Positions 1-64,000 of a DNA stretch of 64,000 nt are shown piece after piece. The DNA is from Oceanicoccus sp. KOV_DT_Chl (GTDB lineage Bacteria > Pseudomonadota > Gammaproteobacteria > Pseudomonadales > Dasaniaceae). Made by a program: the position numbers and the translations under genes. Below the pieces are notes generated by a model. It did no database searches. It was not told where the DNA came from and saw only the letters and a list, made by a program, of their open reading frames with translations. Position 1 is the stretch's first letter; the number at the start of each line of letters is the position of its first letter. The DNA lies in NCBI RefSeq assembly GCF_900120175.1, contig NZ_FQLF01000001.1, forward strand, positions 248,001 through 312,000, given 5' to 3'.

Positions 1-1130
1 TGTTAGCCCAGCGTGGAGCGGCGTTAGTGCATCAGCCGGTAGACAAGGAAGGGATGATAGTGGATGACAATCTTAATCCATGTCAGTTGGTTTGTGTTAC
101 ACCCAGCCACCAAACGCCCACAGCAGTGACCATGAGCATGGCGAGGCGTGAAGCCTTGATCAAAAAATCCATTGAATATGATCAATTAATTATTGAGGAT
201 GACTTTGAATTTGAAAGTAATTATTTAGGCCATCCGCACCCGGCGTTAAAAAGTATCGATACCGAGAATCGTGTGTTGTATATGTCTTGCTTATCCAAGG
301 TGTTGTCACCGGGTTTGCGTTTGGGTTTTTTGGTGGCCGCTCCGGAAGTGATCGCCGAAGCAAGAAAACTTAGCCGTTTAATGGTGCGTCACCCGCCGCT
401 GAATAATCAACGTACTGCCGCTTTTTTTCTTTCACTGGGATATTACGACACCTTCTTACTGCATTTGCACGAGACTTTTGAACAACGTTGGATTGCTCTG
501 CGGCGCGCGGTTAATTATTACATGCTGCCCTATGTTGAAATTACCCCGGCACAAGGGGGGACGGCGTTATGGATAAAAATATCCAAAGACATCAATATGA
601 AATTTTTGGTGCAGGAGGCAGCTAAGCGCGGTGTGCTGATTGAACCCATGGAGCACTATTACGCTGCTAGTAAGGTTTCAGAAAATTGTTTTCGTATGGG
701 TGTCACCAGTATTCCCGCCGATAGAATCCGGGAAGGTGTCGACCAGTTACGCGACCTGATTCATGATTTAACGACCCATGAGATTGAAAGTTTTGATAAC
801 GCTGAAGGCAGTCAGTTACTGGGTGATGAGCTACTTGCGACCATGGCTAACTCCATAATGTTGACCCCTGTTGCTTATGGTGAACCCTGCAGTATAGAAA
901 TTTATGGGGATGGCAGTTTGGTTGGTAAAGCCGGCTATGCTAATGAAGATTGTGATATCGGAAAGTGGTGGGTAGAAGGTGATCAGTGGTATCGGCAATG
1001 GACGCGCTGGGCATGGGGTGATGTGGGTGTCTATCGGGTGATTATGGATGGCGAAATTTTCAAGCTGTTTGATGAAAAGGGGCGGCTGATTGATCAGGGT
1101 GTGCTGAAAAAAATGGAGGACGCCCTTTAA
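1..1130 (+). CDS. MocR/GntR-type PLP-dependent aminotransferase, 5' end cut off by window
   Basis: The reading frame is open from the first base, so the true start lies outside the window. The visible part matches the aminotransferase domain of MocR-type regulators: a DDFEFE segment (PLP-contacting Asp region), a SLSKVLSPGLRLGF-like stretch (here CLSKVLSPGLRLGF) holding the Schiff-base Lys, and the usual small-domain RMGVTSIP region. A GntR winged-helix domain would be expected in the missing N-terminal part. About 110 residues follow the aminotransferase fold, rich in Trp and Gly (GKWWVEGDQWYRQW), and do not belong to the standard MocR architecture. They may be an extra sensing or structural domain. 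The family regulates PLP or amino-acid-linked genes; the target here is unknown. Confidence 0.8.
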   Translation, partial: LAQRGAALVHQPVDKEGMIVDDNLNPCQLVCVTPSHQTPTAVTMSMARREALIKKSIEYDQLIIEDDFEFESNYLGHPHPALKSIDTENRVLYMSCLSKVLSPGLRLGFLVAAPEVIAEARKLSRLMVRHPPLNNQRTAAFFLSLGYYDTFLLHLHETFEQRWIALRRAVNYYMLPYVEITPAQGGTALWIKISKDINMKFLVQEAAKRGVLIEPMEHYYAASKVSENCFRMGVTSIPADRIREGVDQLRDLIHDLTTHEIESFDNAEGSQLLGDELLATMANSIMLTPVAYGEPCSIEIYGDGSLVGKAGYANEDCDIGKWWVEGDQWYRQWTRWAWGDVGVYRVIMDGEIFKLFDEKGRLIDQGVLKKMEDAL

Positions 1131-1339
1131 GTAATAATCGATTTGCTAATTTTTATATTGGGTTTCTTCCACAGGGTCACTATTTAGTAAAATAATAAAC
1201 TGGCCTAATCTGTTGTTTCCAACTGGCTCTATGCCACCTGCCTGAATATTCATTACATTGACAACATAATAATGCTGCGCTGTAGATTTGTGCTGTTTAA
1301 GTACTTAACACCTGATCGCGGCAGTTAAAGGGGTAAATA

Positions 1340-2215
1340 ATGAGTCATTTTTCAATTGCCGGTCTGCAATTAGAACTGTCAGCGCAGGATAATTTGGCAC
1401 TGATAAAAAAAGAAATAGAGAAAACAGTTAGAATTTTTCCCTGGGTCGATATGCTGGTGTTAGGGGAACTGAGTAGTTTTGGTCCGGATCCCGCTAACGC
1501 CCAGACGATGCCGGGACAAGCAGAGCAGTTTTATTGTGAGTTAGCAAAAAAACATAATATCTGGTTAATTCCTGGTTCAATATTTGAGCAGGACGGTGGC
1601 AAAATTTATAACACTGCTCCGGTCATTAATCCTGCAGGCGAAGTCGTTTCTCGTTACCGCAAAATGTTTCCCTTTTATCCCTACGAGAAAGGCGTGGAAG
1701 CCGGAGATCAATTCGTTGTCTTCGATGTGCCAGCTGTCGGCCGTTTCGGTCTGTCAATCTGCTACGACCAATGGTTTCCTGAAATTACCAGAACCCTTGC
1801 CTGGATGGGGGCGGAAGTCATTATTTGCCCAACCATGACTAACACTATTGATCGCGATCTTGAGTTATCAATCTCCCGCACCAATGCCGCTATTGGCCAA
1901 TGTTATTTTTTCAATATCAATGTAGCTGGTGGCGTGGGCAATGGTAAATCGATTGTCGTTGGGCCAGATGGCACGGTAATTCATCAGGCTGGCAATGCGA
2001 CTGAAGTCATACCGATTGAAATTGATATGAGCCATGTTCGCAGAGTTAGGGAACGTGGTGTGATGGGGCTGGGCCAAACCTTAAAAAGTTTTAGAGATAG
2101 TCAGGTTAAGTTTCCGCCTTATATTGAAGGGCATAATAAATCGGCGGTACTGACCAAGCTGGGTAAGCTGGTTGTACCAAAATCTCAGGTAATGGACAGC
2201 AAAGGAAGTAAGTAG
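1340..2215 (+). CDS. Carbon-nitrogen hydrolase (nitrilase superfamily amidohydrolase)
   Basis: A 291-residue protein with the Glu-Lys-Cys triad of the nitrilase superfamily: Glu43 in LGELSSFG, Lys108 in RYRKMFPF and Cys141 in LSICYDQWFPE. The family cleaves C-N bonds in amides, nitriles or carbamoyl compounds. The wide SICYDQWFPE motif and the length fit aliphatic amidases or formamidases better than true nitrilases, but the substrate cannot be read from the sequence. The ATG follows an AAAGGGG purine stretch. There is no signal peptide, so it is cytoplasmic. It stands alone between the MocR gene and a TonB-dependent receptor in the same direction; a MocR-amidase pair could be functionally linked. 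Confidence 0.85.
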   Translation: MSHFSIAGLQLELSAQDNLALIKKEIEKTVRIFPWVDMLVLGELSSFGPDPANAQTMPGQAEQFYCELAKKHNIWLIPGSIFEQDGGKIYNTAPVINPAGEVVSRYRKMFPFYPYEKGVEAGDQFVVFDVPAVGRFGLSICYDQWFPEITRTLAWMGAEVIICPTMTNTIDRDLELSISRTNAAIGQCYFFNINVAGGVGNGKSIVVGPDGTVIHQAGNATEVIPIEIDMSHVRRVRERGVMGLGQTLKSFRDSQVKFPPYIEGHNKSAVLTKLGKLVVPKSQVMDSKGSK

Positions 2216-2403
2216 TAAACGTTGGAACCAGTTTGGTTGCTTTACGAAAAAATCAAAACTGGACTCATAGATAACCACAAACTGGTACTACTTGGATCTA
2301 ATTAGCTTGGCTAGTGTACAGTCTAACAAAAACAAAATTTAATTCAGGGATGGATGATGAAAATCGATTCAATTTTTTAATAAGAAGATGTCAGGGGATA
2401 TCA

Positions 2404-4791
2404 ATGAATAGAAAAATTAATTTTAAGCAAAAAACTCTTGTAACAGCGGTGGCCACAGCGACACTTTTATCCGGCCAATCTTTGACTGTTTTCGGCCAGG
2501 AAAAATCGGCAGTGATGGAAGAGGTCATGGTAACGGCTACTCGACGTTCCCAGTCTGTGCAGGATATACCTTTTAATATTTCGGCGGTTAGTGGTAGTAC
2601 CATTGAGGCTGCAGGCATTGTTGATTCAACTGAACTCCTTCGCTCAATTCCGGGTGTGACTGTCGCTGATGGTGGTGGCCGCGCTTCAGAAACCAATAAC
2701 AATATTTCTATACGGGGTTTAAATGTTGACCCTAGTAGTACGGATAGAACTTTTCTTTCTGATCCAACAGTTTCTACCTACGTGGGTAATACGCCTACCT
2801 TTGCTAACTTTATCTTGAAAGATATTGAACGTGTTGAAGTACTTCGCGGGCCGCAGTCTACTTTGTATGGTTCAGGTTCATTGGGTGGAACAGTTCGTTA
2901 TATCATGAATAAGCCAAGTACTGATGCTGTCAGTGGGCGAGTTGGTGGGTCTTACAGTCAGACTGAGGGTTCAGACGGTGATAACAAGAGCATGGACGGC
3001 GTTATAAATATCCCATTAAGTGATTCTTTTGCTTTGCGACTTAGTGCTGGTGAAATTGATAATGATGGGTTGGTTGATTATGCCAATGTTTATCAGCTTG
3101 ATAGTACTGGTGTCCCAAGCTATCAAGGTGGCGATATAGTTAACGGTTTGCCCATCGTGGAAAATGTTAAAGATGCTGATACTGTAGATGTCTCTTATGC
3201 TCGAGCCTCATTATTATTTGAGCCTAATGAAAAGCTGAGTATTTTAATGACTTACCAGCAGCAAGAGGGTGAATACGGTGGCCGTAGGCAGGTTACTACG
3301 GGGCCTGATGGTTACGGTAATTATTATGATGATGATGAAATTGGTGCAGTGCTATTAGAGCCTGCCAGCAATGATACTAGCTTTGGTAGTTTAGAAATTG
3401 AATATGACCTTGGCTTTGCGACCTTGAGTTCAAGCACGTCATACTATGATAACCGACGGGAAAGTCGTAGTGATAACACCGGTTTTACCGCTGCGCAGGG
3501 ATGGTTACCTTATTATGGTTATGGTGCTAATCCGCGAATAGTACTTGCAGCCGATCGTGAGAACAGTGACCGTGCTTTAATACAAGAACTGCGTTTGGCT
3601 TCGAATGGTGAAAAAACGATTGATTGGGTGGCCGGCGTCTATTACAAAGATCAAAACTCTGGAGCTATTCAAGATACGCATGTACTTGGTTATCCTGCAT
3701 GGGCTAATGCTTCTTACGGATTTAATCCAGCAGATGATAGATCATTTGCATGGACCTATGAACGTGAATTTACTGATACTGCGTTTTTTGGGGAAGCAAC
3801 CTATAACGTATCTGATACGTTGCATGTAACATTTGGTGGCCGCTACTTTGATAATGAAGACGACGTGACGTCTCAAACAGGGTTGCCCGTGTTCATAGAC
3901 TTTTTCCCAATTAACCCTGAAGTAAGCGATAAGGTATCAGATGATGGTATTTTATTGAAGGCCAATATTTCCTGGGAAATGGATGATCATTCAATGCTTT
4001 ACGGCACCATCTCTGAAGGCTATCGACGTGGTGGCACCAATGCTTCACCAACAGCATCGGATAATCTAGGTTACCCGAATGCTGATGAATGGAAGAGCTT
4101 TGATAGTGATACCAGCTTGAACTATGAGGTGGGTATAAAAGGGCAGTATGATTCCTTCTCTTACACTTTTGCAGCCTTTTATGTTCAATGGGACGACATA
4201 CAGTTAAACGTAGCAACACCTTCAGGTGCGTATTATGCCGTAGCGAATGGGGATGAGGCCGTTACCCAAGGTATAGAGACTGAGTTCAATTGGGCGGTAT
4301 CCGATAATTTTCGTTTATCAGGTGGTTATGCCTATGTTGATGCCGCTTTAACAGCAGACTTTATAACGCGTGGTTTAGAGGGCGGTGCTGATGTGTTGCA
4401 AGGTAGTGATGGTAATCAATTGCCGGGTACTGCTGAGCACAATGTAAACTTAACAGCAGCTTATACCGTGCAAATATCCGATGGTATGGATTTGGTGACA
4501 CGGATTGATGGCTATTATCAGTCTGAAACTGAAAACTCAGTGCTAGATACCGAAGACTGGAATAAAACGTTGGATGGTTTTTCTCTTTGGGGTGGTTCGG
4601 TATCGTTGGTAACGGATACCTGGACAGCATCGTTATACGCTAAAAATATCTTCGATGAAGAGGGGACAACCGCTGTTTATAAAGAAGAGTATATGACGTC
4701 TAGCCCTGCGGACCAATTTTATGGAACAGGTCAAAAAGACTTCATTGCTAATCCTAGAACCATTGGTTTTTCTGTTGGATATAAGTTCTAA
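2404..4791 (+). CDS. TonB-dependent outer-membrane receptor
   Basis: A 795-residue outer-membrane receptor. The chosen ATG lies just after an AGGGG Shine-Dalgarno and starts a clean signal peptide (MNRK, hydrophobic stretch, cleavage near VFGQ). An upstream in-frame ATG at 2314 would put 30 unlikely residues before it. Next come a TonB-box-like EEVMVTATRR, the plug domain (RSIPGVTV, ISIRGLN, VEVLRGPQSTLYGSGSLGGTVRY) and a long beta barrel ending in GFSVGYKF with a terminal Phe. The type resembles receptors of sphingomonads and marine gammaproteobacteria that import organic molecules rather than iron-siderophores. The substrate is unknown. A strong terminator follows directly. Confidence 0.93.
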   Translation: MNRKINFKQKTLVTAVATATLLSGQSLTVFGQEKSAVMEEVMVTATRRSQSVQDIPFNISAVSGSTIEAAGIVDSTELLRSIPGVTVADGGGRASETNNNISIRGLNVDPSSTDRTFLSDPTVSTYVGNTPTFANFILKDIERVEVLRGPQSTLYGSGSLGGTVRYIMNKPSTDAVSGRVGGSYSQTEGSDGDNKSMDGVINIPLSDSFALRLSAGEIDNDGLVDYANVYQLDSTGVPSYQGGDIVNGLPIVENVKDADTVDVSYARASLLFEPNEKLSILMTYQQQEGEYGGRRQVTTGPDGYGNYYDDDEIGAVLLEPASNDTSFGSLEIEYDLGFATLSSSTSYYDNRRESRSDNTGFTAAQGWLPYYGYGANPRIVLAADRENSDRALIQELRLASNGEKTIDWVAGVYYKDQNSGAIQDTHVLGYPAWANASYGFNPADDRSFAWTYEREFTDTAFFGEATYNVSDTLHVTFGGRYFDNEDDVTSQTGLPVFIDFFPINPEVSDKVSDDGILLKANISWEMDDHSMLYGTISEGYRRGGTNASPTASDNLGYPNADEWKSFDSDTSLNYEVGIKGQYDSFSYTFAAFYVQWDDIQLNVATPSGAYYAVANGDEAVTQGIETEFNWAVSDNFRLSGGYAYVDAALTADFITRGLEGGADVLQGSDGNQLPGTAEHNVNLTAAYTVQISDGMDLVTRIDGYYQSETENSVLDTEDWNKTLDGFSLWGGSVSLVTDTWTASLYAKNIFDEEGTTAVYKEEYMTSSPADQFYGTGQKDFIANPRTIGFSVGYKF

Positions 4792-4801
4792 GTAGTTGAG
4801 T

Positions 4802-4832
4802 AAAAAAACCGGGCAATGCCCGGTTTTTTTTT
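4802..4832 (+). terminator. Rho-independent terminator after TonB receptor
   Basis: Six-pair GC stem CCGGGC/GCCCGG with a three-base loop, an A-tract before it and nine T after it, ten bases downstream of the receptor stop codon. Confidence 0.9.
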
Positions 4833-5072
4833 ACTTTTTAGTTGTACATCAAAGGGTTATTGAAAAGCTTGAGGTTAGTATAAACTAAGCTGTGGTAGCT
4901 GATGGCCCTTTTATTGAAGTATGTCTGGGGTGTACGCTAAATTTTAGACTGCATGATTAGCCAGCGCATTACCGTCAAATGCAAACAGGCTAAACCTATG
5001 TTGCTAGATGAGAGTGTCAGCCAGGTCTATGCGTAAGGGATTAAGCAGGGGTTTATGTGAAGTAAATATTTA

Positions 5073-6668
5073 ATGGTAAAGCATGTGAGTTATACAAAAG
5101 AGCAATTATTTTCCTTGGCTGTTTCAGCAATTGATGCCGGTGATATGAGATCTGCGATAAATGCTTGCCGTGAAATGAACAGTCAATATCCCGATTTTCA
5201 TCAGGGTTGGCGAATAGCCTGTGAATTACATCTTCGATTGAATAATCCAAAGTCTGGATTAGCAGCCATCAATCGTTCGTTAAGTTTTCAACCCAATGAT
5301 GCGGAAGACCTGCTGAAAAAAGCAGAGTGCTTAATGGGGTTGGCTGAAGTTGAAGCTGCCTTGAATATAATCAACCAAGTAGTGAAATACGATTATAAGC
5401 AAAGTCATATTTTTAGTCTCGCCGGTTTATTATTTTCCAGACTGGATCAGCATGAGTTGTCTTTAGAACAGTATCGAAGAGCATTAGCCCTGGATCCAGA
5501 AAATCCGACTGTACATTACAATATTGGTTCAGAACTGCGGTTTTTAGGGCGTATAGCTGAGTCGGAGGTTAGCCTTAATCAATCGTTAAAAGGGCGGCCA
5601 TTAGATGCTGAGACGCTAGCTATGCGTTCATCGCTACGTAAACAAACGCCAGATAATAATCACGTGGAAGCTCTTACCACTGTACTTGCCTCGCCAGAAC
5701 TACATGATGGTGATCAGCCCTATATTTATTATGCTTTAGCGAAAGAAAAAGATGATTTAGGCGACCATGCAGCCTCATTTGACTACTTGAAGCGCGGCGC
5801 AGATAAGCGTCGTAGCCAAATGGCCTACCAGCCGGAAACAGATCTGGAAATAATTGCGGCAATACAAGAAACATTTAATAAGCAGCTTTTAATGGCAGAT
5901 AGTGCCGGCTGCAGCAGTGATGAGCCTATATTTATTATCGGTATGCCTAGAACTGGCACAACTTTGGTAGAGCGAATTCTGGGTAGCCATAGCGAAGTAT
6001 ATGCAGCAGGTGAACTCGATAGTTTTGGTCGTGAGATGATGAGGCTCGCAGTTGATTCTAATGGCGGTGAAAAATTTCAAGTTAGACAGGATTTGATTCA
6101 AGCAACGACTCACTTAAATTTCAAACTGTTGGGTGAGCGTTACGTGCAAGCGACACGCCCTTTTACCGGCCATACCTCGCGTTTTATCGATAAGCTCCCT
6201 TTTAACTACCTTTATGCAGGGCTTATTCACTTAGCCTTGCCAAATGCCAAAATAATAAACCTAAAACGCAACCCTATGGATACGTGTTATGCGGTTTACA
6301 AACAACTGTTCAGAGATGTGTATCCTTTTTCGTATAATTTAGAGGAGTTAGGTAGGTATTACGTGGCTTATCATCAATTAATGGAACATTGGAATAAGGT
6401 TATTCCCGGGGTAATTTATACGGTGAATTATGAAGATGTTGTTGCCGACACTGAGGGTGAGGCGAGAAAATTACTGGATTATTGCGGGCTTGAATGGCAG
6501 CAGCAGTGCTTGCGTTTTTATGAAAATAAACAAGCTTCTACAACAGCCAGTGCCACTCAGGTACGCCAGCCGATCTATAAGTCGTCAGTGGCTAAATGGC
6601 GGCTGTATGAAGAACAACTTAAACCTTTGTCGGATATTATATTAGCTGCGGGCATTGAAATTGGTTGA
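5073..6668 (+). CDS. TPR-repeat sulfotransferase family protein
   Basis: A 531-residue protein with two parts. Residues 1-200 form tetratricopeptide-like helical pairs (for example LEQYRRALALDPENPTVHYN). Residues about 285-520 are a sulfotransferase domain. The PAPS 5'-phosphosulfate loop is visible as IIGMPRTGTTLVERIL (near 288-303), and a second phosphate-binding region lies around INLKRNPMDTCYAVYKQLF. The family transfers sulfate from PAPS to an acceptor. TPR-sulfotransferase fusions often lie beside TonB-dependent receptors in marine bacteria, as here. There is no signal peptide. The acceptor is unknown; it could be a peptide, a lipid or an imported metabolite. Spacing to the receptor (about 280 bases plus a terminator) argues against one transcript. 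Confidence 0.88.
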   Translation: MVKHVSYTKEQLFSLAVSAIDAGDMRSAINACREMNSQYPDFHQGWRIACELHLRLNNPKSGLAAINRSLSFQPNDAEDLLKKAECLMGLAEVEAALNIINQVVKYDYKQSHIFSLAGLLFSRLDQHELSLEQYRRALALDPENPTVHYNIGSELRFLGRIAESEVSLNQSLKGRPLDAETLAMRSSLRKQTPDNNHVEALTTVLASPELHDGDQPYIYYALAKEKDDLGDHAASFDYLKRGADKRRSQMAYQPETDLEIIAAIQETFNKQLLMADSAGCSSDEPIFIIGMPRTGTTLVERILGSHSEVYAAGELDSFGREMMRLAVDSNGGEKFQVRQDLIQATTHLNFKLLGERYVQATRPFTGHTSRFIDKLPFNYLYAGLIHLALPNAKIINLKRNPMDTCYAVYKQLFRDVYPFSYNLEELGRYYVAYHQLMEHWNKVIPGVIYTVNYEDVVADTEGEARKLLDYCGLEWQQQCLRFYENKQASTTASATQVRQPIYKSSVAKWRLYEEQLKPLSDIILAAGIEIG

Positions 6669-6988
6669 AGATATTTAAACAATACTGACTCCTGTGCCCC
6701 GTTGTAGTGATTATCATGAATTGTGAATTAACTATTACGTTAGCACCGTGCTAAATAGCTGTGGTCATTGTTCCGTTCTGTTTGTTTTGTGATCACATGA
6801 GAAAATAAATCCCTTGGTGTTGCTATGATTGAACTCGTTTTGCCCGTGTGGCTTAACTCACCATCAGCTTCTGCTCAATAAAATCATCTGGTCTTATACA
6901 AGCAGGGCTACTGGTACTACTTTCGATTGTCCGAGCTGCTAGTCTTGTTCGATAAGAGTCGATTTTTAAGAAAAAGGCTATTGCACCA
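6669..6988. other. Intergenic region with a possible shared regulatory motif
   Basis: About 320 bases without a convincing gene. The 13-mer ACTGGTACTACTT at 6910-6922 is identical to one at 2281-2293 upstream of the TonB receptor. In both places a GCTAGT follows about 21 bases later. Nothing else is recognised. Confidence 0.4.
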
Positions 6989-8737
6989 ATGACGCTTGTC
7001 TCTCGTTTTTGTTTTTATCCGTTATTATTCTGCACTCTGTTCATTAGTGATGTAAGTGCGGATGAGCTGCGTCGCGAGCTATTAACGCCAGCCTTTTTAT
7101 TAGAGGCTACTGTCATGGAACAGCCCGTGCAAATGACTGCTTTTTCCTCGTCAGTGACATCTACTGCTAGTGCTGTTACCAATCCGCAGCCAGTACATTG
7201 GCGGTTTTCCTTAGCCGATAAAACGCAGGCTAAAATGCGTGTGCTGCGAGATGATTATGGTTTTACCGAGAAAAGTTCACAAAAAGTTTCCCGGTTACCT
7301 ATAATCGAAATGAACTTTATTCAATCGGGTGCTGATTTAATACCAGTAGAGCGCAAGGCTATCGCAAGTGATCACCCGCATTGGGAATACATCGTGGGTC
7401 CTGGTCGAATATGGAATGAACAAGCTGATGGTGAGTTTAGCCGCGCAGCCATCCCCTTTAGTTTGCGCGAGCGCAATGCCAACTGTACCCATAACGGGGT
7501 GATGAGTTTTCTTTTCAAGCCAGATGGCACCACGTCCAATATGGCATTTCAAGTCGTTAGTGAAACGTGTTTGTATTTGAAATTTGATTTTTGGGGCTTG
7601 GCTAACATTACCCTTGAGCCTACGGTAATTGCTGATGCTGACCAAGTAATTAGTCGTTACCGGCAGGAAGTGGCCAATCGGCTGCCGATTAAAACGATCG
7701 ACCAATTAGTCCTGGATTATCCGGCATTGGGCGCGGGGGTGATCGCTGCTAGTGGTAAAATAAATCCAGCGGATATGACTTTGTTTGGCCTTGTCATTGA
7801 TGACACTCACTATGTTGGCGGTTGCCAGACGCGTTACGGCGTTTACCCCTATTGCGACGTTTTGGATTTACCTTCTTACTCATTAGCCAAAAGTGTGTTT
7901 GCCGGTTTGGGGCTGATGTATTTAGAAAAGCACTACCCAGGATCGAGTGAGTTACTGATTGCCGATTTTGTGCCGGCGTGTAAAGCTAATGCCGCATGGA
8001 AAGGTGTCACGTTTAACAATGCACTGGATATGGCTACGGGTAATTATCAGTCGGCAAAAAGCAGTAAAGATGAAGGCTCTAAAACTATGAGAGCTAAATT
8101 TTTTGTCCCTGAAACCCATAGCGAAAAAATTGACTATATCTGCCAGCAAATGCCTCGCAAAGCAGCGCCGGGTACTCGATGGGTTTATCACACGGCGGAC
8201 ACTTATTTGCTCAGTACGGCGATTAGCCAATTTTTAAAAGAAAAAAATGGCGAGCAGGCTGATTTTTTTAATGATGTGTTTCTTGCGCTGTGGCGGCCGC
8301 TACAACTTAGCCCTGTTACCGAGATGACGTCGCGCAGTTATGATGCTACGGCTCAGCCTTTTGCGGGTTATGGCTTGACAATGCATCGTGATGATATTGC
8401 CAGAATGGCAAGCACGATGAATAACAGAGCGAGCTACCTGAATAAATTATTAGATCAAACAATGTGGGATAGCGCGATGCAGCGTTTGCCTGAGGATAGA
8501 GGGCTTGCTGCTCTCGATGGTGACTTTCGATACAGTAATGGATTTTGGGCTTATAACGTACAGTCTGTTACGGCGTGTAAAAAAACATTGTGGCTACCGT
8601 TGATGAGTGGGTATGGGGGTATCAGCGTGGTGATGATGCCCAACGATACGGTTTACTATTATTTCAGCGATGGTGGCGCGTTTAGTTGGCTGGATGCGGC
8701 TATCGCATCGAATAGCCAGCGATCCTATTGTCATTAA
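6989..8737 (+). CDS. Secreted serine hydrolase, beta-lactamase/transpeptidase-like fold
   Basis: A 582-residue protein with an N-terminal signal peptide (hydrophobic FCFYPLLFCTLFISDVSA). The first 230 residues are an unassigned beta-rich region. From about 250 the sequence resembles class C beta-lactamase-like serine hydrolases. The nucleophile motif Ser298-Leu-Ala-Lys301 (SYSLAKS) has the SxxK form, and Tyr400 in WVYHTADTYLL sits where the second catalytic Tyr is expected. A GYGG segment near the C-terminus may replace the KTG box. Such enzymes act as esterases, amidases or oligomer hydrolases in the periplasm. The exact substrate is unknown. The several Cys in the exported part suggest disulfides. 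Confidence 0.7.
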   Translation: MTLVSRFCFYPLLFCTLFISDVSADELRRELLTPAFLLEATVMEQPVQMTAFSSSVTSTASAVTNPQPVHWRFSLADKTQAKMRVLRDDYGFTEKSSQKVSRLPIIEMNFIQSGADLIPVERKAIASDHPHWEYIVGPGRIWNEQADGEFSRAAIPFSLRERNANCTHNGVMSFLFKPDGTTSNMAFQVVSETCLYLKFDFWGLANITLEPTVIADADQVISRYRQEVANRLPIKTIDQLVLDYPALGAGVIAASGKINPADMTLFGLVIDDTHYVGGCQTRYGVYPYCDVLDLPSYSLAKSVFAGLGLMYLEKHYPGSSELLIADFVPACKANAAWKGVTFNNALDMATGNYQSAKSSKDEGSKTMRAKFFVPETHSEKIDYICQQMPRKAAPGTRWVYHTADTYLLSTAISQFLKEKNGEQADFFNDVFLALWRPLQLSPVTEMTSRSYDATAQPFAGYGLTMHRDDIARMASTMNNRASYLNKLLDQTMWDSAMQRLPEDRGLAALDGDFRYSNGFWAYNVQSVTACKKTLWLPLMSGYGGISVVMMPNDTVYYYFSDGGAFSWLDAAIASNSQRSYCH

Positions 8738-8772
8738 CTTTAAACTTTTGTTTGTATTGGTGAGCCTAAATA

Positions 8773-9967
8773 ATGAATAAAATATAACTGAAAATACCGC
8801 TAGCACTTTTATATTACCAGTGGCTGCACCCAACGGTGAAGTTGCCAGAGTGATATTATCTTTTCTCGCCACCGCTGGTTTATTTTACGTCAACATCATG
8901 CCAGCGTTGATTGATGGCTTAATTGAAGGCCTGGGTTTAAGTAATCAACAGGCCGGTTTTGTAGGTTCAGCGAATGTTTATGGTGCCGCAGTAGGCGCAC
9001 TACTAGCCGTGTTTGTAGTAAAGAAAGTCCCCTGGAAATTTTGTTCGGTGGTACTGTTATGCGGCCTGATGGTAATGGATGGTTTATCAATCTTTTTAAG
9101 TGACGCCTGGGTATTAATTGCCACCCGTTTTTGCCACGGATTTATTGGCGGTATGTTGGTAGGTATTGGCTTTGCGGTGATTTCGCGGACCACCGAAGCG
9201 GATCGCACGTTTGGGTATTTGTTGACGGTGCAATTTGGTTTGGGTGGTGTGGGTTTAGTGTATCTGCCTCCGTTGGTGCCCGAGTACGGAACTACCGCGC
9301 TATTTCTCTCTTTGATTGCATTTAGTTTAGTGACTTTATTAATGCTGCCGTTTTTATCCAGCTACCCGATTATAGAGCGTACCGCGGCACAAAAAAGTTC
9401 TGACGCCGCGATCAATTATCGTTTATTGAGTTTGGCGTTACTGGGTACCTTTTTGTTTCAGGCTGCCAATATGGGGTTTACGCTTATATCATCGGCATGG
9501 GCAAAAATGCCGGTTTGGAGATGTCATTTATCAGTAATACCTTGGGTGCGGCAGCCTGGATTGCTATTGCGGGCTCGGTGTTAGTGATTTTAATGTCCAC
9601 TCGCTATGGCCGGTTATGGCCGGTGAGTATTGCCATTGTGTTAACCATTGCTGGAACCTGGATACTGCACCACAGTGATGTTGCAGCCTATTTTTGGATC
9701 GCCAATGTAGGTGTTGGTATTACCTGGGCTTTTGTTATTTCCTATCTGCTAGGTATGTGTTCGGAATTTGATAGTGCCGGGCAGATGGCGGCGTTAGGTG
9801 GTTTTGCTTCCAAGATGGGGTTAGCGTCCGGGCCGTTAGTCGGTGCACTACTGGTGGGGGAGGATAACTACGCGGTTTTAATCAATATAGCCTGTGTTGC
9901 TTTGCTGATTGGGATGGCTGTCATTGTATTACCTGCGTTCAGCCTGGATAAGCAAAAGTCTGTTTAA
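8773..9967 (+). CDS. MFS transporter, interrupted by two single-base losses
   Basis: A major facilitator superfamily permease of about 398 residues once two frameshifts are repaired. The frame from 8820 codes six to seven hydrophobic helices with MFS features (TRFCHGFIGGMLVGIGFAVI) and runs off frame near 9480. The rest continues in another frame from about 9482 (GMGKNAGLEMSFISNTLG, then five helices). Adding one T to the TTT run gives GFYAYIIGMGKNAG. At the 5' end, ATG 8773 follows a plausible GGTGAG site. Adding one A to the AAAA run joins MNKN to ITENTASTFILPVAAPNGEVA. GTG 8820 is an alternative start. Substrate unknown. A genuine pseudogene remains possible. Confidence 0.75.
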
Positions 9968-10204
9968 AGCTCATGGGTAAGTTGCTATTGTTAGCGGCTA
10001 CCTGGGTTTATTGTGGTTTTAAAGCGTGCCCACCCCTGGTTTTGCGGCGAAATTCCGCCACTCAATCTCCCTCAGAATAAATCACTTAAATTTTCAGGAA
10101 AAACAGATTTAAACGCCGTTTATTGTTTTTTTTAGAGAGAAAATCCTGAGAGTTTATTCTTATACTGCCGTCATGCAAACAACCCCTATGTTGAGGAATA
10201 AATC

Positions 10205-11344
10205 ATGTTAGTTGGCGTGCCAAAAGAAATTAAAAACCATGAATACCGTATCGGCTTGACGCCCGCAGGCGTGCGTGAGTTGGTCCAGCATGGTCATCAA
10301 GTGATGATTGAGAGTGACGGAGGAACCGCTATCGGTTTGACTAATGAAATGTATCAGGCGGCAGGAGCGGAAATTATCGCTACCGCGCAGGAGATATTTT
10401 CCCGTGCCGATATGATTGTTAAGGTCAAAGAGCCACAGCCTCAGGAATGTAAAATGCTACGGGATGGCCAGACGCTGTTCACCTATTTACATCTGGCGCC
10501 AGACCCTCAGCAAACCCAGTTATTAGTCGAGTCCGGTGCAACCTGTATCGCCTATGAAACAGTTACCGATAAAAACGGTGGCTTGCCTTTATTAGCACCC
10601 ATGAGTGAAGTGGCTGGCAGAATGTCGATTCAAGCCGGTGCTCATTGTTTGGAAAAGGCGCAGGGTGGGAGTGGCATTTTGATTGGTGGTGTGCCGGGTG
10701 TTGAACCAGCCAATATTACCGTTATCGGTGGCGGTGTGGTCGGTTTAAATGCCGCGCGGGTAGCGATGGGAATGGGCGGTAATGTCACCATTTTGGATCG
10801 TTCGCTGTCACGCCTGAAGCAAATTGATGAGTTGTTTGAAGGTCGTATCAAAACCTTATTCTCCACCACTGAAGTGTTAGAGCAGCAATTAAAAGATGCC
10901 GACATGGTAGTCGGGGCGGTATTAATTCCGGGAGCTGCTGCGCCGAAACTGGTGACCCGTGAAATGCTGGGTTTGATGAAGCAAGGTTCAGTGCTAGTCG
11001 ATGTAGCTATAGATCAGGGCGGGTGTTTTGAAACCAGTCGCGCAACAACGCATCAGGATCCTACCTATGTGGTTGACGGTATCACTCACTATTGTGTGGC
11101 GAATATGCCTGGTGGTGTAGCCAGAACGTCAACCTTTGCGTTGACCAATGCGACTCTGCCTTATGTATTGGCGTTGGCGGATAAGGGACCAAAACAAGCG
11201 CTGTTTGATGATAAACATTTGCTGGAAGGGTTAAATGTTCACCACGGTTTGGTGACTTGTGAAGCGGTAGCATCGGCTTTAGGTTATCAATTTGTGGCAG
11301 CTGAAAGTGCCTTGGCAGGCAGTGATTTACAAGTTTCAGCTTGA
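10205..11344 (+). CDS. ald: Alanine dehydrogenase
   Basis: A 379-residue NAD-dependent enzyme that interconverts L-alanine with pyruvate and ammonia. Family signatures are clear: [20 protein letters not shown] at the start (pyruvate-contacting Arg15), KVKEPQ (Lys74 region), a His in YLHLAPDP, the Rossmann glycines [17 protein letters not shown], and [14 protein letters not shown] followed by [11 protein letters not shown]. Length is about normal for the family (roughly 370). The C-terminus carries a short extra tail. ATG 10205 has a GAGGAA site seven bases upstream. It is a single-gene unit closed by a strong terminator. It may feed pyruvate or ammonia metabolism. Confidence 0.97.
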
Positions 11345-11361
11345 GATTTATCTGATAACAG

Positions 11362-11385
11362 GAGCCGCTTTTTGCGGCTCTTTTT
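11362..11385 (+). terminator. Rho-independent terminator after ald
   Basis: Seven-pair stem GAGCCGC/GCGGCTC with a five-T loop, followed by five T. It lies 17 bases after the ald stop codon. Confidence 0.92.
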
Positions 11386-11491
11386 CGTTGTGGGTTATTA
11401 TTTATGGCTGCGAGTTTGGGCGCTTTTTGGGTGCCGAATCAATAGGGGATCAAAAAATCTTACATTAAGAGAAGGGTCAATGACTCCGGCT

Positions 11492-11959
11492 CTATTGATT
11501 GCTCAGAACGGTGAGATCACCGCGAATGGCGGCCAGTGCTTTTACCGCGCTCTCAATTTCATGGGTACCCAGAGAAGCTGCTACATTTTTTGCCCATATG
11601 AGTTCACGCTGCTCTATTGTTGTCAGCGCAGCTTCACCGTCTTCGGTAATTGACAATAATCGCGCCCGCTTATGATCAGGGTTTACGCTATAGGCGATCA
11701 TTCCGCTATCAACCAGAGCATCGGCAAAACGCTGGACGGTTTGCCTTTGAAGGTTCATGCGTCGCGCCACATCCGCTACAGTTAATTCACCATTGGCTTC
11801 AGCTACATGCACCAGGCACCACCACCGCGAACTAGTTAGGCCGAGATCCTTGGTCATTCTATCGCCCTTGAGTTGCAACTTAGGCGCAAGCTGTAACACT
11901 TCAAGCACTAAATCCAATACTAATTTGCTATGCGCGGAACTGGACACAAGAGTCACCAT
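11492..11959 (-). CDS. MarR-family transcriptional regulator
   Basis: A 155-residue winged-helix regulator. The central segment LTSSRWWCLVHVAEANGELTVADVARRMNLQRQTVQRFADALVDSGMIAY is the MarR wing-helix core, followed by the NPDHKRARLLSITEDGEAAL wing and C-terminal dimerisation helix. It is divergent from the LLM oxidoreductase gene. MarR proteins usually repress a neighbouring gene and release DNA on binding an aromatic or CoA-linked ligand, so control of the 12160-16395 operon is likely but inferred. No start codon conflict is seen; the N-terminal helix begins MVTLVSSSAHSKL. Confidence 0.9.
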   Translation of the reverse strand: MVTLVSSSAHSKLVLDLVLEVLQLAPKLQLKGDRMTKDLGLTSSRWWCLVHVAEANGELTVADVARRMNLQRQTVQRFADALVDSGMIAYSVNPDHKRARLLSITEDGEAALTTIEQRELIWAKNVAASLGTHEIESAVKALAAIRGDLTVLSNQ

Positions 11960-12159
11960 CTTTTACTAAATTTGTTCGCTATAAATATACTTGTGCGCAT
12001 ACTAGCACAGATGACAGCTTGCACACATATTGTAAGCATGCTGTCATTGATGTAATCTGCTCAACACTACCGGGCGTATTCAAGCCAACTCAAAGACGCT
12101 TGCGGTCTACGATCTTAATTGCAAGCAATGCAAGGTACCCAGCAACGAGGATAGAAACG

Positions 12160-13176
12160 ATGAGTGAGTTAAAATTAGGCCTGGCACAGGGCTATTGGAG
12201 CAGAGGCCCCCATGAGAATTTTGTTGAGATGGCACAAGCAGCCGAGAACCTCGGTTATGACTCCGTTTGGTCGGCTGAATCCTGGGGCAATGACGCCTTT
12301 ACGCCGCTGTGCTGGATAGGCGCGCAAACCACAAAAATTAAGCTAGGCACTGCTGTTGTTCAGCTTTCTGCACGTACCCCCACTGCTTGTGCTATGCATG
12401 CTTTAAGTCTGGACTTATTATCCGGCGGTCGTTTTATCTTGGGGTTGGGTGTTTCAGGCCCGCAAGTAGTTGAAGGCTGGTACGGCCAACCCTTTCCCAA
12501 GCCTTTAGCGCGCACCCGTGAATACATTGATATTGTACGCCAGGTATTGGCTCGCGAAGCTCCTGTTACCAATAACGGCCCGCATTATCCGCTACCCTAC
12601 CTCGGTGACGACGGTATGGGGTTAGGAAAATCACTGAAACCCATTGTTCACCCTTTACGAAAAGACATTCCTATTTTTATGGGTGCAGAAGGTCCGAAAA
12701 ATATTGCCCTCGCCACTGAGATTGCCGATGGTTGGTTACCACTGATTTATAATCCCTTTGACGAAAGTGTTTATGCTGATTCGCTAAAAGATGCCAAGCC
12801 GGATTTTGAAATTAACCAAATGGTGATGGTCGATGTTAACGATGATGTGAATGTTGGCCTGCTTAAAGTGAAGACCTTTTTAAGTTTTTATATTGGCGGC
12901 ATGGGGGCTAAAAATACCAACTTTCATAAAGACTTGTTCTGTCGCATGGGCTATGAAGCTGAAGCGAATAAAATTCAACAATTATTTATGGAGGGCAAAC
13001 GCGACGAAGCCGTGGCTACTATTCCCGATGAATTTGCTGATAACGTATCACTGGTAGGGCCTAAAGATCGCATTAAAGATCGCCTGCAAGCGTGGCGCGA
13101 TTCTAAAGTCACTACTCTGCTGGTTGCGACCACCGATAAAAAACAACTGCGTGATATCGCTGAGCTAGTGCTATAA
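12160..13176 (+). CDS. LLM-class flavin-dependent oxidoreductase
   Basis: A luciferase-like (LLM) TIM-barrel oxidoreductase of 338 residues using FMN or F420. Typical segments are GLAQGYWSRGPHENFVEMAQ, SVWSAESWGNDAF, KLGTAVVQLSARTPTACAM and LSGGRFILGLGVSGPQVVEGWYG, then IPIFMGAEGPKNIALA. ATG 12160 is chosen because CGAGG lies upstream and the protein begins in the conserved first strand; a longer frame from 12019 adds 47 residues without family character. It is the first gene of an operon with the thiolase-like protein (the next ATG follows the stop codon directly) and an acyl-CoA synthetase. A role in oxidising a CoA-bound or cyclic intermediate is inferred. Confidence 0.9.
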   Translation: MSELKLGLAQGYWSRGPHENFVEMAQAAENLGYDSVWSAESWGNDAFTPLCWIGAQTTKIKLGTAVVQLSARTPTACAMHALSLDLLSGGRFILGLGVSGPQVVEGWYGQPFPKPLARTREYIDIVRQVLAREAPVTNNGPHYPLPYLGDDGMGLGKSLKPIVHPLRKDIPIFMGAEGPKNIALATEIADGWLPLIYNPFDESVYADSLKDAKPDFEINQMVMVDVNDDVNVGLLKVKTFLSFYIGGMGAKNTNFHKDLFCRMGYEAEANKIQQLFMEGKRDEAVATIPDEFADNVSLVGPKDRIKDRLQAWRDSKVTTLLVATTDKKQLRDIAELVL

Positions 13177-14764
13177 ATGACTGCAGCATTTAACACGGCA
13201 GAGTTGCCGGCGAACACGCCTGTCTTGATTGGTGCGGGGCAAATGGTTGAGCGAGAGGCAAGCCAGCACTCGCACATGCAATTAGCCGCGCAAGCAGCTG
13301 TTATCGCCCTCGGTCATGCTACAACTAACTCGGCAATTGATAATGACGCCCTTGCGGCGAATATTGATACGATTGCGGTCACCCGATTATTTTCCGACAT
13401 GGGCCAGCTATGGCCTGTCAATGGGGGCGTAGCAATAACCCTCCGCAATCGATTGCTCACGTCATTAAAGCCAACCCCAAGCATCGGATTTACTCTCGCG
13501 CTGGCGGTAATCAACCGCAATCACTCTTGATTGAGTTTGCTCGTGACATTGCTAACGGCGAACGTGACATGGTGTTAATCGCCGGCGCTGAAGCGTTGAA
13601 AAACCAGCGGCACGCCGATAGAAAACAAAAAGAGTTACCGGACTTTTCCCTCAACTGGCATGAGAATTTTAATCAGCCCTTGAAGATCGCGGCATCGGCG
13701 AGATGTTTGCCACACCGCAAGAATTAAACAACGGCCTGAATAACATCGCGCTGTATTATGCGTTAATTGAACAGGCCCAGCGCCAGCAAGCTGGCCGTTC
13801 TATTGAAGCGCATCAGCAAGCGATGGCAAAACTATTAGCGTCCTTTAGTACCATCGCTTCTAACAACCCTTATGCACAATTTGCTGGCCAGCAAACCGCT
13901 GAAGAGATTCAAAGCGCCAGTCCAATCAATCACATCTATACCAAGCGCATGATCGCACAGGATAGCGTCAATCAAGGTGCTGCGATTATTTTGTGTAGTC
14001 TGGGTAAAGCTAAAGCGTTAGGTATTCCTGAATCACACTATATTTATTTACATGGCATGGCCGAAGGTATTGAACATCCTCTTAGTCAGCGCCTCAACCC
14101 AGCACAATCTTCAATTGCCAATCAGGTCACCGACCGTGCGCTCAGTATGGCGAAGCTGACAATGGATGATATCGATCTGATTGATATTTATAGCTGCTTT
14201 CCCTGTGCGATTACTGCTATTGCCGAACATCTTGGCCTGCCCGTTGATGGCAGCCGCGCACTCACTCTCACCGGCGGCTTGCCTTATTTTGGTGGTCCCG
14301 GTAATAACTACAGCATGCATGCAGTGGCTGAAGCTGTTCAACAATTACGTCAAGCAGAACATAAAAACACTTACGCAATGGTAACTGCCAATGGCGGTAT
14401 GTTATCCAAACATGCTGCGCTCATTTATTCGAATCTACCAAGTACTATTGACTGGTCAACGATTAATACTACCGTTTCGCACGCACTACCGCCGGTTGAT
14501 ATTAATGAAAACCCTGGCACCGGAACGATTGTGTCCTATGTCATTTACCCTGATCACAAAGGCCATGTGAAAGCGGTGATTATCGGGCGCACAGATCAAC
14601 ACGAGCACTTTGTTGCTGGCACCGAAGACGGCGCTACCATTACTGCCATGCAAAACGAAGATCCCTCTGGAAAAACAGTAAAGGTCAACCCTGTGCAAGG
14701 AAAACTTTTTTTTCATTTACAGATAGCTTCTGTAGACAACGTCCACGAGGAGAATCTTCAATGA
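13177..14764 (+). CDS. Thiolase-like protein type 1 (acetyl-CoA acetyltransferase-like), two frameshifts
   Basis: About 529 residues after repair, paralogous to the protein at 22743-24269. The N-terminal piece (NTPVLIGAGQMVERE) runs to about 13425, the middle (GRSNNPPQSIAHVIKANP, then GGNQPQSLLIEFARDIANGERDMVLIAGAEAL) to about 13680, and the remainder to the stop codon. One extra base at CC near 13412 gives WPCQWGRSNN. One extra at CCCTT near 13680 gives NQPxEDRGIGEMF. Thiolase-fold landmarks are DLIDIYSCFPCA and [18 protein letters not shown]. The N-terminal catalytic Cys position reads GGNQPQ, so classical ping-pong thiolysis is doubtful. A beta-rich C-terminal domain follows, as in TLP1 proteins. 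Start ATG abuts the preceding stop. Confidence 0.8.
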
Positions 14765-16395
14765 GTTGGAATTACAGTGAAGCTGTTGATCGTATCGGCC
14801 AAGGGCCGATGGCTAATCGCACCGCATTGATCCATGAGCACGAACGAATCACCTTTGCCGAACTACGCAGCCGCGCGCGCGGCATTGGTGCCTGGTTGCA
14901 GGCCCAGGGTTTAAAAAAACATAGCCATGTGGGCCATTACCTCCGCAACTCCAACGCCTACCTTGAAGCGTTTTTGGGTAGCAGTTTAATCGGTTGCGCT
15001 CACGTCAATATTAATTACCGTTATCAGAATCAAGAGCTGGAAGATCTGTGTAACTCGCAAGATGTCGAAGTGTTGGTGTATGCCGCTGAGTTTGCACAGC
15101 GAGTTGCCGAAATAAAACCGCAACTGAAAAAAACGGTAGCTTTTGTTGAGGTACCCGACAGTCAGCTTACAGCTAGTATCACAACACCCATTAATGACTT
15201 TGCGGAGTTACTCAGCACACTCTATACGCACCCCACTGACACATTAATCACCGACACTGACAGCAACAATCACATTATCATCGCCACCGGCGGCACCACC
15301 GGTATGCCTAAGGGAACACAGTGGGAACACACCGGCCTGTGGCACAAAATGAAAGTATGGAGTATGGGCGTTATGGCAGCGGCAGGGCTAGCAGAAGCAC
15401 CGGCATCGCTCGATCACTACCTGGACATTTTACAAACGCTGCCTGCGGCTAAACCGCTATTACCATTATGCCCGCTCATGCATGGCACCGGCTTAATGAT
15501 GGCCATTACTGCGCTGGCTCAGGCTTCGCCTGTGGCGACTACCGACAACCAAAAATTTGATGCCGACCACTGCCTTAACTTAATTGCTGATCATCAAGTC
15601 GGCTCCTTAGTCATTGTAGGTGATGCCTTTGCGCTGCCCTTGCTCGATGCGATAGAAGCGCGCAATGATGGCTGCTTTCAATCGGTTAAAGCGATTGTCT
15701 CTTCCGGCGCGATACTTAGTGACAGAAGCCGAGCACGTTTTATCGAACAGAATAATGACTTGATCCTGCTCGATACCCTGGGTTCTAGCGAAACCAGCGG
15801 CTTTGCGTTAACCACCGAACAAGCGGGCGTATTTCTACCCATGCCCACCACAAAAATTTTTGACGACGACCTCAACGAAGTCATACCGGGAAGCGATACT
15901 ATCGGCATCGCTTATGCCGGTGGTTTTATTCCCATTGGCTACTACAACGAGCCGGAAAAAACGGCTGATACTTTTGTCATTATTAATGGTGAGCGCTTCG
16001 TTAAAACGGGCGACCGCTGCAAGGTCAGAGCTGATGGTTTATTAGAGCTATTAGGCCGCGATAATAGTGTGATTAATACTGGCGGTGAAAAAGTCTACAC
16101 TATAGAAGTAGAGCAACTGCTTATTCGTCACAACACCATTACAGACGCACTATTGGTCGGTCTGCCCCATCCCCGCTTCGGTAAAATGGTTGTCGCAGTG
16201 GTCGAAGGGCAGAACCTTACTGCCGAAACAATTGATGTACCCGCACTACAAGCCTACCTAAAACAACATCTGGCCGATTACAAAGTTCCCAAAAAAATCT
16301 ACCCCATCAATTCCATGCAACGCTTTGCAAACGGAAAAGTAGATTACGCGATGATTACAGAATTTGCGGCAGATTGTTTGGCGAAGTCCAAATAA
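14761..16395 (+). CDS. AMP-dependent acyl-CoA synthetase
   Basis: A 544-residue adenylate-forming enzyme that activates a carboxylic acid to its CoA ester. The P-loop ATGGTTGMPKGTQW, the A5-type LDTLGSSETSGFA, the hinge KTGDRCKVRADGLLELLGRDNSVINTGGEKVYTIEVE and the C-terminal Lys in ANGKVDY are present. ATG overlaps the TGA of the upstream gene by four bases (ATGA), so translation is coupled. It resembles the FadD-like synthetases of steroid and terpenoid operons that sit with TLP1 thiolases, but substrate length is not predictable. An REP-like element follows 8 bases behind the stop. Confidence 0.92.
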   Translation: MSWNYSEAVDRIGQGPMANRTALIHEHERITFAELRSRARGIGAWLQAQGLKKHSHVGHYLRNSNAYLEAFLGSSLIGCAHVNINYRYQNQELEDLCNSQDVEVLVYAAEFAQRVAEIKPQLKKTVAFVEVPDSQLTASITTPINDFAELLSTLYTHPTDTLITDTDSNNHIIIATGGTTGMPKGTQWEHTGLWHKMKVWSMGVMAAAGLAEAPASLDHYLDILQTLPAAKPLLPLCPLMHGTGLMMAITALAQASPVATTDNQKFDADHCLNLIADHQVGSLVIVGDAFALPLLDAIEARNDGCFQSVKAIVSSGAILSDRSRARFIEQNNDLILLDTLGSSETSGFALTTEQAGVFLPMPTTKIFDDDLNEVIPGSDTIGIAYAGGFIPIGYYNEPEKTADTFVIINGERFVKTGDRCKVRADGLLELLGRDNSVINTGGEKVYTIEVEQLLIRHNTITDALLVGLPHPRFGKMVVAVVEGQNLTAETIDVPALQAYLKQHLADYKVPKKIYPINSMQRFANGKVDYAMITEFAADCLAKSK

Positions 16396-16402
16396 TGAGT
16401 TT

Positions 16403-16427
16403 AATAAAGGGGTCAGAGCCCTTTATT
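16403..16427. repeat. REP-like inverted repeat, copy 1
   Basis: Perfect nine-base arms AATAAAGGG/CCCTTTATT around the heptamer GTCAGAG. The core GGGGTCAGAGCCCTTT recurs at 63811-63833 and, on the opposite strand inside a longer palindrome, at 62556-62602. Such short palindromes are mobilised by REP-associated tyrosine transposases; a remnant of one lies at 59614. Confidence 0.75.
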
Positions 16428-16627
16428 CTATTCCACTTTTTTAGGTTTTTTTCAGCAATATGCAGTCAGGTGATTGGCGTATGATTTCCGGCAACCCTTA
16501 ATACTTCAATTGTGAAAGTTATTGCAAAGGAGATAATAACGGTCTATGCCGCTTGTTTTATCGTTGGCTAGAGGTTGTCGCAAAAAATTCATAGGTATGC
16601 GCCATCCTTGTTCCTAAAGTAATTTTC

Positions 16628-16652
16628 TGCCCCAAAGATGGGCTCTTTTTTT
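16628..16652 (+). terminator. Possible Rho-independent terminator
   Basis: Short GCCC/GGGC stem with a seven-base loop followed by eight T. It may end the 12160-16395 operon or a small transcript between 16430 and 16650. The stem is weak. Confidence 0.45.
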
Positions 16653-16695
16653 GTTAAATACTTATCCTCAAGTGAGCAATGCTGTGTTAGTTTTT

Positions 16696-16711
16696 TTGGC
16701 ACAGATTTTGT
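16696..16711 (+). promoter_or_regulatory. Sigma-54-like promoter upstream of universal stress protein
   Basis: TTGGCAC followed, after five bases, by TTGT. This matches the -24/-12 spacing of sigma-54 promoters with one mismatch in TTGC. It is about 50 bases before the start codon at 16758. Confidence 0.4.
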
Positions 16712-16757
16712 GTGTATTTATAGATATTAATGCCTAGATATAGCAGGAGCTTAGATT

Positions 16758-17573
16758 ATGGCTGTTCAAGAAAATGTATTTGTAGTTGTCGATCCCAATA
16801 ATGATGTGCATGTGGCATTTGATCGCGCAATGCTAACCGCGCCGTTACGTAGTGTGCCACCGAAATTATCGGTGATGGTGACAACTAACCGGGAGACTGT
16901 TGATACTAGCGCTAGCAATAGCAATCTGTATCGCAAGGCCAGTTGGTTTAATGACACGATTAGAAAGCCTTTGGACGATTGTGGTTTGGAATACGATATT
17001 GAAGTGTCATGGTGCCAGGATTGGCAGGAGTCGATTTTAGTAGCGGCTAAACGAGCGGGCGCAACTGAAATATATTTGCCGATGCATAGCAAGCCCTATT
17101 CAAGTCGGTTAACGTTTAGCGATTCAAAGTGGGAGTTATTTAAACGCGCGGAGTGCCCGGTAATTTTGGTGCGCCCTAATACGGCTTTGCAACGTAAAGT
17201 TATTTTGGCAGCCGTTAATTTTCAGGCAACAAAACCCAAGCAAATCGAGTTAAACAAAAAGATTTTAGAGCGGAGTCATTGGGTCGCGGAAGGTTATGGG
17301 GCAGAGCTTCATATCGTTAATGGTTATCTTGAATCACTGAATTACCCGGACCGGGGAAAGCTGGTGCACGAAACCGGATTACCTTCGGAGCGGATTCATG
17401 TGTTGCAGGGTTATACCGATAATGTTGTTGCTGATGTCGCCAGAACTATCAAAGCGGATGTAGTGATTTTAGGTACGTTGGGACAGAATGGTCGCGAGAA
17501 AAGTATTCGCGGTAACACCGCTGAAAGAGTTATTTCTGCAATAAAAGGTGATGCGGTTATTATTAATGCATAA
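16758..17573 (+). CDS. Tandem universal stress protein (UspA family, UspE-like)
   Basis: A 271-residue cytoplasmic protein with two Usp domains, about 1-138 and 145-271. The second ends with the nucleotide-binding loop GTLGQNGREKSIRGNTAERVI, which has the G-x2-G-x9-G-(ST) ATP-binding pattern of UspA/UspE. The first ends RAECPVILVRPN and lacks a clear copy of that loop. The family helps cells survive starvation, oxidative and membrane stress. An AGGAG site lies nine bases before ATG. It is transcribed alone, with a sigma-54-like element upstream. Its presence between catabolic operons may reflect stress from the hydrophobic substrate, which is inference. Confidence 0.9.
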   Translation: MAVQENVFVVVDPNNDVHVAFDRAMLTAPLRSVPPKLSVMVTTNRETVDTSASNSNLYRKASWFNDTIRKPLDDCGLEYDIEVSWCQDWQESILVAAKRAGATEIYLPMHSKPYSSRLTFSDSKWELFKRAECPVILVRPNTALQRKVILAAVNFQATKPKQIELNKKILERSHWVAEGYGAELHIVNGYLESLNYPDRGKLVHETGLPSERIHVLQGYTDNVVADVARTIKADVVILGTLGQNGREKSIRGNTAERVISAIKGDAVIINA

Positions 17574-17778
17574 AATTGAAGTGCAGTTTTATGGTGTTGA
17601 CTCAATTTTTTGGTACTGAATTTTTCTCGCAGTTTCGACTATTGAGCTAGGCTTGCATGTTATTTTTGATGATCAATTTTTCATGGCCTTTTTTTCTGAT
17701 GGCAGTTAAGTTTTTATCGAGAATGTCAGTGGTTTCATAATTGAATCGTTCGGCGCTTAAACCTAAATACAAGTCTTT

Positions 17779-18102
17779 TTAGATAATTTTTGGCAAGACT
17801 TTAGCGGTGATATCAGTATTCCTTTTGTTTCTGCGTAGTAGTGCATTAGTTGTATAGTGATCACTGATAATAAAATAAACTTTGCATGCATCCAATTTGG
17901 CGAAGGTTTCTTCAAAGGTTTTTGCTGATATTACGTTAAGATGATCGGTGGCGTATTGAGTAAAAGTTGATGCAAAACTGGATACACCATCGACATTGAT
18001 GTAAATACCTCTGCGGCTTTTCATGTCTTTCCAGCTATTAATGTCGGTTTGCTTGAGCGGGTAGAATACACCGCTGGTGGGCAGTGAGTCTGTCCTTACC
18101 AA
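17779..18102 (-). pseudogene. Fragment of a periplasmic solute-binding protein
   Basis: A 107-residue frame starting at TTG, without signal peptide. It reads SGVFYPLKQTDINSWKDMKSRRG and KTFEETFAKLDACKVYFII, which resembles the middle and C-terminal lobes of type 3 extracellular solute-binding proteins (W.DLKG-like segment). The frame stays open upstream to the TGA of the AraC gene at 18166 with no start or export signal, so the first third is missing. Probably a remnant; assignment is weak because the matched segment is short. Confidence 0.4.
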
Positions 18103-18165
18103 TTTCAGATACCTTAAAAATAATATTAGAACGTCTACTGTACGGCTTGTCGCTAGTTTAACCCT

Positions 18166-19179
18166 TCAATTGCGCCTGATTACTTTACGAAATTTACCGG
18201 GGGTAGTGCCTTCCCAACGCTGAAATGCATGCTGAAATGCACTCTGGTCATTGAAACCCAGGTAATCGGCAACTTCACTCAGTGTTAACTCAGGTTTTAC
18301 CACCAGCTCCCGGGCGAGCCCTCTGCGCACATCATCGAGTAGTATCTGGTATTTCAACTGGCGTTCATGCAGGCGACGTTGCAGCGTGCGCGATGTCATA
18401 TCCAGCGCCTTGGCCGTATCGCCAATTTTTGGCAGGCCAAAGGGTAGTTGGTTGAGGATGACCCCACGGATAGTGTTAATCAGTTTGTCTTCACCACGTA
18501 ACGCCATCAATCGTTGTCTAGCTAGATCTTCTGTATAAGGGAACAAGTCATCCTGATCGTAGCGCGATTTCAATTCAAGAAACTGTTTCGGTACAAAGAT
18601 GCGATCGGCACTGCAATCGAAACTGACATCAGCATTCAATACCTTCTCTACATGCGCAGTGCTGCCCGCATACTCATGCTTGAATTCAATACGGATATGA
18701 TGCGAGGGATAACCGATCTGGGAGCTCGCTAGTGCGAGGATATTTGCAAACATATGCTCAATCACATGGCGACTGGGACGTCGTGGTACGTTGCTCAGCC
18801 ATGACAGCACCAAATTGTCCCCCTCGGGTTCATCTAGTTCAAACTGTGCAAAGTCCAATTGCAGGCGGGAATAGTTCAGCAACGCTGATAGCGCTATCAA
18901 AGGGGTAGGCGCCGACATGGCCAGATGTGATACCAGTCCCCAGGAACGTGGCATTGGGCTGGCACCCATGTTGAGGCCGAAATGTTCATCACCGGTCAGT
19001 GCTTGCCCCACGACAAAGAGCCGCTGGTAGTCCTTTAGCGATACCCGGCCATTAAGCACCAGTTGCTGTCTATTATTTCGTTTTAATTCATTGAGTACCG
19101 CGCTCTCGTCAATACCCTGGCTGGAAAGGTACTCGAACGCGGCATGCATAAAGCTTGGGGAGACAGTAGGGATAGCCAT
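18166..19179 (-). CDS. AraC-family regulator with arabinose-binding-like N-terminal domain
   Basis: A 337-residue regulator. The N-terminal 230 residues resemble the large ligand-binding domain of OruR/ArgR-like AraC regulators (MPRSWGLVSHLAMSAPTPLIALSALLNYSRL). The C-terminal 100 residues carry two helix-turn-helix motifs: IGDTAKALDMTSRTLQRRLHERQLKYQ and LSEVADYLGFNDQSAFQHAFQRWEGTTPGKFR. It is divergent from the P450 gene, with 116 bases between them. That gap holds repeated TGGCGCG-containing boxes that are good operator candidates. This regulator type commonly activates catabolism of lipids or steroids in response to a small ligand; which one is unknown. Confidence 0.92.
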   Translation of the reverse strand: MAIPTVSPSFMHAAFEYLSSQGIDESAVLNELKRNNRQQLVLNGRVSLKDYQRLFVVGQALTGDEHFGLNMGASPMPRSWGLVSHLAMSAPTPLIALSALLNYSRLQLDFAQFELDEPEGDNLVLSWLSNVPRRPSRHVIEHMFANILALASSQIGYPSHHIRIEFKHEYAGSTAHVEKVLNADVSFDCSADRIFVPKQFLELKSRYDQDDLFPYTEDLARQRLMALRGEDKLINTIRGVILNQLPFGLPKIGDTAKALDMTSRTLQRRLHERQLKYQILLDDVRRGLARELVVKPELTLSEVADYLGFNDQSAFQHAFQRWEGTTPGKFRKVIRRN

Positions 19180-19233
19180 TGGCGCGTTATAGCATAGATT
19201 GGCGCGAATTCACAATATGGCGCGAATTCACAA
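19180..19233. promoter_or_regulatory. Direct-repeat operator candidate between araC-type gene and P450
   Basis: The 16-mer TGGCGCGAATTCACAA occurs twice, at 19200-19215 and 19218-19233, with an 18-base period. A third TGGCGCG starts at 19180. Direct repeats suit AraC-family monomers binding side by side. They lie about 60-100 bases before the P450 start. Confidence 0.6.
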
Positions 19234-19295
19234 CGTTAGACTAAAGGCTGAAACTATACGATTAGCACGTTATTAACTGCCAAGGAAAACTGTTT

Positions 19296-20525
19296 ATGAA
19301 CCGTAATCTGGAATTACTGGACCCAGCCATTATGGGTAATGAAGAGACCATGTACAGCTTGTTAAATCATCTGCGTGAACACGACCCTGTTACTTATGTA
19401 GAGCATCCTAACTACGAGCCTTTCTGGGCGCTCACCCGTTACGATGACATAAAGTTCATCAGCCAGAACAACAGCCGCTTTCTTAACAACCCTCGTACGG
19501 TACTGGTACAAAAACAATTTGAGCAAACGCTTTTAGAGAAGTTTGGTTCTCGCAACGGTCTGGAAACGCTGATCCATATGGATGCCCCCAAGCATAAGAA
19601 GCTTCGGGGTGTCACGCGCGAGTGGTTTAAACCAGGCTCTATTGGAAAACTCTCTGGTAATCTAGAGGCCATCGCCAAGCAGTATGTTGACAAAATGGAA
19701 GCGATGGGCGGGGAGTGTGACTTTGTAAAAGACATTTCTTTGCTCTACCCGTTACAAACCATCATGTCCATTATCGGTGTACCACCAGAGGAAGAATCCA
19801 TGATGCTGAGGTTAACCCAGGAGCTGTTTGGAGGTGCCGACCCTAGCCTGGCCCGTGGAGCTGATAGCACTGACGCGCTGGCAGTAATAATGGATTTCTT
19901 TACGTATTTTACTGCGCTAGTGGAAGACAGGAAGCAGAACCCGCAGGACGATCTGGCGACAGTGCTAGCGACGGCACTGGTGGACGGCGAGCCAATGGAG
20001 CAATTAGACCAGATCAGTTATTTCATTATTACCGCGACAGCAGGACACGATACTACCGCTGCCACGATAGCGGGTGGCATGAAGGCGTTGATAGAAAACC
20101 CGGAACAATTACAAAAATTACGTGATAACCCCAAGCTTTGTAATAGCGCGGCTCGTGAAATGATTCGTTATACCGTCCCAGTCCGACACATGATGCGCAC
20201 CACGACTCAGGATGAACAGTTTCAGGGGCAAACCATTAAGGCTGGCGAGAATATCTGCATGTGGTATCCAGCGGCCAATCGGGATAGTGCCGGCATTAGC
20301 AACCCTGATGTATTTGATATTGAGCGAGACAATAAGAACCAGCTGGCCTTTGGTTTCGGCAGCCATATGTGTTTAGGACAGCATCTGGCGATTCTGGAGG
20401 TTGAGTTGTTCTTCCGCGAATTATTACCTCGGCTTAAAACCATCGAGATTAACGGCGAACTGGATTGGGTGAAGGCTGTTTTTGTTGGTGGTCTTAAATC
20501 GATGCCGGTGCGGTATCAGTTCTAG
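19296..20525 (+). CDS. Cytochrome P450
   Basis: A soluble 409-residue bacterial P450. The I-helix oxygen-activation motif is Ala249-Gly-His-Asp-Thr-Thr254, the ExxR pair is Glu288/Arg291, and the heme loop is FGFGSHMCLG at 352-361 with Cys359 as the iron ligand. There is no membrane anchor. The overall pattern (AGHDTT, R-H-M-M-R-T-T) fits terpene- or steroid-hydroxylating families such as CYP108, CYP125 or CYP142, but subfamily needs alignment. No ferredoxin or ferredoxin reductase gene is in the window, so redox partners must come from elsewhere. Likely regulated by the divergent AraC protein. Followed by an acyl-CoA synthetase. Confidence 0.96.
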   Translation: MNRNLELLDPAIMGNEETMYSLLNHLREHDPVTYVEHPNYEPFWALTRYDDIKFISQNNSRFLNNPRTVLVQKQFEQTLLEKFGSRNGLETLIHMDAPKHKKLRGVTREWFKPGSIGKLSGNLEAIAKQYVDKMEAMGGECDFVKDISLLYPLQTIMSIIGVPPEEESMMLRLTQELFGGADPSLARGADSTDALAVIMDFFTYFTALVEDRKQNPQDDLATVLATALVDGEPMEQLDQISYFIITATAGHDTTAATIAGGMKALIENPEQLQKLRDNPKLCNSAAREMIRYTVPVRHMMRTTTQDEQFQGQTIKAGENICMWYPAANRDSAGISNPDVFDIERDNKNQLAFGFGSHMCLGQHLAILEVELFFRELLPRLKTIEINGELDWVKAVFVGGLKSMPVRYQF

Positions 20526-20641
20526 CCATTTGTTGAAACGCCACTTTTTTTAATACTTGGTTAGAGTGTTAGGAGCACAGCACTGATAAAAATGAATAGC
20601 GGTAGGGTGGACAGGGCCGCTAATTAATCAACAAGGTCATT

Positions 20642-22339
20642 ATGATAAAAATAAACGATCCGCTAGCTAATTTAATTTCACCGCTAGATGCCTTTTACCA
20701 ACGGGTACAGCAATCACCTGACAGTCTTTGCTTTGTGCAGCCTTTAGGCGAGGGGAGAGTCGAGCAATATACCTGGTCTCGTGCCAGTGACGAGGTGCGC
20801 AGCATGGCGGCTTACCTACTCTCTCTGGAGCTTCCACCGGGCAGTCATATCGCGTTGTTTTCAAAAAATTGTGCCCAATGGATAATGGCAGATTTGGCAA
20901 TATGGCTTGCAGGCCATGTCACTATTCCCATTTACCCGACCCTAAGCGCCGAGTCTATTCGCCAAATAATGCAACACAGTGGTAGTCAGCTTGTGTTTAT
21001 TGGCAAGCTGGATAACTGGGAAGAAATGCAAGATGGTATTGCTGAGAACATCCCACGTGTTTGCTTTTCCTCAAGCCCGGACGCCGTAAAAGCAGAATGC
21101 CTGTGCTGGGATAAAGTGCTAACAGAATTTACTCCCTTTGCACAAAGCCCATCACCAGATTTGGATGCACTAGCGACGATTGTCTATACCTCGGGCACTA
21201 CCGGTATGCCCAAAGGTGTGATGCATTCATTTCGAACCATGGGTACCACCGGCTTGCTAGCGGGTGAGTTATACCAGAGCGGCGGCGCTGATAGATTCTT
21301 ATCCTATTTACCTCTGGCCCATGCTGCTGAGCGGGCCAGTGTGGAGGTCTGCCAGTTTTATCGGGGATTCGCTATTTATTTTTGCCATTCCCTGGACACC
21401 TTTGCTGAAGACCTTCTTCGTGCATCCCCCACATTATTTTTCGCGGTACCGCGTATATGGACCAAGCTGCAGCAGGGCGTCTTCGCCAAATTGTCGCCAA
21501 GGGTATTAAATACATTGATGATGGTTCCGGGGGTGTCGGGGCTATTGGGCCGAAAAATATTAGGGAAAATGGGCTTGGGCAATGTGCGTATTGCAATTAG
21601 TGGGGCGGCACCATTATCAACCTCATTGCTGGCCTGGTATCGCAAGCTTGGGTTGGAAATCCTCGAAGGCTACGGGATGTCAGAAAACTTTGCCTATTCC
21701 CATACCTCTCAGTTGGGTGAGTCAAAAATGGGTTATGTAGGTACTGCCAATCCCTATGTCGATTGCCGTATCGCCGACAGTGGAGAAATCCTGATTCATT
21801 CACCTACCAACATGCTTGGCTATTACAAGGATCCAGAGCAAACCCGTGCAACCCTGGATGAAAAGGGTTATTTACACACCGGAGATATAGGAACTATTGA
21901 TCAGCGCGGTCGGCTGAAAATTACCGGGCGTATCAAAGAGATATTTAAAACCAGTAAGGGAAAGTATGTTACGCCGGCACCGATTGAAAATCGATTATTA
22001 AGCAATACCAACGTCGAGCAGGTTTGCGTTACTGGCGCCTCATTGCCGCAACCGATTGCCTTGGTAAATTTATCCGCGGTGGCGATGAAGAAACTCGATA
22101 GCAGCGAGGATGGCAAGCAAGAAATCATTAATTCATTCAGCGACTTGCTAAATGAATTAAATGGCATTGTCGATAAACATGAAAATCTGCAGTGCTTGGT
22201 TATCGTGCGAGAAATTTGGGGTGTGGAAAATAACTTCACCACACCGACGCTAAAAATTCGTCGTAATACTATCGATGAATATTACGGAAAATTTTACCAA
22301 TCCTGGGTTGATAGCGGCAACAAAGTCATTGTGGTCTGA
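20642..22339 (+). CDS. Long-chain-type AMP-dependent acyl-CoA synthetase
   Basis: A 565-residue ligase with the P-loop TIVYTSGTTGMPKGVMHSF, the AISGAAPLSTSLLAWY region, EGYGMSENFAYSH (A5 motif) and HTGDIGTIDQRGRLKITGRIKEIFKTSKGKYVTPAPIE (A7-A8). The last segment and its ending resemble long-chain (ACSL, FadD15-like) synthetases rather than the shorter enzyme at 14761. It activates the acid produced by P450 or upstream oxidation to a CoA thioester. It lies 116 bases behind the P450 in the same direction and could share its transcript. The start has only a weak AAGG site. Confidence 0.92.
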   Translation: MIKINDPLANLISPLDAFYQRVQQSPDSLCFVQPLGEGRVEQYTWSRASDEVRSMAAYLLSLELPPGSHIALFSKNCAQWIMADLAIWLAGHVTIPIYPTLSAESIRQIMQHSGSQLVFIGKLDNWEEMQDGIAENIPRVCFSSSPDAVKAECLCWDKVLTEFTPFAQSPSPDLDALATIVYTSGTTGMPKGVMHSFRTMGTTGLLAGELYQSGGADRFLSYLPLAHAAERASVEVCQFYRGFAIYFCHSLDTFAEDLLRASPTLFFAVPRIWTKLQQGVFAKLSPRVLNTLMMVPGVSGLLGRKILGKMGLGNVRIAISGAAPLSTSLLAWYRKLGLEILEGYGMSENFAYSHTSQLGESKMGYVGTANPYVDCRIADSGEILIHSPTNMLGYYKDPEQTRATLDEKGYLHTGDIGTIDQRGRLKITGRIKEIFKTSKGKYVTPAPIENRLLSNTNVEQVCVTGASLPQPIALVNLSAVAMKKLDSSEDGKQEIINSFSDLLNELNGIVDKHENLQCLVIVREIWGVENNFTTPTLKIRRNTIDEYYGKFYQSWVDSGNKVIVV

Positions 22340-22366
22340 GTTAAATGGCGCTTACTTTAGGATTTG

Positions 22367-22514
22367 GTCATTCCTGCGAAGGCAGGAATCCAGAGGGCTG
22401 CGGAGTATGCCTGTGTTATTTAAATGACGAGGGCGGTTTAGTTGTAGATTCATAATAAAACTTCTCAGCAGATTGTGTGCTGAAAAACTGGATTCCTGCC
22501 TTCGCAGGAATGAC
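22367..22514. repeat. Pair of inverted REP-type palindromes
   Basis: Perfect 27-base inverted arms at 22367-22393 and 22488-22514, separated by 94 bases. Each arm holds its own hairpin ATTCCTGC-GAAG-GCAGGAAT. The sequence is of the widespread type that begins GTCATTCC and ends GGAATCCAG in proteobacterial intergenic regions. It fills most of a 400-base gap between the acyl-CoA synthetase and the thiolase-like gene and may terminate or stabilise transcripts. Confidence 0.85.
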
Positions 22515-22742
22515 GAATAAGGAAGAAATGATTTAAGTAAGTGCCATTCTGTCCTGAGTTGATAATAAATTTGGGTTAAATAAAAACAGATCAACGAAGA
22601 TCAACAAAAAATAACCGGCGGAGAGTAAAAGTTAGTGAAACAATTCTTAAAAATATTCTACCGATTAAGCCATTCCATCACGCTTGATCGAAGGTCATTG
22701 ATCACAGTCTATTGATTACATTTTTGAACAACATGAGCTGCT

Positions 22743-24269
22743 ATGAAAAACAATAATGAAAACGCCCCCGTTATTATTGCAGTAGGGCAAAAAACCTACC
22801 GCGATATGGATCTTACACGAAGCCCGGTTGACGCCATGGAGGATGTCGCCAGATTGGCTTTTGCTGAAGTGTCGGGCGATGCATTATTGAAGGATATAGA
22901 TGCTCTGGCAACCATTCGATTTATTGCAGAGGCCAATGAACATGTCGCGGCTTTAATGCCGCCGAATGCTGGAGAAACCTTGCGTGAGCTTTTAGGTCTC
23001 GACAACGCAAACTGCTACCGCGCTAACATCGGTGGCAATACACCGCAGATGTTAGTCAACCATTTCGCAGATAAGTTGGTTGCGGGCGAAGTGCGTACGG
23101 TGATGCTCTGTGGCGGGGAATTAATCGCTTCCTTTTTCAAGGCACTATCAGCAGGCAGTGATTTGTCATTTTGGCAAAACGGTGCAGACAAAGATTGCAC
23201 ACAATTAGTTGCGGATAAAGCGGGTACTAGCGCTTTTGAGGATGCCCATGGATTGTTCGAACCGATCAATACCTACCCGCTATTCGAAAGTGCTATCCGC
23301 CACCATATGGGCCATTCGATAACACAGCACCAACAGCATTTAGGCGCGTTATGTAGTCGCATGAGTGCAGTAGCGGCAAGTAATGAACACGCTTGGAAAA
23401 TGCAGAAAAAATCGTCAGCGGAAATCGCCAGTGTTAGTGAGCGTAATCGCTATATTGGGTTTCCGTATACCAAAGCCATGAATGCGGTGTTGGCAGTAGA
23501 TATGGCGGCGGCAGTGATTATGACTACCGCAGGTAATGCCCGTAAGTTGGGTGTGGAGCCTGGCCAGATGATCTATTTAACGGGTACGGCGGATGCTGAT
23601 GATCGTTGGCATGTTAGCGAGCGTTTAAACTTTCACAGCTCACCCGCGATAAAAGTTGCCGCTGAGTCAGCCCTGTCTATGGCTGGATTGGGTGTTGATG
23701 ACATCGACTTGTTTGATCTATACAGCTGTTTTCCCTGCGCGGTTGAAGTGGCTTGTGACGCTATAGGTCTTGCCAGCGACGATCCCAGAGGCGTGACGGT
23801 AACGGGAGGCCTACCTTTCTTTGGCGGTCCAGGAAATAATTATTCCCTGCATGCTATTGCCGAGATGGTATCGCGGCTACGTAATGGTGGCGGTAAACAC
23901 GGCTTAGTCACTGCCAATGGTTATTATCTAACAAAACATGCTGTGGGAATTTATTCGACAGCAGCGCCGCAGCAGAGTTGGTCACCCACTAGCAAACAAA
24001 ACTTACAGCAACAGCTAGATACTTTGGACTATCCCGCTTTGGAGATGCAAGCCTCGGGGACTGGCACCATTGAGGCGTATACCGTTGCCCATAGTCGTAC
24101 GGGACCCGAACGAGCAATAGTTATCGGGCGCCTTAATAACCAGCGGCGTTTTATTGCTAACACCACCACGGATGAAGCCACGCTCAATGCTTTGCTTGAA
24201 CGGGATGCCGTTGGCCTGCAAGGTACGCTGAATAATAATAATGGTCTTGTCAGTTTTGAATTGAATTGA
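22743..24269 (+). CDS. Thiolase-like protein type 1 with added C-terminal domain
   Basis: A 508-residue intact paralogue of the frameshifted gene at 13177-14764. Residues 1-400 have the thiolase fold: [50 protein letters not shown] and [23 protein letters not shown]. At the site of the usual N-terminal catalytic Cys the sequence reads IGGNTPQ, so that nucleophile is absent, as in TLP1/SCP2-like proteins. The remaining Cys and His in SCFPCA and NNYSLHA may act. Residues 415-508 form a small beta domain ([29 protein letters not shown]) as in mycobacterial thiolase-like protein 1. It likely cleaves or condenses branched or steroid-type acyl-CoA; inferred. Confidence 0.85.
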
Positions 24270-24316
24270 ATATAAATAATCAGGCTGAAAAGCCTGTGTT
24301 GAATCAGGAGTTTTTC

Positions 24317-25525
24317 ATGTCGAATACCGCGTATATCTACGAAGCTATTCGTACCCCCAGGGGTAAAGGTAAAAAAGATGGGTCACTGCATGAGGTTAAA
24401 CCAGTGACTTTAGCTGCAGGCTTATTAACTGAATTACAGCAGCGCTTATCGCTGGACACCGCAAAAGTAGACGATGTGGTGATGGGGTGTGTGATGCCGG
24501 TGGGTGAGCAGGGCTCAGATGTTGCTAAAACTATTGTGCAGGCGGCGCAGTGGGATGAGAGTGTACCGGGTCTGCAAATTGATCGCTTTTGTGCTTCGGG
24601 TTTAGAGGCCGTTAACTTGGCAGCGATGAAAGTGATGTCGGGTCAGGAACACTTGGTAGTTGCCGGTGGTGTCGAAAGTATGTCGCGGGTACCGATGGGC
24701 TCCAATGGTGGTGCGGTATTTCTTGACCCTGAATATGCGCTGTCCATGCGATCTGTGCCGCAAGGCGTTGGTGCCGACTTAATTGCTGCCATTGATGGTT
24801 ATAGTCGCGAAGATGTCGATGCCTTCGCCTTGGCCTCTCAGCAGCGTGCGGCTTATGCCAGAGATAATGGCTATTTTGATCGCTCGGTGGTGCCGGTTAA
24901 AGACAGCAATGGTCTTAGTATTTTAACCAAAGATGAGTTTATAAAACCGGCTTCTACGATGGAGATTTTGGGTGGACTTAAGCCATCCTTTGCGCTGCAT
25001 GGTTCGCTAGGTTTTGATGATATGGCGCTATCGAAATACACCAGTATTGAAAAAATTGAGCATGTCCATACGCCGGGGAATTCTTCAGGCATTGTTGATG
25101 GCGCCTCGGCGGTATTAATTGGCAGTGAAAAGATTGGCGTGGATCTGGGCCTTAAACCAAGGGGGCGTGTTGTCGCGACCGCGGTGATTGCGACCGATCC
25201 AATTATCATGCTGGCAGGGCCAGGACCTGCCGCTAAACGGGTACTCGAAAAAGCGGGCATGACGGTTGACGATATTGACCTGTTTGAAATCAACGAAGCC
25301 TTTGCATCAGTAGCACTGCGTTTTATGAAAGACCTCAACATTTCACATGAGGTCACCAACGTCAATGGCGGCGCCATTGCCATGGGTCATCCATTGGGTG
25401 CCACCGGCGCCATGCTAATCGGCGTGGTGTTGGATGAATTGGAACGGCGCAAGTTGAAGCGTGGATTAATAGCGTTATGTGTTGGCGGTGGCCAGGGTAT
25501 TGCAACCATTATTGAACGAATTTAA
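24317..25525 (+). CDS. Acetyl-CoA C-acyltransferase (thiolase, FadA-like)
   Basis: A 402-residue degradative thiolase that cleaves 3-ketoacyl-CoA with CoA. All catalytic residues are visible: nucleophile Cys in [12 protein letters not shown], the Asn in INEAFA, His in [17 protein letters not shown] and the second Cys in [13 protein letters not shown] 24317 has AGGAG seven bases upstream; a frame from 24266 overlaps the previous gene by four bases but adds 17 unlike residues. It is followed almost directly by the FadB-like gene, the usual alpha-beta pair of a trifunctional beta-oxidation complex, here in the order thiolase then multifunctional enzyme. Confidence 0.95.
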
Positions 25526-25540
25526 GTGGGTGATCAGACA

Positions 25541-27679
25541 ATGAGTACATTTTTATATGAAAAGGACGAGGCGGGTATCGTCACGGTAACCATGGATATG
25601 GAAGGTCCGGTAAATACCATGAACGCTGCTTTCAGGACGTTAATGAAAGACACCGTTGATAAGCTGGAGCAAGAGCACGGTTTAACAGGGGTGGTTATAG
25701 CCTCCGCAAAAACCACCTTTTTTGCCGGCGGCGATTTGAAGGAAATGTTAGCCACTCAGCCAGATCAGGTGGAGCAATTGTTCGAACAGGTTGAGCTGAC
25801 AAAATTGCAGCTGCGCCGTCTTGAAAAGCTACAGGTGCCGGTCGTCGCAGCCATTAATGGTGCCGCACTGGGTGGCGGCTATGAGATTTGTTTGGCATGT
25901 AACTATCGTATCTTGCTCAATAATCCCAGCGTGATTATTGGTTTGCCAGAAGTAAGCCTGGGCTTATTACCTGGCGGTGGTGGCACCGTTCGCTTGGTTC
26001 ATCGCCTGGGGTTACAGGCGGCATTGCCTTATTTAACCGAAGGCAAGCGCTTGAGACCTGACAAAGCGCTCGCCAATAATCTGGTGGAACAGCTAGAGGG
26101 TGACAAAGAACAGTTGGTTCCTGCGGCAAAACAATGGATCAAAGCTAACCCTGATGCCTGGCAGCAGCCCTGGGATATGAAAGGACATGTGGTACCCGGC
26201 GGTGGTATTGCCGATAAAGATGTTCAGCAATTATTACAAGTAGCACCTGCGCTATTGAGAAAAACGACTCGAGGTTTATTGCCATCGCCGGCAGCGATTT
26301 TATCCGTCGCTGCCGAGACGATGACGGTAGATTTTGATACTGCTTTACGGGTAGAGACACGACACTTTTTACAGTTGGTGTTAGGGCCTGTCGCTAAAAA
26401 TATTATCAGTACGTTGTTTTTCCAACTCAACGATATTAATGGCGGCGCCAGTCGGCCTAAAAGCGTAGCACAAAAGAAAGTAAAAAAGCTGGGGATACTC
26501 GGTGCTGGCATGATGGGCCAAGGTATAGCGTATTGCGCAGCTTCCGCTGGCATAGAAGTGGTGCTTAAAGATATTTCGATAGAGGCTGCTGAAAAAGGCA
26601 AAACTTATTCGCATAAATTGTTGGCAAAGCGAGTAGCAAGAGGTCACATGGATCAGGCTAAAATGGATGGTATTTTAGCCAGAATTAAACCTTCGGAAAA
26701 TTATCAGGATTTACAGGGTTGCGATCTGATTATTGAAGCGGTGTTTGAAAATATTGAGCTTAAAGCCAAGGTCACTCAGGAGGCCGAACCACTGCTAGCC
26801 AATGGCGGCGTGTTTGGTTCTAACACTTCTACATTGCCAATTACAAAGCTGGCCGAGGCGAGTAATAAACCGGAAAATTTCATAGGTATCCATTTCTTCT
26901 CACCCGTGGATAAAATGCCGTTAATCGAAATTATCTGTGGCGATAAAACCAGCGATGAAGCGTTGGCGCTGGCTTTTGATTTTGCCCGTCAAATTAACAA
27001 GACTGCGATAGTTGTTAACGATGTGCTGGGTTTCTTTACCTCACGAGTGTTCGGTACTTTTATGGACGAAGGCGCGCGGTTATTGCAAGAAGGTGTTAAC
27101 CCTATTTTGATTGAAAGAATGGGGCAGGCAGTTGGTATGCCGGTGGGACCTTTGGCCGTACACGATGAGGTCAGCCAAAAACTTACCCATAGTGCCGCAC
27201 AAACCCAGCGTGATATGGGTATGGATTGTTCCATTAGTGATGTCACAGTGCTCGATGTACTGTCTGTGACCTTGATTGAACAGTATGGTCGCGGCGGCAG
27301 GGCTCATGGCGGTGGTTATTATGAATACCCTGAAGACGGCGAAAAACACCTCTGGCCTAAGCTGTTTGAGTTATTTCATAAGCCTGAAGTTGAGCTGGCA
27401 GAGGATGATATTAAAGATCGTCTGTTGTTCAGGCAGGTGATTGAATCATTAAAATGCTTGCAAGAAGGTGTATTACGTTCAGTCGCGGATGGTAACGTGG
27501 GTTCTATTATGGGTATCGGTGCGCCAGTTTGGACAGGTGGGTTTCTGCAGTTTATTAATACTTACGGTGCCCGGAATTTTGTCGATCGCAGTACTGAGCT
27601 TGCCGCTAAATATGGTGACCGTTTCATACCGCCTGCCAATGTTGTTGAAGCGGCGAAAAATGGCAGTACATTTAATTAG
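25541..27679 (+). CDS. Bifunctional enoyl-CoA hydratase / 3-hydroxyacyl-CoA dehydrogenase (FadB/FadJ-like)
   Basis: A 712-residue multifunctional beta-oxidation enzyme. Residues 1-300 are a crotonase domain with both catalytic Glu (AALGGGYEICL and GLPEVSLGLLPGGGGT). Residues 320-600 are a 3-hydroxyacyl-CoA dehydrogenase domain with the NAD loop LGAGMMGQGIAYCAASAG and catalytic His in HFFSPVDKMPLIEI. A second dehydrogenase C-terminal repeat follows. ATG 25541 is preceded by GGGTG; GTG 25526 directly after the thiolase stop is a less likely start. It forms a transcriptional unit with the upstream thiolase. It performs hydration and oxidation of the enoyl-CoA made by the downstream acyl-CoA dehydrogenases. 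Confidence 0.95.
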   Translation: MSTFLYEKDEAGIVTVTMDMEGPVNTMNAAFRTLMKDTVDKLEQEHGLTGVVIASAKTTFFAGGDLKEMLATQPDQVEQLFEQVELTKLQLRRLEKLQVPVVAAINGAALGGGYEICLACNYRILLNNPSVIIGLPEVSLGLLPGGGGTVRLVHRLGLQAALPYLTEGKRLRPDKALANNLVEQLEGDKEQLVPAAKQWIKANPDAWQQPWDMKGHVVPGGGIADKDVQQLLQVAPALLRKTTRGLLPSPAAILSVAAETMTVDFDTALRVETRHFLQLVLGPVAKNIISTLFFQLNDINGGASRPKSVAQKKVKKLGILGAGMMGQGIAYCAASAGIEVVLKDISIEAAEKGKTYSHKLLAKRVARGHMDQAKMDGILARIKPSENYQDLQGCDLIIEAVFENIELKAKVTQEAEPLLANGGVFGSNTSTLPITKLAEASNKPENFIGIHFFSPVDKMPLIEIICGDKTSDEALALAFDFARQINKTAIVVNDVLGFFTSRVFGTFMDEGARLLQEGVNPILIERMGQAVGMPVGPLAVHDEVSQKLTHSAAQTQRDMGMDCSISDVTVLDVLSVTLIEQYGRGGRAHGGGYYEYPEDGEKHLWPKLFELFHKPEVELAEDDIKDRLLFRQVIESLKCLQEGVLRSVADGNVGSIMGIGAPVWTGGFLQFINTYGARNFVDRSTELAAKYGDRFIPPANVVEAAKNGSTFN

Positions 27680-27806
27680 TCGATGATATAGGTAACTGCT
27701 GCACCATGCGGACGGTAGTGCAGAGGTTTTAAATTTGCTCCTTTTTTTGAGCAACCAAGACACATGAACATTATTGAATGTCAGCAATTTTTAAGGAATT
27801 CTATTT

Positions 27807-28982
27807 ATGCTAAAACGAAATTTTACCGAAGAGCAGAATATGTTTCGGGATGCCTATCGAAAATTTCTAAGTGCCGAGATTGTTCCTAATATGGAGCGTT
27901 GGCGGGAGCAGGGTATCGTAGATCGCGAGGCTTTTTTAAAGGCTGGCGAACAGGGTTTCCTAATGATCTGGCCAGATGAGGCGTTGGGTGGTATGGGCGA
28001 TAATGATTTTCGTTATGAGCAAATCATCATAGAAGAAAATTCCTACGCCCGCACCAGTGACTGGTTTTGTACTTTACACAGCCGTCTTGTCGGTCCTTAT
28101 TTTACCCGTTGCGGCAGTCCGGAGTTACAGCAGCGTATTTTGCCAAAGTGTATCACCGGTGAAACTATTCTGGCGGTGGCCATGACCGAGCCAGATGCTG
28201 GAAGTGACTTGGCGGGCATGCGAGCTACAGCAAAGCTGGACGGAGATCACTGGGTACTGAATGGCGCTAAAACGTATATTTCAAATGGCATAAACGCCGA
28301 TGTCATTATTGTTGCGGCAAAAACTGACCCCGACAACAATCCCCATGCGATGGGTTTATTTGTGGTGGAGCGGGGTATGGATGGATTTGAGCGTGGACGC
28401 AATCTCAAGAAAATGGGTCTAAAGGCCCAGGACACTGCCGAGTTATTTTTTCACGATGTCAAAATTCCAAAAGAAAATGTGCTTGGTGATCCGCAGCAGG
28501 GTTTTATTTACCTTATGCAAGGTTTAGCGGAAGAGCGCTTAATTGGTTCGGTAGGCTATCTCAGTGCGGCACAATTATCATTTGACCTCAGCCTTGAATT
28601 TGTTCAGGACCGTAAAGTATTTGGTAAGCCCTTATCAAAGTTTCAAAATACCCAGTTTGAATTAGCGGCGTTACGAACTGAAATTGATGTGGCGCAATGC
28701 TATGTTGATCAATGCGTGGCTGCTCATAATGCCGGCGAGTTGACTGATGTTGATGCAGCTAAAGCAAAACTGTTAACCAGTGAGTTGCAAATAAAAGCGG
28801 CGAATTTAGGTGTGCAGTTACATGGGGGAGCTGGTTATATGGATGAGTATGCCATTTCCCGTCAATATACCGATGCGCGAATTTCTACCATTTATGCCGG
28901 TAGTTCGGAAATAATGAAAATTATTATCAGCCGGGATTTTATGTCACCAAATTATATTCCCTTTAATAGCAAAAACTTTTAA
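27807..28982 (+). CDS. Acyl-CoA dehydrogenase 1
   Basis: A 391-residue FAD flavoprotein of the acyl-CoA dehydrogenase family. Visible segments are AMTEPDAGSDLAGMRATA (flavin contact), NGAKTYISNGINAD, FGKPLSKFQNTQFELA and LHGGAGYMDEYAISRQYTDARISTIYAGSSEIMK. The Glu of the MCAD-type YEGT motif is replaced (IYAGSSEIM), so the base is probably the Glu of helix G, as in isovaleryl- and long-chain enzymes. It begins a run of three related dehydrogenase genes, seven bases before the stronger start of the next. It introduces a 2,3 double bond into an acyl-CoA; branched substrate is plausible. Confidence 0.93.
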   Translation: MLKRNFTEEQNMFRDAYRKFLSAEIVPNMERWREQGIVDREAFLKAGEQGFLMIWPDEALGGMGDNDFRYEQIIIEENSYARTSDWFCTLHSRLVGPYFTRCGSPELQQRILPKCITGETILAVAMTEPDAGSDLAGMRATAKLDGDHWVLNGAKTYISNGINADVIIVAAKTDPDNNPHAMGLFVVERGMDGFERGRNLKKMGLKAQDTAELFFHDVKIPKENVLGDPQQGFIYLMQGLAEERLIGSVGYLSAAQLSFDLSLEFVQDRKVFGKPLSKFQNTQFELAALRTEIDVAQCYVDQCVAAHNAGELTDVDAAKAKLLTSELQIKAANLGVQLHGGAGYMDEYAISRQYTDARISTIYAGSSEIMKIIISRDFMSPNYIPFNSKNF

Positions 28983-28995
28983 TTGAGGTGTGACT

Positions 28996-30786
28996 ATGTC
29001 TGATTACAAAGCACCGTTACGGGATCTTCAATTCTCTCTTTATGAAGTTAACGCTTATCGAGATCATCTCAATTCGTTTGCTGCTGGCGAAGCATTTAGT
29101 GATGATTTGTATCATGCGATTACGGCCGAGGCCGCAAAGTTCGCAGAAAAAACCTTGGCGCCGCTAAATCAATCGGGCGACCGAGAAGGGGCCAGGCTGG
29201 TTTCTCCAGGTACAGTTGAGACCCCCGATGGTTTTAAACAGGCCTACACTGATTTTGTGAATGGCGGCTGGCCATCAATGGAGTTTGCGGAAGAGCGTGG
29301 CGGCCAAAACCTGCCAGCATCGCTGGCAACCGTGGTCTATGAAATGTTTCATGGCGCTAACAGCTCATGGTCACTCTATCCGGGTTTAACCGAGGGCGCG
29401 ACCGTGACGCTACTTACGCATGGGTCGGATGCTCAGCGCGATTTATACCTGTCAAAAATGGTGGCCGGTCATTGGACAGGAACCATGAATTTAACCGAGC
29501 CGCACTGCGGGTCTGATCTGGGCTTATTGAAAACCAAAGCCACGCCACAGCCTGATGGCAGTTATCGGATCAGTGGCAGTAAGATTTTTATTACTTCAGG
29601 CGAGCACGATTTATCAGAAAATATTATCCACTTGGTGCTGGCTCGCCTTCCTGATGCGCCTGCGGGCGTAAAGGGGATATCCCTATTTATCGTTCCCAAG
29701 TTTTTAGTAAACGACGACGGCTCCTTGGGTGATCGCAATAAACTGGTTTGTGGTTCCGTTGAACATAAAATGGGATTGAAAGGCAGTGCCACTTGCGTGA
29801 TGAATTACGATGATGCGCAAGGATTTTTAATTGGCAAGGAACATTGTGGTCTGGCTTGTATGTTCACCATGATTAATAAATCCCGTCTTGGCGTGTCGAT
29901 ACAGGCGGTCGGTATCGCTGATGGTGCTCTGCAAAGTTCATACAATTATAGTCATGAGCGACTGCAGGGACGGGCACCTGGCGGGACAGCAAACCCGGAT
30001 AAAATTGCTGATCCAATCATCGTTCATGCGGACATTAGACATAAATTATTAACCCAAAAAGCGTTGCTCGAGGGCGGACGCTTCCTTTGTCATTATAGTG
30101 CCATGCTGGTCGATCATGAGTTTCAGGGGGATTCCCAGCAAGCGAAAACAGCCAGTGAGAAACTCGCGATTATGATTCCCATCGTCAAAGCCTGTGTCAC
30201 CGAGTGGTCGGTGGAGTCGGTGGATCTTGCGCTGCAATCTTTGGGTGGGCACGGCTACATCGCGGAGTGGGATATTGAACAGCGTTATCGTGATGTGAGG
30301 CCAAGCCGGATCTATGAGGGTACAACCCATATTCAGGCATTAGATCTGCTCGGTCGAAAAATTTTAGGCGGCAAAGGTCAGGCGCTAGAACAGTGGTTAC
30401 AAGAAATGGAAAATTATTGTGAGAGTGTTGATGCTGACGCTAGTACCGAGCCGTTACTGTATCAGTTCCGTGCGTTGCTCGCTGATTATCGCAGTCTTCT
30501 GAGTAACATTGTTGAGCGCTTAGCTAGCCATCCGGATTATATACCGGGTGTTGCCTCCGACTTTTTAATGATTTCTGGCTATTTGGCGCTCGCTTTTATG
30601 TGGGCTAAAGCCGCAGTTGTGTCGCAAAGTAAATTGCAAAAACCTGACGATGATGCAGATTTTTATACTGATAAGTTGAATACGGCTGACTTTTTTTATC
30701 AAAAGATTTTACCCCGAGTGAGCTTTCATACAGCGTCTATAAATGCCGGGGTTGAATCACTGCCGGTACCGATATTGGCGCGTTAA
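28996..30786 (+). CDS. Acyl-CoA dehydrogenase 2, long form with C-terminal extension
   Basis: A 596-residue dehydrogenase of the long family (about 200 residues more than usual). It has an N-terminal cap (MSDYKAPLRDLQFSLYEV), the core TGTMNLTEPHCGSDLGLLKTKA, VEHKMGLKGSATCVMNYDDAQGFLIG, and VDLALQSLGGHGYIAEWDIEQRYRDVRPSRIYEGTTHIQALDLLGRKI. Here the catalytic Glu is in place (YEGTT). The C-terminal 130 residues are a helical dimer domain typical of the DmdC/AcdA-like family. ATG 28996 follows GAGG at seven bases. It is probably co-transcribed with the gene before it and may act on long or aromatic-chain acyl-CoA. Confidence 0.93.
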   Translation: MSDYKAPLRDLQFSLYEVNAYRDHLNSFAAGEAFSDDLYHAITAEAAKFAEKTLAPLNQSGDREGARLVSPGTVETPDGFKQAYTDFVNGGWPSMEFAEERGGQNLPASLATVVYEMFHGANSSWSLYPGLTEGATVTLLTHGSDAQRDLYLSKMVAGHWTGTMNLTEPHCGSDLGLLKTKATPQPDGSYRISGSKIFITSGEHDLSENIIHLVLARLPDAPAGVKGISLFIVPKFLVNDDGSLGDRNKLVCGSVEHKMGLKGSATCVMNYDDAQGFLIGKEHCGLACMFTMINKSRLGVSIQAVGIADGALQSSYNYSHERLQGRAPGGTANPDKIADPIIVHADIRHKLLTQKALLEGGRFLCHYSAMLVDHEFQGDSQQAKTASEKLAIMIPIVKACVTEWSVESVDLALQSLGGHGYIAEWDIEQRYRDVRPSRIYEGTTHIQALDLLGRKILGGKGQALEQWLQEMENYCESVDADASTEPLLYQFRALLADYRSLLSNIVERLASHPDYIPGVASDFLMISGYLALAFMWAKAAVVSQSKLQKPDDDADFYTDKLNTADFFYQKILPRVSFHTASINAGVESLPVPILAR

Positions 30787-30859
30787 TTCCCACAGCTAAC
30801 CGGGTGTTGTGCAGGAAGTTTTTATATTAATAAGATTTTACTGAAGAGAGTTCTGAACC

Positions 30860-32032
30860 ATGTCGCTAGATTTTGATAGTGCCAGACTAGAAGATCCACA
30901 CTTGACCGAGAGTCATCAGCAGTGGCGTAGCCAGCTTCGGCGTTTTGTTGATAAAGAGATAGTGCCGCACGTGGATGAGTGGGATGAAGCCGGCGGCTTA
31001 CCGGGTGAGCTATGGACTAAGGCCGCAGACATTGGCTTGCTGCAGCTGGGTTACCCGGAGCAATATGGTGGCACTTCTGAAGGCATTGATATTTACCATC
31101 GTAATATTGTTGCTGAAGAATTATCTCGCACCAGTCTTGGTGGTCTGTTAAGTACCTTACTCTCACACGGTATTGGCTTACCCCCTATTGAAGCCTTTGC
31201 CTCGGAAGACATTAAAGCGCAGGTGATACCACCGATCCTCGCGGGGAAAAAACGTATAGCGCTAGCGGTCACTGAGCCCTCGGGTGGTTCCGACGTCGCC
31301 AATTTACTGACCACTGCCAAGCGTGACGGCGATGATTATATTGTTAACGGCTCCAAGACTTTTATTTCTGGCGGCATGGGTGCTGATTGGTTTACTACCG
31401 CAGTGAGAACCGGTGACGAGGGCGTTAAGGGGCTATCAGTACTGTTGATACCGGCGAATTTAGCGGGAGTATCCCGCACGCCGCTGGAAAAAAAGCAGGG
31501 CTGGTGGTGTTCCGATACGGCGACTATCTATTTTGATAATGTGCGTGTACCTGCCAATAATTTGGTAGGGGAAGAGGGCCATGGTTTTTGGGTTATTGCC
31601 AACAACTTTAATGCGGAACGTATGTCGATGGCGGTCATTATGGAGGCGAGTTCGCGGGTCTGCCTGGAGGATGCGGTCAACTGGGCAAAGGAACGCAAAA
31701 CGTTTGGTAAACGTCTGGCCGACCATCAAGTTATTCGCCACAAAATTGCCCAAATGAAACAGCGTATTAACGCGACGCAATCTTATATTCAATTTTGTTC
31801 GCGGATGATAGTAGAGGGCAAAGCCCTGCCTGGTGATCTTGCCCTATTAAAAGTTCAAGGTAGCGAAACAATGGAGTTTTGCGCGCGTGAGGCCATGCAG
31901 ATTTTGGGTGGTATTGGTTATATGCGAGGTAATCGGGTAGAGCGGATTTATCGCGAAGTTCGGGTGATGGCGATAGGTGGCGGCTCGGAAGAGATCATGC
32001 GCGATTTGGCCGCGCGTCAATATGGCCTGTAA
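30860..32032 (+). CDS. Acyl-CoA dehydrogenase 3
   Basis: A 390-residue acyl-CoA dehydrogenase. Segments include RFVDKEIVPHVDEWDEAGG, LAVTEPSGGSDVANLLTTAKRDGDDYIVNGSKTFISGG, KKQGWWCSDTATIYFDNVRVPANNLVGEEGHGF and ILGGIGYMRGNRVERIYREVRVMAIGGGSEEIMRDLAARQYGL. The GGGSEEIM ending, without the MCAD-type Glu, is like citronellyl-CoA and isovaleryl-type dehydrogenases that handle methyl-branched chains, which fits an isoprenoid substrate. That is inference from motif shape only. The gene follows the long dehydrogenase after 73 bases and precedes the linalool-isomerase-like gene. Confidence 0.93.
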   Translation: MSLDFDSARLEDPHLTESHQQWRSQLRRFVDKEIVPHVDEWDEAGGLPGELWTKAADIGLLQLGYPEQYGGTSEGIDIYHRNIVAEELSRTSLGGLLSTLLSHGIGLPPIEAFASEDIKAQVIPPILAGKKRIALAVTEPSGGSDVANLLTTAKRDGDDYIVNGSKTFISGGMGADWFTTAVRTGDEGVKGLSVLLIPANLAGVSRTPLEKKQGWWCSDTATIYFDNVRVPANNLVGEEGHGFWVIANNFNAERMSMAVIMEASSRVCLEDAVNWAKERKTFGKRLADHQVIRHKIAQMKQRINATQSYIQFCSRMIVEGKALPGDLALLKVQGSETMEFCAREAMQILGGIGYMRGNRVERIYREVRVMAIGGGSEEIMRDLAARQYGL

Positions 32033-32047
32033 TCGTTCCGGCACAAT

Positions 32048-32077
32048 ACATAAACATAAACATAAACATAAACATAA
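32048..32077. repeat. Hexanucleotide tandem repeat (ACATAA)5
   Basis: Five perfect ACATAA units 16 bases after the dehydrogenase stop and 65 bases before the next start codon. Slippage could alter promoter or leader spacing of the downstream gene. No other microsatellite of this length was noticed nearby. Confidence 0.9.
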
Positions 32078-32141
32078 GCAGAAACCAGTGAGTATCACAT
32101 GATATTTAACGAGCAGCACAACTGTAATGAGAACGTTAATT

Positions 32142-33556
32142 ATGAGTAAAAAAGGTTGGCTGAAACTAACGGGTGTTATCGTTATTGCCGCCACACTGGT
32201 GACAGCTGTGTTACTGATACTGCCACTTGGTTTTCCAGGCGCTGACGCTTATTTCGAGCAAGTCGGGCAGCGCGAATTACAGACAGATGAAATTGGACAG
32301 ATGCGCTCGCTACAAGAAACATATCTAACGCTGTCACTTAGTGGTGATGATTTTAAAGGCTGGAGTGTTGAACATCAGGATTTCTGGAAGTACTCGATAG
32401 CGTTTGCATTTTATGGCATGCCTTCAGCCATTATTATCAATCCAGAGAAAGCCGATGAATACAGGGCGCTCATGGATATGATGATTTGGGCAATGAAGTC
32501 GAAAAAAGTCTGGGGGATTTTACTGATCGTGGTTTTGGTGCTGACCCTATCAGCATGCAAAACATTATGTACAAGGGCCACTTAAACCTGATGTATGGCC
32601 TTTACCAAATGTCCACTGGGGATATGCGTTACGCCCGTGAATACACATGGTTGACGGGTCAAATCGCCGAGGAAATGCGCCTGCATCATGAAGGAATTTA
32701 CGAGGGTGTCACTTGTGAGCCCAATGCCTGGTTTGTGGAGTGCAATACCATCGGTATGTTGAGCTTGCACGTCTATGACAAACTGTACGGCACCACCTAT
32801 ACCGAGAATGAAATTCAGTGGTCCCTCGACTTTATTATGGGTCGCATGCGCGACCAGGATACGGGTTTGTTTTACCGATATTATCAACCCAACCATGACT
32901 TTGTCAGAACCGATATTTCTGGTTATGCGAACGCGTGGATTGTTAGTTTTTTAAACCCATTTTTACCGGCAGAAATGACTGAGGTTTACCAAACATTCAA
33001 GGAAAAGCTGACCGTCGAATATGGACCTTACGCCTCGGTTTACAACCGCATTGGCGACATCCGAGAGACGGATACAACGGCCCATCTATTTGGATTGATC
33101 GCCGCAAAAGAATTTGGCGATGAGAAACTCTTCGGCAAACTGCGCAACGCGATAGACAAAGTAGGTGACCTGACTATCGATTATCAGCGCGGCGGCCTGG
33201 TCTACGATAATCCTGACAATACTATGATTAACGGGCTGGTGCTGGCGAGCAAACTGCATCTGGGATGGGATACGGTTTTGGGTTATGACTGGGGGTTTAA
33301 AGGTGTGCCTTATACCATTCCCGATACCACAGACATGTCTTGGGTCGACCTGTTGCCGCAACGTGTTTATACCCTTAATGGTGAAAGCAGTTTGCCGTTG
33401 CATAGCGACGCGAGACCGTGTCCCAACTGTTACTGGGGAGATTATGTCTCCCAGAGAATGAAATTTAATGCCGAAAAAGCCAGCGCCAATCAGGGGCCAG
33501 AGTGCCCCGCAAACGCTTCTTCGAGCTGTGGCCTAAAAAAATTATTAGCGGAGTAA
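32142..33556 (+). CDS. Linalool dehydratase/isomerase-like protein, one frameshift
   Basis: About 471 residues after repair. The N-terminus has a lysine-rich start and 22 hydrophobic residues ending PGADA, so it is exported or membrane-anchored. The first frame breaks at a run of five G (32512-32516). A sixth G joins KKVWG to DFTDRGFGADPISMQNIMYKGHLNLMYGLYQ. Two Cys, 192 and 201, in CEPNAWFVEC have the nine-residue spacing of the catalytic Cys171/Cys180 of Castellaniella linalool dehydratase/isomerase. His147 in MYKGHLNLM matches its active-site His region. That enzyme converts myrcene, linalool and geraniol in the periplasm. A Cys-rich tail (CPNCYWG) is additional. Substrate here is inferred as an isoprenoid alcohol or alkene. 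ATG 32142 follows GAGAA. Confidence 0.75.
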
Positions 33557-33742
33557 ATAGGTTGAATATTATAGTTATGATCTTCTTTGATAAGCTACTT
33601 TCTTACTTGTTGATACAGGCTGTCTGGAAGTACTGACTAGCGAACCTGTTCATTGAAAATCGCAAGCCGGGTATGGGTTTTCAAATATCACTTTATACCC
33701 GATAAAGATGTCCGAAATAATTAAAATAAATAGGAAACAGAT

Positions 33743-36136
33743 ATGCTAATAAAAGATACCGTTGGCAGCTTCGTCTGCTCATTGACTATCACAGGACTAT
33801 TGATTTCTGCATCATCATCAGCACAAATGCTGGAGGAAATCACTGTCACCGCTCAGAAGCGGGTTGAGGGCCTCGGCGATGTGCCGCTGTCTATTCAAGT
33901 CGTTGCTGGAGATACGCTTGACCGGAGCAACATCTTCTCGTTTAAAGACCTGGTAGACCGCCTGCCCAATGTTACTTTCGGCGAATCACCCGGACAAAAG
34001 ACAATCAGTATTCGAGGTGTGGGAACAGGTACCTTTAATGCCGCCGCCGAACAGTCTGTCGGTATGTATGTCGACGGCATCTACGCTAGCCGCGGCCTGC
34101 AGTTTAGCTCTCCCTTTCTTGATATTGAACGTGTCGAAGTGCTCAAAGGCCCGCAGGGGGTACTGCAAGGAAAAAACAGTATCGCCGGTGCGATTGTTGT
34201 CTCTACCCGTCGCCCGACGATGGAGAAGGAAGGCTATATTAGCGGCAGCTACGAAGTTGAAAACGACGGCTACAATATCGAGGGAGCCATTTCCGGCCCC
34301 CTTACTGACACACTGGCTTTACGGCTAACAGCACAACAAAACTTTGCCGGTGGCTGGATCGACACCAACAGCCGACTGGCAGCCGACGGTACCACCGTAT
34401 TACGTGGTCAGAATGATCAAAACGAAAATACATTCTCATTACTGCGGTTGAGTAGTTTGTGGTCTCCTTCTGAGAACCTTGAACTTTTCCTAAAGCTGGA
34501 AACAGGAAAATCCAAAAATGAGGGCGTTGCTTATGGTGGCTATGCCATTCAACCCGGCGCAGTGGTAGGCGGCGTTACTAACGACCAAACACTGATTATC
34601 GACGACTACCTGAGCCGTGACCCCAACTATGGCACCATCACCGATGGCATCTCGAGTACCGGATTCAGAACTGAATATAACGAGGCTATCAATCTTTTTG
34701 AGGCTAACAACAAAGGCCTGTACCAGGAAATCGAAAACGACTCCGCCACTTTTCAGTTCGACTGGAACACGGGCGAACTGGGAACACTCACGGGGATAAC
34801 GGGTTATTCTAGTTACGACGAAGAGAGCTATATTACCAATACAATGGCACCGTTGGACTGGTACCACACCTATGGTGAGAAAGGTAATGGTGGCGAAGAG
34901 TTCGAGCAGCTGACACAGGAAATCCGCCTGACATCTTCAGGCGGTGCCACGATTGACTATATCGTTGGCGTTTTTTACATGGACCGGACCATAAAACAAG
35001 ATGGCGCTGGTACTAATGTTAATCTGAGCAATGGCGGATTCGGGCTTCCCCCTTTTTCTGATCTTAGTGGTATACGCCACTTTAATGAAGACACTGAAGC
35101 CTGGTCTGTATTTGGACAGATTACCTGGAATATCAGTGATGCCTTGCGCCTCAACCTTGGCGCAAGATACACCGATGAAACCAAAGAAGTGGATCACACG
35201 CTTGCAACACAGTTTCTGGTTGTAGTGCCACCACTCAACCAGCTTGTTCTAGACCAGTTTGCCATAGAGCCTTTCATCACTGAAGATTTGTCTACTGACG
35301 AGGTAAGTGATTCCAATACCGATCCTAGTGTCTCTGTGCAGTGGGATATGACAGATGATTTGATGTTATACACGTCCTACACTCAGGCGACCAAGGCGGG
35401 GGGCTTCAATTCATCAACATTCTCACCAGAAAACGCCAGCTTCGAGCCGGAACAGGCCACGGCTGTTGAAGTCGGGGTGAAGGGGCTTTTCATTGATGGC
35501 CGTCTAGGTGTCAATGCTTCTCTCTTCCATACTGAATATGACGATCTTCAGGTCGCCGCCCTGGACACCAATACCACCTCCTTCTTTTTCAAGAATGCTG
35601 CAAAAGCCACCTCGGAAGGTGTCGAAGCCGATTTCCGCTTCGCTGCGACGGAGGGGCTGGAGTTAGGAGGAGCAATGGCCTATCTGGATGTGAGTTACGA
35701 TGATTTCCCCGGCGCCACTTGTTCAACAGGTACTTCACAAGAAGCGGATTGTGATCCCGTCAGTCTTACGCGCAACGCCAAAGGTGACACTCTGCGTGCT
35801 GCTCCGGAATGGACAGGCACCTTGTATGCGGATTATCGCTGGCTGCTTGATAGCGGCATGGAGGTAGCATTGAGAGGTGATGTCATCTACAGCGACGATT
35901 ACTACATCGACACACCAAACGACCCATACCTGCAGCAGGACTCATTCACCAAGCTGGACCTGCTCGCTAGCATAACCAGTGCGTCCGGTGACTGGACGCT
36001 CTCAATCATTGGCAAGAACGTCACCGATAAAACCACTGTCAGTTTTGGTGGCGGTACCCCGCAGCGTGAAGGGGCATACTGGTCGAATGTAGATAGTCCT
36101 CGGCTTGTATACGTCAAGGCTGACTATCGTTTTTAA
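33743..36136 (+). CDS. TonB-dependent outer-membrane receptor
   Basis: A 797-residue receptor with a signal peptide (SLTITGLLISASSSA), TonB box EEITVTAQKR, plug features (LVDRLPNVTFG, ISIRGVGTGTFNAAAEQSVGMYVDGIY, VEVLKGPQGVLQGKNSIAGAI) and a barrel ending VYVKADYRF with terminal Phe. It belongs to the same broad group as the receptor at 2404. Position directly behind the catabolic island suggests it imports that pathway's substrate. A GGAAA site precedes ATG. The sequence looks richer in G and C at third positions than its neighbours at 36.5-43 kb. Confidence 0.93.
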   Translation: MLIKDTVGSFVCSLTITGLLISASSSAQMLEEITVTAQKRVEGLGDVPLSIQVVAGDTLDRSNIFSFKDLVDRLPNVTFGESPGQKTISIRGVGTGTFNAAAEQSVGMYVDGIYASRGLQFSSPFLDIERVEVLKGPQGVLQGKNSIAGAIVVSTRRPTMEKEGYISGSYEVENDGYNIEGAISGPLTDTLALRLTAQQNFAGGWIDTNSRLAADGTTVLRGQNDQNENTFSLLRLSSLWSPSENLELFLKLETGKSKNEGVAYGGYAIQPGAVVGGVTNDQTLIIDDYLSRDPNYGTITDGISSTGFRTEYNEAINLFEANNKGLYQEIENDSATFQFDWNTGELGTLTGITGYSSYDEESYITNTMAPLDWYHTYGEKGNGGEEFEQLTQEIRLTSSGGATIDYIVGVFYMDRTIKQDGAGTNVNLSNGGFGLPPFSDLSGIRHFNEDTEAWSVFGQITWNISDALRLNLGARYTDETKEVDHTLATQFLVVVPPLNQLVLDQFAIEPFITEDLSTDEVSDSNTDPSVSVQWDMTDDLMLYTSYTQATKAGGFNSSTFSPENASFEPEQATAVEVGVKGLFIDGRLGVNASLFHTEYDDLQVAALDTNTTSFFFKNAAKATSEGVEADFRFAATEGLELGGAMAYLDVSYDDFPGATCSTGTSQEADCDPVSLTRNAKGDTLRAAPEWTGTLYADYRWLLDSGMEVALRGDVIYSDDYYIDTPNDPYLQQDSFTKLDLLASITSASGDWTLSIIGKNVTDKTTVSFGGGTPQREGAYWSNVDSPRLVYVKADYRF

Positions 36137-36169
36137 AGAAGTATTAAAAATGGCGGTCGCCAGTTCTTA

Positions 36170-36206
36170 GTAGGTTGGATGCAAATGCCGTTTTCATTCG
36201 ACCTAC
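36170..36206. repeat. Imperfect inverted repeat after TonB receptor
   Basis: GTAGGTTGGATG at 36170-36181 and CATTCGACCTAC at 36195-36206 pair at ten of twelve positions. It resembles GTAGGTCGG-type intergenic palindromes and may serve as transcript end. No T-run follows. Confidence 0.5.
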
Positions 36207-36448
36207 GACTCTTAAGCAATAGCACTTTAAACGGTGTTCGCTTTTTTTCAGGCTCGAAATGGTCTATGGCGAATGACTAATTTAAATAGTTAGGTTTAAG
36301 GTCTTAAACCTAGTCAACATAATTGAAAATGTATTAATCACAGCAACATACGAATTTGAAGCCAATATATAGCTACCGAAAAAGCTAAGAAAAATCGTTA
36401 GGTTGAAGAATGTCTGTTGCTCAAGGTATAGCTGCAGGCCTTGAAGAT

Positions 36449-36468
36449 TAGTTTACATATAAGCTAAA
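36449..36468 (+). promoter_or_regulatory. Shared upstream box of CTERM genes, copy 1
   Basis: TAGTTTACAT, then A, then TAAG-C-TAAA, about 110 bases before the first CTERM gene. It differs at two positions from 41508-41527 before the third. Both are followed by a TCGG and then a TTGACCC stretch. The repeat suggests a common regulator or duplicated leader. Confidence 0.45.
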
Positions 36469-36576
36469 TCGTCGGTATTGACCCAAAGCTGCCGTTTACA
36501 TAGCTTGGGGTAAATGGCATATTAGCTGACAAAATAAACCACTATAAAAATAATAGCTGTAATGGAGTACTCTCTC

Positions 36577-37281
36577 ATGCTGAATAAATCCCTGACTTTA
36601 GCGAGTCTATCTTTTTTATCACTAACTGCAAATGCCGCCTTATATGACCGTGGCAACGGCCTTATTTACGATGACTCGAGAAATGTTACATGGATGCAAG
36701 ATGCCTCTTATGCTGTAACGCAGCATCAACAATCTGGTGGTCTATTGGGTGATGAAGATGGATACATGACATGGCATGAAGCATCTTCATGGGTAGATAA
36801 CTTAAATTATGGCAATTATAGCGGCTGGCGTTTAGCGGCTGGCTCAGAATGGGGTGCTTACGAATTTAATAGCTTGCGTCAATCTCTAGGAAACTCTTCA
36901 GTTGGTGATTTTGGCAACTGTTCTGGGGGAGGTGATCCGTGCTTTCTAAATAATAGTTTTGTTGACCCTGTTTCAGGTGAAACTATAAGTTTAATAAATT
37001 TCCGAGACGGAGGAGAGGATGGTCATTCTGGAACGGGTATGTATTGGCATGGTACCTCATGGTCGCAAAATAGCAGTTATGACGTAGACCATGCATGGGC
37101 TTATAGAATGGGCTTCGGAAATGCATGGCATTTCGACAAAGGTATTAGTGCTTTAGCATGGGCGGTTGCAGATGGTGATATTGTTAATCAGAGCCTAGTT
37201 TCTTTTGTCCCGATCCCTTCAGCTGTATGGTTATTTGGTTCAGCTCTGTTAGGTTTGGCTGGCCTCAAGCGTAAGAAATAA
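36577..37281 (+). CDS. VPxPxA-CTERM sorted protein with DUF1566-like domain
   Basis: A 234-residue secreted protein. Signal peptide MLNKSLTLASLSFLSLTANA; central domain LYDRGNGLIYDDSRNVTWMQDASYA, MTWHEASSWVDNL and YSGWRLAAGSEWG, the pattern of DUF1566 (lectin-like) modules; C-terminal sorting signal VPIPSAVWLFGSALLGLAGL followed by KRKK. This tripartite tail is a variant PEP-CTERM signal processed by an exosortase, which is not in this window. ATG 36577 is chosen over 36562 because GGAG and the following spacer are shared with the gene at 42446. Likely exported to the cell surface or biofilm matrix. Confidence 0.88.
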   Translation: MLNKSLTLASLSFLSLTANAALYDRGNGLIYDDSRNVTWMQDASYAVTQHQQSGGLLGDEDGYMTWHEASSWVDNLNYGNYSGWRLAAGSEWGAYEFNSLRQSLGNSSVGDFGNCSGGGDPCFLNNSFVDPVSGETISLINFRDGGEDGHSGTGMYWHGTSWSQNSSYDVDHAWAYRMGFGNAWHFDKGISALAWAVADGDIVNQSLVSFVPIPSAVWLFGSALLGLAGLKRKK

Positions 37282-37303
37282 TCTCAAAAATAGATGCAAT
37301 ATC

Positions 37304-37327
37304 AAGGCACTTTCGGGGGCCTTTTTT
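37304..37327 (+). terminator. Terminator after first CTERM gene
   Basis: AAGGC/GCCTT stem with a ten-base loop, followed by T6. The GGGGCC-T6 part and a TTGGCAC 26 bases later recur behind the other CTERM genes. Confidence 0.6.
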
Positions 37328-37523
37328 GATTCTGCTAATGATTGTTATTGGCACATTTCGCCGCTTACCAGACGCGAAATTAGAGTCTGTTATTCGCCTA
37401 AAAGCGAATCAAATAATTATTGAAATTATTTTCGTTGCCTCGATTAGGCATGCTGGTATTATTAATTGTGCCACTGGCACTCTCAATCCTTAACTTGTAA
37501 GCAGCAAAGCGAATAAAATAATA

Positions 37524-40202
37524 ATGCCATTCGATTCGTTAAAGTTTCGTTATAACTGGCGTCCGTATCAACAGCGTGTACTGGATGCAATAGACGACCA
37601 TTTAGATGACAAGCGCTTACATGTAGTAGCTGCCCCTGGTGCGGGTAAGACAACGCTGGGATTAGAGGTATTTAGGCGCCTGAAGAAATCAGCGCTAGTG
37701 CTGTCACCAACACGAGTTATTCGCGATCAATGGATTGACCGATTATCGGATTATATCGATTCGGATAACGTTGGCTCCCTTGGCTGGGTCAGTAAAAATA
37801 TCCATGAGCCAGCAATCCTTACCTCCATTACCTATCAGGCTTTACATTCTCAGTTTAGTGAAGAATTGGCTGCCGCTGAGTATGAGGCTGAAGCCTTGGC
37901 GTTGGACGAAGGTGTAACTGAGACAGAGCTAAATGTATTTATCGGTACACTAAAAACAAACAATATAGATGTCATTATATTGGATGAAGCTCACCACCTA
38001 AGGACTGAATGGTGGAGAGCGTTAGATAAAGTTTGTACCGCTCTGCCGCATATGATTCTTGTTTCTTTAACAGCTACGCCACCTTACGACGCACAGGGTA
38101 ATGAGTGGAGTCGTTACGAGCAGTTATGTGGTCCCATCGATGAAGAGATATCAATTCCTGAGCTGGTAAAGGTGGGTACTTTGTGTGCCCATCAAGACTA
38201 CATTTGGGCAGTTGATGTTAGCTCAACTGAAAAACAAAAAATCAAAGAGTATGACGACCGGGTCGCTACACTTTGCGATACCCTATACGCACACCAAGAA
38301 TTCGACAATATTGTTATCTCTCATCCATGGGTTAGTACCAATTGTTCTGAAACAGAAGTTATAAAAAATCCGGAGCTGGCTATTGCGCTGCTAACATTTT
38401 TTAAACGGAAGCAGCACACTTTGCCAAAAGGGTTACTTGAAACTCTTGATTTGGGTGAGCAGGATATCCCTGAGTTGGGACGGTATTGGTGGCAAGTATT
38501 GGTAGAAGCTGTAATTTTTTCTAGCACCTTTCATCATAGTGATGTTCATAAAGGCTACGTTAGTCAGCTTAAAAAGCAATTAAGAGCTTCCGAATTACTG
38601 CATAAACGAGAACTGTCGTTAGAGTATTCAAGGCGGCTGAGCCGGTCTCTTTCTCAGAGCGCTTCGAAAATTGAGGGCTGTATTGATCTGCATAAACTTG
38701 AGTATCAGCAAAGAGGTGAATCTCTTTGCCAGGTAGTGCTGGTTGATTATATACGTGATGAAGAACTCGTTTCCGGTATTGATACCGGGGAATTAAGCCT
38801 AGGCGCCTAGCCTATATTTAAAGGTCTGGTTTTAGCGTCACCAGTTCCGGAAAAAATTGGTTTATTGACTGGCCGGTTGAGCATTATTCATAGCTCACGA
38901 CTAGATCAGTTACTAGCGTTGGTCGACGGCGATCGTTTTAACATAGAACCCATGGGGAATTCTGAACACTACAAAAAAGTGTGCGGCCCGCTAAATCAAC
39001 TGACAGTGGCTTTTACGGCTTTGCTAATGTCGGGAGAGATTAAAGCACTCGTCGGTACACGCGCACTTCTAGGTGAAGGTTGGGATGCTCCCGCCATTAA
39101 CTCCCTGATACTTGCCAGTTCAGTAGGTTCTTTTATGCTCACCAATCAGATGCGCGGTCGAGCTATTCGTATCGATAAAAATAACCGTAATAAAACAAGT
39201 TCTATCTGGCATTTGGTGGCAATCGATGGCAAGGCAGGTTATTCGGGGTGGAGTGACTACTATGATTTGAAAAAGCGCTTTAATACTTTCGTGGGGCTTT
39301 CTGAGCGTGGCCTCACTATCGAAAGTGGTTTTGAAAGAATAAAGGCATCTGCGTTTAATGCACTTAATAGCCTCAATCCTCAATCACCTGTAGTTGCAAA
39401 TAACTGGCAGATGAAAAAACGTTTTAAGCAAATTTGCGTGGTGAATGAGAGGTGGCAGCAGGCCTTAACCCTAGATGAATCCGCAAGGGTAATTCCTTCG
39501 GTCAAAACTCCATCAGTACCAAGTATACGGGCTTATCATTTAAAACATACCTTGATGTATTTATTGCTGGAGCTTGCAGGTGCAGTTTTTATTGCCATAA
39601 ACTTGGCTTTGCATACGTATGCGAGTGGAGCGCCTGAGCTGGTGCTTCTACTGCTATTCGCTGTTGGCGGAGCTATGCTTTACAAACTGCCAAAAACGAT
39701 AGCTGCAGTGCGTATCTTACTTAAACATTTGCCTGTTGATGGCTCCATTAAACAAATCGGTCTCGCCCTTAATGAGGCGCTTTGCCAAGCTGGTTTGATA
39801 GAAACTTCTATCAGGCGAATAAAAGTAAACGTCGTTAATAATTTCGATGGCACATTTTACTTAGCGTTGTCCGGTAGTACATTTTACGAATCATCCTTAT
39901 TTGCCGACTGTTTGGCTGAAATTCTAGCGCCTATAGAAAGCCCTCGTTACTTAGTGGTGCGTGAAGGCACGCTCTATGGTATGAAGCGAGATGATTATCA
40001 CGCAGTACCAATGAGGTTGGCGGTGAAAAAGGATTTTGCTCATATTTTTTATAAGGCTTGGTGTAAATACGTTGGGCCCACTGAATTAATTTATACCCGT
40101 ACTGATGAAGGAAGGAGGAGATTAGTCAAGGCTAGAATGCAGGCGTTTTCCTCTACCTTTAGTCGTGAGATACGGCGGCAGGACAGATGGCAATCGAAGT
40201 AG
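37524..40202 (+). CDS. SF2 DEAD/DEAH-box helicase with C-terminal membrane segments, in-frame amber codon
   Basis: An 892-codon frame of one phase interrupted by TAG at 38808-38810. Residues 36-43 are the Walker A motif (AAPGAGKTT), 154-157 DEAH, 181-187 SLTATPP. After the stop come motif V (GTRALLGEGWDAP, 511-523) and motif VI (QMRGRAIR, 542-549), so both RecA domains are preserved. Residues about 676-698 and 705-720 are hydrophobic membrane segments, unusual for a helicase. A C-terminal domain of about 170 residues is unassigned. The lesion falls in LSLGA-stop-PIFKGL, where a sense codon is expected. It could be a real nonsense mutation, a base error or readthrough. No clear Shine-Dalgarno. 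It sits alone among CTERM genes and could be a defence or conjugation-linked gene. Confidence 0.7.
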
Positions 40203-40274
40203 TGAGTGGTGGTCGATCGGGATGCATATAAATTTTCTAGTACTTCAAAAATTATATATCCATCCCAATTTTAA

Positions 40275-40511
40275 TCAATGTGGTACCAAATGGAGGTTTG
40301 GATAATTAGTGTCTTTCTCACGCTGGATTGTCATAGTTAGCTCTTGATTGGCAAAGTGGCGGGCTTCTCTATAGGCGGTAACACTGGGGCCGCCAATTTG
40401 TTGGAATTGGCGAATACCCCAGTTTGGGGCCCAAGCGCGTATACGGATGGCGCTATCAATAGCATCAAACCCATAGTGACCCACAACGGGCACTGTCTTA
40501 TCAGTAATCAT
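40275..40511 (-). CDS. Small hypothetical frame, possibly a gene fragment
   Basis: A 78-residue frame between the helicase and the second CTERM gene, in the opposite direction. It reads VVGHYGFDAIDSAIRIRAW and VTAYREARHFANQELTMTIQREKD, with a balanced composition and no low-complexity bias. No family is recognised. It is preceded by a hairpin (GGGATG ... CATCCC, 40219-40266) that could be its terminator or the helicase's. The rest of the 440-base gap shows nothing else. Confidence 0.3.
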   Translation of the reverse strand: MITDKTVPVVGHYGFDAIDSAIRIRAWAPNWGIRQFQQIGGPSVTAYREARHFANQELTMTIQREKDTNYPNLHLVPH

Positions 40512-40646
40512 ATTGGTGTTTTTTCACAATTCTAACCATTTTATAGGTTGGCTTTGTAAAGTGAATTTGATGATATTTATAGGTTCATAGATAATGCTAA
40601 GCATCAATAATAATTAGATTATCTTTTTGAGTTATGGGGACTTACG

Positions 40647-41357
40647 GTGATTAAAAAAGCTTTAGCCTTAATTGGCCTTATTCTTTCTATTTCCACCAAT
40701 GCTGCAATTATCGATTTGGGTAGTGTAACTCGTGATACAGGTTCAGGTTTAGATTGGCTTGATCTAACTGAGACAGTAGGTATTTCATATAATTCTGTTA
40801 CATCGGAATTTGGAGAAGGAGGCTTGTTTGAAGGTTATCGTTACGCAACAGCAGCAGAGTTTGATCAACTGGTAACGAACTTCGGATACGCGCCAGCTAA
40901 TTCAGATTGCAATCTCGGATATAAATATTGTGATACTGCAATAACGGGTGACAGTTTTCTAGTTGAGCATATGATTAAGACTTTGGGCGATGTTGGAAAG
41001 TACTGGTACTCTCTTGGGATTGATCTTAACAATAGAGTTTCAAGTCAAGGCGCAGGTTGGGCTGCTGGTATGCTGGATCAGTACTATCAAGACCCAGCAA
41101 CTGCAGGTTATATTTCTACAGCAAGAATAAGTGACAAAGAATTAGTATCTAGATATAACTTTCAACCAACCGTAGATTATGATGATTTTGTTGTGACACT
41201 TAACTCTCAAGCAACTTTAACCACTAGATATGCTGCTGTTGGCTCATTCTTGGTTAAGGATAATGAGTTTTATATTGCGCCCGTCCCAATTCCTAGTGCC
41301 ATATGGCTATTCAGCTCAGCTTTGATTGGTTTAGCTGGCATCAAACGCAAAAAGTAA
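40647..41357 (+). CDS. VPxPxA-CTERM sorted protein
   Basis: A 236-residue secreted protein starting at GTG with GGGGA seven bases upstream. Signal peptide MIKKALALIGLILSISTNAA; a DTGSGLDWLDLTETVGISYN segment often seen near the start of PEP-CTERM proteins; four Cys-containing central loops (NSDCNLGYKYCDT); C-terminal VPIPSAIWLFSSALIGLAGI followed by KRKK. The tail is nearly identical to those at 36577, 41709 and 42446. The middle is unrelated to them, so only signal and flanks are shared. Function unknown; surface or extracellular matrix location expected. Confidence 0.85.
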   Translation: MIKKALALIGLILSISTNAAIIDLGSVTRDTGSGLDWLDLTETVGISYNSVTSEFGEGGLFEGYRYATAAEFDQLVTNFGYAPANSDCNLGYKYCDTAITGDSFLVEHMIKTLGDVGKYWYSLGIDLNNRVSSQGAGWAAGMLDQYYQDPATAGYISTARISDKELVSRYNFQPTVDYDDFVVTLNSQATLTTRYAAVGSFLVKDNEFYIAPVPIPSAIWLFSSALIGLAGIKRKK

Positions 41358-41708
41358 TTTTCTATAAAGTGTATCCAAGACTCTATGATGGGGCCTTTTT
41401 TATATCTGTTTTAAGGTATTTTGTTGGCACGGAACTGAGGTGAGCAATAGTGAAAGCGTTAGGTGTGATGGCAGCTTTTGAATTAAGAGCTGTCGCTATT
41501 TTGAATTTAGTTTACATGTAAGTTAAAAAGAACATTTTCGGCAGTTGTTGACCCTTTACCTCATTGCTCATATCACTCGATCAAGTGATGCTTTAAATTA
41601 ATTTTTGAATTCTTTCAGAATTGGTTTGACTGACAATAGAGTTAACTGGATACTGTTGCAGGAAAGTATAACCATAAAAATATATCCTCGAGAATAAGGC
41701 GCTTTTCC
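41358..41708. other. Intergenic region between CTERM genes
   Basis: About 350 bases. It holds GGGGCC-T6 behind the preceding gene without a good hairpin, TTGGCAC at 41424-41430, and the TAGTTTACAT box at 41508-41527. No gene seen. Confidence 0.6.
41508..41527 (+). promoter_or_regulatory. Shared upstream box of CTERM genes, copy 2
   Basis: TAGTTTACATGTAAGTTAAA, 18 of 20 bases identical to 36449-36468. It lies about 180 bases before the third CTERM gene. Confidence 0.45.
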
Positions 41709-42215
41709 ATGACGATTAAATCCATGCTCAGCTTGTTAATTGCTGGACTTTTCACTGTACCTGCTCAAGCAGCAGTGCTTAGTTTCCACAATTTTAATAT
41801 TTCTGGAAGTTCAATTTATACTGAATATACGGGTTTTGGTACGGGTGTATTGGATGATGTCGGGACGCTTAGTCTTGACTACCATACGACGACCCCTGGT
41901 TTCGGTATTGCACATACACTAGCGGTGATTTCAGGTGCATGGGATGGTGATAAATTGGTAGCAACTTCTGGCTCATTAAGTTATGAGTCATGCACTTCGG
42001 TAGGCAATTGTATTGGTGATTGGAATTATCTGACCATGCTCAATGTGACGGACCCTATTATTATCAGTGGGGGTATAAATTTTCAATTTCAATTTGATGC
42101 TGTCTCAGTATACACATCAAACTTTACTGAGGTAAGTGAGGTGCCCCTACCCGCTGCTTGGTGGTTGTTTGGTTCTGCCTTGATCGGGCTGGCGGGCATT
42201 CAGCGTAAGAAATAA
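41709..42215 (+). CDS. VPxPxA-CTERM sorted protein, short
   Basis: A 168-residue secreted protein. Signal peptide MTIKSMLSLLIAGLFTVPAQA, then a Ser/Thr/Gly-rich beta-type region (HNFNISGSSIYTEYTGFGTG) with one Cys pair (ESCTSVGNC), and the sorting tail VPLPAAWWLFGSALIGLAGI followed by QRKK, closest of the four to the canonical VPLPA-CTERM form. No domain recognised in the middle. The transcript probably ends at a GGGCC-T5 stretch shortly behind the stop, though without a hairpin. Confidence 0.85.
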   Translation: MTIKSMLSLLIAGLFTVPAQAAVLSFHNFNISGSSIYTEYTGFGTGVLDDVGTLSLDYHTTTPGFGIAHTLAVISGAWDGDKLVATSGSLSYESCTSVGNCIGDWNYLTMLNVTDPIIISGGINFQFQFDAVSVYTSNFTEVSEVPLPAAWWLFGSALIGLAGIQRKK

Positions 42216-42395
42216 AACAATAAACTGAATAATAATTGGGCCTTTTTCATTTGTGTCAATGTCTCAAATTGGCACAACAGCGTCTATTGAAGTGTTTGTA
42301 TCGTGATAGGCGCAATGTGACCCAAAACAGATATTAAAAGTTGTTAAGGTGTCGAAACTCTTTACGCAGACAGTCTTTATCTACTTTTTTATAGC

Positions 42396-42410
42396 TGGCA
42401 TTATTGTTGT
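42396..42410 (+). promoter_or_regulatory. Sigma-54-like promoter upstream of fourth CTERM gene
   Basis: TGGCAT, five bases, then TTGT: correct -24/-12 spacing with two departures from consensus. It lies about 35 bases before the start codon. PEP-CTERM genes of some species are under sigma-54 control with PrsK/PrsR-type regulators. Confidence 0.35.
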
Positions 42411-42445
42411 GGATAAAAACATAACAAAGTACGGAGTACTCTCTC

Positions 42446-42931
42446 ATGCTAAAAAAATCTATTCTTCTAATTGGCCTGTTATCTTCAGCCTTTACTGTTG
42501 ACGCTGCACTTATCGACATCGGTGCGCAAATAACCTCTGACGACAACTCTGTCACTGGTTCTGCAATCGGTACATATAACACTGATACAAGTCAGATACT
42601 GTTTGCAAGTGAGTCAATCTTCGTAACGCAGGATTACTATGGAGCGATAACAGCAGACGTCGATATTACTGGGACTGACGGTTTAATAAATGTCACAGAC
42701 TGTGCTGATCTAGGAGGCGCCACCAATGTATGTCTTGAAATATGGATGAATTATTGGCTCGACTATGAAGTCCTTTCCAATTCGGTAAACACTGATGGGT
42801 TTGGGGGAATTACAGTATCCAATTATGGCGCTATATTAACCTACAATGTAGCTCCCGTTCCCGTTCCCGCAGCAGCATGGCTATTCAGTTCAGCATTGAT
42901 TGGTTTGGCTGGTCTGAAACGCAAAAAATAA
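42446..42931 (+). CDS. VPxPxA-CTERM sorted protein, short
   Basis: A 161-residue secreted protein. Signal peptide MLKKSILLIGLLSSAFTVDA, a Thr/Asp/Gly-rich middle (DDNSVTGSAIGTYNTDTSQ) without recognised domain, one Cys pair, and the tail VPVPAAAWLFSSALIGLAGL followed by KRKK. The bases from GGAGTAC to the start codon match those before 36577 exactly, which shows common descent of the leaders. Followed by a proper terminator. Confidence 0.85.
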   Translation: MLKKSILLIGLLSSAFTVDAALIDIGAQITSDDNSVTGSAIGTYNTDTSQILFASESIFVTQDYYGAITADVDITGTDGLINVTDCADLGGATNVCLEIWMNYWLDYEVLSNSVNTDGFGGITVSNYGAILTYNVAPVPVPAAAWLFSSALIGLAGLKRKK

Positions 42932-42951
42932 TTTTCCAAATAGTTCATCTT

Positions 42952-42978
42952 AAGGCTCCTTCATCGGGGCCTTTTTTT
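42952..42978 (+). terminator. Terminator after fourth CTERM gene
   Basis: Eight-pair stem AAGGCTCC/GGGGCCTT (one G-T pair) with a six-base loop and T7 in continuation. Confidence 0.8.
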
Positions 42979-43280
42979 ATCTGCTCAATACTGTTCTTGG
43001 CACATTTGAGACCACAAGCCTCAGCTAAACTTTTTTTACGTCTGTTGTAGAGTCAGTTAGGGACCCTAAAAGAATGTCAAAATAATGAATGATACATTAT
43101 GTGATAACCAGCTTTACTCCATTCGGTCATTGCCAGTGCAGCTGTGCAGGATCACGTTAAATTTCATCTAACCTAAACATTCTGAACAATTAGGCCGGTT
43201 TTTGTCAAAACGAAGTCAGTTCGATTTATAACTACCTTTGTATTTCAAAAATAGTCTTTGTTCTAATTCCTTCGCTACAA
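42979..43280. other. Intergenic region after CTERM cluster
   Basis: About 300 bases between convergent genes. TTGGCAC at 42997-43003 and the 13-base palindrome TTAGGGACCCTAA at 43057-43069 are the only features seen. Confidence 0.5.
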
Positions 43281-44537
43281 TTAAACCGCCATCCCCGCCG
43301 CAAACGCAGAAGACCATGCCCACTGAAAATTAAATCCGCCTAAGTGTCCACTCACGTCAACCACCTCACCAATAAAAAATAATCCCGGCTGTTGTTTGGC
43401 TTCCATGGTTTTGGAACTCAGTGCATCAGTATCAACGCCGCCTAATGTGACTTCTGCCGTGCGGTAGCCTTCAGTGGCTGAAGGTTTTAGCGACCAGTGA
43501 TTAATTTTTTCAGCAATAGTTTTGAGTTGCTTGTCACTAAATTCTGCCAGTGCAGTAGCGCTGTGTTCGGGCCACCATAGCGCTTGTAACTCAAGCACCA
43601 ATGATTTGGCTAGATGCTGGTGTAATACATTTTTTAATAAACTTTTCCCTAGCGACTGTTTGGCATTGAGTAACCAATCCGTGGCATTAATACCAGGCAA
43701 TAAATCAATGTGTATTTCATCGCCGGGATACCAGTAGTTAGAAATTTGTAATACCGAGGGGCCGCTGATGCCGCGGTGGGTAAATAATATATTTTCAGTA
43801 AAGGATTGCTGCCGGCATTGAATGGTGACTTCCAGTGCCAAACCGGATAAGCGTTCGCACATTGGCTTGAGTGTGTTATCACTGAACATAAAGGGCACCA
43901 AGCCTGCTCTGCGCTCTGTAAGCGGTAGCTCAAATTGCTTCGCAATCTCGTAACCCATGCCGCTGCCGCCGAGCGTGGGTATCGATAAGGCCCCGGTAGC
44001 GACCACCAGCGAATGGCAGTGGATGGCGAGTTGCTGATGATCTTGTTCAATTTTGATTTTATAGCGACTGCGTTTATCAGCCTGTTGGTGTTTTTCTGAG
44101 TGCCCGGCAATGGCTAGCGATTCAATGCTGGTTAAATGGATATGTGTTTTAATTTCGGCGCCTGCCAGTTGGCATTCATCCAGCAGCATGTTGAGAATAT
44201 CTTTGGCCGAGTTTATACAGAATAATTGGCTGTGTTTGCGTTCTTCGTACTCAATTTGATAGCGTTCGACCAGTGCAATAAAATCCCACTGGCTATATTG
44301 GGTGAGTGCTGATTTACAGAAATGTCGGTTGGCTGAAATAAAATTATCGGCTTCCACAAAGTGGTTGGTAAAGTTGCAGCGACCGCCGCCAGACATCAGG
44401 ATTTTCTTGCCCACCTTATTGGCTTTTTCCAAAACGATGACCGATAGCCCACGCTGTGCTGCCGTAAGTGCGCAGAATAAACCGGAGGCGCCGCCCCCCA
44501 GGATCACGACATCGTATGTTTTTGAGTTGTTAGTCAT
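43281..44537 (-). CDS. HI0933/BaiN-family FAD-dependent oxidoreductase
   Basis: A 418-residue flavoprotein. The N-terminal FAD-binding motif VVILGGGASGLFCALTAAQRGLSVIVLEKANKVGKKILMSGGGRCNFTN is the hallmark of the HI0933/YhiN group. The C-terminal GLFFIGEVVDVSGHLGGFNFQWAWSSAFAAG closes the FAD site. The family is conserved in bacteria and its role is not settled; some members reduce dienoyl or bile-acid intermediates. Cytoplasmic, single gene, divergent from metY across 162 bases. Confidence 0.92.
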   Translation of the reverse strand: MTNNSKTYDVVILGGGASGLFCALTAAQRGLSVIVLEKANKVGKKILMSGGGRCNFTNHFVEADNFISANRHFCKSALTQYSQWDFIALVERYQIEYEERKHSQLFCINSAKDILNMLLDECQLAGAEIKTHIHLTSIESLAIAGHSEKHQQADKRSRYKIKIEQDHQQLAIHCHSLVVATGALSIPTLGGSGMGYEIAKQFELPLTERRAGLVPFMFSDNTLKPMCERLSGLALEVTIQCRQQSFTENILFTHRGISGPSVLQISNYWYPGDEIHIDLLPGINATDWLLNAKQSLGKSLLKNVLHQHLAKSLVLELQALWWPEHSATALAEFSDKQLKTIAEKINHWSLKPSATEGYRTAEVTLGGVDTDALSSKTMEAKQQPGLFFIGEVVDVSGHLGGFNFQWAWSSAFAAGMAV

Positions 44538-44699
44538 TACTGAAATTGAATTATATTATGGGGGCTGTTAGATGGTTATATCTACAGCGTTGTCAGGGGC
44601 GCCATTGTACGTTACTTTGCGTCTTTATGATCTGTGAATGGTAGAAATCATGATGATGGTTTTTACCCCGATGCTGGTAAACGATAAAGGAAGCTATCA

Positions 44700-45974
44700 A
44701 TGAAAGATGAAACTCTCGCCATCCATCATGGTTACGAAACCGATCCAACAACCCATGCCGTTGCAACGCCTATCTATCAAACGGTTGCTTATGAATTTGA
44801 TAATGCACAGCATGGTGCGGATTTGTTTAATTTAACGGTGCCGGGGAATATTTATAGCCGGATTATGAACCCCACCAATGATGTGTTGGAACAGCGCATG
44901 GCAGCGTTGGAGGGAGGGATTGCTGGTCTAGTGGTAAGCTCAGGAAGTGCTGCAATTAATTATGCCATTCTGACCTTGGCCGAAGCAGGGGATAATATTG
45001 TCTCCACTCCGCAGCTCTATGGCGGTACTTATACTTTGTTTGCGCATATGTTGCCGAAGCTGGGAATTGAGGTACGGTTTGCGAAGGATGATAGTGCTGC
45101 CAGTTTGGCGGCCTTGATTGATGACAAAACCAAAGCTGTCTTTTGTGAAAGCATTGGTAACCCTGCGGGCAATATTGTGGATCTGGCCGCCATTGCCGAT
45201 GCTGCACATGCGCAGGGTGTGCCGTTGATTGTGGACAATACGGTAGCCACACCGGTGTTGTGTAAACCCATTGCCTATGGCGCGGATATCGTAGTGCACT
45301 CACTGACTAAATATATCGGCGGTCATGGTACGACTTTGGGGGGCGTTATTGTTGATTCGGGACAGTTCCCTTGGGCAGAGCACAAACAGCGCTTCGCGGT
45401 ATTGAATCAGCCAGAGCCTGCTTATCATGGCGTCATTTATACCGAGGCCTTTGAAGCTGCTGCATTTATTGGTCGTGCCCGTACTGTGCCATTGCGCAAT
45501 ACTGGCGCAGCGCTATCACCGATGAATGCCTTTCAGTTAATGCAAGGGCTGGAAACCTTGTCGTTGCGGATGGAGCGGCATACTGAAAACGCGTTAAAAG
45601 TTGCGGAATATTTATCGGCGCACGCCAGTGTGGAGTGGGTGAGTTATGCGGGCTTGGAAAGCTCTCCCTACCATGCCCTGGCGAAAAAATATATGCAGGG
45701 CAAGCCCGCGTCGATTTTATCTTTTGGCTTAAAAGGTGGGTTTGATAACGGCGTTAAATTTTATGACGGGCTGCAATTATTCAAACGTCTGGTCAATATC
45801 GGTGATGCTAAATCGTTAGCCTGTCACCCGGCGTCTACCACTCATCGTCAATTAACCGAAGCGGAACAAAAGCAGGCCGGGGTGTCACCGGAGATGATTC
45901 GCTTATCGGTCGGTATTGAGCATATCGATGATATTTTGGCGGATCTTGAACAGGCTATTGCGGGTGCCGTTTAA
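44700..45974 (+). CDS. metY: O-acetylhomoserine sulfhydrylase / aminocarboxypropyltransferase
   Basis: A 424-residue PLP enzyme of the Cys/Met metabolism family that makes homocysteine from O-acetylhomoserine and sulfide. The PLP Lys lies in HSLTKYIGGHGTTLGG. Other marks are TPIYQTVAYEF, NIYSRIMNPTNDVLEQRMAALEGG and SSGSAAINYAIL, and the C-terminal HPASTTHRQLTEAEQKQAGVSPEMIRLSVGIEHIDDI. Length (about 425) fits MetY rather than cystathionine synthases (about 390). Start has AAAGGAAG before ATG. Confidence 0.95.
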   Translation: MKDETLAIHHGYETDPTTHAVATPIYQTVAYEFDNAQHGADLFNLTVPGNIYSRIMNPTNDVLEQRMAALEGGIAGLVVSSGSAAINYAILTLAEAGDNIVSTPQLYGGTYTLFAHMLPKLGIEVRFAKDDSAASLAALIDDKTKAVFCESIGNPAGNIVDLAAIADAAHAQGVPLIVDNTVATPVLCKPIAYGADIVVHSLTKYIGGHGTTLGGVIVDSGQFPWAEHKQRFAVLNQPEPAYHGVIYTEAFEAAAFIGRARTVPLRNTGAALSPMNAFQLMQGLETLSLRMERHTENALKVAEYLSAHASVEWVSYAGLESSPYHALAKKYMQGKPASILSFGLKGGFDNGVKFYDGLQLFKRLVNIGDAKSLACHPASTTHRQLTEAEQKQAGVSPEMIRLSVGIEHIDDILADLEQAIAGAV

Positions 45975-46040
45975 AAAGATTGCGGGGTTTAGTGGCTCAA
46001 TGCCAAAGTAGTTTGGGCACTCGCTAAAGGTTTGTTTAAT

Positions 46041-46063
46041 CTCTCGGTAATATTTACCGAGAG
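46041..46063. terminator. Perfect hairpin between metY and epoxide hydrolase
   Basis: Ten-pair stem CTCTCGGTAA/TTACCGAGAG with a three-base loop, no T-run. Could be a weak terminator or a leader hairpin of the downstream gene. Confidence 0.5.
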
Positions 46064-46114
46064 TAAATGGCTTTATGCTCGTCATCAATAAAAACGACTT
46101 AGTGGAATTTGTTT

Positions 46115-47095
46115 ATGTCGGACTGGGTTCATCATCACGCTACGATCAATCATATCCATATGCACTTTGTGCAAGCCGGGCCTGATGATGGCTTGCCAGT
46201 GGTGTTGTGTCATGGCTTTCCACATTTATGGTTTAGTTGGCATCGGCAAATGACTGCGCTGGCGGCAGCAGGGTATAGGGTCATTGCTCCGGACATGCGC
46301 GGTATGGGGCAGACTGATGCCCCTGCATCTTATGAAGCCTATGGTGTCGATGACATTACTGCGGATTTAGTCGGGCTGTTGGATCATTTAGCCATTAGCA
46401 AAGCGGTGTTTGCTGGTTTGGATTTTGGCGCTTTTGCGATTTACGATTTAGCGTTTCGTCATCCTGAACGGGTGTTGGCGGTGATCGGGCTGGAAAATCC
46501 TGCGGCGCCTCATAACCCGGAGGTGTCACCACTCACCGAATATCAGGCGATCGGTGAGCAGCATTTTTTGCATATTGAATACTTCCGCCCCGTTGGCCCA
46601 GCGGATAACGATTTAGCGGCTGCACCCAGGGAGTTCTTTCAAAAAGTCTTTTGGACGCTGGGGGCAGAAGGGGATTTCTTTGCCATGTTTCAACACCCTC
46701 CAGGCACCACCTATTTACAGGCAATGAAAACCCCGCCGCCGTTACCTTGGGCTTGGTTGAGTGAATGGGAGCTGGAGTATTTTGTTTCCGAGTATTCACG
46801 CAGCGGTTTTACCGGCGGTTTAAACTGGTATCGGTCGATGGATTTGAAATGGCAGCAGCGAAAACCCTATGAAGGCGTTGCCAGTGCTATTCCGGCGTAT
46901 TTTATTGGCAGTGAGCAGGATGTGGATTTGGAGGGTTTTCATGGTGATGATCCGATCAGTTTAATGCGTGCGCAATTCCCAGACTTGCGAAGAGTAGAGA
47001 TGATTGCCGAGGCGGGCCACATGGTGCAGCTGGAAAAGTCTGAAGAGGTTAATGCACTAATGATAGAGTATTTACGCGATATTGAACGGCGCTAG
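46115..47095 (+). CDS. Alpha/beta hydrolase, epoxide hydrolase-like
   Basis: A 326-residue soluble alpha/beta hydrolase. HGFP (in LCHGFPHLWFSWHRQ) forms the oxyanion region; Asp103 in FAGLDFGAFAIYDLAFRHPERV is the nucleophile, the Asp type of epoxide hydrolases and haloalkane dehalogenases; His in AEAGHMVQLEKSEEVN is the base. The cap region includes Tyr residues that could protonate an epoxide (TTYLQAM, GLNWYRSM). ATG 46115 with GTGGA upstream is preferred over a TTG six bases earlier. It hydrolyses an epoxide to a diol, substrate unknown. A link to the P450 island is possible but it lies 25 kb away. Confidence 0.88.
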   Translation: MSDWVHHHATINHIHMHFVQAGPDDGLPVVLCHGFPHLWFSWHRQMTALAAAGYRVIAPDMRGMGQTDAPASYEAYGVDDITADLVGLLDHLAISKAVFAGLDFGAFAIYDLAFRHPERVLAVIGLENPAAPHNPEVSPLTEYQAIGEQHFLHIEYFRPVGPADNDLAAAPREFFQKVFWTLGAEGDFFAMFQHPPGTTYLQAMKTPPPLPWAWLSEWELEYFVSEYSRSGFTGGLNWYRSMDLKWQQRKPYEGVASAIPAYFIGSEQDVDLEGFHGDDPISLMRAQFPDLRRVEMIAEAGHMVQLEKSEEVNALMIEYLRDIERR

Positions 47096-47211
47096 AAATT
47101 TACAGTTGTCAAAGCCGTTCACCATCCCATCGTTAGCAAATCCCTGTATACTCGCGCCTTGAACTTATTTGGTATCATCACTCGTTAGAGTCATTCGGTA
47201 AAGTCAGCATC

Positions 47212-48285
47212 ATGTCATCAAAATTCTGGAGTCCTTTAGTTAGTCAGTTGGAACCTTATACGCCCGGTGAGCAACCGCAGGTTAAAGGTTTGATCAAACT
47301 AAATACTAACGAAAACCCTTACCCGCCTTCGCCCAAGTTGGCTGCACTGCTCGATCAAGCGGCGATCAATAATTTACGGCTTTATCCCGACCCTAATAAT
47401 GGTGGCTTAAAAAAAGCGCTTAGCGATTACTTGGGTGTTGCTACGGATCATATTTGTGTGGGCAATGGCTCCGATGAAATTTTGGCGTTTGCGTTTCAGG
47501 GTTTATTTAAGCCAGACAGCCCGGTGCTTTTCCCCGATATCACTTATGGTTTTTATACGGTGTATTGCAGTTTATATGGTATTGAGTATCAGCAGCTACC
47601 ATTAGCAGAAAACTTCGACATTGCGCTTGATGCTTATATCAATCACACGGCGAATGGCGGCGTGATTTTTCCTAATCCAAATGCGCCCACCGGCATTGCT
47701 AAAGCGCTGGATGATATTGAGGCCTTGCTTAAGGTCAACACTGAGTCGGTAGTGATTATCGATGAGGCTTATGTCGATTTTGGCGCTGAGTCTGCTGTTA
47801 GTCTGGTCGCTAAATATCCTAATTTGTTAGTGGTACAAACGCTGTCCAAATCCCGTTCGCTGGCGGGCAGTCGCATTGGTTTTGCCGTGGGGCAGCCTGA
47901 TTTAATTGAGGCGCTGGAGCGGATAAAAAATTGTTTTAATCCCTATTCCTTAGACCGTCTGGCTGAGTTAGCGGCAACCGTGGCGATTGAGGATGTCGAT
48001 TATTTTCAGGCCTGTTGCGCCAAGATCATTGCCACCCGGGAATGGACGGCGGCAGAGCTCACTGAGCTGGGCTTCGACATATTGCCATCAAAAACCAATT
48101 TCATTATGGCAAAGCCGAACACGCTGCCGGCCAGAGAGCTATTTACCGCGTTGCGTGAGCAGAATATTGTAGTGCGTTATTTCAGCAAGCCGCGCATTGA
48201 AGAGTACTTGCGCATTAGTATTGGTACCGATGCAGAAATGCAGGCACTGGTGGCAGCGGTAAAAAGTATTACAGCTGGCAGGTAA
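47212..48285 (+). CDS. hisC: Histidinol-phosphate aminotransferase
   Basis: A 357-residue class I/II PLP aminotransferase. It has the HisC pattern LNTNENPYPPSPK at the start, LYPDPNNGGLKKALSDYLGV, GNGSDEILAFAF, VIFPNPNAPTGI, VIIDEAYVDFG and the PLP-Lys in QTLSKSRSLAGSRIGF; the C-terminal VRYFSKPRIEEYLRISIGT binds the phosphate via Arg. It catalyses the glutamate-dependent amination of imidazoleacetol phosphate in histidine synthesis. It is not in a his operon here. The next gene, thrS, is 140 bases away and probably separate. Confidence 0.95.
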   Translation: MSSKFWSPLVSQLEPYTPGEQPQVKGLIKLNTNENPYPPSPKLAALLDQAAINNLRLYPDPNNGGLKKALSDYLGVATDHICVGNGSDEILAFAFQGLFKPDSPVLFPDITYGFYTVYCSLYGIEYQQLPLAENFDIALDAYINHTANGGVIFPNPNAPTGIAKALDDIEALLKVNTESVVIIDEAYVDFGAESAVSLVAKYPNLLVVQTLSKSRSLAGSRIGFAVGQPDLIEALERIKNCFNPYSLDRLAELAATVAIEDVDYFQACCAKIIATREWTAAELTELGFDILPSKTNFIMAKPNTLPARELFTALREQNIVVRYFSKPRIEEYLRISIGTDAEMQALVAAVKSITAGR

Positions 48286-48424
48286 TTGTTCATAATTTGC
48301 TGCCATAGCTTTACAGAAATTAATGCTATGGTAGAGTTGTCGCCCTTATACCACCACGTACCTGGTACGATTTTAAAATTTCACGCGCGCTTTGGTAGGG
48401 CCCGCCACTGATTAGGAAAGTAAC

Positions 48425-50353
48425 ATGCCGGTTATTACCCTCCCTGACGGTAGTCAGCGTTCATTTGATCAACCCGTCACTATCTTTGATGTTGCCAATG
48501 ATATTGGTCCAGGCCTGGCGAAAGCGTCACTGGCCGGAAAAATCAATGGCGAGTTGTTAGATACTTCTTATGTAATCGAGTCTGATGTTGAGTTGGCCAT
48601 TGTCACTGAGCGTGATGATGAAGGGCTGGAATTAATTCGCCACTCGACCGCGCACTTGATGGCAATGGCAGTACAGGATTTATTTCCCGGTACGCAGGTC
48701 ACTATCGGGCCGGTGATTGAAGACGGTTACTACTACGATTTCGCGGCAGAAAAGCCTTTTAGTGATGACGATCTAAAAAAGATCGAGCAGCGCATGCTTG
48801 AAATTACTAAAGAAGATCATCCCATTGTTAGAGAAGTCGTCAGTCGCGAACAGGCAATCAAAACGTTTGCTGATATGGGTGAAGAGTACAAGGTTCAAAT
48901 TATTGAAGCCTTGCCCGGCAGCGAAGATATTTCTATTTATAAGCAAGGCCCGTGGATGGATTTATGCCGCGGCCCCCACGTACCCAGCACTGGTAAGTTA
49001 CAAGCCTTTAAATTAATGAAAGTAGCGGGTGCCTATTGGCGCGGCGATTCCAACAATCAAATGCTACAGCGTATTTACGGTACGGCTTGGGCGAATAAAA
49101 AAGCGCTGAAAGCCTATTTACACCGCTTGGAAGAAGCGGAAAAGCGCGACCACCGTAAACTGGGTAAAAAATACGATCTGTTTCATATGCAGGAAGAAGC
49201 ACCGGGTATGGTGTTTTGGCACCCCAAAGGTTGGAACATATATAAGACTATTGAAGGCTATATGCGTCAGCAGCAAGACCTCAATGGTTATAGTGAAATC
49301 AAAACCCCACAGCTGGTTGATTTTAGTTTGTGGGAAAAGTCAGGCCATGCCGCCAAGTTCAGTGCGGGTATGTTTACTCTGCAAGCCGATGAGCGCGATT
49401 TTGCAATCAAGCCGATGAACTGTCCTTGTCACGTGCAGGTATTTAATCAGGGGTTGAAGAGCTACCGGGATTTACCGCTGCGGTTGGCTGAGTTTGGCTC
49501 TTGTCATCGCAATGAGCCTTCAGGTTCGCTACACGGCATTATGCGGGTGCGGGGCTTTGTGCAGGACGATGCGCATATCTTCGCCACTGAGCAGCAAATT
49601 CAACCCGAAGTTGCGCAATTCATTGATCTATTACATGAGGTGTATGCGGACTTTGGCTTTAGTGATGTGATTTATCGTTTATCGACGCGCCCTGATGAAC
49701 GGGTGGGTAGCGATGAATCCTGGGATAAGGCAGAGAAGGCGCTGGCCGATGCGCTGGATAGCAAAGGTCTGCCCTGGGAAGAGTTACCCGGCGAAGGGGC
49801 GTTTTATGGTCCCAAGATCGAATTCTCACTAAAAGATTGTATTGGTCGGGTGTGGCAATTGGGCACCATTCAGGTGGATTTCTCGATGCCAGGTCGCTTG
49901 GATGCGCAATATGTTGCCGAGGATGGATCACGGCAGGTACCGGTCATGTTACACCGGGCAATTCTGGGGTCATTTGAGCGTTTTATCGGCATTTTGATTG
50001 AGCACTATGAGGGCGCTTTTCCAACTTGGTTGGCACCGACTCAGGCGGTGATTGCCAATATTACGGACAAACAGTCCGAATATGTGCAAAAAGTAGAAGA
50101 TTCCTTGAAAAATAAAGGATTTAGAGCGATTGCGGACTTGAGAAATGAGAAGATCGGCTTTAAAATCCGCGAGCACACAATTCAGAAGGTTCCTTACCTC
50201 TTAGTCATAGGTGATAAGGAAGTAGAAAATCAGACCGTGGCCGTGCGCGCGCGTAGTGGTGAGGATCTGGGCTCCATGTCTTTGGCAGCCTTTGAACAGC
50301 TCCTCAGCAACGACGTAGCTCGACGCGGCCGTGTCGTTTCTGAAACTGAATAA
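48425..50353 (+). CDS. thrS: Threonyl-tRNA synthetase
   Basis: A 642-residue class II aminoacyl-tRNA synthetase of normal length. Order: TGS domain ([20 protein letters not shown]), editing domain with the zinc-like HSTAHLMA and [16 protein letters not shown] motifs, catalytic core with the zinc Cys in [10 protein letters not shown] and His in [38 protein letters not shown], and the anticodon-binding domain. GGAAAG lies before ATG. It starts the conserved thrS-infC-rpmI-rplT-pheS-pheT-ihfA cluster. In E. coli ThrS represses its own mRNA through an operator; no clear tRNA-like leader could be confirmed here. Confidence 0.98.
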
Positions 50354-50383
50354 CAGCGTTAAATTAACTGCGGAGAAATAGCG

Positions 50384-50908
50384 ATTAAAGGTAAAAGCAA
50401 ACGAGCCACGATCAACGACGAGATCGAAGCGAAAGAAGTTCGTCTAATTGGTGCCGACGGAGAGCAAGTTGGTATCGTACCTATCGAAGAAGCCCGTGCG
50501 GCAGCTGTACAAGCTGCGCTGGATTTGGTGCAAATAGCAGATTCCGATCCGATAGTCTGTAAGATCATGGACTACGGTAAACATGTGTTTGAAGCGAAGA
50601 AGCAAGTAGCTGCGCAAAAGAAAAAGCAGGTACGGACACAGGTTAAGGAGATAAAGTTTCGTCCTGGGACGGAAGAGGGAGACTATCAGGTAAAACTACG
50701 CAACCTGACACGTTTCCTTGAACACGGGGACAAAGCCAAGGTGACCTTGCGTTACCGCGGTCGTGAAATGGCCCACCAGGAAATTGGTATGGAGTTACTC
50801 AAGCGCGTCGAAAAAGATCTCGAAGAGCTGGGTTCTGTAGAGCAATTTCCAAAGATGGAAGGTCGTCAATTGACGATGGTCATTGCCCCAAAGAGTAAAA
50901 AGAAGTAA
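50384..50908 (+). CDS. infC: Translation initiation factor IF-3 (ATT start)
   Basis: A 174-residue factor that binds the 30S subunit and checks start-codon pairing. The start is the rare ATT at 50384, preceded by GGAGA, giving [30 protein letters not shown]; the first ATG in frame (50525) would remove the whole first half of the N-domain. Then come the linker and the C-domain [43 protein letters not shown]. The AUU start lets IF-3 discriminate against its own mRNA, as established in E. coli. Only 30 bases separate it from thrS. Confidence 0.95.
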
Positions 50909-51063
50909 CAGCGAGCTCACCGTTTTTTAATTGATGTGCTTTTAAATAAGTGTCTGTTAGTTAAAGGGCAAGGGCCTGTTTCTCTTTTGTTTTATCAATA
51001 TATTTTGAACCCACTGAAGGCTCATGAGAGTTTTGATGGTTCCTAAATGCGGAGTATCTAACG

Positions 51064-51261
51064 ATGCCAAAAGCTAAAGTACACAGCGGGGCAGCAAAGC
51101 GTTTCAAAAAAACCGGAAGCGGTTACAAACGCAAAAGCGCCCATAAAAGTCACATCTTGACCAAGATGACCACTAAACGTAAGCGTCAGCTACGTGGAAC
51201 ATCTGCAGTTCACGCTTCAGATAAAGTGTTAATCGATCGTATGTTGCGCGCCAAAGGCTAA
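51064..51261 (+). CDS. rpmI: Large ribosomal subunit protein bL35
   Basis: A 65-residue basic protein, full length, beginning [35 protein letters not shown] and ending [13 protein letters not shown]. Follows infC after 155 bases and precedes rplT by 42. In E. coli L20 binds upstream of rpmI and represses both genes; the 50909-51063 leader is a natural site for this, though the pseudoknot was not resolved by eye. Confidence 0.98.
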
Positions 51262-51303
51262 GCAGCTCACACTATTTATTAGGTTAAGAATCAGGAGACT
51301 ATT

Positions 51304-51660
51304 ATGCCTCGCGTAAAACGTGGTGTGACTGCACACCGTCGACACAAAAAGATTTTAAAGCAAGCCAAAGGTTACTACGGAGCTCGTTCAAGAGTATTTC
51401 GTGTTGCCAAGCAAGCGGTTATTAAAGCGGGTCAATACGCTTATCGTGACCGTCGCCAGCGCAAGCGTCAGTTCCGCGCCCTTTGGATCACTCGTATCAA
51501 TGCCCAGTCACGCGCTAACGGTTTGGCTTATAGCCGTTTAATCGCTGGACTGAAGAAAGCAGAAATCGGCCTTGACCGCCGTGTTCTTGCTGACTTGGCA
51601 GTGCACGACAAAGCCGCTTTTGCTGCTGTAGTTGAAAAAGCAAAAGCAGCCTTGGCTTAA
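51304..51660 (+). CDS. rplT: Large ribosomal subunit protein bL20
   Basis: A 118-residue basic ribosomal protein, full length: [62 protein letters not shown]. It binds 23S rRNA early in assembly and autoregulates rpmI-rplT. AGGAGA lies before ATG. The pheS leader follows. Confidence 0.98.
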
Positions 51661-51724
51661 TCGTCGTTGCGGCTAAAATTTTTGGCCACACGCGATAATT
51701 TGTAAACAGGGGACAGGATACTAA

Positions 51725-52870
<1,146 letters not shown>

Positions 52871-52980
52871 CGCCACGATTGACTTGTTAGTTGCTGTCAT
52901 CTTTGTGGCTGGCAAGTTTGGATAACAATAAGATTCCCCGTTGTCGGGAATATCAAAAGTTTAGTTAGGATTTTAAACAG

Positions 52981-55367
52981 ATGAAAATCAGCGAACAATG
53001 GTTACGTGAATGGGTTAACCCCAATGTTTCTACCGAAGAATTAGTAGAAAAAATTACCATGGCGGGTTTGGAGGTCGATGGCACTGAGCCAGTAGCAGGC
53101 GCTTTTACCGGTGTCGTGGTGGGTGAAATCCTATCGATAGAACAACATCCTGATGCGGATAAATTGAGAGTTTGTCAGGTGGCCGGTGGTGATGAAGTGG
53201 TGCAAGTCGTGTGCGGAGCACCAATGCTCGTGCCGGTTTGAAAATACCCTTCGCGACCGTAGGTGCAGTGTTACCGGCAGAAGACAAAGGCGGCTTTAAA
53301 ATTAAAAAAGCCAAACTGCGCGGGGTGGAATCCTTCGGCATGTTGTGTTCTGAAAGTGAGCTGCAATTATCTGATGCTAATGAGGGTTTGATGGAGTTGG
53401 CGGCAGACGCAACTACCGGTCAGGATATTCGCGATTACTTGAATTTGAATGACACTATTATTGAAGTTGATCTCACGCCCAATCGTGCCGATTGTTTAAG
53501 TGTCGCCGGTATTGCCCGTGATACCGGGGTGTTATATCAAGCGGCAGTAACACCCGTCGACATTAAACCGGTAGCTGCGCAAATCGACACTGTTTTCCCC
53601 ATCGACATTCAAGCGGGTGCGGATTGCCCGCGCTATGTTGGTCGGGTCATCAAAGGTGTTGATGTCAGTCAGCCGACCCCGTTGTGGATGGTGGAAAAAC
53701 TACGTCGCTCCGGTATTCGCTCTATTGATGCTGTCGTTGATGTCACCAATTTTGTCTTGCTGGAACAAGGCCAGCCCATGCACGCCTTCGATTTGAATCG
53801 TGTGCAAGGCGGTATTCGGGTTCGTCACGCCGAGCAGGGTGAAAAAATTACGTTACTGGATGGCCAGGAGCTGAGCTTGAATGCCGGTTCGCTGGTTATT
53901 GCTGATCACCAGCAAGCCATCGCCCTTGCGGGCATTATGGGTGGCGACGCCAGTGCGGTTAAAACTGATACGCAGGATATTTTATTAGAAGCGGCCTTTT
54001 TTACGCCGCTGAATATTGCCGGTCGTGCTCGCTCTTATGGTTTGCACACTGACTCTTCACATCGCTTTGAGCGCGGTGTGGATTACCAATTACAGGTGGC
54101 GGCTATTGAGCGCGCTACGCAGTTATTGCTGGATGTTGTGGGTGGCCAGCCCGGCCCTGTGCAGGAAGTGATCGCTGCGGAAAATGTGCCGGTGGCTACG
54201 GAAGTTGTTTTACGCCACGCCCGCATTCAAAAACTGTTGGGATTGACCATCGACAAACCGGCGGTGACCGATATGTTGACGCGCTTAGGTCTTGGGGTGA
54301 CAGAAACCGACGAGGGCTGGAACGTGGTTGCACCTTCATGGCGTTTTGATATCGCCATTGAAGCCGACCTGCTGGAAGAAATTGCGCGCATCTACGGTTA
54401 TAACAGACTACCAGTTACGCAAATTCATTCTGATCTTAGCCTGAAGGGCAAGCCCGAAACCAAGTTGGGCTTAAGATCTATCCGTCGTCAATTGATTGCC
54501 CTTGGTTATCAAGAGGCGATTACCTATAGTTTCGTAGAGCCCAAAGTGCAGCAATGGGTGTGTCCACAAGATGACACCGTAGCATTGGCTAATCCTATCT
54601 CGGCGGATATGTCGGTGATGCGTACCAGCTTGTGGCCGGGCTTGCTCACTGCGCTCAAACACAACCTAAACCGTCAGCAATCCCGGTTGCGGATGTTTGA
54701 ATCAGGCTTGCGGTTTATCCCCAATGCTGAAGGCCTGCCCACGCAGGACGCGATGCTAGCGGGGGCGATTACCGGCCGGCGGGCACCTGAATCCTGGTCT
54801 GAAAAGGGCGAGACGGTCGATTTTTATGACCTGAAAGGGGATTTGGAATCGGTATTTAAGCTGGGTGGTAATAGTACCAATATCGAATTTACCAAGAGTG
54901 AACACCCCGCGCTACACCCCGGTCAGACCGCGGTGATTAGTCGCAATGGTGAGAACGTTGGCTATATAGGTGCCATCCACCCCGAACTCCAGAAAAAGCT
55001 TGGACTTTCGCAAACTATTTACCTTTTTGAGGTGAAATTGTCGGCCATTACCGATTCTGAGCTGCCAAAGTTCACAGAATTGTCAAAATTCCCTGAGGTG
55101 CGCCGTGACCTGGCAATCCTTATCAGCCGTGAAATTGAGGCTGAAACAGTACTGGAAGTGGTTAGAAATACAGCAGGCAATGAACTTAAAAACCTCAGGT
55201 TGTTTGACATATATGAGGGTAAAGGCATTGATACTAAAGCAAAAAGTCTAGCTCTAGGTTTGACGTATCAGCATTCTTCGCGCACACTTACTGAGGATGA
55301 GGTAAATGTCTCAGTAGATCGCGTAGTGGCCCAGTTGCAACAGCGCTTTAACGCGACCCTACGATGA
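52981..55367 (+). CDS. pheT: Phenylalanyl-tRNA synthetase beta chain, one frameshift
   Basis: The gene reads in one frame from ATG 52981 to about 53223, then in another to 55367. Between them VVCGAP joins to [18 protein letters not shown] if CCAATG is read CCAAATG (one more A). The restored product is 795 residues, the length of E. coli PheT. Domains: tRNA-binding OB fold ([20 protein letters not shown]), B3/B4 editing domain, B5 ([23 protein letters not shown]), a catalytic-like core and the C-terminal FDX-ACB anticodon domain. As PheT is essential, the lesion is most likely a sequencing error. Confidence 0.95.
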
Positions 55368-55413
55368 TCGAATAACAGCTGCTTAGCAGCGTATTAAGTG
55401 AAGGATGCAGTGA

Positions 55414-55716
55414 ATGACCGCTCTGACCAAATCTGAAATGGCTGAAAAGCTGTATGAAGAACTAGGGCTTAATAAGCGTGAAGCCAAGGAAGTTGTCGAA
55501 CACTTTTTTGAAGAAATTCGCCATTCATTAGAAGACAACGAGCAGGTGAAATTATCAGGTTTTGGTAATTTTGATCTGCGTGATAAAAGTCAGCGCCCAG
55601 GACGTAACCCGAAAACAGGGGAAGAGATCCCCATCTGCGCACGCCGCGTAGTGACCTTTCGTCCCGGCCAGAAGTTAAAAGCACGAGTAGAAGCCTATGT
55701 TGGAACCGAGCAATAA
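55414..55716 (+). CDS. ihfA: Integration host factor alpha subunit
   Basis: A 100-residue HU/IHF-family DNA-bending protein, full length: [85 protein letters not shown]. The RNPKTG loop holds the intercalating Pro. It forms the heterodimer with IhfB, acting in sigma-54 promoters, phage integration and replication. It follows pheT by 47 bases and overlaps the MerR gene by 20. Confidence 0.98.
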
Positions 55717-56059
55717 CGCAGAATTACCGGTAATACCGGGCAAGCGTTATTTTACTATTGGAGAAGTCAGTGACCTATGTGCGGTAAAGCCGCACGTATT
55801 GCGTTATTGGGAGCAGGAATTTCCTAATCTGAAGCCGGTTAAGCGCCGGGGTAACCGCCGCTATTATCAGCGTGAAGATGTTATTTTAATTCGTCAAATC
55901 CGCAGCCTGCTTTACGATCAGGGCTATACCATTGGTGGTGCGCGTCAGCGTATGTCCGGTGAGGGCGAAGAAGGCGAAATAGATAGCAACGATTACAAGC
56001 AAATGATTCGTCAAATGATTACTGAACTGGAAGATGTCTTATTAGTGTTAAAAGCCTGA
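55697..56059 (+). CDS. MerR-family regulator
   Basis: A 120-residue small MerR protein: [69 protein letters not shown] is the winged helix with wing Arg-Arg-Tyr-Tyr, followed by a short coiled-coil helix. There is no effector domain. It is the conserved orphan MerR protein found behind ihfA in gammaproteobacteria. ATG 55697 overlaps the end of ihfA by 20 bases, so the two are translationally linked. A strong terminator follows. Confidence 0.93.
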
Positions 56060-56082
56060 TCGTTCATTGGTTTAGGTTATCG

Positions 56083-56111
56083 AAAAGGCCGCAATAATTA
56101 GCGGCCTTTTT
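56083..56111 (+). terminator. Rho-independent terminator of the thrS-merR cluster
   Basis: AAAAGGCCGC/GCGGCCTTTT stem (ten pairs) with an eight-base loop, running into T5, 23 bases behind the MerR stop codon. Confidence 0.92.
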
Positions 56112-56187
56112 ATTGCGTTAAATTCCCCACCAGTGTGTCATCATCGCTTGAGTGACGCTTGCCCCTTTAAGTTAAGTCGAGACCTTA

Positions 56188-56889
56188 ATGAGCCAAGTCA
56201 GTGATTTTATCGATAGCTATCTCATGCTGTGTAATCAGGGCAGCATCGATCAGCTGATGAATTTATTTACCGTGGACGCCACGATCGAAGACCCAATAGC
56301 CACGCGCTTTAGTGGCGACACGGTTCGATCCTTTTATCAATCGGCCGCAGCAATGGGGGTGAAATTTAGCCGTACCGGTGCAACCCGCATGGCCAGCCAC
56401 TACATTGCCTTCCCGTTGCGTGTGCAATACCCCTCAGGTGCGTCAATCGACGCGATAGAAATTGTAGCGTTGGGTCAGGGCGGACGAATTCAATCCGTGC
56501 ATGCGTATTGGGGGCCGACCGACGACAATAAAGTTATCACCATTGAGCGTTATATAGATTCGTTAAATAATCGCGACAGCAACAACTTAAGCGATTTTTT
56601 TGACCCGTCAATTGGTATCGAAGACCCCATCGGTTCACCGCCCCGATTTGGTTTTGAAGGAACGAAACAATTTTACGGCCTAGCCGCGACCATTAATTTG
56701 CAGGCTGAGCTGGGGGGCGTGATTTGTTGCGCAGGCAATTTTGCCGCCTTTCCGCTCACAGTGCTGATGGACAACCGTGGTCAGCGGATGCGCTTTGAGG
56801 GATTGGATTTGTTTGAATATAACGACGCAGGGCGAATTATTTCAGGCAAGGTATTTTGGAGCGGCGAAAATATGACGGTGGTAGGGTAG
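56188..56889 (+). CDS. Two-domain ketosteroid-isomerase-like (SnoaL/NTF2 fold) protein
   Basis: A 233-residue protein made of two NTF2-like domains. The second (115-233) matches bacterial Delta5-3-ketosteroid isomerase in layout: RYIDSLNNRD with Tyr122, VEDPVG-like IEDPIGSPPRFG with Asp146, and GLDLFEY with Asp207, corresponding to Tyr14, Asp38 and Asp99 (Comamonas numbering). The first domain keeps Tyr11 and Asp35 (TIEDPIA) but has Glu91 at the third position. Typical isomerases are a single domain of about 125 residues. It may isomerise a double bond of a steroid or terpenoid, the active part being domain 2. Expressed alone behind the MerR terminator. Confidence 0.82.
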   Translation: MSQVSDFIDSYLMLCNQGSIDQLMNLFTVDATIEDPIATRFSGDTVRSFYQSAAAMGVKFSRTGATRMASHYIAFPLRVQYPSGASIDAIEIVALGQGGRIQSVHAYWGPTDDNKVITIERYIDSLNNRDSNNLSDFFDPSIGIEDPIGSPPRFGFEGTKQFYGLAATINLQAELGGVICCAGNFAAFPLTVLMDNRGQRMRFEGLDLFEYNDAGRIISGKVFWSGENMTVVG

Positions 56890-56908
56890 CCAACAACGCA
56901 GTTTGCGG

Positions 56909-57298
56909 TTAAGGCTTATCCAGGGGAGGGCGGCTGTCACTCATTAGCCGGTCAAGTGTTTGCTGCGCTTGCTTACGATCGTTTAAGTCCTTCACTTCTA
57001 GCATTTCACAGTCATCCTTGATCATATCGTCAATACTGACTGGGTAGTGGCGGCAATCTTCAGGGCGGTCTTCATAAATATCACACGTATATTTGAGGCT
57101 AGCTGAATCTTGTTGCAACCAGGGGCAGCGGTGTAATTGCTCGCCACTGGCCGGGTCAAACCAAATCTCATCGCCGCGCACATAGGCTGCGATATCAGGC
57201 CGAAATAACTCCCAGCTTTCAATATCACTCCGCGATGCCGACAGCGCAGCATTGCCATAGTGGATGCAGCATTTACCGCATTGGTTACAGTCTTTCAT
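56909..57298 (-). CDS. YkgJ-family cysteine cluster protein
   Basis: A 129-residue protein with the Cys-cluster pattern CNQCGKCCIHYGN at the start, RCPWLQ in the middle and CDIYEDRPEDCRHYPV toward the end, which together could bind a zinc or iron-sulfur site. The family is uncharacterised. It is convergent with the ketosteroid-isomerase-like gene and divergent from the SPOUT methyltransferase. Confidence 0.85.
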   Translation of the reverse strand: MKDCNQCGKCCIHYGNAALSASRSDIESWELFRPDIAAYVRGDEIWFDPASGEQLHRCPWLQQDSASLKYTCDIYEDRPEDCRHYPVSIDDMIKDDCEMLEVKDLNDRKQAQQTLDRLMSDSRPPLDKP

Positions 57299-57397
57299 AA
57301 GTGATGGCTATTAAATAAATCGGTGGCAGCATAGCAACAATCGCAGCGATAAACTGCGTATAATCCCCCGTTCTTTTGCAATAGATCAGCGCAGCTA

Positions 57398-57895
57398 ATG
57401 AATAACGTCAGCAAGCCCGCCAACAACTACGCCTGTATCGGCCTCTATAATCCCAAGTCACCGGAAAATGTCGGCTCAGTGATGCGCGCAGCAGGTTGCT
57501 ACGGGGTCAGCTCGGTATTCTACACCGGCCGCCGCTACGACTTCGCCAAGCCCTTTTATACCGACACCCAAAGAGCCTACGAAAAACTACCCTTGGTCGG
57601 CGTCGAAGATTTGGAGGACATCATTCCCTTTGGCTGTGTACCCGTCGCCGTGGAACTAGTCAAAGGTGCCAAACCATTACCAGAATACAAACACCCACCC
57701 CGTGCCTTTTACATCTTCGGCCCCGAGGATGGCACCCTCAGTAAAAAAATCACCCGCTTTTGCAGCGACACCATCTATATCCCCACCACCGGTTGCATGA
57801 ATCTAGCCGCCACCGTCAACGTAGTTCTCTACGATCGCCTGGCCAAAGGTGATGATTTTTCGTACCACCACAAAGAACTAATTCTAAAACCCTAA
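57398..57895 (+). CDS. SpoU/TrmH-family RNA methyltransferase
   Basis: A 165-residue SPOUT methyltransferase. Motif 1 YNPKSPENVGSVMRAAGCYGVSSVF includes the catalytic-type Asn and Arg; motif 2 is FYIFGPEDGTLS; motif 3 is YIPTTGCMNLAATVNVVLYDRLAK. It is short and lacks an extra RNA-binding domain, so it is like TrmL in size but not clearly TrmL in sequence. It 2'-O-methylates an RNA with S-adenosylmethionine, probably tRNA. It precedes tRNA-Pro by about 120 bases. Confidence 0.92.
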   Translation: MNNVSKPANNYACIGLYNPKSPENVGSVMRAAGCYGVSSVFYTGRRYDFAKPFYTDTQRAYEKLPLVGVEDLEDIIPFGCVPVAVELVKGAKPLPEYKHPPRAFYIFGPEDGTLSKKITRFCSDTIYIPTTGCMNLAATVNVVLYDRLAKGDDFSYHHKELILKP

Positions 57896-57932
57896 GTCTA
57901 TGTTTTAGCACCAGTAAAAGCCGTTATTCGGC

Positions 57933-57960
57933 TTGTTCCAGCTAGGCTTTTCGGTATAAT
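57933..57960 (+). promoter_or_regulatory. Promoter of tRNA-Pro
   Basis: A perfect TATAAT at 57955-57960, with TTGTTC 16 bases upstream as a -35 element, 57 bases before the mature tRNA. Confidence 0.6.
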
Positions 57961-58017
57961 GGCCGTCCTCTCGAACTGCCCCTATGGACAGGCAAAAGCA
58001 GTAAAAACCGAGATTTT

Positions 58018-58094
58018 CGGGGCGTAGCGCAGTCTGGTAGCGCACTACACTGGGGGTGTAGTGGTCGCAGGTTCAAATCCTGCCGTTCCGACCA
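58018..58094 (+). tRNA. tRNA-Pro (anticodon GGG)
   Basis: A 77-base gene with encoded CCA. The acceptor stem CGGGGCG pairs with CGTTCCG (two G-T pairs). D-arm GCGC-AGTCTGGTA-GCGC, anticodon stem CTACA/TGTAG with loop CTGGGGG, T-arm GCAGG-TTCAAAT-CCTGC. The GGG anticodon reads CCC/CCU. Position behind ihfA-merR is typical for Pseudomonas-like genomes. Confidence 0.97.
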
Positions 58095-58100
58095 ATCCAT

Positions 58101-58134
58101 AAAAAAGGTCACCTATAAAAAGGTGGCCTTTTTT
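58101..58134 (+). terminator. Terminator of tRNA-Pro
   Basis: AAAAAAGGTCACCT/AGGTGGCCTTTTTT stem, nearly perfect, ends in T6 directly behind the CCA. Confidence 0.9.
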
Positions 58135-58142
58135 GTTCGTTA

Positions 58143-58252
58143 GCACGCAGCAAAGCTGCGTGCGTACACGGGTTCACAAAATGCGCGCGCATTTTGCTAC
58201 GAGGCGTTTACGCCGAAGCCCCGAAGGGGTCGGAACAGCATTAAAGCTGTTC
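58143..58252. repeat. Array of five consecutive hairpins behind tRNA-Pro
   Basis: Perfect palindromes in a row: 58143-58163 (arms GCACGCAGC), 58177-58196 (CAAAATGCGC against its complement), 58203-58214 (GGCG/CGCC), 58219-58229 (CCCC/GGGG) and 58233-58252 (GAACAGC/GCTGTTC). All lie within 110 bases between the tRNA terminator and a copy of the tRNA 3' end. The loops and stems differ, so this is not a simple repeat array. Confidence 0.85.
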
Positions 58253-58255
58253 TGA

Positions 58256-58277
58256 TTCAATCCTGTCGTCCCGGCCA
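58256..58277 (+). repeat. Degenerate copy of a tRNA 3' end (possible attachment-site scar)
   Basis: The 22 bases beginning TTCAATCCTG and ending CCCGGCCA resemble the T-arm and CCA end of the tRNA-Pro gene (TTCAAATCCTG ... GACCA) with a few differences. This could be the far end of an element that used the tRNA as attachment site, or a partial tRNA duplication. Confidence 0.5.
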
Positions 58278-58306
58278 TATAATTGCTAAAGATTAATAGC
58301 TTAGAG

Positions 58307-58330
58307 GCCTGCTTGATCGCGGGCTTTTTT
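58307..58330 (+). terminator. Second terminator behind hairpin array
   Basis: GCCTGC/GCGGGC stem (one G-T pair), six-base loop, then T6. It suggests that a transcript continues through the hairpin array and ends here. Confidence 0.75.
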
Positions 58331-58566
58331 GTGTTTGTAGATTTAAGTCCATATTAAGTCCAAGTGATTTGCCTTTAGCCTGTGCAGCCAATGGCTATCA
58401 GGACGCTGATTAGGCGACCCCCCGCCAGCCTTTGACGACCCCATAAACCAGTTAAAAGCAGGGCTTCCTTTCAATAGGCCGTAGTGAACTGGGCAGACCT
58501 TGATCACGTTTTACAGGAGTTGAATGTTTTATTTTTTGCTGCGCGTAATTCAGAAAGGGCAAATTA

Positions 58567-58603
58567 TAGGTGGAAAAACCTATTATATAGGTGTATAAAC
58601 CTA
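58567..58603. promoter_or_regulatory. Twin palindromic operator of the winged-helix/nucleotidyltransferase pair
   Basis: Two 16-base boxes of form TAGGT-N6-ACCTA at 58567-58582 and 58588-58603, on a 21-base period (two helical turns), 14 bases upstream of the start codon. This is a classical autoregulatory arrangement for a dimeric winged-helix repressor. The intervening TTATAT could be a -10 box. Confidence 0.75.
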
Positions 58604-58616
58604 CTTTTAAGGTTTT

Positions 58617-58958
58617 TTGGATTTGCACATGCTAGAAGCCATTCTTGGATCAATCAATGCTGAACGAGTATTGCTCTTTTTAACGGCAAGAGAGCAAGGC
58701 TATGCAACGGAAATTGCTCGTACATTTAATACCGACCTTAGTCCCGTACAAAAACAGTTGGAGCGGATGGAGCGAGATGGCTTATTGATAAATCAGAAGG
58801 TGGGTAATACACGTGTTTATTCATTTAATCCGCGCTATGCCTTTGTTGAGGAGGTGAAGCAGCTTATGGAAAAGGCCTTAAGTATGTGCCCGGAGGCGAC
58901 CAGGGAAGAATTGCTATATGACAGGCGTAGGCCGCGTAAAAAAGGTAAGGCTCTATGA
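58617..58958 (+). CDS. Winged-helix regulator, probable antitoxin-like partner
   Basis: A 113-residue winged-helix protein: LGSINAERVLLFLTAREQGYATEIARTFNTDLSPVQKQLERMERDGLLINQKVGNTRVYSFNPRYAFVEEVKQLMEKAL, the form seen in ArsR-like regulators paired with nucleotidyltransferases, ending in a basic tail RRRPRKKGK. TTG 58617 has AAGG nearby; ATG 58629 is an alternative start four residues later. Its stop overlaps the ATG of the next gene by four bases (ATGA). It probably binds the double palindrome just upstream. Confidence 0.8.
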   Translation: MDLHMLEAILGSINAERVLLFLTAREQGYATEIARTFNTDLSPVQKQLERMERDGLLINQKVGNTRVYSFNPRYAFVEEVKQLMEKALSMCPEATREELLYDRRRPRKKGKAL

Positions 58959-59524
58959 GTGTGGTGAAAGGCATTTCAAGGCTAGATCTTGCCGGTTTAA
59001 TTGCTCAAACCTTGAAAGCAGAAGGGGTTGACGTAGTGTTAACAGGAGGATCGTGCGTTTCGATATACTCCAACGAGCGTTATGTCTCAATGGATCTCGA
59101 TTTTATTGATGTTAGCCTTAAAACCAACAAGCAAATCGGTTCGGCTTTAAAGGCGATAGGTTTTGAATCTACGCAACACAATAGCCGCTATTTTGCTCAT
59201 CCTAATACTCACTTAACGGTTGAATTTCCTTCTGCGCCATTAACCATTGGGGATGAGTTTATACCATCCTCACAAGTGGCCAGTTTAGAAACAGCGCAGG
59301 GTGCTTTGAGGTTGTTGTCGCCTACTGATTGCGTGAAAGACCGGTTGGCTAACTATTATTATTTTGGTGACAGGCAGTGTCTCGATCAGGCTTTAATGGT
59401 AGCGGCTCAGCACCCAATGAATCTCGTGAATTTGAAAGAGTGGCATGAGAACGAAAAGCAGAATGAGCGGTATTTGGAATTTTTGGCCGCAATGAAAAAT
59501 ACCAAAAAATGCGGTGACAACTGA
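58955..59524 (+). CDS. Nucleotidyltransferase-fold protein, possible toxin (AbiEii/MNT-like)
   Basis: A 189-residue protein with a nucleotidyltransferase signature, VVLTGGSCVSIYSNERYVSMDLDFIDV: the GGS and the DxD (DLD) of the metal site. The remainder, LSPTDCVKDRLANYYYFGDRQCLDQALMVA, matches nucleotidyltransferase proteins of the DUF6036/AbiEii type. The pair with a winged-helix regulator resembles abortive-infection and type IV toxin-antitoxin loci. The toxin role is inferred. It lies in an accessory spot behind tRNA-Pro, upstream of a transposase remnant. Confidence 0.75.
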   Translation: MSVVKGISRLDLAGLIAQTLKAEGVDVVLTGGSCVSIYSNERYVSMDLDFIDVSLKTNKQIGSALKAIGFESTQHNSRYFAHPNTHLTVEFPSAPLTIGDEFIPSSQVASLETAQGALRLLSPTDCVKDRLANYYYFGDRQCLDQALMVAAQHPMNLVNLKEWHENEKQNERYLEFLAAMKNTKKCGDN

Positions 59525-59613
59525 TACTCATTCGTATTTTCCCATTAGTTTTTCCACCACTTTATTGTAAACTTCCCCCTACATTTTAACTCACCGGTAA
59601 AAAGGATTTTGCC

Positions 59614-59757
59614 ATGCCTCGTAAGCCAAGGATGTATTTGGGTGGAATGCCCTGTCATGTCATACAGCGCGGAAACAACCGTGACGCCTGTTTTTATTCT
59701 GAAGTAGATTATCACTTCTAACTTGATCAGCTAGGTGATGCTTGCCGTCGGTTCCGG
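59614..59757 (+). pseudogene. Remnant of a REP-associated tyrosine transposase (TnpA_REP, IS200/IS605-like)
   Basis: The translated start MPRKPRMYLGGMPCHVIQRGNN, then RDACFYSEVDYHF, is the signature N-terminus of RAYT/Y1-transposase proteins. An in-frame TAA at 59719 follows HF, after which LDQLGDACRRF continues the family for about 10 residues before homology ends. A full protein has over 200 residues. The likely cause is a nonsense mutation and loss of the rest. It agrees with the REP-like palindromes at 16403, 62556 and 63811. Confidence 0.85.
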
Positions 59758-59892
59758 GTGACTTCAAATTATCTGGGGTGTTGCAGATTTATTCCGGACA
59801 GTGGTGCGTACCCGTTAAGTTCTTAAAATCCAGAAGTTATAGAATTGCTGTAATTTAAAACTATTAAATATTAAAAATCTTTTCTGGCAGGT

Positions 59893-59995
59893 CTTGAAAA
59901 TAAATTAGATAAACTTATATAGCAGATAAGCACGAGGTGCTAACTGCCGTTAAAGCGGCTTAATAAGTTTATTTTATATCTTTATATTTTGGAGG
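59893..59995 (+). promoter_or_regulatory. Heat-shock-like promoter and structured leader of the first hsp20
   Basis: A CTTGAAA at 59893 matches the sigma-32 -35 box; the -10 (TTATAT, about 14 bases on) does not match well. Downstream, AAACTTAT (59911) can pair with ATAAGTTT (59963) around two small hairpins (AGCAC/GTGCT and GCCG/CGGC). The GGAGG site at 59991 is outside the stem. A heat-dependent leader is possible. Confidence 0.4.
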
Positions 59996-60002
59996 ATGCG
60001 TT

Positions 60003-60464
60003 ATGAAAACTATCGATTTTAGCCCTTTATACAGAAGTAGTATTGGCTTTGACCGGGTCGCTTCTTTACTTGATGCGTCATTAAATTCTGATCCTAATAC
60101 AGTTGCTTATCCACCTTATAATATTGAGGTGCTGGATGAAAATCGTTATGAAATCGCTTTGGCCGTAGCGGGTTTTGATCGTAGCGAATTGGATATTCAG
60201 ATTGAAAAAGGTGTATTGACGGTGGCCGGTAAAAAAGCGGATGACAAAAAAGATCGTCAATATTTGTATCGGGGTATCGCCAATCGCAGTTTTGAGCGCC
60301 GGTTTAATTTGGCAGATCATATTGAAGTGGTGGATGCCAAAATATCTCACGGTCTGCTGACGATTGATTTGGTCAAGGAAATACCAGAGGCCATGAAACC
60401 CAAGTCAATTACCATTAATGAGTCAACAGCTATTGAGCACAATGAAGGTTCAGAAGCCGCTTAG
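60003..60464 (+). CDS. Small heat-shock protein Hsp20 (IbpA-like)
   Basis: A 153-residue alpha-crystallin-domain chaperone. It begins MKTIDFSPLYRSSIGFDRVASLLDASLNSD as in IbpA and continues with the beta-sandwich PPYNIEVLDENRYEIALAVAGFDRSELDIQIEKGVLTVAGKK, YLYRGIANRSFERRFNLADHIEVVDAKISHGLLTIDLVKEIPE. The tail keeps KPKSITI with the I-x-I dimer-contact motif in ITIN. GGAGG lies eight bases before ATG. It holds unfolded proteins for refolding; the DnaJ-like cbpA downstream fits the same role. Confidence 0.95.
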   Translation: MKTIDFSPLYRSSIGFDRVASLLDASLNSDPNTVAYPPYNIEVLDENRYEIALAVAGFDRSELDIQIEKGVLTVAGKKADDKKDRQYLYRGIANRSFERRFNLADHIEVVDAKISHGLLTIDLVKEIPEAMKPKSITINESTAIEHNEGSEAA

Positions 60465-60474
60465 TGCGGCTTCT
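60452..60474 (+). terminator. Hairpin overlapping the end of the first hsp20
   Basis: AGAAGCCGC/GCGGCTTCT (nine pairs) with loop TTAGT that includes the stop codon. No T-run. Possible mRNA-stability or attenuating element between the two chaperone genes. Confidence 0.6.
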
Positions 60475-60502
60475 GATAATGGAATGAGATAGGAGGTACG
60501 CG

Positions 60503-61099
60503 ATGGACTTACATAAATTAAATCCCTGGAATTGGTTTAAGCATGAGGAAAATCAAAATACTGCTACCGGGCAGATTCCAGTAAAGCGTGAGGCGAACGA
60601 ATTGGCGATGCCAGCAAGGTCCGATCACGGTTTGCATCCTATGCTGCGTTTGCATCAGGATATAGACCGGATGTTTGATGATGTGTTTCGGGGTTTTGGT
60701 TTTCCCTCCTTATCGACTGGGTTTGGTTCAGGTTTTCAGGGGGCGGGTGGTTGGTTGCAGGAGACTGGGTTCAGAGCAAACTTGAATGTCTCCAGCGACA
60801 ATGACGCTTATCAAATTTCTGTAGAGGCGCCAGGTCTGACTGAAGCCGACTTTTCAGTAGAGGTTAGGGGTGATGTGTTGACTATTCAGGGACAGAAACA
60901 AGAGGAGCAGGAAAACAAAGAGCGACAGTTTTATCGAGTAGAAAGAAGTTATGGTAGTTTTCAGCGTACACTTGCTTTGCCAGAGGATGCTTTGGCGGAT
61001 GATATCCAGGCGAATTTAAAACAGGGTGTGTTGACTATTACCATCCCCCGCAAGGCTCTGCCTGAGGGTAGCTCGAAAAAAATTACAATCAATACCTAA
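60503..61099 (+). CDS. Small heat-shock protein Hsp20, class A-like
   Basis: A 198-residue Hsp20 with a longer, Gly-rich N-terminal arm (HQDIDRMFDDVFRGFGFPSLSTGFGSG, then FQGAGGWL). The alpha-crystallin domain is FRANLNVSSDNDAYQISVEAPGLTEADFSVEVRGDVLTIQGQKQEEQENKERQFYRVERSYGSFQRTLALPEDALADDIQANLKQGVLTITIPRKALPEGSSKKITI. AGGAGG at eight bases before ATG. It follows the first hsp20 by 38 bases and is probably in the same operon. The I-x-I tail motif is present as ITI. Confidence 0.95.
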   Translation: MDLHKLNPWNWFKHEENQNTATGQIPVKREANELAMPARSDHGLHPMLRLHQDIDRMFDDVFRGFGFPSLSTGFGSGFQGAGGWLQETGFRANLNVSSDNDAYQISVEAPGLTEADFSVEVRGDVLTIQGQKQEEQENKERQFYRVERSYGSFQRTLALPEDALADDIQANLKQGVLTITIPRKALPEGSSKKITINT

Positions 61100-61145
61100 A
61101 GGCTATACGTTCAGGTAATAACTTCGCAATTTTATGGTTCCAATA

Positions 61146-61166
61146 GATGGCGGTGCTGCCGCCATC
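61146..61166. repeat. Hairpin between second hsp20 and cbpA
   Basis: GATGGCGG/CCGCCATC stem (eight pairs) with a five-base loop and no T-run. It may be a weak terminator. The rest of the 196-base gap holds no gene. Confidence 0.5.
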
Positions 61167-61295
61167 CCGCCCGGTTAAGGAATCTATTGCATTTTAGTGT
61201 ATGTGACTTAAGCTCAGCACGTGACGGAGTGAATCCGCTTGTCATGCTCCATACCGTTTTTCGTTATACATTGTCTTTGTGCCAAGGCTAATCAT

Positions 61296-62211
61296 ATGGA
61301 ATTTAAAGATTATTACAAAGTATTGGGAATAAAACCCGATGCGGACGTGAAAGAGATCAAGACGGCCTATCGCAAATTAGCTCGCAAGTATCATCCCGAT
61401 ATGAATCCTGACGAGGGGCAGAGGAACGCTTTAAGGAAGTTGCGGAAGCTTATGAGGTGCTCAAAGACGAAACCCGTCGCGCTGAGTTTGATGAGCTGCG
61501 TAAGTACGGTGGCCAGTCGAACAGTGGCTTTCAACCACCTCCGGGTTGGCAGTCGGCTAGTGGCGGCCAGCAAAGTAGTGAGGATTTCTCTGACTTTTTT
61601 AATTCAATGTTTGGCGGCCGCCAACACTCTGGGCAAACGCGCTCAAGGCGGGGTCAGGATATTGAAGTCGAGTTTCCGGTTTTTTTGGAAGATACCGTTA
61701 CGGCCAGCCAGCGCGCGGTTGAATACACTATTCCTACTCATGACAATGGTCAGTTAAAACAGATCAAAAAACATCTCAACGTTAAAATACCGCAAGGGGT
61801 TGTGGATGGTGAGAGAATTCGCTTAAAAGGGCAGGGGGTTCCCGGCTTTGGCGGTGGCGAGGCGGGGATTTATATCTGCATATTCGGCTTGTGCCTCATC
61901 CCTTATTCGATGTGCAAGGCCGCAATTTGATCCTCACAGTACCTCTTGCCCCTTGGGAGGCGGCGCTTGGGACAACCGTTGTTGTGCCCACATTGACGGG
62001 CAAGATAAACCTGACGATTTCAGCCAATACACCCGCAGGTAAGAAGTTAAGGATAAAGGGGAAAGGATTACCGACAAAGTCCGTTGCGGGAGATCTTTAT
62101 GCCGTTATCAAAATTGTGATGCCAAATATGGTCGATACCGAGGCGCAACAGCTTTGGCGTAAACTGGCCGACAGCAGTCAGTTTGACCCCAGAGCCGAGT
62201 GGAGTAATTAG
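61296..62211 (+). CDS. cbpA: Curved-DNA-binding DnaJ-family co-chaperone, two frameshifts
   Basis: After repair about 305 residues, the length of E. coli CbpA. The J-domain starts [41 protein letters not shown] with the HPD motif, breaks near 61420 and continues [28 protein letters not shown] in a second frame. One more G in GAGGGGC gives [11 protein letters not shown] second break near 61865, one more G in GCGGGGATT, gives [46 protein letters not shown]. Two C-terminal substrate-binding domains follow a Gly-rich linker. It works with DnaK and partner CbpM. Both breaks look like sequencing errors. Confidence 0.92.
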
Positions 62212-62213
62212 CT

Positions 62214-62519
62214 ATGAGCGCACCAATATTACATATCTCTTTTACTGAGCTTTGCGATTTGGAAAGCATTGAAAGCGACGTCATTATCAGCATGGTAGAA
62301 CACGGCATTGTTAAACCAATTGAGGGAGAGCACGAGACTGAATGGGTATTTGAATCAACGACTGTACATTGGATAAAAAAAGCTGCGCGGTTGGCAGCGG
62401 ATTTTGAAATCGACTGGGTCGCTGTGGCACTTATCATTGAACTGATCCAGCAAAGAGAAGCGCTTGAGCGTGAGAATGAACTTTATCGCTTGCAGCTGGA
62501 GCGATTCATCGAAGGTTAG
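62214..62519 (+). CDS. cbpM: Chaperone modulator CbpM
   Basis: A 101-residue protein of MerR-like helical fold: ISFTELCDLESIESDVIISMVEHGIVKPIEG, WVFESTTVHWIKKAARLAADFEIDWVAVALIIELIQQREALERENELYRLQLERF. The C-terminal helix forms the coiled coil. CbpM binds CbpA's J-domain and blocks its co-chaperone activity. It starts two bases after the cbpA stop, an operon pair as in E. coli. Confidence 0.93.
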   Translation: MSAPILHISFTELCDLESIESDVIISMVEHGIVKPIEGEHETEWVFESTTVHWIKKAARLAADFEIDWVAVALIIELIQQREALERENELYRLQLERFIEG

Positions 62520-62555
62520 AAATTCTTTCCCTTGCTAATGCAGCCGGCAGTTGAA

Positions 62556-62602
62556 TTAAAGGGGTCATTAAAGGGCTCTGACCCCTTTAATGACCCCTTT
62601 AA
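62556..62602. repeat. Perfect 20-base inverted repeat, nested REP-like element
   Basis: Arms 62556-62575 and 62583-62602 are perfect reverse complements of 20 bases, with loop CTCTGAC. Each arm contains TTAAAGGGGTCA followed by TTAAAGGG, that is, two staggered copies of the REP core. It lies between cbpM and the GGDEF gene and could end transcription of both. Confidence 0.9.
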
Positions 62603-62646
62603 TACGTTTCGCATTCCGTTCCACCATTTTGGCCTATACTGCAATA

Positions 62647-63855
62647 ATGCAAAATTCCTCGATTAATCAAGAAGCGGAGTTTACCGCCTTAGAGCATCAA
62701 CAGCTGCTAAAACTGATGCTGAGAGATAATGCTGGGCGAGCGCGGGGCGGCACTTTTATTTATGCGGTACTCTGGTTAGTGATCGGTGTGGGGAGTGGCT
62801 GGTATCAGCAACAAGCCTCACTGTTTTGGGGTAATCTTGTTTTTTTGTTGGCGTTTGGCCTGGTGCGTTTGTGGGTGTTGAGCCGAGTAGAATTCTGGGC
62901 TGAATCAAATCGTTCTTGGGCGCGTTTTTGTTATCTGGGCGTTATTTTAGTTAACCCATTGCATATGGGTGTTTTAGCCGCGCTGAGTATTTATAGTGAG
63001 GCTTGGTCTTCCATTCAGGTCCCCTTGCTGTTGTTTATTTGCGGTATTGCAGCAGCAGGCACTTCGGTGTTGAGTATTGATCGCTATATACGCTATTTAT
63101 TTCCCAGTTTTTGTATGCTGCCTGCTGTCGTGGTGCTGTGTCTGGATTTGAATACCGACAATGCCTTGATCGCATTCCTTTGTTTGGGTTTGACGGCGTA
63201 TCTTATTATCACTTCGGCCATAGTTAACCGCGATTACTGGCGGGCATTAAGAACCAGTAAATTGTTGGAGGCAAAGGCGGCCGAGCTTCACCAGTTATCC
63301 GTGACCGATCCTCTAACCCAGCTGTACAATCGGTTGTACTTTGAAAAGCAGTTTGATCTTGAGTGGCGCAGGGCTCATCGCAGCCAGCACAGTCTGGCAA
63401 TTTTGATCGTTGATCTCGATCATTTTAAGCGGATAAACGATAATTTTGGTCATGGCTTTGGCGATTATTGCCTGCAGCACAGTGCGCAGATGATTAGCCA
63501 GCAGATGGTGCGAGCAGGGGATTTTGTTGCCCGTTATGGTGGTGAGGAGTTTATCGTCTTGCTGCCTAATACTGATGTTGATGGCGGTCTGGTGGTGGCT
63601 AATAAAATACGCGAGGCGATAAAACTGAGCGAGTTAGTGCAGGGTCAGCACCGCACCATCGTTACCGCCAGCATTGGTATGGCAGTTGTCACGCCTGCTG
63701 ACGATGTTGAGCGGCATAGTCTAGTTAAACTTGCCGATACTGCACTGTATCGCGCTAAGGAGCTTGGGCGCGATCGCGTGGAGTTGGCGGCGGAATCATG
63801 GCTTCAGAAATTAAAGGGGTCAGAGCCCTTTAATAAGAGTGTCACTCCTACTTAA
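62647..63855 (+). CDS. Membrane GGDEF-domain diguanylate cyclase
   Basis: A 402-residue protein. About residues 35-200 form six hydrophobic helices (for example GTFIYAVLWLVIGVGSGW and LLLFICGIAAAGTSVLSI). A short coiled linker precedes a GGDEF domain: LTQLYNRLYFEKQFDLEW, LAILIVDLDHFKRINDNFGHGFGD and the active loop RYGGEEFIVLLPNT (GGEEF form). A RxxD inhibitory site is not clear. It makes cyclic di-GMP, linking membrane sensing to biofilm or motility. ATG 62647 lies within the region after the REP element; an upstream in-frame start at 62590 would be inside that palindrome and is rejected. The 3' end overlaps another REP copy, which codes KLKGSEPFNK. Confidence 0.9.
   Translation: MQNSSINQEAEFTALEHQQLLKLMLRDNAGRARGGTFIYAVLWLVIGVGSGWYQQQASLFWGNLVFLLAFGLVRLWVLSRVEFWAESNRSWARFCYLGVILVNPLHMGVLAALSIYSEAWSSIQVPLLLFICGIAAAGTSVLSIDRYIRYLFPSFCMLPAVVVLCLDLNTDNALIAFLCLGLTAYLIITSAIVNRDYWRALRTSKLLEAKAAELHQLSVTDPLTQLYNRLYFEKQFDLEWRRAHRSQHSLAILIVDLDHFKRINDNFGHGFGDYCLQHSAQMISQQMVRAGDFVARYGGEEFIVLLPNTDVDGGLVVANKIREAIKLSELVQGQHRTIVTASIGMAVVTPADDVERHSLVKLADTALYRAKELGRDRVELAAESWLQKLKGSEPFNKSVTPT
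63811..63833. repeat. REP-like inverted repeat inside the 3' end of the GGDEF gene
   Basis: TTAAAGGG/CCCTTTAA arms around GTCAGAG, same core as 16403-16427. It lies 22 bases before the stop codon and thus forms the last coding residues, so the original stop was probably displaced. Confidence 0.75.
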
Positions 63856-63881
63856 AATTTTGCAGTAAATTGTTTCTTTAA

Positions 63882-64000
63882 TCATCCACCTCCAGTCATT
63901 TTTTCCGGATCAAGCAGTCGCGCTAATTCTGCTCGGCTCAGTTCGGTATTTTCATCTGCAACATCAATAATCGGTCGTTTTTCGGCATAGGCTTGTGTGG
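63882..64000 (-). CDS. C-terminal tail of a probable fumarase/aspartase-superfamily lyase (partial)
   Basis: The reverse strand is open from the window end to TGA at 63882-63884. It reads AYAEKRPIIDVADENTELSRAELARLLDPEKMTGGG. The LSRAELARLLDPEKMTGGG ending is the form of the C-terminal domain of class II fumarases and aspartate ammonia-lyases. Only 39 residues are visible, so enzyme identity is open. Confidence 0.5.
   Translation of the reverse strand, partial: TQAYAEKRPIIDVADENTELSRAELARLLDPEKMTGGG

Follow-up and report, generated by a model that had tools for sequence, protein, structure and literature searches.

The window analysed here is a 64,000-nucleotide stretch of the genome of Oceanicoccus sp. 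KOV_DT_Chl. It contains ten plus-strand genes, running from a cytochrome P450 to a TonB-dependent receptor, which are separated by gaps of −4 to 403 bases in an operon-like arrangement (Table 1). The run includes a gene similar to that of linalool dehydratase/isomerase (LDI), a rare bacterial enzyme by which water is added to, removed from or shifted within plant-type fragrance molecules, and the neighbours that had been proposed for this gene are all present: the P450, an acyl-CoA ligase, two thiolase-type genes, a FadB-type gene, three acyl-CoA dehydrogenases (ACADs) and the TonB receptor. Among the annotated genes of the run, which were inspected without a dedicated search, neither a P450 ferredoxin nor an alcohol or aldehyde dehydrogenase was noticed. 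A scan of the sequence for promoters and terminators gave counts close to those of shuffles. Members of a P450 family share more than 40% sequence identity; with 41.3% identity to 3tkt, presumably CYP108D1, and 38.9% to P450terp, the window P450 is a borderline case by this rule. It appears CYP108-like, with CYP108/P450terp as its nearest relatives, and would be compatible with terpenoid oxidation.

Table 1. Features of the window (positions counted from its first nucleotide).
Feature	Position	Strand	Remark
Type-1 thiolase-like gene	13171–14764		Read in more than one frame
AraC-type regulator	18166–19179	−	Divergent from P450 gene
Cytochrome P450	19296–20525	+	Closest solved relatives 3tkt, P450terp
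Acyl-CoA ligase (AMP-binding)	20642–22339	+	
Type-1 thiolase-like protein	22743–24269	+	
Acetyl-CoA C-acetyltransferase	24266–25525	+	NF006090 above cut-off
FadB/FadJ-type enoyl-CoA hydratase/3-hydroxyacyl-CoA dehydrogenase	25526–27679	+	
Acyl-CoA dehydrogenase 1 (ACAD1)	27807–28982	+	
Acyl-CoA dehydrogenase 2	28990–30786	+	PF12806 C-terminal domain
Acyl-CoA dehydrogenase 3 (ACAD3)	30860–32032	+	Ends GGGSEEIM...; 94 bases upstream of Ldi-like gene
ACATAA tandem repeat	32048–32085	.	6.3 copies, in gap between ACAD3 and Ldi-like gene
Ldi-like gene, whole	32127–33556	+	Two overlapping ORFs
Ldi-like N-part ORF	32127–32585	+	Covers hydrophobic N-terminus and first helices of the barrel; homology as far as about 32513
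Ldi-like C-part ORF	32486–33556	+	Catalytic His, Cys pair, C-terminal tail; PF18566 and LDI match
His codon	32579–32581	+	Corresponds to LDI His129; within NIMYKGHLNLMYGLYQ
CEPNAWFVEC	32714–32743	+	Cys codons 32714–32716 and 32741–32743, corresponding to LDI Cys171 and Cys180
C-terminal tail	33419–33556	+	From CPNCYWGD on; four Cys
TonB-dependent receptor	33743–36136	+	186 bases downstream of Ldi-like gene
pheT, N-terminal part	52870–53420		Read in more than one frame

The Ldi-like protein is spread over two ORFs, with the homology switching from the N-part to the C-part frame near position 32513, and the two parts were used as separate queries in all searches. Against the Pfam family Ldi (PF18566), whose cut-off is 26.1 bits, the C-part scores 114.7 bits (E = 7.9e-33). 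This is far above chance, and the proposed family membership holds in an HMM search; a Pfam search with the N-part alone returned no match. When the C-part was searched against the PDB, the best match was Castellaniella LDI (E = 7.5e-48), and a profile built from four relatives, three of them intact and one cut by a contig end, retrieved LDI at 6.7e-79 over profile positions 25–381 of 473. Identity to Castellaniella LDI amounts to 38% for the C-part and 31% for the N-part; the latter shares 48–56% identity with five relatives. There is one Ldi match in the whole genome.

Intact copies of the Ldi-like gene are present in relatives. In the window, the N-terminal part of pheT and a type-1 thiolase-like gene are likewise read in more than one frame, and genome-wide three of about six carboxyltransferase genes look split into two adjacent matches, by our interpretation of nine rows. 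Since pheT, a normally essential gene, is broken too, the frame break in the Ldi-like gene is probably an assembly or sequencing error.

A structural model was obtained with AlphaFold2 from the intact relative L011 and five companion rows (pTM 0.69; pLDDT 64.8 overall, but under 50 in most of the tail). In a Foldseek search with this model, ranks 1–27 were all LDI entries (E = 8.2e-13 to 1.4e-11; TM-scores of 0.64–0.76 by target length), and the first match outside LDI was a GH76 mannanase at 1.5e-4. The model of this relative, rather than of the window protein itself, thus displays the LDI-like (α/α)6-barrel that had been anticipated.

The active site is conserved in part. CEPNAWFVEC aligns with both Cys171 and Cys180 of LDI, and the His of NIMYKGHLNLMYGLYQ aligns with LDI His129; both assignments made in the original prediction, the Cys pair by its spacing and the His by its distance, are borne out. 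The C-E-x7-C motif is found in 22 of the 23 family proteins that cover the site (L007 being read in its correct frame), and the Cys spacing is a mark of the Ldi family; as it is so widely shared, it is no proof of linalool activity. His129 is less frequent than the motif (10 of 21 motif rows). All members of the branch to which the window protein belongs (see below) that cover the site have Tyr66, Trp106, Met125, His129, Cys171, Glu172, Cys180 and Asn181 in LDI numbering, and Gly107 is variable. With family, the fold of a relative, the Cys pair and the His all in agreement, the claim of an LDI-like enzyme stands.

The Asp and Tyr equivalents that had been expected in the pocket, however, are not conserved. 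Asp39 and Tyr45 of LDI, which we take to be catalytic, are both replaced in the branch, and the chemistry could therefore differ. The window protein has Ser at position 45 and, at position 39, either Thr (profile alignment) or Tyr (multiple alignment), the alignment of this loop being uncertain by one residue; in the multiple alignment, L004, the protein of G310, and L011 have an Asp one place ahead of the position-39 column. The disulfide Cys49–Cys102, which caps the cavity in LDI (numbered 48/101 in PMC6600392), is absent as well: all six branch members carry Asp and Ser instead, and the Asp at the place of Cys49 is invariant among them. Because these two features of LDI fail, Asp39/Tyr45 and the cap disulfide, we would not name the protein a linalool dehydratase/isomerase.

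All five branch proteins whose C-terminus is complete, among them the window C-part, end in a tail some 80 residues long that carries a CPxC[FY]WG motif and two additional Cys. The LDI chain stops before this region, and two proteins of the L015/G613 group lack the tail. Four of the five tailed proteins have six Cys, namely the catalytic pair and the four of the tail, and L011 has seven; the window N-part contains none. Of the four Cys that LDI has in the compared stretch of 361 residues, two form the catalytic pair and two the cap. From this distribution we infer that structural disulfides have shifted out of the core into the tail, which probably has taken over a stabilising or capping role. 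At the other end, each of the six branch proteins has one strongly hydrophobic stretch; in the window N-part, the best 19-residue mean is 2.75, versus 1.19 elsewhere in that part. A periplasmic location is plausible from this segment.

To find relatives, a collection of species genomes was scanned with two short peptide patterns. This yielded five loci: in Proteobacteria UBA7415 (L011), an Arenicella MAG (L012), a Halieaceae MAG (L013), Bermanella (L014, cut by a contig end) and a Coriobacteriales MAG (L015, 33%). Among 369 genomes sampled from the class, five including the source genome gave a match, G310 being the only close one (64%). For PF18566 the counts, each including the source genome, were 2 among 57 relatives, 3 among 398 genomes from the phylum and 10 among 390 from the order; none of the six other genomes of the genus had a match. 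Given these low counts, the branch is rare and scattered in the genome samples examined. The four intact relatives measure 470–485 residues. Among the papers listed by literature searches, none describing this branch was noticed, and PMC12455561 yielded nothing relevant.

A 21-row tree places the window C-part in a six-row branch (support 98/99), where L013 is the row nearest to it by tree path. LDI and the L015/G613 pair join this branch in a nine-row group (100/99), and which of the two is closer to it is unsure (83/83). Judged by its sequence, the window gene is a true but divergent member of the Ldi family, and it shares a supported group with LDI proper. The Coriobacteriales MAG contains two adjacent Ldi-like genes (L015, 9440–12199); the one with the Cys pair has a Tat-like-looking N-terminal stretch, SRRSFLGAG, and the other is without the pair. 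A mobile origin was considered and rejected: there was no relative in viral contigs or phage records, and plasmid homologues were only distant (23–25%, two records).

The gene surroundings of relatives were compared using homologues of 15 chosen window proteins (E 1e-10, ORFs of at least 120 residues), a comparison that other pathway genes may escape. In the flanks compared for five branch relatives (38, 21, 12, 15 and 4 kb), the P450, the ligase, FadB and the thiolases of the window had no homologue. In G310 (L009), a TonB receptor lies about 9 kb from the Ldi gene. In L013, an ORF with an enoyl-CoA hydratase start (ECH_1, E = 4.2e-15) begins 178 bases after the Ldi gene, an ACAD with 24% identity to ACAD1 lies about 2.6 kb away, and an SDR gene is located about 2.5 kb upstream. 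As L013, with these ECH_1 and ACAD neighbours, is the nearest row in the tree, the link to CoA metabolism may hold.

Parts of the island were also found apart from an Ldi gene. G012 has an orthologue of the P450 (73%) with no other island homologue within 20 kb. An 18-kb stretch of G005, which belongs to the same genus, carries a cluster (L043, 3131–17968) with a P450 of 48–49% identity to that of the window, an ACAD 67% identical to ACAD1, a thiolase-like protein (36%), ligases (23–25%), a TonB receptor (27%), an enoyl-CoA hydratase, an aldehyde dehydrogenase, SDRs and a CoA-transferase III, in an order and on strands that differ from those in the window. No Ldi gene was found in this cluster or in the G005 genome; such P450/CoA clusters therefore exist without one. 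A conserved gene order of the island was rejected in view of these stretches of G012, with the P450 alone, and of G005, rearranged and lacking Ldi. In the wider family, two of six genomes examined (G032 and G921) have an Ldi gene for 637–639 residues amid ligase and ACAD genes together with P450 or thiolase-like genes; in the other four (G845, G947, G687 and G1043) and in the L015 and G613 stretches, there were no homologues of the pathway neighbours. The G032 cluster (L041, 16037–17956; L042, 12216–13994) combines the gene for a 639-residue Ldi with those for a CoA ligase, a CoA-transferase III and ACADs, and with a P450 fused to DUF3237.

The gene order thus gives an isoprenoid pathway mixed support, and none of the relatives found so far shares this set of degradation genes around its Ldi gene. 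The original prediction of a new catabolic system keeps its basis in the operon-like run of the window; it loses ground through relatives without most of the neighbours and through the P450/CoA cluster without Ldi in the genus. Its remark that LDI homologues with a full degradation cluster and P450 are little described needs a limit, since the Thauera lis gene is reported to adjoin atuCFE, with geoAB nearby (PMC4847356).

About 70 kb before the window, on the same contig (L055, 6299–14019; G000:C1), lie genes for AtuA, an AtuA ferredoxin-like protein, an AtuE-like hydratase, a biotin carboxylase, a biotinyl-domain protein, a carboxyltransferase and an ACAD. AtuA was recognised with E = 1.4e-154, and the AtuE-like hydratase with 279 bits, below its own cut-off of 426. 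The carboxyltransferase, which is split, reaches 363–403 bits in its six best matches, to chains named PCC or MCC, versus 304 bits with geranyl-CoA carboxylase (GCC). In geranyl-CoA carboxylase, Gly replaces Phe191 of MCC (PMC4673880); by a provisional mapping, this position is Ala in the genome's enzyme. The cluster is perhaps a γ-carboxylation route for branched acyl-CoA, nearer to MCC than to GCC by score. A Liu-type cluster was located on another contig, its gene names resting on interpretation and its carboxyltransferase on the best match to MCC. Co-occurrence of AtuA with the Ldi-like gene was rejected for want of enrichment: AtuA is found in three of six branch genomes, four of them lacking a completeness value, versus 29 of 57 relatives. 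Being no commoner in the branch, AtuA does not track the Ldi-like gene.

The reading that we favour, and to which we give an even chance, is that of an exported or anchored Ldi-family (de)hydratase/isomerase which acts on a tertiary allylic isoprenoid alcohol or the corresponding alkene, has its gene close to the end of the operon-like run and belongs to a separate branch with Asp39, Tyr45 and the cap replaced. The predicted (α/α)6-barrel enzyme would be exported or anchored through its N-terminal hydrophobic segment and would act outside the inner membrane, where the Cys171/Cys180-type pair and His129 would add, remove or move water on the substrate; the Cys chemistry would most likely be acid/base or covalent. 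The four-Cys tail would probably stabilise the barrel or cap it in place of the Cys49–Cys102 lid. The P450, the ligase and the β-oxidation enzymes encoded alongside could degrade that terpenoid, or one related to it, through ω-oxidation. Such a joint route would resemble the aerobic C8-hydroxylation of myrcene or linalool: the aerobic myrcene route is reviewed as C8-hydroxylation, CoA activation and β-oxidation, alongside a linalool 8-monooxygenase (PMC4097962). A bolder version, which we consider distinctly unlikely, would make the branch a second mechanistic class of LDI in gammaproteobacterial, including marine-type, lineages. Working without Asp39, Tyr45 and the cap, it would rely on the invariant Asp that stands where LDI has Cys49, would have its C-terminal tail, with disulfides, as a lid, would take some isoprenoid other than linalool as its substrate, and would here feed aerobic P450/CoA/β-oxidation with its own TonB uptake receptor.

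The alternatives differ mainly in what they make of the neighbours. The enzyme might stand alone in the periplasm, for detoxification or defence, converting toxic terpene alcohols to less harmful alkenes or the reverse, with no tie to the β-oxidation genes; a defence role was indeed proposed for periplasmic Ldi by the Thauera Lis authors (PMC4791888). The differing surroundings in five relatives, the Ldi gene without AtuA in G310 (99% complete) and the P450/CoA cluster without Ldi in G005 all point this way. The position of the window gene does not: it follows ACAD3 on the same strand after 94 bases and precedes the TonB receptor, and in L013 genes for an enoyl-CoA hydratase and an acyl-CoA dehydrogenase lie close to the Ldi gene. 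We regard a stand-alone enzyme as unlikely, though to be reckoned with. A strict linalool dehydratase/isomerase, turning linalool or myrcene into geraniol for Atu and Liu pathways encoded elsewhere, appears quite improbable. It would account for the 38% C-part identity to LDI and for the presence of AtuA, the AtuE-like hydratase, carboxylase subunits and the Liu-type cluster in the same genome; against it are the missing Asp39, Tyr45 and cap disulfide, a carboxyltransferase that scores higher with PCC/MCC than with geranyl-CoA carboxylase, and the frequency of AtuA in branch genomes compared with relatives.

The gene might also be decaying, its frame change a real mutation and its protein not made. 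The broken frame in the assembly and the absence of Ldi from the six other genomes of the genus would fit; the catalytic residues are kept, however, and pheT and the thiolase-like gene are broken as well, while three of about six carboxyltransferase genes appear split, which points to assembly error. This explanation seems to us the least probable of all. The branch is of significance in two respects. In a 2018 review, the discussion of the Cys-pair mechanism leaves acid/base versus covalent catalysis undecided (PMC6013536); a branch with the Cys pair and His, and without Asp39, Tyr45 and the cap disulfide, would be a natural test of this question. It would also be a new enzyme source for the cofactor-free making of dienes and tertiary alcohols.

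We know of only two characterised members of the Ldi family, LDI and Lis. Castellaniella defragrans 65Phen LDI (PDB 5hlr, 5g1u and 5i3t) resembles the Ldi-like protein in family, predicted fold, Cys171/Cys180, His129, Tyr66 and Met125. It differs in that Asp39, Tyr45, Cys49 and Cys102 are replaced in the Ldi-like protein, which adds a C-terminal extension, and in the aerobic-type gene neighbourhood around the Ldi-like gene. Lis of Thauera linaloolentis 47Lol is similar to LDI, and its gene lies near the CoA-type isoprenoid genes atuCFE and geoAB; the protein is described as 644 residues long, with a cytosolic domain, four transmembrane helices predicted at the N-terminus and 20% identity to LDI (PMC4791888, PMC4847356). 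That description of a type with about 640 residues and four helices sets it apart from the branch relatives, which are shorter and have a single hydrophobic N-terminal stretch. The island, for its part, is comparable to P450terp/CYP108 and the aerobic routes of myrcene C8- and linalool 8-hydroxylation: although the identity of the window P450 is borderline for the CYP108 family, 3tkt and P450terp are its nearest solved relatives, and ligase and β-oxidation genes follow it downstream.
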